Of a stretch of 64,000 bases of DNA, positions 1 through 64,000 are shown piece after piece (within the stretch, counting starts at the first letter, position 1; each line of letters starts with the position of its first letter). The position numbers were made by a program, and so were the translations under genes. This DNA is from Antedon mediterranea (Eukaryota > Echinodermata > Crinoidea > Comatulida > Antedonidae): NCBI RefSeq assembly GCF_964355755.1, contig NC_092670.1, positions 17,421,201-17,485,200 of the forward strand, in the 5' to 3' direction. The notes below the pieces were generated by a model, which worked only from the letters and a program-made list of their open reading frames with translations, was not told where the DNA came from and did no database searches.

Positions 1-100
1 ATCAAAGGACTGTTACGAGTTCCTAGCTCAGTGCCCTGTTGTTAGATTACCTTGTTCCCACTAGCAGACGTGTTACAGCTCTTGAGCTCATTTAGTTTCT
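1..100. repeat. Dispersed repeat fragment, second copy near 8439-8520
   Basis: The first bases (ATCAAAGGACTGTTACG, then GTTCCT, AGCTCAGTG and a TTGTTAGATTACC-like stretch) recur in the same order around 8439-8520, inside intron 1 of the oxygenase gene. The second copy has extra bases between the blocks. I see no coding capacity. This is probably a fragment of an interspersed repeat family; the family is unknown. Confidence 0.55.
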
Positions 101-1013
101 CCAGACACAACGCCTAAACTGATAACTATATTTTATATTTATCATACTTTCGAATTCTGTTTTTCGTGAATAAAATGAACTTGAACTTGAACAATTCAGT
201 ATAAAATAACATTTATCTCTTTTTCAAAGTAACAAAATGAAGATGGTATTAGTATAAATAATAATGAGGTTAATTCCCTGAAAGTAATAAATTTGAAGTT
301 CACCAATTAAACTTGTGCTGGTCAAACCAGTTAAGAACAAATTATTGTAATCAAATTGATTAATTTAACATGCAACAAATTAATGTACTTGTACATTTAA
401 TTAACACATGTTACTGTAGACTTGCCCCAAGTCTGTATTATCTTTTTTTAAAATTTATTTGTTTTTATTTCGACCGCGATTTTTGTCTGATCCAAAATCA
501 AGTAGTATACGTATGAAACGCCATATGTGCCAAAATATTTATCTTTTTACTAATATTAAGACAAAACTCCGTCTGGAACCCAGACTAATGTTACTGGACA
601 ATCAATAGTAATTAATCATACTATGACAATGGAGTCATGTAACAACAACAACTAAGAGAGCATGTCAAAATTATGTTTACTGCAGTAACATACTTTTCTA
701 CTGCATGTATGATTCTAGATTGCAGGTATATCTCAATGGTCTGTATCAATGTAAAAGTTTATGAGTCAGTTAAACTGTAATCAAGAAAGGTTGCTAAATA
801 ATTGCACAAGAACAGGGAGTAAACAAAATGTAGTAGATATTGCAGTAACTGCAGTAGAATAATTTTGGCATGGTCTCTAACTTTTGCTTTCTAAATTCCA
901 GGCATGTCAATTTAGTCAAAACATTTATTTAATTATTTTTAACAGTTATATTAATAAAACCTGATTCAGAAAAATGTTGAATATTTGAATCGGGTCAAAT
1001 TCAACATTTTATT

Positions 1014-1908
1014 GTAATATAACGATATACTTTTATATTTAAGAAATTGACCTTTGTATCAGATAATCCTTTACCAAAGCGAACAAAACGTAATTCTCCA
1101 TATTACCAAAACGATGCCATTTACTTTAGATTCCTTGAAAAGAGTTTTATTATTCCTTTGCGACATCCGTCCAGCAGACCAACTGACAAACCTCAAATTA
1201 AATACCCTTTTACACATTGGCAGTTATTTATGTTGTTTCGACAAAATGTCCTCCCCCATTATAGACTACATTTGGAAGCATAAGAGTGAACCAGCCCTAC
1301 TTGACTTTTCCACAATCGACCTTTCCATTAATCTAGACGGCATCGCCACTTGTATACCAAACACACATGAATTTCACAGACAACATATTTATTCTATGAC
1401 CCTCCTGCTCTTAGCAACATTTTTTTCAATTTTTTTTCTATTTCAAATAATTAACGAGAGTCGACTTCTTGACCGATGTTTTTTTAGGGAAACCCAACCG
1501 TTGTGATGTTTATATTTCGGTAATCCGAGTGTAGCATGCCTCCAAAGCAACGGACCCACAATTAAGTCGATCTTGAAGAACACTTTTGTTTTTTTATACA
1601 TTTTTTTATTTCAAATTTTATATAAATTCCGGAATTTTTATACCAAATTCATTTTTAATTTCATTTTTTTAAAGAGAGAGAAGAGAGAGAGTGAAAGTGA
1701 TAAGGTTACACGTCAGAGTCAATGGTTTTGGCTAACTCAATTTTTGCTTATATGTATAATAATGTTTTTTTCTTTTATATAACTTTAATTTTGCATGCCA
1801 CTATTATAACCATTTTATATGTTAAATAGATTAGAAAAAAAAAAGGGAAACAGAGGGATGTAATATAACGATATACTTTTATATTTAAGAAATTGACCTT
1901 TGTATCAG
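1014..1908. repeat. Pair of about 48-bp direct repeats, 846 bp apart
   Basis: A block beginning TGTAATATAACGATATAC and ending CTTTGTATCAGA occurs at about 1014-1062 and again at 1860-1908 with essentially no difference. The DNA between has no recognisable gene. It could be a short tandem duplication, or the ends of a degraded inserted element. The flanks beyond the 48 bp do not match. Confidence 0.6.
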
Positions 1909-2237
1909 AATTTAAATAGGTTCCCAACTTGACCCAGAAAGTCCAGAGGAGAGTTTGTCCAGATGTTTTAATGACCATTTAGTTTATAATAGAATCCCTA
2001 AAGAAAACACTTAGCTTAATTTTGTGACTTTCCCATCGTTAAACCAGGAGTGATTGACACTATTTAAGTACAGATTTGACAGTGTCATCCATCACAGAAA
2101 TACCTTATTATACCGTTAATCACTCCCACTTAAACACCCCTGGATCAACTTAGGACCAATCGTTACCCTCACAGATTACGTAGTGACATATGTAAACGAA
2201 CCGAGGGCCAATATACTCCCAAGTTTCAGAAGGGCCC

Positions 2238-2337
2238 AGACACACCTCACAGCCACTTCTTCAGAAGAACATCTACACCTCACAGCCACTTCTTCAGAAG
2301 AACATCTACACCTTACAGCCACTTCTTCAGAAGCAGA
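2238..2337. repeat. 33-bp tandem repeat, three copies
   Basis: The unit beginning CCTCACAGCCACTTCTTCAG and ending with GAACATCTACA is repeated three times in tandem. The third copy departs at its end (GAAGCAGACC). The period is a multiple of three, so both strands stay open, but the surrounding short frames (about 64 codons) resemble no known protein. Confidence 0.75.
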
Positions 2338-3084
2338 CCTACACACTTCACACCTCACCGACAGCATCAATCATTGACCCTCCGTTCCTTATCTATACTT
2401 ATAGTTGTATATTGTACTGAAGCATTATACTGAATAAACAATATATGTGTTACGACAGTCAAGCGAGTAAGAGTCTTCATTAGTACCTCAACAACGCAAC
2501 ATTATATTACATTATTCTGCAATCTTTAGGCCCCTGGAAATGCCACAAAGTAAATAATAAATGTTATCAAAACAAAATATATTAAATAAATAAAAACATT
2601 TTAATTTTTTAAAATAATATATGGATTTAAAAATTTGCATTCAAATTCCTTTTATGTTAAGTAAAGAACATGCTTAATTATAATAAGACCTTCTTGGCGT
2701 GTACATCTCCAAGATTAATTTTGGATTAAATTACAAACAATTTATATACAGTATATAATATCATGTAACAAACAACCCAAGCACTATTGTAGTGATTTGT
2801 GTCTTATACTGTAGTACTGCATTACAAACCAATCACTTAATGTCCCATCTGAAGGACAAGATAACTAACGACAAACAGGTCTTTTATATGAGTTTGATTC
2901 CTTTGTGTTAACCTTTTCACACATTCTGATTATTGCATTTTCACAGGCAATATGATATCAAACTGTAAAACTAAAATATCATATTTTCCCAATGTTTCTT
3001 TTGGTTTAATTGTGTTTAGATAGCATTAAGGCCTATAGTATTATATTATAACTGTATGTAAAATGAATAAAATTAAGATTTGAA

Positions 3085-3250
3085 TAAATAACCTTCTAGT
3101 GCTCTACCAACTCACCCATAATTGATTATATTCACTTTTTAATCTTGATATATTATATTTAACATACATAATAAATAAAAGGTCCCTATTGAGATTTGAA
3201 CCAAAACATTTAAAATATAACATGGGTGCTCAGCCAACTTAACCATAATT
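3085..3250 (-). repeat. tRNA-like SINE or paired tRNA-derived fragments
   Basis: Read on the minus strand, 3250-3176 contains GGTTAAGTTGGCTGAGCAC followed by GGTTCAAATCTC. These match the spacing and consensus of the RNA polymerase III A box and B box of a tRNA. A second A-box-like run (GAGTTGGTAGAGCACTAGAAGG with one base fewer at the start) lies near 3095-3115 on the same strand. No full cloverleaf can be folded from the sequence. I read it as a tRNA-derived SINE or degraded tRNA pseudogenes. Confidence 0.45.
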
Positions 3251-4339
3251 TTTACAGAAGAAAATACAAAATCTCACCTCTCCTTTATCCACAATGTGGG
3301 TCCTCTCATCAGCTGCCCTATATTCCATCTTCAATATCACTATCTAAAAGAAGTATGAAAGCCCAGAATTATAAAATCACCAATAATTTGACCAATCACA
3401 ATCAGTCGCTTTCTTTTGTACGTCAAATTCCAGTGCGAAAATTCTTCCAAACGCGCCTGGCATGGGTTCAACAAATTAACCATGAAAAACAAGATAATGT
3501 AGCCTATTTACCTCTTATATTGACAGCAAAGTCATAAATACGACATATGTGACTGTTATTGTGTGACCTAAAAATATTTATGTAAACATCCCCAGTAAAT
3601 TCAATATATTCAATAGCCTATTGATAGATAAGCCACCGACTAGTAGTAGTAGACTCATCAAGCTTTTGTCTGACCGCTATCGTTAAAAACATCATTCATA
3701 AAAAAAGATACTAGTCGATATCAAGCATGGGTGATGTTAATTATACACAAATAGTAAACACGTTTCATGAGTAAAGGGAGACCAATACTTACCGGATTTA
3801 AAGAGTTTTAATCGAATTAAACCCTCTCTTAACTGTGAAAATATTAATATTCCTCTTCAGATCAAAAAGCATCAGAGAGCAAACGTCTTGGCAGTCAGAA
3901 TCAACCACCTTCGAGACACAGAGCAAACAGATCGATAATCAACCCACGGTCGGTAGAGAACATTTGAAGAGACTGTTCCATTATGCAGCAGGGAAGAAAT
4001 AATTATTTGAGTCACTGAATACATTATCTCAGCATGCTTCAATTACAGGAACATCTTTTAAAGTAGAATTTCTTGTCACGTGTCAAAATTAATAATTTCC
4101 AACAAACTTGATTTGGTTCCGCGTTTTTTTTATTCACTATCACATATCCGACAATTATAATCACTCGCCTAAAGTTTATTATTCCCGGTACTTAAAAGGA
4201 TTTTTAAATTTTTTAAACGGATTGGTCAAATTATTTGCGTTGCGCGTCAGGTAGTGCGAATCTAGGATTTTTCTGAGACAACAATCTCCAGTCGTTGATG
4301 TGTAGCCTAACCATCGGCGTTTTAGTTTTTAATTATACC
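3251..4339. other. No gene recognised
   Basis: AT-rich sequence. A reading frame of about 103 codons at 3226-3537 overlaps the SINE-like fragment, has no domain, and has a composition like random non-coding DNA. Nothing else stands out. Confidence 0.5.
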
Positions 4340-4592
4340 TCTCCCTCAATAGAGACGCAACGCAAGTACGTAGACGCAATGTAAACAGGTTGAACATTGA
4401 AAACATACAGTTCGAATAATCCATCGAACGTGACAAATTGCGCTTACGACGTCCTTGCGGTTCGTCCTATCCAGTGCGAACCATGGTTATTTATAGCTTT
4501 GTTCCCAAAACGACGCACGAACGTAGAAGCAATAGACTGTTGCTTTAAATTCATTGGTCAACTCGCTTGCGTCCTAGTGTGAACCAAGCTTT
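4340..4592. repeat. Diverged copies of the GGTTCCCA/AACCAAGC hairpin MITE
   Basis: The region contains GAGACGCAACGCAAGTACG near 4351 and a segment ending TGCGAACCATGG near 4484. A second copy or fragment follows from TTGTTCCCAAAACGACGCAC (about 4500) to TTGGTCAACTCGCTTGCG and GTGAACCAAGCTT (about 4592). These blocks match the ends and internal motifs of the better-preserved hairpin at 5827-5988. Two adjacent decayed copies are the simplest reading. Confidence 0.55.
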
Positions 4593-5826
4593 ATTAACAA
4601 ATTCGTTTAACAAACGTTTAATTGCGTATCAATTAAATGTGTATTCACACCGGGTTTACCCATTGCTCAGTTTAACACACAATTCGCATCATAATTCCGT
4701 CGGTTTAAGAGCGTTTCGTCGAATTAATACCTGCTCATGGATCAATACATACATTAATAACACACTTTTATAGACTCTTTTACACGTTTGTTAAAACGTT
4801 TGGAATCGGTGTGCGATTCACATGCTCTTAGCGTTTTATGTTCACAAAAACGCATTGCTTTAAGGGCATTTTGAACGCTTAACAGTGTTATAGTGCGGTC
4901 CACACTTTGTGCAAACCAATCCGAAGCCTCACAACACTACTGATAATCAGTCCATCTTTACACTGAATATAGTTTGTTAACAAAATTGGTTTGATTTGGT
5001 CCGTCATTTTGTTTTTGTTATTTATTGCACCATACATGACGTAGTATAGACCATAACTGATTTCTCCATGTATAGACAAAAGTCAACTCAGGCAAGTTGA
5101 CCAACTCTTAAACGGACCATCGATATTATTATTGAGGACTAACACTCATCCAAAACAAGTGACCACAGGCACTCGCGTACACAGCTAAAAGACGGGATTA
5201 AATACTTAGATCTAGTTCATGAGGGAGGGTGGGGAAAATACACGGCAGTGGAGAAATGATAAAAAAACAAAAAACTTATTATCATAAAAAAGGAAATAAT
5301 GAAATGATAAGCTTTTCGTTTAGCACTATCAATCAAAAATTAATCAAATTAACATTTATTTCATAGTAGTAATTTGATTAAACTAAAAGGGGAAGATTCT
5401 AAAAAAAGGAAAGCTTGTGTGAAGAAGCAGTCATAAAACTACCCTGAGCACAATGTAGCCTACAATATGTCAACGCGCGGGCTGTTTTATGATGTGTACA
5501 CACAACTTTTGTAGCACTCCCACGCAATTATTTTTTCTATTCAGACGAACATTTCACTCTTTAAGTGAGCAATCAATCCATCTTCAAATAATATTAATAT
5601 TGTGTAGATGTCACTCGATAGCTGACACGTTCACTCTCATACAGTAAACCTCATTCATACATTAGAACCAGTATGTGAACACTAGAGGACTCTCCCCGTT
5701 ATAAATATTTTTTTGAATTACCGTCAGCTAGCGCTTCCCGCCCTGATGATCCGTGAAGTCCCATATAATATTAGTAGATTAATTTCAGCACTTATTTACA
5801 TTTTAAACAGAAACTCTCCTTTCTAA
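4593..5826. other. No gene recognised
   Basis: AT-rich intergenic DNA with many short repeated words (GTTTAAAACG-like) around 4600-4880. No reading frame above about 70 codons resembles a protein. Confidence 0.5.
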
Positions 5827-5988
5827 TGCTTGGTTCCCACTTGAGACGCAAGACAAGGACGTAACGCAACGTAAGTGAGTTGACCAATCACAAGCGATTG
5901 GATTATTCGAACGGTCGCTTGTCATTGGTCAACACGTTTGCGTTGCGTTTACGTCCTTGCATTACGTCCTCTAGTGAGAACCAAGCTT
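5827..5988. mobile_element. Hairpin MITE with long terminal inverted repeats
   Basis: The left end reads GCTTGGTTCCCACTTGAGAC, then ACGCAACGTAAGTGAGTTGACCAAT. The right end is the reverse complement with a few mismatches (ATTGGTCAACACGTTTGCG, then GTGAGAACCAAGC). Together the two arms form one hairpin of about 160 bp with almost no loop. There is no coding capacity, so this is a non-autonomous DNA transposon. Related copies or fragments lie at 4340-4592, 7138-7240 and 20389-20533. Confidence 0.8.
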
Positions 5989-6454
5989 TAAACATGTATC
6001 CTTCGTCGGTATTATCAACATGACCGTAGATATAGATCGATGAGATACGAGATGAACTTAATTCATGTTTGGTAAAAAATGATGATGGTAACGATGAATG
6101 ATTAGGATTACTGATATGATGAGGTGATGATGTAATATGATACCTGGGGGACGGCAGTAATAATACTGTAAATGATCCAATTCACACGTTATAATTCGAT
6201 ATAAAGATAGAGGACGCTGTAGCTGTTTGTCGTTGTCTCGCATCAAATCGTTTGTGTTCTTTCATTTTCCTTTCTTGTTCACAGTATAAATTTTAAAATG
6301 AAATGGAAAAATAAATACAACAATAAAAAGAAGATCTAAATCAAACGATCCGTTTTGACTTTTTTGTTTTATTTAATAAATTGGTTTAAATGTTATTTAA
6401 TAATGTGATATATTAATTATGCCAAATAAGGTAAAGTTCAATTAAGTCGCGTAC
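5989..6454. other. 3' flank of the oxygenase gene
   Basis: AT-rich stretch downstream of the minus-strand oxygenase stop codon. It has no reading frame of note. AATAAA-type words on the minus strand, such as the TTTATT runs near 6310 and 6370, could serve as poly(A) signals. Confidence 0.4.
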
Positions 6455-9400
6455 TTAAACTAAATTAGATTTAGCTGCTTGATAATCAGTTATATGATCG
6501 TAATTCCACTCGTCATACCATCGACAACTTCCGTTTTCGTACTCGTCACACGAAACCCGAGGCTGTCCGACTGTTCTCTCGGGAAGACTCGGCTCTGACG
6601 GTCGTTTACCGAGATGAAAAAAACTCTCATAATAATACCTGTGCAATAGAATACCAATGCTTAAAACATAAATTACTGGAAAATTAATCAAACAAATTAA
6701 ATGTCTCTAAAATTTTCGAGATCGCTTACCATCTCTGTAATATGTATTTATGACCTTCTTTGACCTGAGCAGCTTCGTGAACGGACAACGGTTGACATTC
6801 GCCGGACGGGCTCATGTTATTCCACACCAGGGCGCGCCCCTTCACTGGTCGTACGCTGATATTCAATTCTAAATTCAAAAGCATATCTTTAGGCCTATAT
6901 CCATATTTAAACATTTATAAAGTATGTATAATGTTCGGAGCTGGCTTGAAACAATACTTATTGCAGACCTGGGAATGTCACTTCATGTACGTACTAACCT
7001 GGAAATTTAGTTTCACCACCTTCTTCGACATCCTGAAGATACACTAATATAGTAGCAACTCTGTCTCGTTTATCTTGTGAGCCAATTGTACAATCTGTAT
7101 GTGTCTTGTATCCTAATAACAAATACATAATATTAAAGCCTGGTTCCCACAAAGACGCAACGTAAGCGTAACGCATTGTTGCCTAATCGCGTCGTGATAT
7201 GCATAAATTACTTACGTTTCCGAGTGAAATTCCACGGAACTAAATTCCTACCTAATATATCGTTAGAGTTACCGCGTATCGCGCAAAATAACACGCGTGA
7301 ATTCATTACTACATTGTGTATTATGCGTTTACTCACCAATTCCTTCTTTGTAGGACGTTATCTGCAGTTTTCCTCCATTCTCTGGTCGAAGGCCCGTTGC
7401 CTCCAAGACGCGTTGTTCGAATACCGTTGAAAACTTGCTTTCTCCCGGGTAAAATGCCGTGCTATACGACCAATTTAAAATCTTCTTCAGCTTCTTAGAA
7501 AAGGTAGCATTCATGCAAGTTGTTCCTATTGTGACGAATATCAATAATATAGGCTCTATTTTAGAGTGTCGACGAATTTGAAACAACAGGCTACTAACTA
7601 TAGCATAACCCTTTTCTTTCATACTACCACTGCCAGCCTTCTCACCATGACGTCTCGTAATTCTCTTCTTTATAATTTCATCATCATTTTATCTCTTACT
7701 GTGACCAGTATGATGAGTAGCCTATCATCAATGTTAAAATTATCCCACTATCGCTACCATCCCTAACAGTCACCATTTAAACCAGCAGCATGTTATAATT
7801 CACTGGTATAAATTTGCACCACATTTCTACAGGAACTGAGTAGTTGACCCCCAAAACGTTACCATTTCCACCACCCAACATTGTCATTACCACCACAACG
7901 ACCATCACCATTACGTCACCAATCTATTTACCACACCACGTAACCTACGTCATGCACCTGACCTACCTTCTGTAAAATCTGCTGTTGACACCTTAAACTT
8001 GCTGTTGGCGGCTTTTAGGTGTTTTTTCAAAGTACTAATACCATCAAAGCAAATCAACGGATCGTTTTTATTCGTCTCACTCACGTGACGATTATGCGCT
8101 CCCATAAGTCCTTCACATTCGTGCGGTGACAGGAAATTCTCATAAATATATGCTCTGAAATTGGTCAAACATGTGAAAATAATATAGCACACGAAACTCA
8201 ATGCGCGGAGCTAGCTAGGCACGACGCCACGCAGGACGTGTTCTTGGCCAGGAAACCTCGTGGTACCGTCATTACAACCAAGGCAATCTAACAACGGGCA
8301 TGCTGAGCTCTATCCGGGGATCAAATGGTTTATCTGGCTGCGACTCGATCGGTTCCGCGTCCTTTTTAACAGACATCACGCCGCGAAGATGTTATAGTAG
8401 TACAGTACTGTTAGTATTTGTCGCAGCCAGACATAAGATCAAAGGACTGTTACGCGTTCCTGTCTTGGCAAGGCGAGCTCAGTGTCCTTTTGTTAAATTG
8501 CCGCCTTGTTTAAAACCGACCTTCGTCCGTTTACAATGTCTATTGTGTCTTATAAGAAAGGAAATTGTCGATTTCATTTGAACAAAAAAACATTTCAACA
8601 AACCTTACTGGTCCCGTGCCATTGGTGAGTTCTTTTGGCGAGACAACACTCCCTCCAACTCTAATGTCATATCCAATGTCCAATCCCTGTAAGTATGTTG
8701 CCGAATGTGAAGCATCAGTTGACGTAACACCATTTTTATCTTTAGGTTTCGAATCCTTTACTGCCCTTCTTTTAGTCTTACTCTTCGTTTCCCTTTTCTT
8801 TCCTGTTGTTTTTTCCTCATCTTCTTGTAGTTTACCATCTTTAAATGTAAATGTTTTAAATACTTTTTTTTCTTTTTTGTTATCGGAAGATGTGTCTTCA
8901 TCATTAAAATCGTGTTTATTGTTTTTGTTTTTATTATCATTTTTTCCTGTTTTACTGTTTTCTATTTCATTGTTTAGTTCTGACTCGGGTTTAATAACTG
9001 GATCGTTCACATCCTCCAGCAACGCATCTTCTTCTAATTGTATCTCTTCATCATGCTCATCTTCATCACTTGGTGATTGTTGACGACCTTCTTCATGTAT
9101 TTCCGAAAATCTTTCTGTCGGTGGTTCTACCAAAACGTTATCGGACAGGCTTTCTGTCGGTAGTTCTACCACAACGTTATCGGATGGGAACGAAGATTCG
9201 CTAGTGCCTGATGGTGGTACATTACCACTTTCTAATGTATCATCAGGAGCTATACATCCAACGCCAAAGCTTTCCACAACATTATGGTCAACAACTGTAT
9301 ACTTATGAGCGAACCAACCTAAACAGAACCCTAATGTCAATCCCAAGGCAAGAATACACACTGTTCGACTTGGATTACTCGTCGTAGGCGTATGTTTAAA

Positions 9401-9544
9401 TTTGGCTTCTCTTGATAAGGCTGGAATATCACCATCATCTGCTGTACATCCATTCTGTGGGTTCTCCTGTTGAGATTTCGATGAATCTTTGGATGTCGAT
9501 ACTGACTTTTTGTTTGATCCTGTAGGCCTACGTCTCGGAGGCAT
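6455..9544 (-). CDS. Type II membrane prolyl 4-hydroxylase-like 2OG/Fe(II) oxygenase, six exons
   Basis: Model: 9544-8604, 8154-7967, 7525-7337, 7112-6999, 6868-6730 and 6638-6455; it joins in frame to 584 aa. The first exon encodes a basic, Ser-rich N-terminus, a single hydrophobic segment at about residues 61-79, and then about 230 residues of acidic/lysine-rich stalk. The catalytic domain follows (about 313-584). The Fe(II) ligands are visible as HTD (H444, D446) and a distal H508, with the 2-oxoglutarate-binding K518 ten residues later, the spacing usual for prolyl 4-hydroxylases. The topology suggests the domain faces the ER lumen. The substrate cannot be told: the C-terminus (about residue 525 on, with two Cys and many aromatics) is unlike collagen P4H alpha subunits, and I see no EF-hands like those of P4HTM. 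The exon 1 donor is the least certain junction: AAG/GTTTGT keeps the frame, the stronger-looking GTAAGG five bases earlier does not. A repeat fragment lies in intron 1 and half of a MITE in intron 3. Confidence 0.85.
7138..7240. repeat. Half copy of the GGTTCCCA MITE in oxygenase intron 3
   Basis: CTGGTTCCCACAAAGACGCA followed by ACGTAAGCGTAACGCATTG matches the left arm of the hairpin at 5827-5988. A convincing right arm is missing, although ACTTACGTTTCCGAGTG nearby may be a decayed remnant. Confidence 0.5.
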
Positions 9545-11504
9545 TGTCAGGTCTTTGCAAATACTGTACTGTCAACAAATGCAAATAGGCATACGTCCTA
9601 CTATGCAGGATGCTATCGGATATATAATGTATTATTTCCAAAGTCCAACTCTTGTATATCTAAGATAAGGAATGCATGGTGGTTATAGTCCGACTACACT
9701 ACATACATAAGTTTTCTAAATTCCGGGCCTCGTCAAGTAACATGCTGCCACACGCTAACAGTGTCATCAGGTCCGTCGTCTGCGCGTGTACAGGGGGTGC
9801 AACACAATAATCAAGTCACCCCAATAATGAGGTGACGAAATTTTCCTACGTTACGAATCGTTTAACATTATAGGCCTCTATATTTAAAAGTTGGCCCATC
9901 ACGCGTCGATAATCGATCTGGGCCATGTTTTCCAGTGACCACGTGTGCGTAGTTTGATGATCAGTTCAGGCTGTATCCTCCCTCCCTCCGACCTCCGTCC
10001 GTCTGTAAACCTATTATATTTGAACACTTTATTAAATACTTTCGTTGAGTTTTCGCGACCGCTAAGATACAACAAAAAGTTTGACGATTAATTGTCTAAA
10101 ATGTACGAAATAGGCCGCACCCGCGCACGTGGATTCGTTTTACTACGTTCGCGGTCGCGTACGTATATAGGCCTACAGTAATTTTCTATGATTTAACCCT
10201 TTGGATTTTATTTATATGGACTTGTATTTATTATAGTGAGTGGGCTACTTTAGTAAATTTACTAAGCTTCTGTGCCAATTGCTTAACCCGGAGCTTGGGT
10301 TGGGCCCGGGCCCTGCACCCCATGTCTTTAGTGTGCCAACTTACTTGACATCCTACTACTTGACAGTGGTGGCTGAGTGGAAGGCATCCTACCTATAGAC
10401 ACGTGACATGTGTGGCCACATCATTCATACATCACTCAAAACTCCGGCTGTGTCCATGGGCCACTGGGCTGTTCACATTTTTTTGGACTTTAGGTTTAAA
10501 TATGTATTCTTCCTCATGTAGGCATTATGATAGAAATCAGTTCAGGCCTACCCGGAAATAATTTAATTTCAATATAACAAACTGTTGAAACTAAGTCTGC
10601 GCACAAAGAGGCTCCACGTGCATGTGATTCGCTTAACGACAGGCTCCTCCTAAAATGGTATGGACTGGATTTACAGTTTAGATGTCGCCTCGCAGGAGTA
10701 TATTGTGCACCAGGTACTAATAAAATCAAAGAAAAGAACTATGAAAGAGGTTTCTTTTGTAAGTTCATAATCTGCATCTCAGACAGCGTGACACACAGTC
10801 GTTCAGTAGTCGACTATATATACAGTACTAGTAGCTATATTTAACTTTTGGTCATGTGACCTGATTTGCAAAGAATTGTGGTCCAATGGCGGTAACGCAA
10901 TTGGTGAGGAACTGACTGTTATTTTTAAAATTCACAATTACGAGTTATCACATTTTTGTAAGAATCTATTTTAGGTTTGTAAGCCCACTTTTGCTAGAAC
11001 TTTTGTTATTGTGCTTATTTTAAATTAACGTCGATGACATAAAATCGGCCTTGCTCGCTGTCTAATAATTAGGTTGATCATTGTCGATTGTTTTGAATTT
11101 GTGTTGCGTGTGTGATGAATGACCAGGTGGTACCCGACCGAGTAGAGCGAGGTTCACGGACTAGGCCTCTAGCTAGCTAGAGGGCCTAGAAACTGTTGGT
11201 ATAGGCCTAGGCTACTACTCTACATACAAGGTCACTAGCCTAGTGTGCCTGCACTTAGTATAGGCCTAGTTATAGTTGTAGGTCGTAGCCCTTCTATTTT
11301 TGCTAGTGCAGCCTGTTCTGTTCCTCTCTCCTGACCAGGATTTATTGATTAATATTAATAAACTTTTTAAATTAATAACAATATTATTATTAACTGACAA
11401 TTTTTTTTTAGCTGTAGTGTAGCTTCTATCTATGGAGGAAGGTTTGTCTTGTACTGTTTTAGGCCTGCATTACAGGACAACATCCATCTAACAGATTGTT
11501 CAAA
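9545..11504. promoter_or_regulatory. Divergent intergenic region between the oxygenase gene and DBF4
   Basis: The two start codons lie about 2 kb apart and point away from each other, so both promoters must lie here. The stretch around 9720-10160 is richer in CpG (ACGCGTCG, GCGCACGTGG, TTCGCGGTCGCG) than the rest of the window. I see no clear TATA box for either gene. A GTGGCTGAGTGG-like A box near 10370 suggests a tRNA-derived SINE fragment, but no B box was found. Short frames here are not genes. Confidence 0.5.
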
Positions 11505-14500
11505 ATGTCAACAAATAGGCCTAATAAGAAAGGCCCTCAAAAAGATGGAAATACTGAAGGTAACCTATCAAATATACCCAAACTGTTAAAGTACTAAAAG
11601 TTTTGAATAGTAATAATAGTATGGGTTGTTTATTGAATATAATGTTCAAAATACTTGTTAAATACTCTATACTTTATACTATATTTTTTCAAATACATTT
11701 TTTTACTCCTGCAGGAACAAATTATGTACTAAGACGGAAGCTTAATTTTGACTGTAAACCTCTGAATGGCAAGATATTCTATTTTGATCTCATTAAATAC
11801 AAACATTCTGCCAAGCTACAGAAGGATATTATAACATTAGGAGGTGTAAGTATCAACTTTGCCATTAAAAAAACTCATTTTCAATAAATGTTTAGTTTCA
11901 TAGTTCATATATTTACATACACCATCGGGAGAGAATTCAAAGGGTGGGGAAGGGAATCTATAAATTTCAAAAATTGTAATGCAAATTAAGTTCTGTTCAG
12001 CACCTCATTTCACAATGTTTATGCCCTAGCCGAGTATAAGTACACCCTCTGTTTTAAATGCCTTCATTATCATCATTATATCACCAAATGTAAATCATAT
12101 TTGCCAACATTGTCTTCATTCTTTTCAATCTTGTCATTGTAAACAAATGTCATCGTTTCCTATGAGGGTGTACCTCTGGTTTCATGTGATAATAACATAT
12201 AAATGTCTTAATAAGCTAATATCAAATTGTTGTAATCATCATATCTGTCAATCACTATCTTAATCATCACCATGATTCTCTACATCCTCAATCATTGCAA
12301 CATCCTCAATCATTGCATCATCATTATCTGACATTATACCTAACAAAATAATTTTTTGTTTCTACATTCAGAAAGTGGAGGAATTTTTGAGTAATGGAAT
12401 TCATTATGTAATCACAAATAGACCAGAGGGTCGTGAACTGGAGAAGAGAGGATCTGTGGCTGGCACATCAGCAGAAAGCCCCAGTGTATCAACGCCTAGT
12501 CCATTCCAACAAGGCAAAGGGTGTGTATTTCAAATGCTTCTCACAACAAAAATACTGCAGTTATATTTCAATATAGTTGTCTCTGTATTTAATGATGCAG
12601 CCAAATATATTTTGGCCTTTATAAATATTTATGTTCATTGCAGTTTCCCTTTCTAAATATTACTTGTATCCTATGAATTGGGAAGACTGACTCATTCTCT
12701 TTCATTACCGTATAATAATAGGAGTTATATAGTACACATCCTTTAAATGTTTTCAAGGGCTAGATGATTTTAAACTATTATGTGGTTAGTTTATCTGTTT
12801 ACTCCTACTTATTCTATGTAATGAGATTGTGACATATTTACTCACATTATTTTTTCTTGTTGTTTAGATCTTCAAAAGATGCTACTGATTCTCCAAGTGC
12901 TTTAGCTGCAGAGAAAAATAGTGTATGTACATTGGCATTTAGTTTGTATTCTTGACTTTATGTTCACATATCCTTTGTTTATATTCTGTCTAATTAATAC
13001 CGTCAACTCTCTAAAAACCGGACACTCTTGGACTGGTTGTCTCAAAAAGACATCATCAAGTAAGATATTGCTTGTGTTTTGGAAACAGAGCTTACAAAAG
13101 GTAAACTGAAATAACCAGAATTTAGATTAAACCACTTAAATTATTTAATTTGAATTCCTAATGAATATATTTCATTTTTTCCAGTCTTCCAGGGGAAAAG
13201 CCATTGCCAGCAGAGCTTTGCCATCGCAGGTAAATAATTATTTAGTTTATATGGTTATTTTATCAATTTAATTATGACTGGATTTTTTTTTCTGTTCATT
13301 TGAAGGAGACTTTCTCAAATAAGTTTATACTTTGAATCAATGAAACCTTTTTTAATTTGTTATATTTATAGATAAATAACATACAGATGTTGCGTTTTAT
13401 TACTAACATCTTTTTATTTTGCAGCATCTTGGAGTTGTTAGCATATTAACTCAAGCCATCCAGTGGGGAGTACAAGTAAAACATCTAGACAGTGTTTTAA
13501 AGTACATCAAAAGAGAGCTTGGAACCAGTCCTGCTACTGAGCATGTAAGGTTTATAATATACAGTACAGTCCCTCCTTTCCCAAGAAACAAACAATGCAA
13601 ACTCAAATCAAATCACTTTATTTCGTCCTGAATTGAAAAATATTTTTAGTGTATTTTATAGTAGTATAGTACATCAACATTATTTAAAACAATCTTGGTG
13701 CAAACAGAGCATCAGCCACACTACTGTATTTATTTTTATGAATTGGTTTTTTTGTCAATAGTCCTATATTCAATGGTTTCCAAAGAGTTATAATTCCCTA
13801 ATTTCCTAATATTTTCCTTTTTTTTGTTACAGAAAAGCAAGACAAGTACTGAAAGATTGTCATCTACATCTAAGAGTATGTTTCTGAAATATTATTTATC
13901 GTTTGTCGATTGCTAGAAATAATTTGTTAAAATAATTGGAGAACTGACTTAATAAATTCTGAAATAGACAACCAGTCAAGTTAAACTGTGATTGAAAGTT
14001 GCAATAGCATCCGAGCATAGACTTTAGTCAGGACTTAACCTTGTGTCCAGTACATCACCCCAGTAACTTAAGTAAGCAAGTATACAGGGATGTAGACAGA
14101 GAGGTCTGGGGGTGGGTGTCAAAATATTATATTTATATTATTTTATATATAATATTATTTGGGTTGGTAGGGAAAATACATACTATGTTGTAATTAGGCT
14201 GGGTGTACAAACAAAATAAGCTAAGCTTGGCAGAAGGCTTGAAAAAATAGCTTTAGACTCAAGTATTTTGCCAAATTAGTTTTTATTAATGCTATATAAA
14301 ATGTTCTTGTTTCCGTAGGTACGTCTGGTGTGTTTATTAAAGTAGAAGATAGAAACAGGTAAAACCAATAGTTTTATATTAGGATTAAAATTTAAATATT
14401 CATTGAATTCAATGCATACAATGACATAAAAAATACAGAACATGAAGTAGTTGTTCCCCTGAAAAAATAATCAAAAACATTTTTTTTAATAGGCCATTTT

Positions 14501-17500
14501 ATATTTGTTTTATTTATTTGTTATTTTTTAACAAAAACTTGTTTTCATTACAGCCATTACAGACCAATATCGAAATCACTTGAGGTGTGGCCCAGAGTGT
14601 CCACAGACACACCCATTGGTTCTTGTCCTTATGACGGAGCAGCTTTTAAAAGCAGACATCAGCAAGATAAACACAAGTCTAGAAATAAGAAACCTTCCAT
14701 TACTAAAGACATGTATGTTATGTTATGTTTAATTTAACCTTTAAAAGTTTTGGTGTAAACAATTTGTTTTGGTGTAAACAATTTGTTTTGGTGTAAGCAA
14801 TTTGTTTTGGTGTAAACAATTTGTTTTGGTGTAAACAATTTGTTTTGGTGTAAACAATTTGTTTTGGTGTATGAAACAATAATAGGGTAAATACCATCAA
14901 ATTTACTGTATTTGGTTTTCTCTTAAAAGAATTACAATGTAAAAAAAATGTAGAAAATGTAAAAATAAACCCAAAAATAATTAAGGGCAGTTGAGTCTGT
15001 TCAAAGAATTGAATAAATTTGCTTTGTCATGTTTTGATAAGTTTGAATTGTATTTTTAACTAGTGCCAAAGGGAAAGGATTAACTCTGATACAAGTAAGA
15101 AAGAAGAATGCGGAAAAGATGAAAGAGAGAAAGAAAGGATTTTGTGAATGTTGCAAGCAAAGATTTGATAACCTAGATAAGGTAAGTTGCACTTGCTGTT
15201 TTGTTTTATTGAACGACCCAAACAATGCATCTACATGTGTCGATAACCCAACCTATAATGCATCTAATGTGTAAATAGAGCTTTATTGAATTGAAAGCTA
15301 GGAACTAGTTGTGTCATGTTACTTCAATGTGTGCATGTGGGATATGTTTCCTCACTTGATTCCTTAACACATTTGTGGGAGATTCTAGGTCCAAGCGACC
15401 CTAAAATGTAAAATTTGAATGAATAATAAGTGGTTTCAATTACATTTTGGCTCTGAAAAAGTGTTTGGGAAAAAGTGTATGAACCCAGACTTGGATGTGG
15501 AAATAAATTGAATTGATATAATTATTGTACTGTAATAACATTTTCTTTTATTGTATAGCATCTAAGTAGCAGTGAACACAGAGATTTTGTATCCAAACAG
15601 AATCACTACAGTGCTCTGGATCAAATGATCACTCAAGGACCGGACATAGCGGCATTCCTTGAAGATGTCATAAGATTTCATGCAGATCAAAAACAAGATG
15701 CACTGAGGTGAGTTTGAAAGGATTTGATGTCTTTGTGGTCGTTGATGTTGTTTGGTGGCAGCTCGTATGGACCTTTAGTAGAAATGAAAGTTGTAGTAAC
15801 ATCTAGTCCACTATGCTTTGAAATGGTTATATTAAGAAGTGCAATAAAATTTACGAATCCATAACCTTAATATTGAATCATTTGCAAGAATATGTTTATG
15901 TTTAGTAGTGTGCGTGAAAAAAAACCATTACAATATTTACCTAAATCTGCTTATTGTTTCTATTCATAATATTAAATATGAATTATTTATAACCGATGAT
16001 TTTTCAATTTCAGTTTACATCCAGAAATTGTTGAGAGAAATAAAGAAACAACAGCAACCAATCTAAGCGACCTTCCTGGGCAAAGCGGTTCTAGTCGACT
16101 TCAACGAGAGAATTCATTACGTGTGTCCCTGCCTCTAGAACATGCTCAGCCTAAACGACTTGCTTCACAACGTTCTCCTGAAGTTGTCAACGAAAAAGAA
16201 ATGGACAGTTCCAGAGTTGAGGAAGTTTTTCAGGAGATGTGGCTTGGTGAGCCGCCTCTGAGGAGTGCATCGGAAGTTGATGTCAATGAGTTTATAAAAC
16301 ATAGAACAGCAATGCAGAAAAGAAATGCAAATTCTAACAAAAAGAAATTAAAAACTAGTGGAACATTACAAAATATAGGAACTGTTACCACTGATAAACC
16401 CACTAATAATTCTCAGGAACTGAATGAATGCAAAACGTCACCTAATAAAAAATGTACATCACATTCTCAGGAGAAAAAGCAACCTAAATCTCCATTAGTG
16501 TCTCCGCTTATAATACAAAGGAAGAGCGTTAAACGATCGTTTGATGATAAAGAGACGGGTGATGGAAGTGACACGATGTCCTATAAAATCAAAGAGAAAC
16601 CAAAGAAAAGAAGGAAAACTGTTGCAGAGGAAGAAGATGATGACGTTTTTAAGGAAGATTTTGCAAATAAATCACCTAAGCTTGTTACTACTACAAGTAA
16701 AAGAAAACTACAGAAAGCCGCTGAATCTAGCGTTCTGATGAAATCAGATAAATTTGTTACCACTCCTACGAGTCAACAAAATCAGACAAAACCGACTGAT
16801 TCTTGCATTATAGAGGACTTTGATAAAATTTGCACTCCTGATATGAGTAAAAAAAAATCGAAGATTGCTGAGGAATCAAACATTCCAGATAAATCAAATA
16901 AAGTTGGTACTCTGCAAAGTAGTAAACAAAAAGAAAAGAAAGTTGGTATTCCAGATAAATCAAATAAAATTGATACTCCTCCAAGTACCAAAGGAAAAGA
17001 GACAAAGAAATCTTGCATTCCAGTGGAAGAGAAAAGCCCACGAAAATCTTCTTCAAGTCCACATGGGGAAACTTCTAGCAAAGATGGTAGGCGGAACTTG
17101 CGTAAAACAGCAATAAACTTACCTAACAATATGACTAAAAAAAATGTTACCACTCGCAGTGAAAAGAAAAAAGAAAAGAAACAACCATCAAACACAAGAG
17201 AGGCAAAAGGGCTTCTTAATAGAGTACTGGCCAATAAACAAAGAGGAAAGCGTAAAAAGGGATCCAAGGTTTTAAATAGGACATTTGATGCCACGTTATC
17301 GGTAGAGCATATTTTTAGCAGTGATCTTGGAGGGTCAGAGTTTTTAGGGTTTAGAAGTGAGGATATTCGAGAGAGTGAACTTAACTTACAATTGAGAATT
17401 AACGAATCAATTTGTAAGGTGCCGCTTACTGATGCTGCCCTCGAGGTCACTTGTGTCAAGTGTGATGACGAAGGGCATGAAGAGGACAGTGATGTGCGAT

Positions 17501-19215
17501 CCAGCTCTCGGGATTTAGCAATACAATGTGTTTTTCACACTGTGGATAATTTCTCCCAAGGTGAATCTGACTGGGATCGACAGGTTGATGGATATATGTC
17601 AAAGTTAGACACCATTGACAACAGACGAAAAACAGAAAAGGATACTTTAAAACTTGACAATACTAAACCAGAAAATGGAACAAACGTGTCCCCCACATTG
17701 AAATCATCCAGCCCTCACAAGAGATCTCAAACCACTCCTAATCAAGTTAGTCGTGCATTCATCACAGAAATACTTGAAAGAAGACAACATGGTTACCAGA
17801 GAACTACAGTGGAAGATCTCTTTCCGGATGTCAAAGTGAAGCATCGAGACATTTTGTTTGATAGCAGTGCAGAGGATATCGAAAACTTGCCAATTCCAAA
17901 TGTAGTAAACCAAGAACAAAAAGTATCACCACAGAGTAAATCAAAATCGCCAAATAAACAAAGAAAATGCCCACCCTCACCATTAAAAATGTTACGCCCA
18001 CAGTCTTCAGGTGAACCACATCCAGTAGTCTCACCTGTATCACCTGGTTTGTCTGTTAGAAATGAGAACGTTCCAGATGATATGTTTGTTGATTCTCCAT
18101 CTAAGCATCTTCCTCCTGGAAGCAAGCTTCGAGAACGATCGAAAAGTGCAGAACCAAAAACTCCAAGAACCCCTTGTAAGACTCAGCGATGCATGTTCAG
18201 CACTCCTGAACAGAAAGATAAGATTTGGTTGGTAAAGTCTCCTGGATTCTGTGCGTCACCCCCAATGATTCAACTACCTCCCGGTACACCTCAAGAAGAA
18301 GTCGAACTCATCGAAGATAACTACGTTCATGATGAAACTGAGATTGAAATTATATTTCCAAAGTTTTCAAGTCCAATGAGAACTGGTACCATCAAGACAC
18401 CAGTTAAACATATCGCTGATCCTCAAACTGGGCGCCCTCTCCCAAGTCCAGTTAAGTCCAAACCATCTACAGACACTGACTTATCATCTGTGATTTCTCT
18501 TAACAAAGCGTTGTCGTTATCGCCAATTAAAATGAATGTTGCTGTGTACGTACCAGACTTTGCAAAAGAAGGGTTTGCTAGGAATCTATTTGGAAGTAGT
18601 AAGAAAAGCACTTCAGCAAAAGCCAAACGGTCGCCTGCCGCTACTTCAAATGCAATAGTTTCTCCTAATAAACCTTTCACGTTATTTTACGACAAACACA
18701 GTTCCACACCAACCTCCGCCACATTCCGTGCTCGCACCAAAGTTATATCTCCGATTTTCTCTGCATATAAAAAACCACGGTTCTCATTAAATCTGCTCAA
18801 ACCACCTAAAATGAAGTATGCGAAATCTGGTCGTCGGACACGGAACCAACTAAAAGAAGAACAAGAAGACTTGTTACGGCGTCTTTCTTTATCTCAATTT
18901 ATTAACAAGAGCAATAATGAACAAGAATCAGATGAACTGAACGAGTCTCTTGATGCTGTGTATGATTTTGAGGAAGAAGCTGTGAACACTTCATCAGACT
19001 CTAATGCTAGCAAGGGTGTGCAAACAAACAGTACAAAATCGGCAAAAGGTAAATCACAAAAGAAAAGTATAAATAAAAAGAGGAAGGTTGCAGCAAGCAG
19101 GTCGTCACAGAGAAGAACGAGGAGTGAGAGTAAAAGAAACAGTGTGTGCAGTAGCAGTCAAGAGGTGTCTTCTGTTGTAATGGAAGAACTCTGTTCTGAG
19201 GGCTTCTTTTGCTGA
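11505..19215 (+). CDS. DBF4: DBF4, regulatory subunit of CDC7 kinase, with long C-terminal extension
   Basis: Twelve coding exons: 11505-11559, 11715-11845, 12372-12520, 12868-12922, 13185-13229, 13425-13544, 13833-13875, 14319-14358, 14554-14712, 15064-15181, 15559-15707 and 16014-19215. They join in frame to 1,421 aa. Residues 19-75 hold the N motif (FYFDL...KLQKDIITLGG...VEEFL...YVITN), the first half of a BRCT-like fold; the second half is at about 131-185. The M motif (FIKVEDRNRHYRP) lies at about 205. The DBF4-type zinc finger has C293, C296, H306 and H312, followed by the conserved EHRDF. DBF4 activates CDC7 to phosphorylate MCM proteins at replication origins in the nucleus. Human DBF4 is about 670 aa; here the last exon alone codes for about 1,067 residues. 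It is Lys/Ser-rich, with many SP/TP sites, an IPDKSNK repeat and an ordered-looking block near residues 775-800 (NRTFDATLSVEHIF). In length it resembles Drosophila Chiffon. Confidence 0.93.
12996..13050. repeat. Single end of a pogo/Tc1-like element in DBF4 intron 4
   Basis: TACCGTCAACTCTCTAAAAA followed by CCGGACACTC closely resembles the terminal repeat of the MITE at 53946-54106 (TACAGTCAACTCTCCCAATA, then CTGGACA). No matching opposite end was found nearby, so this is a solo remnant. Confidence 0.5.
14749..14873. repeat. 19-bp intronic minisatellite in DBF4 intron 9
   Basis: About six to seven copies of GGTGTAAACAATTTGTTTT lie in tandem. They are nearly perfect, with one A-to-G change (GTAAGCAATT) in an internal copy. 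The array lies just downstream of the exon 9 donor. High identity suggests recent expansion. Confidence 0.9.
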
Positions 19216-20388
19216 CACGATGGCTTCTTTTACTGACATTTCTATTTATTATAGTCTTCCAGATTATTTATAACAAAGTGTGTGGAAAATATCAGATTGG
19301 CCTACATTGTATCTATCTTCTTTTGGCTCTAATATGGTAAAATAAGATATTGGTTTCTTTGGAAATCTTAGGTTTTAGATGCACGCTATCAATATTTTGT
19401 AGTATTGTAAAAATAAGGTATTAGTGTCTTCGGAAATCTTAGATGTCAGATGATAAATGTATATCTATAATCTAAAGTCATCTAGACTTAGAAAATTTGC
19501 AGTTTAGTTGTAGTTCTACTCTTATGTAATGTTCTGCTGTTTTCCACTTTTTTTAAAACTTTTATAACAACATTTTACTGGTTTTTTTTTTTTTAATTGT
19601 ATGTGTTACAGTATTGGACAAAATCGGTTCTGGCTTGGTTTTAGTCAAACCTGCCAGCCTTTATCTTCTTGTGGCTTTCAAAATTATAATCTATTAACAA
19701 ACAATTTCATAATCACCACCAATTCACCTCACAATTGTCATCCTCTTCAACTTTGAATCTCCATTGACATCCTTACTCAATCATAATTTCCATTACAATC
19801 CGAATCATTCAGTATAATAATCTTGATTATCAATTAATAATAATGTCAAATCAATTTGTTGAGATAAATACAATCGAATGTCAAACTCAAGCAACTAAAA
19901 TACGGAATTAATTGTATTATTAGGGCCTAGTATATTCCTTACAAACAATGTCAATTAAATTGTTTAAATTAATTGTGCCAAATTCGATTTCTTTTTTACA
20001 CAAAACAACTTTATTAAAAAACATTTTTATTTGGTTTTCTACATATAACTTAAATAAATAAAGTTTCTATTAACATTCTATAGTTTGCATAAAAATCAAT
20101 GATAGATGATTTTAATAAATATAAGGATGTTAAAATGATATGGTTGTAAATATATTTGAAGAATTCAGATAGTGTAATTATATTGTAAATAAGAAACGGT
20201 TTTTAAAGTTCTCAAGATTTTATATTAGTTATTTGTGTACGACTTGTGTGATTAAATTTTCCTCAGATTTTAAACATTTTATTTGAAAATCTACAGAGTT
20301 TAAATATTAGCTAATATTAGTACTGTGTAAGCTGTTGGTTTAGAAGTCTCAGAGTTACAATTGTTCATTAATTTCTATTTTTGAACTT
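19216..20388 (+). other. DBF4 3' UTR and flank; source of the block found in the Ig-array spacers
   Basis: No gene. The part from about 19397 (GTAGTATTGTAAAAAT) to about 19790 is homologous, at moderate identity, to the spacer of each Ig-receptor unit (24807-25150, 27786-28129, 34175-34517, 37155-37500, and shorter at 39985-40095). Shared anchors include TTAGATGTCAGAT, TATATCTATAATCT, CTGTTTTCCACTTTT, GGTTTTAGTCAAAC and CCTTTATCTT. Order and orientation relative to the downstream Ig gene are the same in every copy, which marks this as one edge of the tandem-duplication unit. Confidence 0.75.
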
Positions 20389-20533
20389 GATTCCCATATA
20401 GGACATCGTAAAGACGTATACAAGCAACGCAAGTAAATTTACAAATCACAAATGACAGAACATCCGAATTGATTGGTCAAATTAATTTAGTTGTGCGTAC
20501 GTCTGTGCCCATGCGCCCTATGAGAACAAGCTT
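20389..20533. mobile_element. Copy of the hairpin MITE downstream of DBF4
   Basis: Starts near ACTTGATTCCCATATAGGAC, continues with ACGTATACAAGCAACGCAAG and an internal TTGATTGGTCAAATT, and ends CCTATGAGAACAAGCTTT. The ends and internal motifs match the hairpin at 5827-5988. In the other Ig units only the last roughly 18 bases (CTATGAGAACAAGCTTT) remain, next to a large deletion. Confidence 0.65.
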
Positions 20534-20755
20534 TCACATTGTGCTCGTCACTGACGGTTCTAACTTCTTACTACTGTAGTAAATAAATGGTTATTTTTAT
20601 TCGTTACGTACATGATGAGTAGATCTCCATTATAAAGTATTTTATATTGTTATTTAATAAAACAAAAACATGGAGTTACTATGCAAAAAAAAATGTGTTA
20701 GGCCTACAGGTACTTTGATTATGAGTTTGCAGCAATTATGACGGAAAACATCTTT

Positions 20756-22548
20756 AAAAATCAATCAATCAATCAATAATTTTTATTTCTCAAATAAAAA
20801 CAAAATACAGTTAACATTTTCTAAAAATAATAGATAATAAATGAGAAAAAGGGGTACCCCACTGGAAGCTTAAGCTTTAAAATGTGGGGTCCTGGCAACA
20901 TAATTAAAATAAGGTAAGGTAAGAAATATATATAATATATGATAATGAACATAAAAAGACATTTAACTTAACAAATGCAGTTATTATTTGACTTAAGACA
21001 GATATATGATCAACTTAAACAATAATAGTAGAAACAAGGTATTCATGTAGTTTGAACTTAAATGAAGATATAAAATTAATAATTTTAATTTCGACTGGTA
21101 AAGAATTCCAAATTTTTGGTCCTTGAAAAGTTATATCATGCTTGCCAACCTCCGTATTAAAACAATCATAAGCATAATCAAATTTATTTCTGGTATTATA
21201 ATTATGAACTGAACTAAAAGTTTGAAAATAAGTATCAAAAATTCTGGGCAGTTGATTATGTTTGAATTTAAACATAAATAAAGCAACATTTTTTGTAAGT
21301 AAGTCGTAAATATTAAGTGTATTAGATAAGACAAAAAGAGGAGCAGAATGGTGGAGTTAATGAACATTATAAACTGATCTTAAAGCTCTTTTTTGCAAAA
21401 TATAAATACGGTTTAAATTAATTTTTGAAGTAAAACCCCAAACGGTTATACCATAAATTAAATGTGGCAAAAAGATTGATTTATAAATTAATAGTAAAAC
21501 GGAGGAAGGCAAGGCATGTTTGAGTTTATTGAGGACACCAACCACTCTTGATAGTTTTAATGAAATTGTATTAATATGAGAAATAAAAGATAAGTATTCG
21601 TCAATAAAAATGCCAAGAAATGTTGTTGCTTTAGTTCTTTCAATTTCGCTGATGCCGTAATATAATTTAGGAATGTTGGTGGGGATTAGTTTATTAACTG
21701 AACGAAAAATAATAAATTTGGTTTTTTTAATATTTAACGAAAGCTTATTTGATTTTAACCAGTTTGCAATTTTAGTAAGTTCTGGATTCATTAAAATAAT
21801 AGCTTGGTAGATGTCCTTATGATTAATAAATAAACTTTTATCATCTGCAAACGTAACAATTTCAGCACAATCACTAATATAATTTAAATCATTAATAAAT
21901 AACAGAAATAAAAGCGGACCAAGGATGGATCCCTGTGGAACACCACACGAAACTGGCCGCAGCTCAGAGACAATATCATTGATTGATATATATTGATGTC
22001 TGTTACTTAAATAATTTTCGAACCACTTAAGTGGTATACCTCTTATACCATAGAAACGTAACTTATTAATTAAAATATCATGAGAAATACAATCAAAAGC
22101 CTTTGACAGGTCAATAAAAACTCCTAAAGTAAATTGTTTATTATCAATAGCAGACAAAATATTATGGATTGAATGATGGATGGCATGTATTGTAGAATGT
22201 TGGGAACGAAAACCAAACTGAGAATTGCTGAGGATGTTAAACTTTGTAAGAAATGAAATAGTTTGATCATAAACTATTCTTTCAAGTAGTTTAGAAATAG
22301 TTGGCAAGATGGAGATGGGCCTATAGTTATTGATATTTGAGACCTCACCACCTTTATGGATGGGTACAACTTTAGCAATTTTCATTGCATTTGGAACCAC
22401 ACCCTTTACTAAAGACATGTTCATTATGAATGTTAGTGGTATAGCTAATGCCAATGGACATATCTTTAGTATATATGGACCAATGTTATCAAAACCAGGA
22501 GCTGTTGATTTTAAATTATTTATGTATGTTACTAATTCTTGTTCAAAA
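20756..22548 (-). mobile_element. 5'-truncated LINE (Jockey/CR1-like non-LTR retrotransposon)
   Basis: The element interrupts a sequence that is continuous in the other Ig-array spacers (ACACCTTTAAAAAGAGATTA at about 25376-25395). Left flank CTTTAAAAA, right flank AAAAAGAGATTATC; the A-run may be a short target duplication or microhomology. On the minus strand it ends in a short (TTGA)n tail at 20757-20772, as some LINE clades do. Only the second half of the reverse-transcriptase ORF is present. The empty paralogous sites show that the insertion is specific to unit A. Confidence 0.85.
21015..22548 (-). pseudogene. Reverse transcriptase fragment with one in-frame stop
   Basis: Open from the 5' truncation at about 22548 (EQELVTYINNLKSTAPGFDN region) through the RT palm motifs: NNYRPISILP, GFRSQHST, FIDLSKAFDCISH, SCGVPQGSILGPLLF and the catalytic FADDKSLF. 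A TAA at 21357-21359 interrupts the frame after SVYNVH. The same frame then continues for 114 codons (HNYNTRNKF, GPKIWNSLP) to a normal-looking end at 21015. There is no frameshift: a single nonsense change plus 5' truncation. Endonuclease and ORF1 are absent. It cannot move on its own. Confidence 0.9.
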
Positions 22549-23219
22549 AGAGATTATCAATACATATATATAATAGTTGTTTCATCGTGGTTGTAATATA
22601 CACATTTATGATGGTTAGGCAGATAACACCTATCGATCCATCGAGTTTTGTCAAGCGTTTATGAACTGATCCGTGAAACCTAAAAGCCACCAAAACCCAC
22701 ATACCATTCCGTTTACCATCAATACCAATCACCTTTGTAACTCTTTTTTAATACTTTTCTTCTTAAATTTTAACATTTTATAATCATGTTAATGCTCTAT
22801 TTACAATATTATAGAAAATGTAGGCCTACCAGCATATATTAGCTTAAAATAAGATGAAATGAAATCAATTTATATTTTCGAAATTGAAATTCGTTCATAA
22901 TTTTCCTTCACCTTCTATTATGAGACTACAAGGGAGGTGCAAGAATAACAACACCACTGAAGCATGCACCTCATTGCAAACATTACGATTGAAGCAATTG
23001 ATTTAAACCATAATGTTTTCAAATATAATATACATACTAATATTTATATTTCATTGATGATATGAAATGGCAAATATTCAGGAATAAATTGTTCAATAAT
23101 AATGAACTACTATAACAATCTATACAATCGAATTTTTCCTAATAACCTTTTTTCTATTGGCACTACGTCTTCTGCTTTCCAAAAATATTGATAATACAAA
23201 CAAATTATATTGACATTCT

Positions 23220-24329
23220 TTATATCAAAGAACATTCTAATCGATTTATACTGTTTTTAGTCTTTATTATAATGAAAATGAAGACAGCGGTCACAACTAT
23301 CACCCCTCCAGCGATAAGTGTTGAACGAAGAGGAGCATATCTGTTAGTCGTACGTTTGACACTTAATTCAACGGTATGACTAGCTTCACCAATATCGTTT
23401 TTAGCTTGGAACTTAATTGTGACACCGTTGTCATTTGCCGTAAGTTTTTGTTTGTTGGAAAGATGAGTAATCCCTTGACTCTGAACTAGTTCAGCGTTGC
23501 TGCAAACCATGCTCTCTATTATTTCATTTTTCCGCAAACATTCCCAGGTTACTTCTGCCGTGGGGTTAGCCGACACATTTATTGGTATGTCTAGATAATC
23601 CCCTACGTCGTATTCTATCGTATGAGACATCTCAAATTGTGGTCGATACTGAACGTTAAGTCGTGTAGAACAAGACAACGTTTTTGGAATAAGATCATGC
23701 GTCAGCGAACAGTTAAAGCTGGTCATTTCACGTGTTGCGTTTATTGGCAAAGTAGCTATACTTCTTTCTTGAAGGCCATTGGGACGTAGGATCGCTTTTG
23801 CAATTGGCTGTTTGGTATCCACCATCCGTACTTCGACACTTCCTGCAATGTCACCAATGGTGACATTGCACGACAACGTGACAGTCTCACCTTCTGAAAC
23901 ATCAGGCCTATCTATACCACATAACAAATCTGGAACATTCACGACATCGACGTCTATTTCCACTACATGAGATGTTAAACCCGTTATAGAAATGTGTTTG
24001 CAAATATAAAGGCCTTCATCAAATTGTGTAATGTTGGTTATAACAAGACGATAATTGTGTGTTACCTTGTCAAACTTGAGTCCGTATGAATCTTTAAATG
24101 ATGCAACAACACTATCGTTAATACTGACTTTAGTCTCCGCAGTTGTACCATTGCTGACATAATACCATTCTACGTCATGATCGTCTGTATTTCCAACTTC
24201 GCAATCTAAAACAGCATTTTTTCCAACATTAAATGTTAATGTAATTCGTGATGATTGGGTTTTTGACAAACAATTATAGAATAACCCCAAAATTATGTAG
24301 AGGTAAACTGCTTTACCAGTGAAAGCCAT
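23220..24329 (-). CDS. Ig-receptor copy A: intronless three-Ig, single-TM surface protein
   Basis: A single uninterrupted 369-codon frame. Residues 1-25 form a signal peptide (MAFTGKAVYLYIILGLFYNC). Ig1 is V-like: C in AVLDCEV, W in VEWYY, and EGLYICK before the strand-F Cys. Ig2 has C in VTLSCNV and C in MTSFNCS. Ig3 (about 230-325) has VTWEC, but the usual strand-F Cys position reads FQAKND. A transmembrane segment lies at about 331-353 (LIAGGVIVVTAVFIFIIIK), with a very short tail. There are many N-glycosylation sites. The Ig1 half is identical to copies B-D, but the Ig2 stretch (VRMVDTKQPIAKAILRPNG) matches copy F, so the copy looks chimeric. Ligand and function are unknown; adhesion or immune recognition is a guess. 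A compact TATA promoter lies just upstream. Confidence 0.88.
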   Translation of the reverse strand: MAFTGKAVYLYIILGLFYNCLSKTQSSRITLTFNVGKNAVLDCEVGNTDDHDVEWYYVSNGTTAETKVSINDSVVASFKDSYGLKFDKVTHNYRLVITNITQFDEGLYICKHISITGLTSHVVEIDVDVVNVPDLLCGIDRPDVSEGETVTLSCNVTIGDIAGSVEVRMVDTKQPIAKAILRPNGLQERSIATLPINATREMTSFNCSLTHDLIPKTLSCSTRLNVQYRPQFEMSHTIEYDVGDYLDIPINVSANPTAEVTWECLRKNEIIESMVCSNAELVQSQGITHLSNKQKLTANDNGVTIKFQAKNDIGEASHTVELSVKRTTNRYAPLRSTLIAGGVIVVTAVFIFIIIKTKNSINRLECSLI

Positions 24330-24439
24330 GATACAAAAATTAATGGTTGTTTCTTCTTCCGAGTAGATGTAGAACTAAACAAAATTCGCTTAACGTTTTT
24401 ATTTTGTTTCGAGTTTCGAAATATTAGAAATTACAGTTA

Positions 24440-24520
24440 TTTATTTATAGACAACTTTAATTATGCAATAATTCACCTATTGTTGAATGACCAATAGAGT
24501 ATAAGCGCGTCATGATTCTC
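24440..24520 (-). promoter_or_regulatory. Core promoter of Ig copy A, conserved in all copies
   Basis: On the minus strand, TCTATAAATAA (24441-24450) lies about 115 bp upstream of the ATG. Upstream of it are TTATTGCATAA (24460-24471; C/EBP-like), ATTCAACAATAGG (SOX-like core), ATTGG (an inverted CCAAT box, 24491-24495) and ATCATGACGCGC (about 24506-24517). The same order is found upstream of B (27419-27499), C (about 33808-33888), D (36787-36867) and, with changes, E (about 39585-39660), F (about 41585-41655) and relic G (about 42940-43010). The TATA position implies a short, intronless leader. Confidence 0.65.
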
Positions 24521-25834
24521 ATTGTAATTGAAATGTAGAAAAACTTAAAATAAATTTGTCGTTAACACAATAACAAACAATGTTAGGCCAAATCAATTGA
24601 AAACAATATTGCTCTTTTATTCATTTGTATGCGGTATTGATTGATCAAGTGGTTAAATCAATTTTTTCGATTTACATTTGTTTTAAATAATTGGCCCCAC
24701 TCTAGACTCTGGGAAAAATCCCAACAACGTTAAATTCGAGTTATCTTATAGGCCTACTTGATAACATTTTGTCTTTCATAGAACATTATATTTGTTTATA
24801 TCTATAGTATTGAAAAATCTTATTATTGTCTTTGAAAGTTTTAGATGTCAGATAATAAATATTGTATATCTATAATCTTAAATCAATCTAGATTTAAAAA
24901 CCTTAGTTGTACTTCTACCTCTTCTGTAATGTTCATCTGTTTTCCACTTTTGTGTTTATATTCTCAACTTTTATAGACACTTTTTAAGCCTACAGGTTTT
25001 AAAAAATTATATATATTATAACGGTTTTAGTCAAACGTCGTGTGTGGCAACCTTTATCTTGATTTTCTTGATTATAGTCTATATCAACAAACAAATTATC
25101 ATCCTTTTCAGTTTCGCAATCATCGATACCATCCTAACACAATTATAAATTCTATGAGAACAAGCTTTCACATTGTGATCGTCACTAACGGTTCCGGTTC
25201 CAACTTTTTACTACTGTAGTAAATAAATGGTTATATTTATTGGCCACGTACATGATAAGTAGATCTACATTATAAAGTATTTTATATTGTTATTTAATAA
25301 AACAAAAAAAATGGAGTTACTATGCAAACAACAGTGTTACTTTGATTATGAGTTTGCAGCAATAATGACGGAAAACACCTTTAAAAAGAGATTATCAATA
25401 CATATATAGTTTGTTTCATCGTGTTAGTATGTAATATACAAAACGTATGATGGTTATCTATAGGCAGATAACTGAAAAAGTTACCAACCACCTATCGATC
25501 CATCAATTAATAAAGTTGTATTTTTTTTCTTTTTAAAGATTTGTCAGGCGTTTACTAGGAAACTGATCCGTGAAACCTAAAAGCTACCAAAATCGGAACA
25601 AAACCCACATACCATTCCGTTTACCATCAATACCAATCACCTTTGTAACTCTTATTTTTATACTTTTCTATTTAAATGTTAACATTTTATAATTATGGAA
25701 AAATTTAGGCCTACAAACATATAATATATATTAGCTTAAAATAAGATGAAATTAATTTATATTTTCGAACTTGAAATTCGTTCATAATTTTCCCTTCACC
25801 TTCTATTATGGGACTATAAGGGAGATGCAAGAAT

Positions 25835-26210
25835 CAACGGCGCAGATCCGTTTGGGGGACGTATAACAACAATCAAATACTTTGCGAGTAACTTTAGGCT
25901 GGGCCCCCCGGCTCTTTGAGTAACTTATAGGTCGTTTCAATCGATTTGTGAGCACATAAAAATTAAAGAATACAATTATTTTGGGTTACGCTCTTTTTAG
26001 ACACTAGTCCTGATGCGCCATTGGTATTCACTCAAAATCTAGTCTTCTTAGATACTGTATTTTCTGAAATTTCATACGATATGTCGATAGAAGTCTTGCT
26101 TTCTATTTCATTTCAACAATTTAATGATTTTGCTGTTGAAAAGTGAGGGGCACTAAAGAATATGTGGGGAACACGTCCCCCAGACCCCCCACCCCGGGAT
26201 CTGAGCTGCA
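25835..26210. repeat. Repeat-like insertion or replacement at the 3' end of Ig copies B, C and D
   Basis: Unit A and units B-D align up to GGAGATGCAAGAAT and again from ATTTATACTGTTTTTAG. Between these points B-D carry an unrelated 376-bp segment, also at about 28814-29189 and 35203-35578. It contains GGGCCCCCC, GGGGAACACGTCCCCC and AGACCCCCCACCCCGGG, a composition unlike the surrounding AT-rich DNA and like 3' ends of dispersed elements. It supplies the last 29 codons of copies B and D. Confidence 0.7.
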
Positions 26211-27308
26211 ATTTATACTGTTTTTAGTATATATTATAATGGAAACGAAGACAGCGGACACAACTACCAACCCTCCAACGATAAGTGCTAAATAAAGAGG
26301 AGAAAATCTGTTTGTCGTACTTTTGACACTTAATTCAACGGTATGACTAGCTTCACCAACATCGTTTTTAGCTTGGAACTTAATTGTGACACCGTTGTCA
26401 TTTGCCGTCAGTTTTTTGTTGTTGGAAAGATGAGTAATCCCTTGACTTTGAACTACTTCGGCGTTGCTGCAAACTATGCTCTCTATTATTTCATCATTCC
26501 GAAAACATTCCCAGGTTACTTCTGCCGTGGGGTTAGCCGACACATTTATTGGTATGTCTAGATAATCCCCTACGTCGTATTCTATCGTATGAGACATCTC
26601 AAAGTGTGGTCGATACTGAACGTTAAGTCGCATCGAACAAGACAGCGTTTTTGGAATAAGATCATGCGTCAGCGAACACTTAAAGCTGGTCATTTCACGT
26701 GTTGCGTTTATTGGCAAAGTAGCTATACTATCTTGAATTCCATTGGGACGTAGGCGGATCTCTTTCGCAATTGAATGTGTGGTAGGCCTACCCACCTCCA
26801 CCATCCAGATTTCAACACTTCCTGCAATGTCACCAATGGTGACATTGCACGACAACGTGACAGTCTCACCTTCTGAAACATCAGGCCTATCTATACCACA
26901 TAACAAATCTGGAACATTCACGACATCGACGTCTATTTCCACTACATGAGATGTTAAACCCGTTATAGAAATGTGTTTGCAAATATAAAGGCCTTCATCA
27001 AATTGTGTAATGTTGGTTATAACAAGACGATAATTGTGTGTTACCTTGTCAAACTTGAGTCCGTATGAATCTTTAAATGATGCAACAACACTATCGTTAA
27101 TACTGACTTTAGTCTCCGCAGTTGTACCATTGCTGACATAATACCATTCTACGTCATGATCGTCTGTATTTCCAACTTCGCAATCTAAAACAGCATTTTT
27201 TCCAACATTAAATGTTAATGTAATTCGTGATGATTGGGTTTTTGACAAACAATTATAGAATAACCCCAAAATTATGTAGAGGTAAACTGCTTTACCAGTG
27301 AAAGCCAT
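26121..27308 (-). CDS. Ig-receptor copy B: intronless three-Ig, single-TM surface protein
   Basis: A 395-codon frame with the same plan as copy A: signal peptide, V-like Ig1, C2-like Ig2, a Cys-poor Ig3 and a TM segment near 334-356 (LALIVGGLVVVSAVFVSIII). Ig2 carries a variant loop (IWMVEVGRPTTHSIAKEIRL) that is longer than in A and F. The tail after TKNSIN is not the RLECSLI of copy A but 29 residues read from the inserted GC-rich segment (starting CSSDPGVGGLGDVFPTYSLV). The promoter is the conserved TATA type. The protein is identical to copy D. Function unknown. Confidence 0.88.
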   Translation of the reverse strand: MAFTGKAVYLYIILGLFYNCLSKTQSSRITLTFNVGKNAVLDCEVGNTDDHDVEWYYVSNGTTAETKVSINDSVVASFKDSYGLKFDKVTHNYRLVITNITQFDEGLYICKHISITGLTSHVVEIDVDVVNVPDLLCGIDRPDVSEGETVTLSCNVTIGDIAGSVEIWMVEVGRPTTHSIAKEIRLRPNGIQDSIATLPINATREMTSFKCSLTHDLIPKTLSCSMRLNVQYRPHFEMSHTIEYDVGDYLDIPINVSANPTAEVTWECFRNDEIIESIVCSNAEVVQSQGITHLSNNKKLTANDNGVTIKFQAKNDVGEASHTVELSVKSTTNRFSPLYLALIVGGLVVVSAVFVSIIIYTKNSINCSSDPGVGGLGDVFPTYSLVPLTFQQQNH

Positions 27309-29944
27309 GATACAAAAATTAATGGTTGTTTCTTCTTCCGAGTAGATGTAGAACTAAACAAAATTCGCTTAACGTTTTTATTTTGTTTCGAGTTTCGAAA
27401 TATTAGAAATTACAGTTATTTATTTATAGACAACTTTAATTATGCAATAATTCACCTATTGTTGAATGACCAATAGAGTATAAGCGCGTCATGATTCTCA
27501 TTGTAATTGAAATGTAGAAAAACTTATAATAAATTTGTCGTTAACACAATAACAAACAATGTTAGGCCAAATCAATTGAAAACAATATTGCTCTTTTATT
27601 CATTTGTATGCGGTATTGATTGATCAAGTGGTTAAATCAATTTTTTCGATTTACATTTGTTTTAAATAATTGGCCCCACTCTAGACTCTGGGAAAAATCC
27701 CAACAACGTTAAATTCGAGTTATCTTATAGGCCTACTTGATAACATTTTGTCTTTCATAGAACATTATATTTGTTTATATCTATAGTATTGAAAAATCTT
27801 ATTATTGTCTTTGAAAGTTTTAGATGTCAGATAATAAATATTGTATATCTATAATCTTAAATCAATCTAGATTTAAAAATCTTAGTTGTACTTCTACCTC
27901 TTCTGTAATGTTCATCTGTTTTCCACTTTTGTGTTTATATTCTCAACTTTTATAGACACTTTTTAAGCCTACAGGTTTTAAAAAATTATATATATTATAA
28001 CGGTTTTAGTCAAACGTCGTGTGTGGCAACCTTTATCTTGATTTTCTTGATTATAGTCTATATCAACAAACAAATTATCATCCTTTTCAGTTTCGCAATC
28101 ATCGATACCATCCTAACACAATTATAAATTCTATGAGAACAAGCTTTCACATTGTGATCGTCACTAACGGTTCCGGTTCCAACTTTTTACTACTGTAGTA
28201 AATAAATGGTTATATTTATTGGCCACGTACATGATAAGTAGATCTACATTATAAAGTATTTTATATTGTTATTTAATAAAACAAAAAAAATGGAGTTACT
28301 ATGCAAACAACAGTGTTACTTTGATTATGAGTTTGCAGCAATAATGACGGAAAACACCTTTAAAAAGAGATTATCAATACATATATAGTTTGTTTCATCG
28401 TGTTAGTATGTAATATACAAAACGTATGATGGTTATCTATAGGCAGATAACTGAAAAAGTTACCAACCACCTATCGATCCATCAATTAATAAAGTTGTAT
28501 TTTTTTTCTTTTTAAAGATTTGTCAGGCGTTTACTAGGAAACTGATCCGTGAAACCTAAAAGCTACCAAAATCGGAACAAAACCCACATACCATTCCGTT
28601 TACCATCAATACCAATCACCTTTGTAACTCTTATTTTTATACTTTTCTATTTAAATGTTAACATTTTATAATTATGGAAAAATTTAGGCCTACAAACATA
28701 TAATATATATTAGCTTAAAATAAGATGAAATTAATTTATATTTTCGAACTTGAAATTCGTTCATAATTTTCCCTTCACCTTCTATTATGGGACTATAAGG
28801 GAGATGCAAGAATCAACGGCGCAGATCCGTTTGGGGGACGTATAACAACAATCAAATACTTTGCGAGTAACTTTAGGCTGGGCCCCCCGGCTCTTTGAGT
28901 AACTTATAGGTCGTTTCAATCGATTTGTGAGCACATAAAAATTAAAGAATACAATTATTTTGGGTTACGCTCTTTTTAGACACTAGTCCTGATGCGCCAT
29001 TGGTATTCACTCAAAATCTAGTCTTCTTAGATACTGTATTTTCTGAAATTTCATACGATATGTCGATAGAAGTCTTGCTTTCTATTTCATTTCAACAATT
29101 TAATGATTTTGCTGTTGAAAAGTGAGGGGCACTAAAGAATATGTGGGGAACACGTCCCCCAGACCCCCCACCCCGGGATCTGAGCTGCAATTTATACTGT
29201 TTTTAGTATATATTATAATGGAAACGAAGACAGCGGACACAACTACCAACCCTCCAACGATAAGTGCTAAATAAAGAGGAGAAAATCTGTTTGTCGTACT
29301 TTTGACACTTAATTCAACGGTATGACTAGCTTCACCAACATCGTTTTTAGCTTGGAACTTAATTGTGACACCGTTGTCATTTGCCGTCAGTTTTTTGTTG
29401 TTGGAAAGATGAGTAATCCCTTGACTTTGAACTACTTCGGCGTTGCTGCAAACTATGCTCTCTATTATTTCATCATTCCGAAAACATTCCCAGGTTACTT
29501 CTGCCGTGGGGTTAGCCGACACATTTATTGGTATGTCTAGATAATCCCCTACGTCGTATTCTATCGTATGAGACATCTCAAAGTGTGGTCGATACTGAAC
29601 GTTAAGTCGCATCGAACAAGACAGCGTTTTTGGAATAAGATCATGCGTCAGCGAACACTTAAAGCTGGTCATTTCACGTGTTGCGTTTATTGGCAAAGTA
29701 GCTATACTATCTTGAATTCCATTGGGACGTAGGCGGATCTCTTTCGCAATTGAATGTGTGGTAGGCCTACCCACCTCCACCATCCAGATTTCAACACTTC
29801 CTGCAATGTCACCAATGGTGACATTGCACGACAACGTGACAGTCTCACCTTCTGAAACATCAGGCCTATCTATACCACATAACAAATCTGGAACATTCAC
29901 GACATCGACGTCTATTTCCACTACATGAGATGTTAAACCCGTTA

Positions 29945-32900
29945 TAGTAGAGCAGTTAACGCCATAAAAATAGCCAAGTTGTGCACTTTATTACCAAAGC
30001 ATGAAACATGCCACAAAGTTTCTTTGATGTGTATAGATTCAAAATATCGGGGGGTGCCAAGTGTCCAACGTCCGGTATGGCGGCCATCTTGATTTCAAAA
30101 TGGCCACCATAAAAACAAAAAGTGTTCATATCTTGGCAACTATAAACAGTAGAGACTTGATTCTGGTGTTAAATTGTTCACAAACCACATATTTCTATTT
30201 GTTCTAATGAAAAGTTTCGTAAAAAAATGATCGGAAATGACGTTTCTTCCAGTTTGACCTTTGACCTCTTATCTGTATATCTCGGTAACTACTGATCATT
30301 TTCAATCGATTTTGGTGTCATTTTGTTCAGAATAGAGACATTTATATTTGTAGTAATGAAACATTTTCACATAAAATGACTGGAAATACAATTTATAACC
30401 TTTGACATATATAATTATGTGAACATATTGTATGTGGTCTACATTGATATAATGCACTTAATTTTTTTTACCGAAATAAATGACACTTAATGAAAAAATG
30501 ACCAGGAATTATTCTGAATTTTTTACTTTTGATGTGATAGGATAGGCGTAAAGTATGACAGATCACTGAGAAACATCAATCACTGAGCTCATCTATGCCG
30601 ACTTGTTTGCTAAACTGTGATGTGTCAATCGTTAGATAAAAGTTTTGGTCCTCTCTCCTCCTTCATCTTTTCTTTTTTTTTTGTAATGTATTATACCATA
30701 TGGACAATTGTCTGAAATAAAAGTTGAATTGAATTGTTAGATGCCATTTGGAAATATTTTTTCGTTGGCCTCTTTGATGTTGCATATGAGACAAGTTCGG
30801 AAAGTTCTCATTTTCACGAGTTAAGAGAACACCGTCTTTCAAAGTACTTACTACAAACTAATCCTGCATTTGTGCAGTAGACCTACTTTCATTAGTCCGA
30901 AACTCAGATAATTCTTGTTCATTTTCGTTGCATCTAAAAAAATGTACTCCATTTTTATGGTAATGGGCCTTTGCTGTAAACCATCTGAATCCTTTTCCTC
31001 GATTTTCTCTAGTCATTGATTTTTTAGCAAAATCCCAACCAAATCAATTCGTAAAAGACATCTCAATATAATTATTCAAGTAATCCTCAAATTAGTGACA
31101 TGGACCTACAATATACTGTTCTGTACAAGACCTTTTTAGGCATCCACCTGTGGACTTTCACTTTGAAGGTCTTGGTCTCCTAATCATACAAGAAACAATG
31201 TCTGATTTAATCAATCATAGTAGTGGGTCCAGACAAAGAAGGGGGTGTAAGACCATCCACAGACAAAGAAGGGGGTATAAGACCATCCACAGACAAAGAA
31301 GGGGGTATAAGACCATCCACAGACAAAGAAGGGGGTATAAGACCATCCACAGACAAAGAAGGGGGTGTAAGACCATCCACAGACAAAGAAGGGGGTGTAC
31401 GACCATCCACACACAAAGAAGGGGGTATAAGACCATCCACAGACAAAGAAAGGGGTGTAAGGCCATCTACAGACAAAGAAGGGGGTGTAGGACCATCCAC
31501 AGACAAAGAAGGGGGTGTAAGACCATCCACAGACAAAGAAGGGGTGTAAGACCATCCACAGACAAAGAAGGGTGTAGGACCATCCACAGACAAAGAAGGG
31601 GGTGTAGGACTATCCACAGACAAAGAAGAGGGTGTAAGACCATCCACTGACAAAGAAAGTGGTATAGGACCACTTACAGACAAAGAAGGGGATATAAGAC
31701 CATCCACAGACAAAGAAGGGGGTATAAGACCATCCACAGACAAAGAAGGGGGTGTAGGACCATCCACAGACAAAGAAGGGGTGTAAGACCGTCCACAGAC
31801 AAAGAAGGGGATGTAAGACCATCCACAGACAAAGAAGTGGGTATAAGACCATCCACAGACAAAGAAGGGGGTATAAGACCATCCACAGACAAATAAGGGG
31901 TATAAGACCATCCACAGACAAAGAAGGGGGTATAAGACCATCCACAGAGAAAGAAGGGGTGTAAGACCATCCACAGACAAAGAAAGGGTGTAAGACCATC
32001 CACACACAAAGAAAGGGGTGTAAGACCATCCACACAAAAAAAAAGGGTGTAATACCATCAACAGACAAAGAAAGGGGGTATAAGACCATCCACAGACAAA
32101 GAAGGGGGTATAAGACCATCCACAGACAAAGAAGGGGTGTAAGACCATCTACAGACAAAGAAAAGGGTGTAAGACCATCCACACACAAATAAAGGGGTGT
32201 AAGACCGTCCACAGACAAAGAAGGGGATGTAAGACCATCCACAGACAAAGAAGTGGGTATAAGACCATCCACAGACAAAGAAGTGGGTATAAGACCATCC
32301 ACAGTCAAAAAAGGGGGTGTAGGACCATCCACAGACAAATAAGGGGGTATAAGACCATCCACAGACAAAGAAGGGGGTATAAGACTATCTACAGACAAAG
32401 AAGGAGGGGTAGGACCATATTAACCGAGGAAGCATACAAAAAGAAGATGCAATCAAAATAGGACTTGGAAAACAATAAATTGTAGAATAACTGAGGCTTG
32501 ATTGTTGAAATATAAAGGGTTCTTTGTAAGGTCATTAATAATATATTGATATAAACACGATCATCATACTATTCATTTGACATTCAAATACAGTCTATCT
32601 CGAAAAGAAGCTCATGAATACTATCACCTTTTCAAGGTTTTACGGTATTCCATAACATGTATCTTATTTCCTCTGTCAAACTATTAAAACTTTTAGCGAA
32701 TCAGAAGGTGCCAACATCATTGAATTAATGGTACCACCCAGCACATTGTTTACCAATTTTATGTAACATATACAATTTAAGTCCATTAATCATTTAATAT
32801 AATTACGCCTATCAGGTCAAAGTTAAAAATTAGATGCATTTAAGACCAACACAAACCCACATACAGTATATTCACATAATTAAAAATCAATAAATAAATG

Positions 32901-33351
32901 TCAAAGGTCATAAATTGTATTTCCGGTCATTTTATGTGAAAAGGTTTCATTACTACAAATATAAATGTATTTATTCTGAACAAAATGACACCAAAATCGA
33001 TTGAAAATGACCAGTAGTTACAGAGATATACAAATACGAGGTCAAAGGTCAAACTGAAAGAAACGTCATTTCCGGTCATTTTTTGACGAAAATTTTCATT
33101 AGAGCAAATAGCAATATATAGTTTGTGAACAATTTGAGACCAGAATTAAGTCTCTAATGTGTATAGTTGCCAAGATATGAACATTTTTTGTTTTTATGGT
33201 GGCCATTTTGAAATCAAGATGGCCGCCATACCGGACGTTGGACACTTGGCACCCCCTGATATTTTGAATCTATATATATTAAAGAAACTTTGTGCCAAGT
33301 TTCATGCTTTGGTAATAAAATGCACAGCTCATGTCACTAACTGCTCTACTA
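29945..33351. mobile_element. 3.4-kb fold-back element with TTA target duplication
   Basis: The ends are TAGTAGAGCAGTTA and its exact reverse complement. The flanking TTA (29942-29944 and 33352-33354) is present once in copies B and D. The inverted arms are long, about 480 bp each (29945-30430 and about 32870-33351), and imperfect. They share CCAAGTGTCCAACGTCCGG, ATGGCGGCCATCTTGATTTC and CAAAGGTCA-type blocks. The interior has no transposase: about 750 bp of AT-rich DNA, then the 30-bp minisatellite, then about 450 bp more. It is a non-autonomous DNA element. A 3-bp TTA duplication is compatible with the Harbinger superfamily, but the termini differ from those of the Harbinger at 43233. Confidence 0.85.
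31230..32412. repeat. 30-bp minisatellite, about 39 copies
   Basis: Unit GACAAAGAAGGGGGTATAAG followed by ACCATCCACA. The first dozen copies keep strict 30-bp register. Later copies lose one to three bases in the G run, which breaks the register. Variation is mostly GTATAAG/GTGTAAG/GTGTAGG and the number of Gs. Because 30 is divisible by three, long frames open on both strands (CGWSYTPFFV-type and RRGYKTIHRQ-type repeats); these are by-products, not genes. Confidence 0.95.
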
Positions 33352-35488
33352 TTATAGAAATGTGTTTGCAAATATAAAGGCCTTCATCAAATTGTGTAAT
33401 GTTGGTTATAACAAGACGATAATTGTGTGTTACCTTGTCAAACTTGAGTCCGTATGAATCTTTAAATGATGCAACAACACTATCGTTAATACTGACTTTA
33501 GTCTCCGCAGTTGTACCATTGCTGACATAATACCATTCTACGTCATGATCGTCTGTATTTCCAACTTCGCAATCTAAAACAGCATTTTTTCCAACATTAA
33601 ATGTTAATGTAATTCGTGATGATTGGGTTTTTGACAAACAATTATAGAATAACCCCAAAATTATGTAGAGGTAAACTGCTTTACCAGTGAAAGCCATGAT
33701 ACAAAAATTAATGGTTGTTTCTTCTTCCGAGTAGATGTAGAACTAAACAAAATTCGCTTAACGTTTTTATTTTGTTTCGAGTTTCGAAATATTAGAAATT
33801 ACAGTTATTTATTTATAGACAACTTTAATTATGCAATAATTCACCTATTGTTGAATGACCAATAGAGTATAAGCGCGTCATGATTCTCATTGTAATTGAA
33901 ATGTAGAAAAACTTATAATAAATTTGTCGTTAACACAATAACAAACAATGTTAGGCCAAATCAATTGAAAACAATATTGCTCTTTTATTCATTTGTATGC
34001 GGTATTGATTGATCAAGTGGTTAAATCAATTTTTTCGATTTACATTTGTTTTAAATAATTGGCCCCACTCTAGACTCTGGGAAAAATCCCAACAACGTTA
34101 AATTCGAGTTATCTTATAGGCCTACTTGATAACATTTTGTCTTTCATAGAACATTATATTTGTTTATATCTATAGTATTGAAAAATCTTATTATTGTCTT
34201 TGAAAGTTTTAGATGTCAGATAATAAATATTGTATATCTATAATCTTAAATCAATCTAGATTTAAAAACCTTAGTTGTACTTCTACCTCTTCTGTAATGT
34301 TCATCTGTTTTCCACTTTTGTGTTTATATTCTCAACTTTTATAGACACTTTTTAAGCCTACAGGTTTTAAAAAATTATATATATTATAACGGTTTTAGTC
34401 AAACGTCGTGTGTGGCAACCTTTATCTTGATTTTCTTGATTATAGTCTATATCAACAAACAAATTATCATCCTTTTCAGTTTCGCAATCATCGATACCAT
34501 CCTAACACAATTATAAATTCTATGAGAACAAGCTTTCACATTGTGATCGTCACTAACGGTTCCGGTTCCAACTTTTTACTACTGTAGTAAATAAATGGTT
34601 ATATTTATTGGCCACGTACATGATAAGTAGATCTACATTATAAAGTATTTTATATTGTTATTTAATAAAACAAAAAAAATGGAGTTACTATGCAAACAAC
34701 AGTGTTACTTTGATTATGAGTTTGCAGCAATAATGACGGAAAACACCTTTAAAAAGAGATTATCAATACATATATAGTTTGTTTCATCGTGTTAGTATGT
34801 AATATACAAAACGTATGATGGTTATCTATAGGCAGATAACTGAAAAAGTTACCAACCACCTATCGATCCATCAATTAATAAAGTTGTATTTTTTTTCTTT
34901 TTAAAGATTTGTCAGGCGTTTACTAGGAAACTGATCCGTGAAACCTAAAAGCTACCAAAATCGGAACAAAACCCACATACCATTCCGTTTACCATCAATA
35001 CCAATCACCTTTGTAACTCTTATTTTTATACTTTTCTATTTAAATGTTAACATTTTATAATTATGGAAAAATTTAGGCCTACAAACATATAATATATATT
35101 AGCTTAAAATAAGATGAAATTAATTTATATTTTCGAACTTGAAATTCGTTCATAATTTTCCCTTCACCTTCTATTATGGGACTATAAGGGAGATGCAAGA
35201 ATCAACGGCGCAGATCCGTTTGGGGGACGTATAACAACAATCAAATACTTTGCGAGTAACTTTAGGCTGGGCCCCCCGGCTCTTTGAGTAACTTATAGGT
35301 CGTTTCAATCGATTTGTGAGCACATAAAAATTAAAGAATACAATTATTTTGGGTTACGCTCTTTTTAGACACTAGTCCTGATGCGCCATTGGTATTCACT
35401 CAAAATCTAGTCTTCTTAGATACTGTATTTTCTGAAATTTCATACGATATGTCGATAGAAGTCTTGCTTTCTATTTCATTTCAACAAT

Positions 35489-36676
35489 TTAATGATTTTG
35501 CTGTTGAAAAGTGAGGGGCACTAAAGAATATGTGGGGAACACGTCCCCCAGACCCCCCACCCCGGGATCTGAGCTGCAATTTATACTGTTTTTAGTATAT
35601 ATTATAATGGAAACGAAGACAGCGGACACAACTACCAACCCTCCAACGATAAGTGCTAAATAAAGAGGAGAAAATCTGTTTGTCGTACTTTTGACACTTA
35701 ATTCAACGGTATGACTAGCTTCACCAACATCGTTTTTAGCTTGGAACTTAATTGTGACACCGTTGTCATTTGCCGTCAGTTTTTTGTTGTTGGAAAGATG
35801 AGTAATCCCTTGACTTTGAACTACTTCGGCGTTGCTGCAAACTATGCTCTCTATTATTTCATCATTCCGAAAACATTCCCAGGTTACTTCTGCCGTGGGG
35901 TTAGCCGACACATTTATTGGTATGTCTAGATAATCCCCTACGTCGTATTCTATCGTATGAGACATCTCAAAGTGTGGTCGATACTGAACGTTAAGTCGCA
36001 TCGAACAAGACAGCGTTTTTGGAATAAGATCATGCGTCAGCGAACACTTAAAGCTGGTCATTTCACGTGTTGCGTTTATTGGCAAAGTAGCTATACTATC
36101 TTGAATTCCATTGGGACGTAGGCGGATCTCTTTCGCAATTGAATGTGTGGTAGGCCTACCCACCTCCACCATCCAGATTTCAACACTTCCTGCAATGTCA
36201 CCAATGGTGACATTGCACGACAACGTGACAGTCTCACCTTCTGAAACATCAGGCCTATCTATACCACATAACAAATCTGGAACATTCACGACATCGACGT
36301 CTATTTCCACTACATGAGATGTTAAACCCGTTATAGAAATGTGTTTGCAAATATAAAGGCCTTCATCAAATTGTGTAATGTTGGTTATAACAAGACGATA
36401 ATTGTGTGTTACCTTGTCAAACTTGAGTCCGTATGAATCTTTAAATGATGCAACAACACTATCGTTAATACTGACTTTAGTCTCCGCAGTTGTACCATTG
36501 CTGACATAATACCATTCTACGTCATGATCGTCTGTATTTCCAACTTCGCAATCTAAAACAGCATTTTTTCCAACATTAAATGTTAATGTAATTCGTGATG
36601 ATTGGGTTTTTGACAAACAATTATAGAATAACCCCAAAATTATGTAGAGGTAAACTGCTTTACCAGTGAAAGCCAT
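35489..36676 (-). CDS. Ig-receptor copy D: intronless three-Ig, single-TM surface protein
   Basis: A 395-codon frame whose protein is identical to copy B, including the repeat-derived C-terminal tail. The upstream promoter and downstream spacer are nearly identical to those of B as well. It lies 2,979 bp upstream (in map terms, to the right) of copy C. Such identity means very recent duplication, gene conversion or an assembly duplication. Confidence 0.88.
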   Translation of the reverse strand: MAFTGKAVYLYIILGLFYNCLSKTQSSRITLTFNVGKNAVLDCEVGNTDDHDVEWYYVSNGTTAETKVSINDSVVASFKDSYGLKFDKVTHNYRLVITNITQFDEGLYICKHISITGLTSHVVEIDVDVVNVPDLLCGIDRPDVSEGETVTLSCNVTIGDIAGSVEIWMVEVGRPTTHSIAKEIRLRPNGIQDSIATLPINATREMTSFKCSLTHDLIPKTLSCSMRLNVQYRPHFEMSHTIEYDVGDYLDIPINVSANPTAEVTWECFRNDEIIESIVCSNAEVVQSQGITHLSNNKKLTANDNGVTIKFQAKNDVGEASHTVELSVKSTTNRFSPLYLALIVGGLVVVSAVFVSIIIYTKNSINCSSDPGVGGLGDVFPTYSLVPLTFQQQNH

Positions 36677-37740
36677 GATACAAAAATTAATGGTTGTTTC
36701 TTCTTCCGAGTAGATGTAGAACTAAACAAAATTCGCTTAACGTTTTTATTTTGTTTCGAGTTTCGAAATATTAGAAATTACAGTTATTTATTTATAGACA
36801 ACTTTAATTATGCAATAATTCACCTATTGTTGAATGACCAATAGAGTATAAGCGCGTCATGATTCTCATTGTAATTGAAATGTAGAAAAACTTATAATAA
36901 ATTTGTCGTTAACACAATAACAAACAATGTTAGGCCAAATCAATTGAAAACAATATTGCTCTTTTATTCATTTGTATGCGGTATTGATTGATCAAGTGGT
37001 TAAATCAATTTTTTCGATTTACATTTGTTTTAAATAATTGGCCCCACTCTAGACTCTGGGAAAAATCCCAACAACGTTAAATTCGAGTTATCTTATAGGC
37101 CTACTTGATAACATTTTGTCTTTCATAGAACATTATATTTGTTTATATCTATAGTATTGAAAAATCTTATTATTGTCTTTGAAAGTTTTAGATGTCAGAT
37201 AATAAATATTGTATATCTATAATCTTAAATCAATCTAGATTTAAAAACCTTAGTTGTACTTCTACCTCTTCTGTAATGTTCATCTGTTTTCCACTTTTGT
37301 GTTTATATTCTCAACTTTTATAGACACTTTTTAAGCCTACAGGTTTTAAAAAATTATATATATTATAACGGTTTTAGTCAAACGTCGTGTGTGGCAACCT
37401 TTATCTTGATTTTCTTGATTATAGTCTATATCAACAAACAAATTATCATCCTTTTCAGTTTCGCAATCATCGATACCATCCTTACACAATTATAAATTCT
37501 ATGAGAACAAGCTTTCACATTGTACTCGTCACTAACGGTTCCGGTTTCAACTTCTTACTACTGTAGTAGCCTAAATAAATGGTTATTTTTATTGGCCACG
37601 TACATGATAAGTAGATCTACATTATAAAGTAGTTTATATTGTTATTTAATAAAACAAAAAAATGGAGTTACTATGCAAAAAGAATGTGTTATACTTTGAT
37701 TATGAGTTTGCAGCAACAATGACGGAAACACTTTTTAAAA

Positions 37741-38309
37741 AGTGATTATCAATAAAGCCGGCCGACACGACCGTAACTTAAATTTTAACACAACGCAACA
37801 GCAGTGCCACATTCCCCAACCCCTCCAAATTAAACATTGCATGCAAAGCTCTGATTTGCTGTGCACTTTTTATAAGTTTATTACGTATTATCGCAGTGCA
37901 GCGTTGTTATACCTTTGTAATTTAGTTTTATACTTTTCTTCAAAAAATGTAATATTTTATAATTATTCTGCTCTATTTACAGTTTATGACAGTAGGCCTA
38001 CAAGCATATGATATTAGCTTAAAATAAGATGAAATAAAACAATTTCTAATTATAATACACATAATAATATTTATATTTCATTTGATAATAACATGGCAAA
38101 TATTAAGGAATATTGTTCAATAATAATGAAAACTGCTATAAAAATCTATACAATTTAATTTTACCTAATAAAACTGGAAACTTCTTCATTCAAAAAATAT
38201 TGATAATCATAATCCAAACAATTTACTGACTTTCCTTATATCAAAGGAATATTCTAATTCAGTTTCGATTGATTTCTACCAAGGTAGGCCTACTGAGTAA
38301 TTAACTGTA
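37741..38309. other. Junction between the near-identical units and the diverged Ig copies
   Basis: Spacer homology to the other units ends near 37745 (AAAAAGTGATTATCAATAAA). A short unrelated stretch follows to about 37905, then spacer homology resumes (TTATACTTTTCTTC, ACATTTTATAATTATTCTGC) towards copy E. No gene. Confidence 0.5.
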
Positions 38310-39469
38310 TTAAATCCGCTGTATTAAATCCATGTTATCTATTATTATGTATCTCCGAATTAACTGTTCTATAAAGTTTACTCCATGGGTAATTACATAT
38401 CCTATAATGCAAGCCAAACAACAGGACACAACCATCAACCAACCGACTTGTATTACTAAATTAAAAAGAGCATATCTGTTAGTCGTACTTTTGACATTTA
38501 ATTCAACGGTATGACTAGCTCCACCAACATCATTTTTAGCTTGAAACTTAATTGTGATACCGTTGTCATTTGCCCTCAGTTTTTGTTTGTTGGAAAAATG
38601 AGTAATCTCTTGACTTTGAACTAGTTCAGCTTTGCTGCAAACTATGCTCTCTATTATTTCACCATTCCGCAAACAGTTCCAGGTTACTTTTGCCGTGGGG
38701 TTAGCCGACACATTTATTAGTATATGTCTAAATAATCCCCTACGTCGTATTCTATCGTATGAGACAGCTCAAATTGTGGTCGATACTGAACGTTAAGTCG
38801 TATCGAACAAGACAGCGTTTCTGGAATTAGATCATGCGTCAGCGAACAGTTAAAGCTGGTCATTTCACGTGTTGCGTTTATTGGCAAAGTAGCTATACTC
38901 CTTTCTTGAAGTCCATATAGGATCGCTTTTGCAATTGGCTGTTTGGTATCCACCATCCATATTTCGACACTTCCTGCAATGCCACCAATGGTGGCATTGC
39001 AGGACAACGTGACAGTCTCACCTTCTGAAACATCAGGCCTATCTATACCACATAACAAATCTGGAACATTCACGACATCGACGTATATTTCCACTACATG
39101 AGATGTTAAACCCGTTTTAGAAATGTGTTTGCAAATGTAAAGGCCTTCATCCAATTGTGTAATTTTGATTATAACAAGACGATAATTTTCCGCCGTGTCA
39201 AACTCAATTTGGTATAAATCTTTAAATTTTGCAACAACACTATCGTTAATACTGATTTTAGTCTCCGCAGTTGTACCATTACTGGCATCAAAATACCATT
39301 CTACGCCATACTCGTCTGCGCTTCCAAGTTTGCAATCTAAAACAGCGTTTTTATTTCCAACAATTAATGGCAATGTAACTCGTGATGATTCGGTTATTGA
39401 CAAACAAGAGAATAACCCCAAAATTATGTACAGGTAAACTGTTTTACCAATGAAAGCCATGATACACAA
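38310..39469 (-). pseudogene. Ig-receptor copy E, frameshifted
   Basis: Residues 1-250 follow the family plan (signal peptide, Ig1 with AVLDCKLG and GLYICKH, Ig2 with VTLSCNA and TSFNCS). At the start of Ig3 a 2-bp gain near 38717-38725 turns the family's GDYLDIPINV into GDYLDIY followed by a stop. The remaining Ig3 and TM segment continue in another frame (38711-38310), ending in a longer tail (VITHGVNFIEQLIRRYIIID) than copies A-D. As read, the product would be secreted and lack Ig3. It is more diverged from A-D than they are from one another, so it belongs to an older layer of the array. Confidence 0.85.
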
Positions 39470-40263
39470 CGTAGTTGTTTCTGAGTCAAAACGCTAAACA
39501 AAATTTGTTTATGATTTCATTTTAAGTTGCGTATTTATTTTTAATACATTTTCAATCGAAGTATTATACATTTTGACAGTTGTAGTATTTATAGAACACA
39601 TTTTATGCAATAATGCATCTATTGTTGAATGAACCAATAGAGTATAAGCGCGTCATGATTCTCATTGTAATTGAAATGTAGAAAAGCATTGTTTTACTGG
39701 TAGGACGTGTTACATAAATTGGTCGTGAACACATAACAAACAATGTTAAACCAAAATCAATTGAAAACAATATTGCTCTTTAATTCATTCGTATGCGGTA
39801 TTGATTGATCAAGTGGTTAAATCAATTTTTTCACTTTACATGTTTTTTTTTTTAATTGGCCCCACTCTAGACTCTGGGAAAAATACCAACAACGTTAAAT
39901 TCGAGTTATCTTATAGGCCTACTTGATAACATTCTGTGCGACACTGTCTTTCATAGAACATTATATTTGTTTAGATATATAGTATTGAAAAATCTTATTA
40001 TTGTTTTTGAAAGTTTTAGATGTCAGATAATAAATATTGTATATCTATAATCTTAAATCAATCTAGATTTAAAAACCTTAGTTGTACTTCTATCTATATA
40101 ATTTAATTTTCCCTAATAACACTGGAAACTTCTTCATTCAAAAATATTGATAATCGATAATCCAAACAAATTACTGACTTTCCTTATATCAAAAGAACAT
40201 TCTAATTCAATTTCGATTGATTTCTACTAAGGTAGGCTATACTGAGTAATACCTAAATTTAGC

Positions 40264-41478
40264 CTAATTATAGGCGCGACCTACTGTATTAAATCCACTG
40301 AACGCATGATTCATGTTATCTATTATTATGTATCTCCGAATTAACTGTTCTATAAAGTTTACTCCATGGCTAATTAATTGTCCTATAATGTAAGCCAAGC
40401 AACAGGGCACAACTACCAACCAACCGACTTGTATTACTAAATTTAAAGGAGCATATATGTTAGTCGTACTTTTGACACTTAATTCAACGGTATGACTAGC
40501 TTCACCAACATCATTTTTAGCTTGAAACTTAATTGTGAGGCCGTTGTCACTTCTTGCCGTCAGTTTTTGTTTGTTGGAAAAATGAGTAATCCCTTGACTC
40601 TGAACTAGTTCAGCGTTGCTGCAAACCATGCTCTCTATGATTTCATCATTCAGAAAACATTTCCAGGTTACTTCTGCCGTGGGGTTAGCCGACACATTTA
40701 TTGGTATGTCTAGATAATCCCCTACGTCGTATTCTATCGTATGAGACATCTCAAATTGTGGTCGATACTGAACGTTAAGTTGTATCGAACAAGACAGCGT
40801 TTTTGGAATAAGATCATGCGTCAGCTAACAGTTAAAGCTGGTCATTTCACGTGTTGCGTTTATTGGCAAAGTAGCTATACTCCTTTCTTGAAGGCCATTG
40901 GGACGTAGGATCGCTTTTGCAATTGGCTGTTTGGTATCCACCATCCGTACTTCGACACTTCCTGCAATGCCACCAATGGTGACATTGCACGTGGTGACAT
41001 TGCACGACAACGTGACAGTCTCACCTTCTGAAACATCAGGCTTAGGCTTATCTATACCACATAACAAATCTGGAACATTCACGACATTCACGTATATTTC
41101 CACTACATGAGATGTTAAACCCGTTTTAGATTTTTTTTTGCAGATGTAAAGACCTTCATAAAATTGTGTAATTTTGGTTATAACAAGACGATAATTGTCC
41201 GCCGTGTCAAACTCTATTTGGTATAAATGTTCAAATTTTGCAACAACACTATAGTTAATACTGATTTCAGTCTCCGCAGTTGTACCATTACTGGCATCAA
41301 AATACCATTCTACGCCATACTCGTCTGAGCTTCCAAGTTTGCAATCTAAAACAGCGTTTTTATTTCCAACAATTAATGTCAATGTAACTCGTGATGATTC
41401 GGTTATTGAAAAACAAGAGAATAACCCCAAAATTATGTAGAGGTAAACTGCTTTACCAATGAAAGCCATGATACACAA
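40264..41478 (-). pseudogene. Ig-receptor copy F, nonsense mutation in Ig2
   Basis: One frame from 41478 to 40264, broken only by a TAG at 40825-40827 where the other copies have a Ser codon (TCG) after TSFNC. Ig1 also shows decay (EGLYICKKKSK, with Y replacing D before it). Ig2 carries a 15-bp in-frame tandem duplication (CNVTTCNVT). The tail is long and E-like (SHGVNFIEQLIRRYIIID). Ig2 shares the IAKAILRPNGLQERS form with copy A. A truncated secreted product is conceivable but unsupported. Confidence 0.85.
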
Positions 41479-42089
41479 CGTGGTTGTTTCTTCTTCAGAG
41501 TAGATATAGACTGGAACTAAAAAAAATCGCTTAACGTTTTTATTTTGTTTCGATTTTCGAAATATTAGAAATTACAGTTATTTATTTATAGACAACTTTA
41601 ATTGCGCGTTAATGCACCCATTGTTGAACCAATCGAGAAGTAAGCGCGTCATGATATATTGAAATTCAAATGCGCTGCAGAAACAACATTTTTTGAATGG
41701 TAGCGTTTTATGCATTGGTGGATGACATGATATTATAATGAAATCAACCGAATTAATTGAAAATATTATTGCTCTTTTATTCATTACTACCCGATTCCCA
41801 GTGCCCCATACTACAATATTTACCAAATAGGAATATTTGGTAATAATATACAGTACGGTACCGTATCTCATCGTGTCATCTATTTTCAAAAAAACCTTCC
41901 GTACCATTTCGTATTTTAAAATTCGCTTACCTCAGCACTACAACGGATATGTAGACTTTCCAATTGATGGTCGGTCGCAACATTCACATTAACATTGGGA
42001 TCCCACATTTAAAAGAGCGTTCGGCCGGTCCTGTTTGCAGTAGGCATAATGTGGTAGTAATAGGCCTAATATAACAAAATTATTATATT
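41479..42089. other. Upstream region of copy F and spacer
   Basis: The F promoter (TTTATTTATAGAC near 41580; CCAATCGAG near 41630) is followed by AT-rich spacer with no gene. GGTCGGTCGCAACATTCACA through GGCCGGTCCTGTTTGCAG (about 41969-42035) resembles the sequence that flanks the Harbinger element on both sides (43180-43232 and 49547-49580). Confidence 0.5.
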
Positions 42090-43030
42090 TTATCTGAAAT
42101 AATATTGATTATATTCTGTGTTTCCAACTTTACAGTCTAAGAATAGCGTTCTTTCTAACAATTTAATTAAGTTTTAATGTAATTCCTAATGATGATGATG
42201 ATTTCTTCGTAATACTCTGTTTTTGTATCCTCTTTAATATTATTTTAACTCATATTTCTACTTATATTAATACCAATAACAATATCAACAATACTGAACA
42301 TTATTTATGTTAAATCATATTTTATTATGTCTATCAGTAATGCTGCAAATTATAAAGCTGAAAACAGCATAAATATAGTTATAGTTGTAGTTATAGTATA
42401 CTGTATCTACATATTTTCCCTTGTTTTGTTTAGTTATCTTTCCTTTTCTATCATACACATATATATTATAAGACATGTTTTTATATCTATAATAAATCAT
42501 AATTGTAACCTATAAGAGATTTTAATATTTTCTTAATGAATAGTTTGTAGTGTAGGCCTATAATTTCTTCTGACTAATCTCGACTCTGATAAATCATTTT
42601 AATTAAAAAAAATATGTACAGGCCTAACTTAGGCAAATATATAATTTTTTTTTTAAAGAATATAGTTTTTAATATTTCTTTGCCTCTTGTAATTTACATT
42701 ATATTATGGTGTTAACAATAGTATATAGCTAATACATTTCTTCATATTCTTCATGATTGGGTTTTTTACCCAAAAAAAAGAAAAAGATGCACAGTCTGAG
42801 TCATGGTTTTTTCTTCTTCAATAAACTAAACACAATTCGCTTACGTTTTCATTTGTTTTGAATCTTTGTAATTCGTTTCATTACACTTCAACAATCGAAT
42901 TTTTTTAAATGTTGACAGTTACCGTAGCCTAATATTTATTTATAGAAAACATTAATTGCGCATAATGCACCTATTATTGAATACAGCAGTATAAGCATGT
43001 CATGATTATTGATTTGAAATAAATTTATTT
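42090..43030 (-). pseudogene. Ig-receptor relic G
   Basis: Around 42115-42230, blocks such as TTTCCAACTTTACAGTCTAA and TTAATGTAATTCCTAATGATG match the Ig1 coding region of the other copies (AVLDC and signal-peptide neighbourhood) but are full of indels and an ATG microsatellite. At 42800-43020 the leader and promoter are recognisable (TTTTTTCTTCTTCAATAAAC, ATTCGCTTACGTTTTC, TATTTATTTATAGAAAAC, GCATAATGCACCTATTATTG, ATGTCATGATTATTG). No reading frame remains. This is the oldest visible copy. Confidence 0.6.
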
Positions 43031-43500
43031 CCATAAGAAAATATAGTAAAAAGCAATTAAAAAACAGACTTTCGTTCTAGTGTTCACCCGGGCATTTAGG
43101 CCTATAGATGCATTATTTTAACATTTTTTTTTACCTCAGCCCCAACTTTGGTTTGAGGTGGGTTTAAACTTTCCAACGCAAAATTCATATTCATACTCAT
43201 AATGGGACCTTCAAACATTTCAAAAACATTTAGGGCCTGTTTCTATTAAAAAATAAAAAAAGAACGGTTTTCTTGAAACCGGTTTCGGCAGTTGTTTATA
43301 AATAAAGATCGCGTTGCAGCTCAATTTTTACTCCCAATAAAACCGGTTCCGTCCATGTGCGTTCGTTATTAATGACGTCATTATATACCCACAATGTAGT
43401 TCGGTAGGCGGAAGTGCGATTGGATCGAGGTCATGTTTACTTTTTTCACCGGCTCATTCGCGCGGTTCTTATAAAAAAAAATTATTTGTTATTTAAAAAT

Positions 43501-45244
43501 ATGGATATCTCTACGTTATTACTATTAAGCCTATATCTGAGAAACACTACCAGATTAGGCATAGTTGAAAATACGGAGAATGAACTCTTTTTCTGGCGAC
43601 AACGTGCAAGAAGAAGAAGAAGACAGATGTTTGCAGGTGCGCTGATCATAGGGACGATGAACGATGATAACAACATGCCTAGGCGACGAGGGCTAAGATT
43701 AAGAAGGGCTAACATTGTTTCCCTCGATTGGTGGCACGAAACCGTCTGCCACCGATTTTCTGACCAGTTGTGGAAGGAAAATTTCCGAATGTCTAAAGGT
43801 GAATTTAGTATTAAAATATCAACTAAAAACACACTAGGCCTAGCCTATAGCTAGGGCCTAGCCTAGCTAGGGCCTAGGCCTACATGGTTTATAATAAATA
43901 GGCATATTTAAAATATTATTTTATGGGATTCATTATCATAGGCCTATCTAGGCCTATGCCAGGAAAGGATAAACAAGCTTAATTAACAGCCTCTTTATTA
44001 TTATTAATATTGAAAATAAGCAAGTCTTGGTTTGGATTTTTTTTCCAGAAACATTTCACATTTTGTGCAATATTCTACGGCCGTATCTGGAAAGGCAGCA
44101 AACAAATGTTGGAAATGGTATGAGTGTGGAAAAAGTGGTGGGGATGACAATTTGGCGTTTAGCTACTTGTTGCGACTTGCGCACCATTGGTAATTTGTTT
44201 GGGGTACATCGCTCAACAGTATGCAGAGCTGTTTACCAAGTGTGCCAAACTATTGTAGATGTTATGTACCATGATTACATTGTTTGGCCCACTGGTGAAC
44301 GTTTGCAGGAAACGATACAAGGATTTTCCCAAGAACATGGGTTTCCTCAATGTGGCGGTGCCATAGACGGGTCGCATATACCTATCAAAGCACCCCATAT
44401 CTCCACAGCGGATTATTATAATCGTAAAGGGTGGTATTCGATGATTCTTCAAGCAGTTGTTGATCATAAATTGAGGTAGATATTTGGCAATTTTAATGTT
44501 TTCTTATTTATTTGCATAAAGATTACGTTGCCTTTCTACTAAATACTAAATCTAATACTATGTTTTAACTGCTTGGTTACCAATTTCAGGTTTATTGATG
44601 TGAATGTTGGATGGCCAGGAAAAGTACATGACGCCCGGGTGTTTAGGAACTCCTCAATATACGAACGCGGTCAAAGAGGACAATTATTTCCACGGGTATG
44701 TACATACAGCACTGCAACTAATTAGGATTTCGACATTTTAAAAACTATGCAGTATATCTTAAAGTAGTACTGTATGTAAATGGTTCTTTCCTTATTGAAA
44801 AAGCTGTTTTGTTTTTTTTTCTTCTAGGAAGCAAGTGTAGAAATGGAGGGTATTGACATACCTGTATTTATTATAGGAGATCCAGCTTACCCTCTACTAC
44901 CTTGGCTTATGAAAGGATTCCCAGAAGGTGCAAATTTTAACAGGCAACAGAGAACCTTTAATTATCGACTGAGTAGGGCACGCATGGTTGTAGAACAAGC
45001 GTTTGGTCAACTCAAAGGTCGATGGCGTATTTTGATGCGACGGAATGATACACATGTTTCGAAGGTGCCTCTAATGGTTAGCAGTTGTTGTGTCTTGCAC
45101 AATTTCTGCATCAGCCAAAATGATGAGGTGGAACTTGAAGAAATTCATGTTAATGAAGAAAATATAAATGAAGATGACCCACTTCCAGATGCATTAGATA
45201 TTAGAACAACATTAGTCAACTATTGCAACACACATCCATTATAG
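43501..45244 (+). CDS. Harbinger transposase (HARBI1-like), four coding exons
   Basis: Exons 43501-43798, 44049-44475, 44590-44695 and 44828-45244 join in frame to 415 aa. The N-terminal part is rich in Arg (ARRRRRQ; RRRGLRLRRA). A helix-turn-helix-like stretch (TIWRLATCCDLRTIGNLFGV) precedes the DDE nuclease domain. The catalytic triad is visible as D206 in GGAIDGSHIPI, D295 in IIGDPAYPL and E333 in RARMVVEQAFGQLKGRW; NVGWPGKVHDARVFRNS is also typical. The acidic C-terminus follows CCVLHNFC. All splice sites are GT-AG. Nothing is broken, so it may be functional. This class acts with the element's Myb-like partner for nuclear import and DNA binding. Confidence 0.92.
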
Positions 45245-45629
45245 AATTATTTTATAGTTATATATAAGTTAAATACATGAAACTATTACTACTTTAAAGG
45301 CCAGGGGCGAGCAAAAAATTTCTATTGATCATACAATTCCCCTGTATGTATCATAATTACACCAGCTTGTTGAAAATAAGCACTTTTTTTCAGCGAGGGG
45401 ATGGTTCAAATTACACGGTAAAATCTTTTGTACTCAGTATATACACCATCTTTTTTCACCTTCTAGGGAGTCACCAGACATGTTAGTACATTAGGTTAAA
45501 CTACCTAACTACTGAAAAAAAGTTTTCTGGTTTTTATAGCGAACTTTTTACAAATTTTGTATTTGACCATTTTATGGGAAATTCATGTTATTTTTGTCTT
45601 GATTTCTATTACAAATATTTGATTTAATA

Positions 45630-45719
45630 ACATGCATACATTTTAATTATAATATCTGGTTAATTGTACATAATTTATGTACAATTAACCAGATATTATA
45701 TTTAAAATGTATGCATGTA
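45630..45719. repeat. Near-perfect 90-bp palindrome inside the Harbinger element
   Basis: ACATGCATACATTTTAATTA, then TAATATCTGGTTAATTGTAC, meets its reverse complement across a short centre (ATAATTTAT), ending AAATGTATGCATGT. It could be a tiny nested MITE or a cruciform-forming end of the tandem repeat region that starts just downstream. Confidence 0.85.
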
Positions 45720-45748
45720 CCTGAGCTTTAAAGTATTTCTTTGACGTG

Positions 45749-47100
45749 AGGTAAACAAACACTGTATTTACAGGCAAGGTATAATTTCTTTTTCTTATTA
45801 AAACATTGCTTTTTTAAACGATTTTAATATTGTATATATAATGTTTATAAAATATTTTATTTATAACATGAAACTTAAGCTAAGACCAATATAAATAAAG
45901 GTAAAAAGTCACTTTTCTCCAAGTGACTAGAAGTATGTTTCTTAATCTTGACCAAATTTCAATAAAAAATATAAACTACTCTACTACTAATTAAACATTT
46001 ATAAAGCACCGTTTTGATTCGAGGTAATACTGTAGGTTATGTATGTGTTAATTACTTGAAACTATTACTACTTGAACACTTAGAAAGCACTGGTTCAATG
46101 TGAGGTAAACAAACACTGTAGGTTCCGTATTTACAGGCAAGGTATAATTTCTTTTTCTTATAAAAACATTGCTTTTTTTAAACGATTTTAATATTGTATA
46201 TATAATGTTTATAAAATATTTTAATTATAACATGAAACTTAAGCTAAGACCAATATAAATAAAGGTAAAAAGTCACTTTTCTCCAAGTGACTAGAAGTAT
46301 GTTTCTTAATCTTGACCAAATTTCAATAAAAAATATAAACTACTCTACAACTAATTAAACATTTATAAAGCACCGTTTTGATTCGAGGTAATACTGTAGG
46401 TTATGTATGTGTTAATTACTTGAAACTATTACTACTTGAACACTTAGAAAGCACTGGTTCAATGTGAGGTAAACAAACACTGTAGGTTCCGTATTTACAG
46501 GCAAGGTATAATTTCTTTTTCTTATATAAACATTGCTTTTTTAAACGATTTTAATATTGTATATATAATGTTTATAAAATATTTTATTTATAACATGAAA
46601 CTTAAGCTAAGACCAATATAAATAAAGGTAAAAAGTCACTTTTCTCCAAGTGACTAGAAGTATGTTTCTTAATCTTGACCAAATTTCAATAAAAAATATA
46701 AACTACTCTACTACTAATTAAACATTTATAAAGCACCGTTTTGATTCGAGGTAATACTGTAGGTTATGTATGTGTTAATTACTTGAAACTATTACTACTT
46801 GAACACTTAGAAAGCACTGGTTCAATGTGAGGTAAACAAACACTGTAGGTTCCGTATTTACAGGCAAGATATAATTTCTTTTTTTTATAAAAACATTGCT
46901 TTTTTAAACTATTTTAATACTGATATAATGTATATATTTTATTTATAAAATGAAACTTTAAGCTAAGACCAATATAAATAAAGCTAAAAAGATCACTTTT
47001 CTCCAAGTGACTTTGGACTAAAAATAGGCAAAATTTGGCCTAATTTAAATAAAACTATATACTACTGTACTACAATTAAAGACATTTATAAAGCACCTTT
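45749..47100. repeat. About 360-bp tandem repeats inside the Harbinger element
   Basis: AGGTAAACAAACACTGTA starts copies at 45749, 46103, 46467 and 46830 (spacings 354, 364 and 363). The first three copies are nearly identical (CAAGTGACTAGAAGTATG, GCACCGTTTTGATTCGAGG and so on); the fourth diverges after about 100 bp and ends near 47100. No coding capacity. They lie between the two convergent genes. Confidence 0.9.
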
Positions 47101-47282
47101 TTTACACAAAGAGCACTGTTCTGTATTTTCCTTTTTTTATACAAACTGTTTTATAAGAATATTGCAAAGTGTGTGAAAGAAGAGTACTAGCCAGTAAACA
47201 TAGGCTAGTACAGTAGTAGTAGTATGGCAAGCTTTTTGACACAAAGAGCTACAAATAACAAACTGCGTGATATAAACAGACT

Positions 47283-49200
47283 TTATAATGAAAAATATGT
47301 TGGTGTTTCTTCGGTTGATGTTTGTAACTGTCTTGGTGGTAAAAATTCTGTTGTGCTAGATGACGATGGATGGATTGATGGTGCTTGGGCAACATGTTGT
47401 GAAGTCTGTCTAATGTTATATGGTAGATAATTTGACGAAGAATATGTTGGTGGATGTGGTCTTGGTTGATGTTGTCTTGGTTGCTGTGGTCTTGGTTGAT
47501 GTTGTGTTGGTTGTGTTTGTTGTGTTGGTCGATGTTGTGTTGGTAGCGGTTGTGTTGGTCGATGTTGTGTTGGTTGCTGTGGTCTTGGTCGATGTTGTGG
47601 TGGTTGTGTGAATGTATTATGATGTGGTTGTTGAGGATTGTGCTGTACTATTAATTTAAAAAGGTCCATCATCTGCTTATTATTTTGCTCCGCCATTTCT
47701 GTTGCTCTCTGGTGTTGTTGGGCAGCCATTCTCTCTGAATGGCGGAGAAAACGTTCCTCAGCCTCCCTATCCTGCCTTGCCATTTCTGTTGTGAATGTTT
47801 TTAACACTCTCTCCAGTTTGGTTTTCTTCACCTTTTTTGGGGGTGGTTGAACAACTGAAAAACAAATAAATTGTCAATATCAGCCGAAATTTAATATGGT
47901 GATATGATGTGCTGCCAAAAACTGCATTTCAATAACACTACACACTCATTTCTAAAGCGACACTTACCGACATCAACAGCTTCTGGTGCTACTACTGGCA
48001 CTTCTGCTTGCTCTTCTGGCTCGTGCAATCTCTCCTCCGCTGTGTCCAATTCTACAGCATCACCATCTAATGAATCTGTTGAGCTTTCAATGCTAATTTC
48101 TAGTAAGTAAAATATTCTTAAAATAAAATCATAATACAAAAACTGAAAGAAAGATACTTCCTAATAATTAAGAAATAAACCTGAATTGTAATAAATTAAA
48201 AATATCTTACCAAGGCTTTCATCAACACTAACACCTGTCAATAAAACAATAATAAAAATTTTTCATAAAAATGTACTACAATGTACTGTATTTATATGGT
48301 TTGTAAAATATTTATTTCTGACACAAATTAATATAACATTAAAAGTAGAACCCCAGAAATCATTACACTATCAAGAATCAAAAATTTTGTTCTACCTTTC
48401 TTCAATCATACAGTGTTGTAGGCAAACAACATTTTACAGTAATTGTTTTTCTCATACGTTCCTCCGTTCAAGAGTTACGATATTTAATTAACATGTTGTC
48501 CTGAAATCCCCTGAAAATTAGTACTGTATTGTTGTTTCTGTTGGTTACGCCTCGTTACACGGCATTGTTTGTCATCGATCGATGAAAAACAACATCGATC
48601 TTCCGTTTCGTGAACATTTCTCGTATGATTTAAACAAAATATTTATAAACAATTTTTTTATTGCCTAAAACGCTAAATACATCGAAAAAACAGTGTGGTG
48701 TAATAATAAGGCCTTTGGCTAAGCCTAGGTGGGGCACTGCTGCGCACGTGTTTCACCACCGTTTTATCGCCGTACTAAACGACTACTAGGCTACCTTGGT
48801 TTACTGGCTAGTTATTTTCCCCTACTAGTCCTATGTACTCACCATCATCATCATCATCATCATTTGTTTCTACCACTGGTCTACCCGCTTCCATGACATG
48901 TGGGGGATCGTGCATGGCACGATCTCCAAGAATGGCATCTAGTTCATCGTAGAAGGGGCAGGTAATCCTGTCATTACCTGATCTGCTATTGTGGTCCTTT
49001 GTAGAAGTATACGTACGTCGCACCCTTTTCAATTTGCTCGTCACTTGAGCAGCCGATATTGTTAAGTCAAACTCCTCTTTCACACGCTTTACAATATTTT
49101 TGTAAACATGTGAGTCTTTCCGACTCCCAGCCAGCCTCCCCCTCATCTTTTCCTCTCCCCAGAGATTGATTACGAACCTCGTAATTGCATCGGTCCACAT
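47283..49200 (-). CDS. Harbinger Myb/SANT-like DNA-binding protein, four exons
   Basis: Exons 49200-48843, 48234-48211 (24 nt), 48099-47968 and 47854-47283 join in frame to 361 aa. The first exon encodes a Myb/SANT-like trihelix domain: MWTDAITRFVINLWGEE at the start, KRVKEEFDLTISAAQVTSKL in the middle and ITCPFYDELDAILG at the end. An Asp run follows. The middle is acidic; then comes a Lys-rich stretch (PPPKKVKKTKLERV, a possible nuclear signal), a coiled-coil-like Glu/Gln/Met region, and a Gln/Pro/His-rich low-complexity block of QHRPRPQQP-type repeats. In Harbinger elements such a protein brings the transposase to the nucleus and to the ends of the element. The small 24-nt exon is inferred from phase and its perfect splice signals. 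Confidence 0.85.
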
Positions 49201-49546
49201 TTTGTATTTTTAGTACTCACTAATAGAATAGTAAAAGAGAAATAAAATATTCGCGCGGTTTTGACTGCGAGTTGACCACAATCGACCCAGTTCAGCAGAG
49301 TTCAGTTTTTGGGGTCAAATTGAGACCGCGATTGTGTTGCAGCTAAAAATTGCTCCACGGAAACCGGTTTCAGAACGGTTCTTTGCGATCGAGACCGCAA
49401 TCAATTGGGGTTTTTGAAACCGTTTTTAAGATCGGTTCTTTTTTGTGGTTTTTTGTGGGGACCCATTTCTGCTGGCAAGAAAAAACCGTTCTTGAAAAGA
49501 ACGGTATTCAAAACCGTATTCTCTGCTCTATAGAAACAGGCCCTTA

Positions 49547-52500
49547 GTCGGTCCTGTCTGGAGTAGCTAATATACATAATGTTTTTTTTTAGATTTACAG
49601 TAGAATTCCCAATGGGGTAGAATCAAAGTGTCCCCTGAATACGGGTACCCAAAGGAGTTCTAATATTTTAAAAGCAAATGTAGGTAAACTCCGGGTTTAT
49701 AATACTCAATACTGTAGGCCTAATTTGAATGCAATTACGTAACATAAACAAGATTTACGTATGTGACGCTGAGGGCGTAAATCCAGCGGTCCAATTACAA
49801 TTACGACATTTTCCTTTCTGGAGAATTTCGAGAAAAATATTCAATTATAAGTCTGTAAAAAACGTTTATTTTATTTCTTGTTGCTTTACAATAAAAAAAC
49901 AGAATGTAATACATAAAAGTAAGTAAAATGAAAGTTATCGTAATATGTTTAACAACCTATGAGAAAGATATAATTGATCATTTTAAAAGAGGGATTATCC
50001 TACTAGTTTTGTAGTTCGTAATAGGCTAGGCCTAGGCTAGGCGGCTACTGTAATCTCTCAGTCTCAGCAGTCAAAAAGTAGGTAGGCGCGGCCAACCAAG
50101 CATTAATATCACACCGGAAGGTTGGTGAAGTAGGTCTAGCTACCTGTAGATAGAGATGGTGGCTACACAATCCCCACCATGATTATACTCAGGCTAGCCT
50201 AAGTAGCTAGTAGTATTGTTTTATCACATTGGTGGGAATTAATTGTAGTAAGTTTTAATATTATTGTATTGATGATTCTCATTTTATTACGGTAAATTTA
50301 AAAAAAAGTCAGTTTAATTTTAATTAATATAATTATCTGTAATACGGTTTATTGCAAATAGCTTGATTTCGCGAGGAACGTCATTACACAATGCATGATG
50401 GAAAGGGTTAGGGAGCAAACGTCAAAACGCATACATAAAAACAACAAATCATGTATGTGCGAGTTGTGACATTTGCTCCCAAACCCTTTCCATCATGCGT
50501 CGCGCACGCTATTTGCAGAGCCATATATATAAACAGTTATGGCAAACAAATGTATAACATTCACAAGGCTTTAAATATCAAATTTAATATCAAAACAATC
50601 AATTTGTTTAAAGTTTTTGTTTTTTAAGATAATAACGAAATCATAAAGTTAAACTGCGAACATGATGTTAAACAACAAAATGTAAAAACAATGCATTAAC
50701 TATAGAGAATCACTGTACAAACAAAACGCGCACAGCCAGAGCCGTTCCGAAATTGCTATTGTTGTTTAAAATCATGTTTGTAGTAACTTTATGATTTTAT
50801 TATCATTTAAAAAAAAACCTTTTAAACAAATTGATTGTTTTGATATTAAATTCGATAGTTAAAGCCTTTTGAATGTTATACATCTTTAAAACAAAAGACT
50901 CAACTCCACACTCTACATAGGAATAGTTGGACACAAACACGGCTTCTAATCCATTCAAAGTCGTAACTCTTTATATATGGCTCTGGCTATTTGCGATAAA
51001 CCTTATGGGTGCAATGTTAAAGTTAACCTATGAATGATTGAAAGGATCAACAATTTCCAAAGGGTGTGTGGTGGCAGATTCTGAAGGTGGGTGTTGCCAC
51101 CACCCATCTCAGCAGGATCACATCCATTAGAAAGTGAAGGGCTGTTAGAACAAAACACAATTCAATGCATTGAATAAGGATTAAAGTCCTTGATAGAAGT
51201 TCATTGTTTTGACCTTGGGGTCATTTGACAACAATAGGAAGTGCATGGACCAGCATGTTGATCACATGTATAAACAAAGCAGAACATGTCACTTTTGCTG
51301 TACTAGGGTTGTATGATAGTTTTTACTGGTGGTTGTGTTGTATTACTTGTCTGATAGCAATGTTCAGATAATAATAGGTGTCAAATATACTGTCAACAAT
51401 TGTAAATCCTTGAACAAAGTAGTCTGATGTCAGTATATTTCATCTGAGCCTTGCATGTTGATCACATGACACAAATAAGGTACAGTATTATTAGGTTTAT
51501 CCAGGGAGTTTTAAAATAATATTTTAAAAGTTCTCCCTAGTTTATCTATCAATATAGTATCAAGGATAAAGGTAATCTATTCTATGGGATTAATTGGACA
51601 AGCTGGCAACAATAGGAAATCCTTGTATGTTGATTTAGTAAACAAAGTAGGGTAGCTTCAGTGTAGTTTCTCGTTTCATAATCAAGGTAAAACAGAGCAA
51701 AAAAAACTGTACATTTAAATTCTGGAAAAATAACTTTTTTACTCTAAGCTAGGGATTATCCAGTAACAATAGGAGAATCTGTTCAAGGCCCAACATGTTG
51801 GTCACATGAAGGAAAATGGATATTTTTTAATTTTATGAAGACTAAAATACACTCAAAGAGATGGAGTATATACAGTACATAAAATACTGACTGAGTCGAA
51901 TGGACAATGATTTAATTAATTTCTTCTGTTCTGTAACAATTAATATTCTGATGATCACATACAAAAGGTAGGATCGAGTAATTAAAAAGTGATAGTGCTG
52001 CTGTAACAAATATAACAGAATAAATTGTACCTGCAAAATAATTGCTTTTTTCCTTATAACTTTGGTTCATCTGGCAACTAGTTTCATGTTGATTTTTAAG
52101 CTTAGGAAAACAAATTATTATTTTGTTAACCCGAATGGGGCCTGAAAACATTGTGCTGAAGGGTTTTTGTTTAAATGTGGTTGCAGTAACTGCAGTAGAA
52201 TACTTTTAACATTCATTTATTTTTTGTTTTGCAAACATCCAACCATAAATTTATTTTTTAAAACTTATTTATAGAGGGTGGCCCTAAACAGCATATGCTG
52301 ACATTGACAATGAAGGAACCCTCATTGAATTGTACCCAGAACCCCGGATTTATAAGGTTAAACATGTAATCAATAATCTCTTAGATATGAATCATCTCTG
52401 TTCAAGTAGCTTTATTTCATTTGCTGTATCTTGTAAGCTTTTTCCCTTCACCCCTGGGAAACTGCAGTGTACAGTCATTCATGCGATGTATCTCATTGGC

Positions 52501-52734
52501 TAATTCAGTTCTAAATCGTTATTCCGTTGTCAATGTATTATGATCATTTAAGGTCATCATGGAAAAATTAGTCATTATTTAAGTTAGACTGAATTACTGT
52601 AGTATTTCTTTTATGATAACATTTATTTATTTCTAAATTAAGTAATGTAGCTCTAATAGAACACTAAATTGTATTTTCCAGTGTTATGTTCAATTGAAAA
52701 TAAAACTTATTTTCCCATTTTTCCAATTTTTCAG
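49547..52734. other. Repeat-rich intergenic stretch upstream of IP6K
   Basis: No protein-coding gene recognised. It begins with Ig-array flank sequence (GTCGGTCCTGTCTGGAGTAG), then AT-rich DNA, a nested fold-back element (50346-51002) and further AT-rich sequence. AACAATAGGA and ATGTTGATCACATG words recur loosely between 51200 and 51800, possibly a decayed repeat. A 5' UTR exon of the kinase begins at 52735. Confidence 0.5.
50346..51002. mobile_element. Fold-back element with a nested hairpin
   Basis: Outer ends GGTTTATTGCAAATAGC and GCTATTTGCGATAAACC are inverted. Next inside, GAGCCATATATATAAA (50518) pairs with TTTATATATGGCTC (about 50970). Longer arms at 50560-50690 and 50750-50890 share AATTTAATATCAAAACAATC, ATTTGTTTAAA, and ATCATAAAGTTA blocks as reverse complements. 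Within the left arm, between AAATAGC and CTATTTGC, sits a separate hairpin (about 50371-50510) with arms GCATGATGGAAAGGGTT and AACCCTTTCCATCATGC (few mismatches). No coding capacity. This is a younger MITE inside an older palindromic element. Confidence 0.8.
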
Positions 52735-52842
52735 ATAAACGTAGGCGGAGGAAGAAGAGGATAGACAATTACGAATAGGTTGTAAATTTAGAGAATCAGG
52801 ATAACAAGACACCAAGTACTATAGTGAAACGAACCAACCAGG

Positions 52843-55800
52843 ATGGGCTGGGATAAGGTGCAAAAGGAAGGCAGTGGACAAGTGTTGAGTCCATTTTTGT
52901 TTCAAGTTGGTGGCCATAATAGTGTACTTAAATACAATGAGAATACACTATGCAAACCATTGAGTGTTAGGGAACACCAGTTCTATCAAACTCTACCAGA
53001 GGATCTCATGTGCTTTGTGCCTCAATACAAAGGTAAGTTAATACACCTACTACCACTGGGCCTTGATAAGGTGTGTGCATATCTCCACTAACAGTTCCCA
53101 GTGGCAGTAGTCATCAATCACACTTGGCTAATAAAAGGGAAAAATAAACAAATTTAAAATGCTCATACTGTATCTAGTTGAATACCACTTTTAATGAAAT
53201 CCTGAAATAGTTGGCTTACTGTAAGTGAACGAATATTTTATTTTATTTGGTTTCAACATAACATTACAAGACAATTATATGAATACAAACAATTTACAAG
53301 CAAATACATAAGAAACCAAGGATAGCCCATAAAGTGGAAAGAAAAATCAACTTAATTCCAATGGGGTCCTTTGTACTGATGTGAATAGTATTGATGTGAT
53401 TGATGAATATGGTCACTGGTATACTAGGATAAACCTACTGTATAAAGAGGGAAAGTATTAAGATATACTGCAAGGACCTTAGTTGGGATGACACTGCCCT
53501 CCTTCTAGTAAAAATTGGCAGTGTGTATACAGTACGGAAATGCATACAAAAAGTAATTATATTTGAAAGTAACAATGTGAATTTTGTGTTCAGTTATAAA
53601 GTATCTACAGAAAATTTCTAGAGCTAGAAAACAAAGATTCTGTGCTTTAATAACAGATAACTACGGCCTTATATACTGTACTGTAATTGAAACGATTGAT
53701 AATGATACTGGTGTTCTGTACTCACTACCTTATCAATATCAGATGCAAGCTGATGCACATTGATTGAAAGTTTCTATTTATAGGAATTGACCTTTACAAA
53801 TTGTGTAGAAATCTATGAGTTATCAGGCATCTAATTAAATTGAATTGCATACCAAATTTTAAGCTGTTTACTGTGTATCCTCATACCATTAAAGATAATG
53901 ATTTATTTATATTAATTTTATTTAAAATTAATAAGCTTACCAATACAGTCAACTCTCCCAATACTGGACAGAACCAGATTTTCTTGAGGTCCAAAAGGTC
54001 CTAAATTTATTTTTACCATTAAAAACACTTAACGAATACCACATTTTTCAGAAAACTAGACATATTAGGCTAGCATAAGGATGTCTAGTATTGGGAGAGT
54101 TGACTGTATAGTCTGGCTGCACCAACTTCATTTTCACCAATCTTTCATATAATAATAATATGTTCTGTAACTTTTAGGTATTGCATATGTGTCTAGAGAG
54201 GAAGGTAAAGATGGCGTAGTCCATCTAAAGGCGTACACAGACATGAGAAGGTCGTTATCGTCTGACAACTCTCCCAATAGCAGTGGTGAGGCTGCAGAAG
54301 AAGATGATCATGCCAGAGCGTATCATCCAACAAATAGAGGCTCTCTTAGAAGAAATAATCATAGGTAAGAAGGGGATGAGTAATTAAGTTAAAGAAGCAT
54401 GAATGTACTGTAATTAGAAGTCTAGAGGTGTGTGCCAAGAGTTAATAGTGTGAGTGGGGAATAACTCACTTTCAGTTAAGTTATCTCTTACCCATGACTC
54501 TTGAGGACGTATAAAGTATATTGATCGAAACGTCGAGAAGCCCAACAGTTCTTTTCAGAACTAGATATACACGTAGTGTATCGTAAACTTTTATTTGTCA
54601 ACATACGATTTCGCCATGCAAACCAGACAATAAATTTTGTTGTAAAGTTGTAAATTGTTTTTTGTTATTTACGTTAGATTACCAAAGAATAATAGTCGTA
54701 GAACTCTTCTAAAAGAAGCTGAAACAAGTTTTGTAGAAGATGTTTCTGAGTTTCATCATGGTCAGAATCATCAGCGAGGAGGAGGAGAAGGCAACCTGTT
54801 TAGTCAGAAGTTGCATAGACAACAGATAGCTAAGATGCATAATCGCTCTGAACAATGCAGCTATGAAAGTATCCTTCTGAATAATGGGAATAGTGTATTT
54901 ATTTACTACTCTGCTTTTTTATGTGATTTTTTTTGTACCCCCCCCCCCCAAAAAAAAAAACATGAAAAATTAAGTTTAATTAAAAATTAAATTCAACCAA
55001 AAACCCATTGGCTGGCAAACAATTTGACTATTTTTTGCTCTAAATTACAGTTTTTTCAGGTAAATATATTTTTTTTCAATCAAATTTTTGGTCAAATTGA
55101 ATATGTATTTTGTAGCATTAAAATGGCATATTCAGCCAAAAATGTTTTAAGAATTATTTTTTCACAGGGACAATACATCCTTAACCAAATTCAGTATATA
55201 CATATAAAAATAATTGTCTGTTTTCCCCTCCCTTAACAAATTTTGGAGCAGCGTGACATTTGTTACTATTATTCATTACATTTTTGTATCATATGGATCA
55301 TTGCATAGTTTGTTAATATTGACTGATCTTTTACGATGATTGTTATTCTCATGTCTTACACATCACAATATTTTATTTTAAAAAAAAGTTATAATCTTAA
55401 CCAAACGTTTTCAGAATTCATACTCTTAGAGAATGTAGTGTTTAAATTTGTGACTCCCTCCATTCTGGACCTAAAGATGGGGGTTCAAACTTACTTAGGT
55501 GACGAACCTGAAGAGAAAAGACTATCACACATAAGAAAGGCTGAGACAAGCACATCAGCTAAACTTGGTGTTAGGATATGTGGCATGAAGGTATGTTTCA
55601 TACATTCCCCTCTATAGAAAGTTTGTCTGGCCGATACCATCACCAAATCATGTTTTTGCCACATCAATCTTTTATATAGCACAACATAATATTGGTAAGG
55701 TTATGATTACATTACCGAAACTCAGCTCTGTGAGAATCAGTAAAGGGCTTTTGAGACTTTACACAAAAATAAACTTTTTTGATCTTTTTTTTATATAAGA

Positions 55801-56630
55801 TTTTAAACCAATATAATTTGTATGCATTTCGCCTTATTTCAAGAGGGTTGACCTGCCAGCATGAGCTGGCTTTATGGGGCCCTCAACAATACAATGTGAT
55901 TTAAAAGAATCGCCCAATACAAGGCTTTCTGAGAACCGCCAACCAAGGGTGTATGTAAGTAAAATTGAATACCCAATTCATTCATTCATCTTTTTATTTC
56001 GGAATACCATGATTACATTATATATCTGTTGTGTGCTAACACCATTTAAGGTAGAATATCCGAACATAAAAACACAACAAGAAAACACATGAGTCGAGGT
56101 TTAGAAATTAAGAAATAATTGTAGATTAAAAAAAATAAGAAAACTATCCACAAATTTACGTACATGAAAGGAAGCAATGAATAATACAAATTGTTTTTTC
56201 TCAGGTTTATCGTGCAGATTCTAGATCATACATGTTTTGGGATAAATATTACGGACGTAAATTAACAGAAGAAGGATTCAGGAATGCAATCATGCAATTC
56301 CTATTCAACGGTTACCAAATACAAGTAGACGTAATCCCTGTAATACTTGATAAACTAAGAGACTTAAAAACTGCGCTTGAAAACCAAAACACTTACCGCT
56401 TCTATAGCAGTTCTCTATTACTTATGTACAATGCTCAAAATGATGCCACAAGCTCACTGGCGGATGAAGTCGATGTCCGAATGATTGATTTTGAAAAGAC
56501 TACTCACGGTCAGATGGGCTTATGTATTCATGAAGGACCGGATCAAGGGTTTATTTATGGTTTAAATAATCTTATTGACACATTTAGAGACATGTACCAA
56601 AGTTTACTTCATCACAAAGTTCAACATTAA
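52843..56630 (+). CDS. IP6K: Inositol hexakisphosphate kinase, five coding exons
   Basis: Exons 52843-53032, 54178-54364, 54678-54868, 55415-55590 and 56205-56630 join in frame to 389 aa; the first exon begins in 5' UTR at 52735. The N-terminus (PFLFQVGGHNSVLKYNENTL, then KPLSVREHQFYQTLP) matches the IP6K family. The inositol-phosphate kinase signature PxxxDxKxG is PSILDLKMG (D208, K210). The SSLL motif is at about 317-320, and the metal-binding IDF is at 342-344. Between them lies the family's STSAKLGVRICGMKVY. IP6Ks phosphorylate InsP6 to 5-InsP7 in the cytosol and nucleus. Oddity: the family usually has IDFA after VRM; here it is IDFEKTTHGQ. The segment coded by exons 2-3 is low-complexity, as in other members. 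Animal paralogues IP6K1-3 cannot be told apart here. Confidence 0.92.
53946..54106. mobile_element. 161-bp MITE with pogo/Tc1-like ends in IP6K intron 1
   Basis: TIRs of about 26 bp: CAGTCAACTCTCCCAATACT then GGACA, and the inverse TGTC then TAGTATTGGGAGAGTTGACTG. They are flanked by TA on both sides (53944-53945 and 54107-54108), the target duplication of the Tc1/mariner/pogo group. No coding capacity. Confidence 0.85.
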
Positions 56631-57595
56631 CAATTGATATAAAAAAAACTTCTTTTTTTTATAACAGTTTATTGTTATATCAAGATAATGTAATTAGTCT
56701 GTAATTAAATAGATACATTTTTAAAATAACAATTAAAAACCAATTACAAAAAAAAGTTATTTTTATTTTCGATCCAAATTTAACATTTTAATTTCACTGC
56801 CTTGAATTAGCCATTGATTTGTTACATATTTTGTTATTTTATTATTTTTCATTTAATTTTTTTTTTAGTTATCTTCACAATATTTAGAGTAATTATTTTC
56901 CATGTTTTTTAAGAACTTGTAATTATGTAAATTAAATCCTATTTTTAAATAGTTTTCATAAGTTGTATACATTTTGAATATAAAAGCTAACCATAAAATA
57001 CTATTATTAATGTGTGTGTGTTTAAATTAAATAATTGCAACTATTATTCTCATTAGAAATTACCATGCTAACATTGTAGAATAATAACAGTGCTTTATAC
57101 AGGGCAACATTTGGGTAGTTGCAGGTTAGTAAGTTTTGTGAGCATGCTCAGATGTTTGTTATGCGCTGTTGCTATCAATACATTTAGTTCATTATTGTAT
57201 TACTTTAATCTTCTATTTTGCACAGCAAGAATGTATAATACATTTTGTTATTAAGTAGATTGATTCTGTTAACTTGGTACAGTATATCATTATCTTCAAA
57301 ATTTAAAATAAACTTGGTTGCAACTCATGGTAAATCACAATGCGCAGCTGCATTAAAATTAAATAGCATTAGTGCTGCAACTTGTAATCTATCTGTCAAT
57401 TGCATCAATGCCTGACTTAGTTATATAGTAGTAATCTAAAAACATCAGTTATATTGTAGAGTTTATTCATGCATTTGTTAGTAAGTTGCCATAATCACTA
57501 GTACAAGTTTTTATTAAGTTTGGTAGCTTTTTTGAGTTGCAGAATTCATTATTACATATTCAGAGTACTGAAGTACTGTAGTATCATTCTTATTT

Positions 57596-57635
<40 letters not shown>

Positions 57636-58502
57636 ATACTAAACTAAAGATTTAAATTTGAACACTGATTGTCCTAAATATTTATGTAATCACACCCAAT
57701 ATAGTTTTGTGAGCATGCGCAGAGTTTTGTTATGCTCAATCTATTTAGTACCATAATATTGGCATATTAACGCAATGGACCAAATTATTTGCTTATAGAA
57801 AAACAAGTTTATTTTTTTCATTGGTAAGAGGCAGAGAGGTGTAATTTATTTTGAAAGCGGGGGTGATGGAACCTAAATGATCAAGGGGTGCATTTTTGGT
57901 AAAAGTGGTTTTCTTTGTAACTTGTGCTTAGACTAAGATGTACATAATGTATATGGAATACAGGATATAAATTATAGTGAGATCTAATATTGTATATTTG
58001 TATTACATACTAAATAGTTTATTAATATGCTTATTCATTTATATCAAGTTGATGTAGTTTAATTACATCATTAAGTTCTGGTCAATTATTTCCAATTAAT
58101 TCCATTAATAAAGTGTACAATTTGCTTATACAATTTCAACCTTCAGCTTTAATAATAACAGTTTTCCTTCTACTAATTAAAAAAAAACTTAGACCTATTA
58201 TTCTTTGTAAAATCTTTTAAACAACATGAAGAAATTGTTACAGTAAATGGAATGTATTTGTAAATAAAATGTTCAAATATAATTTCAATGTTTTTTGTGT
58301 TTGTAGACTTTGTTAATTGTGACGAAACGATTTCTCACCCAAAAAACATTCAATAAATAGAGGGCATCATTCCAGAGAAAGTACACTCTACTCTGTCTCT
58401 CTCTCTCTCTGCAAGCAAGCCTTAGCCATGTGTCATTGTTTACTTCTCACATCACTCGTTATTAGGCCTAGACAAATCAGTTTTTTATTTAATATTATAC
58501 GG
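56631..58502. other. IP6K 3' flank and METTL2 5' region
   Basis: AT-rich, no gene. Contains a (TA)n microsatellite at about 57599-57632. A CT-rich tract (about 58393-58412) lies just before the METTL2 first exon and could be part of its initiator region. The motif GTTTTGTGAGCATGCTCAGA (57134) recurs imperfectly at about 57704 (GTTTTGTGAGCATGCGCAGA), a possible shared element or a small repeat. Confidence 0.5.
57599..57632. repeat. (TA)n microsatellite
   Basis: About 16 uninterrupted TA dinucleotides. Confidence 0.95.
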
Positions 58503-61500
58503 ATGATGGCAAGTAATCAGTCGAATTCTGTTGAAGAGGACATTAAAGATAAACGTCCACAATTTGGTAATCGTTTTCTAACAGATCCTGAACAAGTTTT
58601 TCAACACAATGCATGGTAAGTTAGGCCAGTCGCAACAAACCACCTTTCACTATATTGACTAGGGTAAAAGTCATTGTGTTGAGTTTAGTCAATATTATAT
58701 GGTCGTTTCGCTCCGAAAGTCGTTTTTGTTACGACACCGGAATGACTGACATAACCTATTGCTTATTAATTAATTGATAGAGATCATTAATTTTTCCCTT
58801 CAAGGGATAATGTTGACTGGGATGAAGAGCAAATTCAACAAGCTAAAGAGAAAGTCAAGGCGAATTCATCAGATTTCATATCGCAGGAATCACAAGGCAA
58901 GTCTTCATTATTGTCAGCTTTTGTGATTTTATTTACATAATTAATACACATGAAATAAATAGAAAATTGTATAGCCGCTAAATGTGTTATTTTTATATTG
59001 TAATTTGTATTCAGAAACCTATGAAAGAGAGGCAGGAAAGAACTGGGACAAATTCTACTCGCAGCATCAAAATCGTTTCTTCAAAGATCGTCGCTGGTTG
59101 TTTACTGAATTTCCAGAACTAGCACCTACTACTGATGATTCCAAAGAACTAGCACCTACTGAACTATCAAATGAAAAACCAGTGAATGATACAGGAATGT
59201 GTTATAAAGTAACTGATGACATAAATGTGGAAACAAAAGAGCAGGACAATGTGGGAAATGATCAGGAGGGGGATCCTTTTCCTGGATGGCATTCTAACAC
59301 CAGGATTCTTGAGGTTGGATGTGGTGTTGGTAATACTGTGTTTCCGATTCTTCAGACAAACATGTAAGCAGCAGGGTAGTCGGGATGAATCCAGGGGCCA
59401 CTCCAAGGATCTTGAATCTGATTTTTGTTATTTGTTTGTATTGGATAGACAGATGCCTTTTTCACTCCTGTGAAGACATGTCTCCTACCCTTTTAAAAAC
59501 AAATTTCAATAATTCAATTAAAATCATTAAAAAAGTCATTGTCTATAGTAATATTTAAAATTTTTTTCTTTTACAGTGATGATAAGTTGTTTATTTATTG
59601 TTGTGACTTTTCTGAGGTGGCTGTGGATCTAGTCAAGGTATGAACACACATCTTTTATTGCAACTCACAATGTGACCTTTGAAATTTGTATAAATGTTAT
59701 TATTTTAAAGCAAATTTGAGAGGATTCATTCATTTATTTTTGATCAAAATCACATAAAACAAGTAAAATGGTTCATGGATAAAACAGTGGAACATGCATC
59801 AATCAAAGTGGATGTGTTCTTGGAGGAACTGATTGTTTTCAGGAGAGATGATAAGTATTAGATAACATTGTTTTTTCTTATTTTAGGTGCATACAGATTA
59901 CAACGTTAACAGATGCCATGCATTTGTTTGTGATGTCACTGACATGGAAACTCCATTTCCTTTCCCTGAAAATAGTCTGGATATTATCATCATGATATTT
60001 GTCCTCTCGGCAATCAAACCAGAGAGGTATAACTGCATTTGAAAAGTGAGGGGAAAGTGACCAAAGAGTGTCCTGTATTCAAAAGGAAGCCCACTTTGGG
60101 AAAGCCAACCAAGGGTGTCCAGGGAGGCTAACCAAAGAGTGTCCTGTATTCAAAAGGAAGCCCACTTTGGGAAAGCCACCCAAGGGTGTGCGGGGAGGCT
60201 AACCAAAGAGTGTCCTGTATTCAAAAGGAAGCCCACTTTGGGAAAGCCACCCAAGGGTGTGCGGGAAGGATAACCAAAGAGTGTTCTGTATTCAAAAGGA
60301 AGCCCACTTTGGGAAAGCCACCCAAGGGTGTGCGGGAAGGCTAACCAAAGAGTGTCCTGTATTCAAAAGGAAGCCCACTTTGGGAAAGCCACACAAGGGT
60401 GTCTGGGGAAGCTAATTAAAGAGTGTCCTGTATTCAAAAGGAAGCTCACTTTGGGAAAGCCACACAAGGGTGTCTGGGAAAGCTAACCAAGGAGTGTCCT
60501 GTATTCAAAAGGAAGCTCACTTTGGAAAAGCCACACAAGGGTGTCTGGGAAAGCTAATCACAGAGTGTCCTGTATTCAAAAGAAAGATCACTTTGGAAAA
60601 GCCACACAAGGGTGTCCGGGAAAGCTAATCACAGAGTGTCCTGTATTCAAAAGAAAGCTCACTTTGGGAAAGCCACCCGAGGGTGTGCGGGAAGGCTAAC
60701 CAAAGAGTGTCCTGTATTCAAAAGGAAGCCCACTTTGGGAAAGCCACCCAAGGGTGTGCGGGAAGGCTAACCAAAGAGTATCCTGTATTCAAAAGGAAGC
60801 TCACTTTGGGAAAGCCACCCAAGGGTGCTTGTATGTACAGACAAATACATTTACAAAGGAAAATGGAATCTACAAAAAAACCTACTACACACCCAGAGTA
60901 AAGGAAAATAATGTGTTACTTTGAACAGTAGTTTGTGCTCTTGGTTGTCTTGATCTCTCTCACAATCAATTAATTTTTTTTCCTAAATTCTAGAGAGACT
61001 GTAAATATATTTTTATCTTCTTAGAATGCAATCGACTATTGACAGATTAGCAAGACATTTAAAACCTGGTGGACGAATATTGTTACGAGATTATGGAAGA
61101 TATGATTTAGCTCAACTACGTTTTAAGAAAGGTGATTAAATAACTTTACTTAACTCTTATCTGTTTAAAACTTTAGTTAGATTGATTAAGCTACATGTTC
61201 CAGTCCATTTTGCTATTTGTATTATAATACTCTAAAGTCTTTTTCCCACTAGCCAAATTATGTGTAATTTTGTATAGTGTGTATAATGTTCTCATTCGTT
61301 TCTTAAAATGGAGTACAAAAAACGAATTTCCGACGAATGTTTTATTGGACCAAATAAATGCTGTGAGAGCAGTGCATTTTTATTATTATTATTATTATCA
61401 TTATTATTATTTATTCGTATAAATCAAAGGTTTATGCTGAGCTTAGAAATACATGATTTATGCAAATGGATTATCCCAGTGGAAAACATGCTTTAACATG

Positions 61501-62233
61501 GTGAATGTTGCAAGTGACATCTTTACAGAAATGACGTGTCAACCGAAATAAAGGATTTAGCATAATTATTTGTTATGATCATGGGCAAATTATTAGTAAC
61601 TACACCAGCGAATGATATCATAGTTTAGTTCTAATTTTGTTTCTGATATTATCGTGTGTTAATGCTTGGTTTATTTTAGGTCGATGTCTCTCAGAAAACT
61701 TCTATGTTCGTGGAGATGGAACACGAGTGTACTTTTTTACACAAGGTATTACATCTATTTTAAAATAAAACTGAACTATTTGTTTCAATGTTACTGTACC
61801 TACCTTTGTATATTTGACCATACACCATTCTCCTGTGTTTTCAGTCGTTTCCCTGTAAGTGGGACGTCACTGGTTTAAAGGCCTTTGTCATACAAATGTT
61901 TTTTATGTTAATCATTTTTTATTTGAAATTAAAAATCAATATTCCTAATTTGTACCAAATTATTGGCGTTTCCTGTGAATCAACATCATAATAATTTATC
62001 ACCTATATTAATAAAATCTTTAAAATTAACATAAAAAATCACATTTATCATTAAAATCTTAAAAATACATTTGTTCTTTGTTTATAGATGACCTACGAGA
62101 ACTGTTCACAAAAGCCGGTCTGGTTGAAGAGCAAAATCTTACCGATAAGCGTCTACAGGTCAATAGAGGGCGCCAACTGACAATGTATCGTGTTTGGATA
62201 CAATGTAAATACAGAAAGCCTGATGTAAGCTGA
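58503..62233 (+). CDS. METTL2: METTL2-type tRNA N3-methylcytidine methyltransferase, eight exons
   Basis: Exons 58503-58615, 58805-58896, 59015-59363, 59577-59637, 59887-60026, 61025-61131, 61680-61745 and 62088-62233 join in frame to 357 aa, close to the usual 370-380. Landmarks: [10 protein letters not shown] and FQHNAWDNVDWD at the N-terminus, [17 protein letters not shown], the SAM-binding motif [67 protein letters not shown], and the C-terminal [20 protein letters not shown]. The enzyme makes m3C32 in cytosolic tRNA-Thr and tRNA-Arg. Intron 2 starts with GC (CAAG/GCAAGT) and ends in AG; the frame demands it. A short ELAPT repeat is encoded near 59118-59165. Two in-frame ATGs lie side by side (58503, 58506). 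Intron 5 holds a 71-bp tandem array. Confidence 0.95.
60043..60835. repeat. 71-bp tandem repeat in METTL2 intron 5, about 11 copies
   Basis: Unit TCCTGTATTCAAAAGGAAGC, then CCACTTTGGGAAAGCCACCC, AAGGGTGTGCGGGAAGGCTA and ACCAAAGAGTG. Copies begin at about 60071, 60142, 60213 and onward. The array starts only about 20 bp after the exon 5 donor. Variants (CCAAGGGTGTCC, CACAAGGGTGTCTGG) form blocks, consistent with local higher-order duplication. Confidence 0.93.
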
Positions 62234-62431
62234 TGTCTCCAAAAATAATGTAGGAAATTAATGTGTTTTAAGTCTATTGTACATTAAATATAATAATGTC
62301 AATTTATAATAAATTATTGATTAATGCAAATTTGATTCATTATATTTGTAAATTTGTCACATTATATTACGAAGTGTATTATTTGAGAGGAATATATGTT
62401 GGACGCGTTCAGTCACGTGATTGTCTACCGA

Positions 62432-63150
62432 CCAAAGTAAGCAATGATTGGTCCATGAAACTAACTTACCTAGGTAAATAACTAAGCATGAACAGGCCCA
62501 AGTAAGCAATGATTGGTCCATGAAACTAACTTACCTAGGTAAATAACTAAGCATCAACAGGCCCAAGTAAGCAATGATTGGTCCATGAAACTAACTTACC
62601 TAGGTAAATAACTAAGCATCAACAGGCCCAAGTAAGCAATGATTGGTCCATGAAACTAACTTACCTAGGTAAATAACTAAGCATGAACAGGCCCAAGTAA
62701 GCAATGATTGGTCCATGAAACTAACTTACCTAGGTAAATAACTAAGCATGAACAGGCCCAAGTAAGCAATGATTGGTCCATGAAACTAACTTAGCTAGGT
62801 AAATAACTAAGCATGAACAGGCCCAAGTAAGCAATGATTGGTCCATGAAACTAACTTACCTAGGTAAATAACTAAGCATGAACAGGCCCAAGTAAGCAAT
62901 GATTGGTCCATGAAACTAACTTACCTAGGTAAATAACTAAGCATCAACAGGCCCAAGTAAGCAATGATTGGTCCATGAAACTAACTTACCTAGGTAAATA
63001 ACTAAGCATCAACAGGCCCAAGTAAGCAATGATTGGTCCATGAAACTAACTTACCTAGGTAAATAACTAAGCATGAACAGGCCCAAGTAAGCAATGATTG
63101 GTCCATGAAACTAACTTACCTAGGTAAATAACTAAGCATCAACAGGCCTA
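62432..63150. repeat. 65-bp satellite, 11 copies, downstream of METTL2
   Basis: Unit AGTAAGCAATGATTGGTCCA, then TGAAACTAACTTACCTAGGT, AAATAACTAAGCATGAACAG and GCCCA. Copies begin at 62436, 62501, 62566 and so on. Only two variant sites were seen: GCATGAAC versus GCATCAAC, and one copy with TTAGCTAGG. The unit contains ATTGGTCCA and the palindrome CCTAGG. Very high homogeneity points to recent amplification. Confidence 0.95.
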
Positions 63151-63493
63151 TATTTACTCAAATAAAACCCCCTTGATTACAACATACTACACAATATTAA
63201 AAAGTGATAAAATACAGTAAAATTTGTTAAACAATCGTTTTATTTGTTTTGTAAATGCACAACATTGGTAAACCATACATAACACCATGTCTTGTCAGAC
63301 ATTCATTAATTACTCAATCGCCTTTTACATACAGTACATTAAACTGAGGTGCTAAATCACAATTAAGCCTTTGCTATTATGATTTTTAAATAATGTTCGT
63401 TGTTTGATATTCCCCTTGAAGATAGCTACTGCAGTAGCTGAAGTAAAATAGTTTTTATGTGATCCCAAAGCAGAGAGCATTATATTGTAATAA
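63151..63493. other. Spacer between the satellite and the GPCR 3' end
   Basis: AT-rich, no gene. Includes the likely 3' UTR of the minus-strand GPCR. ACTGCAGTAGCTGAAGTA near 63428 resembles AACTGCAGTAGAATA words near 850 and 52187, perhaps a small dispersed repeat. Confidence 0.4.
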
Positions 63494-64000
63494 TCAGGTA
63501 TTTCTAATGCTATAAGGTCGATCACCAATACTTTTTAAATCGCATGTCAAAATGCTTTTAAAAACGCCTTTAAAATGTGGATGCTTCACTGCATACATTA
63601 ACGGATTGACACAGCTATTCATCATAAGGATAACTGCTGCATATGGCGTAGCCTTCTTAGAAAAATCACTTGTAATCAATAAGCAAAGTCCAAACGGAGT
63701 CATACACATTACATACACGACAACCACATAGAATAAATTCTTTGTAACTTTTATATTCATTTTATTCATCCGATGCATGCTACCTTTCTTTCTTGCCCAA
63801 GCGTTGTGCGACGTCTGTTGTCCATTGGAGCAGCTTGTGATACTTGTTTTATTCATGTTAGACATCATCTTCTCTGTGTGTTTGTGAAAATGTCGGAATA
63901 TGATCAAATAACAGGCTACTATCGCAAGGAATGGTATTGGGTATAAAGATGCAGCTAATATTAAATTGTATGTTGACGATTGTGGGTGTGACGAGTCCCA
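63494..64000 (-). CDS. Class A (rhodopsin-like) GPCR, C-terminal part
   Basis: An open frame of 168 codons runs from the window edge to a stop at 63494; the N-terminal half is outside. It starts in extracellular loop 2 (WDSSHPQS), then TM5 (LYPIPFLAIVACYLIIF with the class A Pro), a loop 3 of about 45 residues rich in Lys/Ser/Met, and TM6 (YVVVVYVMCMTPFGLCLLI). TM6 keeps the Cys-x-x-Pro but not the Trp of CWxP. TM7 carries NSCVNPLMYAV with NPxxY as NPLMY. Helix 8 is KHPHFKGVFKSIL, with a Cys shortly after for possible palmitoylation. The tail is short. The lack of CWxP's Trp resembles the melatonin/moody-type orphan groups; the ligand cannot be told. Confidence 0.85.
   Translation of the reverse strand, partial: WDSSHPQSSTYNLILAASLYPIPFLAIVACYLIIFRHFHKHTEKMMSNMNKTSITSCSNGQQTSHNAWARKKGSMHRMNKMNIKVTKNLFYVVVVYVMCMTPFGLCLLITSDFSKKATPYAAVILMMNSCVNPLMYAVKHPHFKGVFKSILTCDLKSIGDRPYSIRNT

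Follow-up and report, generated by a model that had tools for sequence, protein, structure and literature searches.

A tandem array of single-exon three-Ig membrane receptor genes in Antedon mediterranea and its relatives across the genome

We analyzed a 64-kb stretch of the Antedon mediterranea genome (C1:17421201-17485200, referred to throughout as the window); the genome comprises 354.4 Mb in 11 large chromosomes (41.4 to 22.3 Mb) plus small scaffolds, and GC content is ~31 to 35% in most of the loci we fetched from it. The assembly contains no COX1. The window contains an array of related Ig-domain genes, all on the minus strand (Table 1). The preliminary description of this DNA listed seven copies, A to G, representing every stage from intact (A, B, and D) through transposon-split (C), frameshifted (E), and nonsense-bearing (F) to relic (G); we found all seven where it had placed them and located each lesion individually. 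The frames of A and B are far longer than chance would produce, the longest ATG-initiated frame in 40 Markov-1 simulations of the 64-kb window being 165 aa. The array also extends further than had been described: degraded flank copies downstream of A had been overlooked, and these are interrupted by a reverse-transcriptase fragment (21357-22454). Within the 64-kb window, we found no RNA families or tRNAs.

Table 1. Genes, remnants, and insertion of the array, with positions counted from the first nucleotide of the window
Feature	Position	Strand	Description
Copy A	23220..24329	-	Intact single-exon gene, 369 aa; hybrid: 5' flank, signal peptide, and V as in B, Ig2 F-like, own short tail
Copy B	26121..27308	-	Intact single-exon gene, 395 aa; tail with YSLV
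Copy C, 3' part	29100..29947	-	Remainder of Ig1 through the stop codon; no difference from B/D
TIR transposon inserted in copy C	29948..33351	.	3404 nt; inverted arms ~440-540 nt; 30-bp minisatellite inside
Copy C, 5' part	33352..33697	-	Signal peptide and most of V domain
Copy D	35489..36676	-	Intact single-exon gene, 395 aa; encodes the same protein as B
Copy E	38310..39460	-	Pseudogene, one 2-nt insertion near 38725; TM/tail type different
Copy F	40264..41469	-	Pseudogene, single in-frame stop codon (40825-40827); tail of the E type
Relic G	42115..43020	-	79-nt 5' coding piece (42115-42193) and 5' flank (42803-43020)
Decayed flank sequence of the array, downstream of A	19400..23241	-	19400-19551, 20518-20760, 22644-22946, 23017-23241

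The encoded proteins share one order of parts (signal peptide, V-set Ig, C2-like second Ig or Ig2, atypical third Ig or Ig3, transmembrane segment [TM], and short tail), which is that of a type I membrane protein and would place them at the cell surface. The intronless three-Ig membrane architecture first proposed for these genes is borne out by their single-exon frames, Ig profile matches, Cys pairs, and hydrophobic TM. The V-set profile matched with 44.6 bits (cut-off 26; E = 2e-11), and the I-set profile matched two stretches (E = 4e-16). In protein B, the V domain has the canonical Cys-Trp-Cys arrangement (C43, W55, and C110, with C43-C110 as the pair), Ig2 has a C154-C211 pair together with an extra Cys pair (C137/C224), the TM is a hydrophobic segment at about residues 334-365, and a hydrophobic leader can be read from the translation. 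Ig3 had rightly been called atypical: its only cysteines are 268 and 280, so that the canonical disulfide pair is absent, yet the domain can be aligned to the family. Structure prediction was of poor quality (pLDDT 40). The tails in the window, read from translations, are KTKNSINRLECSLI; ...FPTYSLVPLTFQQQNH; ...RRYIIIDNMDLIQRI. The same reading revealed no ITIM or ITAM in these tails and no charged residue in the TMs.

Copies B, C, and D are repetitions of one 2979-nt unit; B and C do not differ over 758 nt, and the units spanning the B/C and C/D junctions differ at one position in 2985 nt. A single base difference over this length is also what one might see if the B-C-D repetition were an assembly artefact in which a single gene, or a pair of haplotypes, had been wrongly strung together. 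We consider this improbable because the 3.4-kb insert is present in C alone, because A, E, and F are strongly different yet continue the same array, and because falsely joined haplotypes would be expected to show heterozygous differences throughout. The insert is itself a transposon, as the preliminary description had it, and of the TIR DNA kind: it has terminal inverted repeats, it is flanked by a 6-bp target duplication (TTATAG at 29942-29947 and 33352-33357), and its arm is present in at least 40 genome copies at 97 to 100% identity. The family to which it belongs has been recently active.

Copy A is a hybrid. Over 2227 nt that cover the upstream flank and the V domain, it differs from B at 2 positions, and over the next 740 nt at 63 (binomial p ~1e-82). 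Up to nt 480, the informative sites in A unite A and B against F at 82 of 83, while at nt 495-630 all 12 of 12 unite A and F against B; A is therefore a recombinant, a mosaic of B and F. A and B are thus identical through V and differ in their tails. Near-identical units, broken copies, and a transposon-split copy together substantiate the birth-and-death turnover previously suggested for the cluster. Unequal crossing-over and gene conversion may have copied the 2979-nt unit to give B, C, and D, made the hybrid A, and left the broken copies E, F, and G, with C presumably split by the transposon after the array had formed.

We then compared rates of change along the genes. Between B and E or F, synonymous divergence (dS) is ~0.06 to 0.27 in the ectodomain domains and 0.7 to 1.0 in stalk, TM, and tail, the latter values being a guide only, since the tail is partly without clear homology; the excess in tails is pronounced (Fisher p = 5e-5 and 2e-8). 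Coding indels between copies through the end of Ig3 measure 3, 6, 9, 12, or 15 nt, the exceptions being the 2-nt lesion of E and a 20-nt gap in F at the end of the alignment, whereas upstream indels are of many sizes. This contrast indicates that the frames were maintained under selection until single lesions broke them. Calculations of dN/dS for each Ig domain, a check proposed in the preliminary description, gave V-domain values of 0.14/0.12 (B-E) and 0.17/0.19 (B-F). A dN about equal to dS could reflect either diversifying selection or weak constraint and, because the values come from two pseudogenes and few sites, relaxed constraint would fit as well; with so few sites, and with pseudogenes among the sequences compared, positive selection could not be demonstrated in the window copies. 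The V-domain values, the broken state of four of the seven copies, and a related pseudogene with stops at C1:22.177 Mb are all consistent with a decaying side branch whose copies are mostly unexpressed. We think this unlikely, as indels remain in frame, with one exception, across up to ~20% divergence, three frames are intact, two of them identical, and A, B, D, and F have all retained a TATA-like site ~120 nt upstream. Beyond this common site, inspection for promoter and polyadenylation signals yielded nothing informative.

A protein search with B identified relatives at C6:30.32 Mb (40% identity), C3:0.44-0.53 Mb (28-42%), and C1:22.18 Mb (39%), which lie in one open frame except for a neighboring pseudogene and fragments. 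Using B and three other members as queries and counting frames of ~340 aa or more, we found at least 154 distinct single-frame Ig ORFs across the genome: 50 in C3:18.70-18.92 Mb, 21 in C3:11.7-11.9 Mb, 11 in C3:0.43-0.54 Mb, 25 on C11, 10 on C7, and others elsewhere. These need not have a common origin, as matches of 25 to 30% identity could reflect Ig similarity alone. In an IQ-TREE phylogeny, the window pair falls into a clade of 10 rows (100/99) with the C6, C1, and C3:0.44-0.53 Mb genes.

These relatives bear directly on where the single-exon state came from. The preliminary description had proposed a retrogene origin for the cluster itself, from a parent gene with introns, and a later tandem expansion. 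In other Ig genes of this genome, introns separate V from the Ig exon that follows, the V exons on C8 have flanking introns, and relatives on other chromosomes would also be compatible with retroposition. We searched the genome for an intron-containing parent, and none matched, although weak or short exons can escape such a search. The relatives found elsewhere (21-42% identity) are likewise in one open frame, none is split into exons, and the tree unites the window clade with the single-exon genes at C3:0.44-0.53 Mb, C6, and C1:22 Mb. We conclude that the single-exon state predates the cluster, and we regard a separate retrogene origin as very unlikely; any retroposition would have to date back to the base of the whole superfamily, which has at least 154 members, and the poly-A remnant and target duplication of so old an event would probably have been lost. 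Our analysis thus corrects the idea that the cluster is necessarily a recent retrogene; the cluster matters chiefly as the point where a large superfamily of intronless Ig genes comes into view.

On C3, two sister clusters vary in the opposite direction from the window cluster. Among eight genes at C3:18.73-18.75 Mb, synonymous difference is ~0.4 to 0.57 in the ectodomain and 0.05 to 0.07 in the TM and most of the tail, and among four genes at C3:11.87-11.90 Mb, it falls from ~0.6 to 0.11 at the TM and tail. Low synonymous change in these segments points to conversion or recent exchange and not to protein constraint alone. The sister clusters have a common tail and a varied ectodomain; the window cluster has the reverse, similar ectodomains with divergent tails, an arrangement that would present homologous ectodomains on different tails.

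Vertebrate paired receptors (KIR, SIRP, and CEACAM) are clustered membrane Ig receptors with shared or homogenized ectodomains and differing TMs and tails. The identical V domain and different tails of A and B are reminiscent of such pairs; unlike them, the window genes have no ITIM or ITAM tail and no charged TM residue and consist of a single exon, the homology we see being that of Ig domains. In Hydractinia, the Alr family counts 41 genes in the allorecognition complex (PMC11999971), and the likeness to the window cluster is one of arrangement only, Alr being from a distant animal lineage. The sea urchin SpTransformer (185/333) genes are a clustered, unstable immune gene family with segmental duplications (PMC5103432, PMC8634487); they resemble the window array as an unstable gene cluster in an echinoderm, but their two-exon genes encode non-Ig proteins.

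The closest published precedent is echinoderm kirrelL, likened here by its published description. In every echinoderm examined, this gene has no introns; its product, a transmembrane protein with Ig domains, is required for cell fusion, and the gene has been proposed to stem from retrotransposition early in echinoderm evolution (PMC8903837). The main rival to a recognition role is that the window genes are KirrelL-type adhesion or fusion proteins that serve skeletogenic cell contact or fusion and were duplicated without acquiring any role in recognition. The window genes share with kirrelL a single coding exon, Ig domains, and a TM; the host looks ambulacrarian; and SYG-2 is matched both by the family profile, along with CEACAM, DIP, and Robo-type proteins, and by a sister-cluster protein, which also matches CADM4 and nectin-3. 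We nevertheless judge this alternative rather unlikely. KirrelL is reported to be well conserved across the phylum and skeletogenic in function, while the window set is a fast-changing tandem array, and more than 150 single-frame genes with rapid turnover would be unusual for a morphogenetic effector.

The family profile resembles V-type recognition and adhesion receptors (CEACAM and DIP), and the superfamily probably acts in cell-surface recognition or adhesion. Adhesion is the main alternative function given the adhesion proteins (CADM4 and nectins) among these matches; the presence of proteins with a purely adhesive function among the nearest profile matches counts against a recognition role, as does the lack of signaling motifs and charged TM residues noted above. 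For the window proteins, recognition is the most likely, though unproven, role. On balance, we somewhat favor the view that the window holds a young tandem array within an older intronless Ig-receptor superfamily, whose members would use the V domain at the cell surface to bind partners that vary, in recognition of an immune or self/non-self kind. More tentatively, the superfamily may constitute a novel recognition system, ambulacrarian and possibly crinoid, that is diversified in the germline and comprises at least 154 multi-Ig receptors without introns; in it, conversion would act on separate gene halves so that some clusters combine a common tail with varied V domains and the window cluster a shared V with different tails. 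Known invertebrate recognition systems are mostly TLR, NLR, SRCR, or lectin expansions, and a system of this kind, if real, would offer a tractable case of Ig receptor diversification without somatic recombination. In this large intronless family, birth, hybrid formation, and death are all visible, and ectodomain and tail appear to evolve separately.

We also recorded several features beyond the array. The region C3:18.70-18.92 Mb contains ~50 tandem single-exon three-Ig genes, within which the TM and tail of a sub-array are nearly identical while the V domains are different. At C2:37.03 Mb, a single-frame Ig receptor of ~620 aa or more has a long tail with ITIM-like YxxL-type motifs (e.g., LKYADL). 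At C3:0.448 and 0.464 Mb (L039:2246-4189 and L041:3-1091), an Ig receptor frame runs on without a shift into a PHD-like zinc-finger stretch resembling retrotransposon ORF1, and a reverse-transcriptase frame lies just downstream of the first copy. On C8, 35 near-identical V-type exons of alternating types stand in tandem at 5.1215-5.141 Mb, ~460 to 600 nt apart and with phase-1-like borders, and dozens more V exons are found besides; the tandem could encode one protein with a great many V domains, or its exons could be mutually exclusive.

Elsewhere in the window, DDE_Tnp_4 transposase frames occur with a Myb/SANT-like frame, a pairing seen in PIF/Harbinger elements (44027-45244 and 48808-49200), tandem repeats have periods of ~71 and 65 nt (60046-60827 and 62424-63148), and frames match inositol polyphosphate kinase (56232-56630; E = 1e-29) and a rhodopsin-family receptor (63494-63907; E = 1e-8). 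The 11 chromosomes, a miR-2011-like hairpin, and tektin similarity suggest an ambulacrarian host, perhaps a crinoid. A 22-mer with one mismatch to sea urchin miR-2011 occurs once, in a 95-nt hairpin (-38.4 kcal/mol). Tektin exons were far closer to the tektins of 8snb, which we take to be a sea urchin sperm structure entry, than to the other listed tektins (211 versus 135 bits and 175 versus 136 bits).
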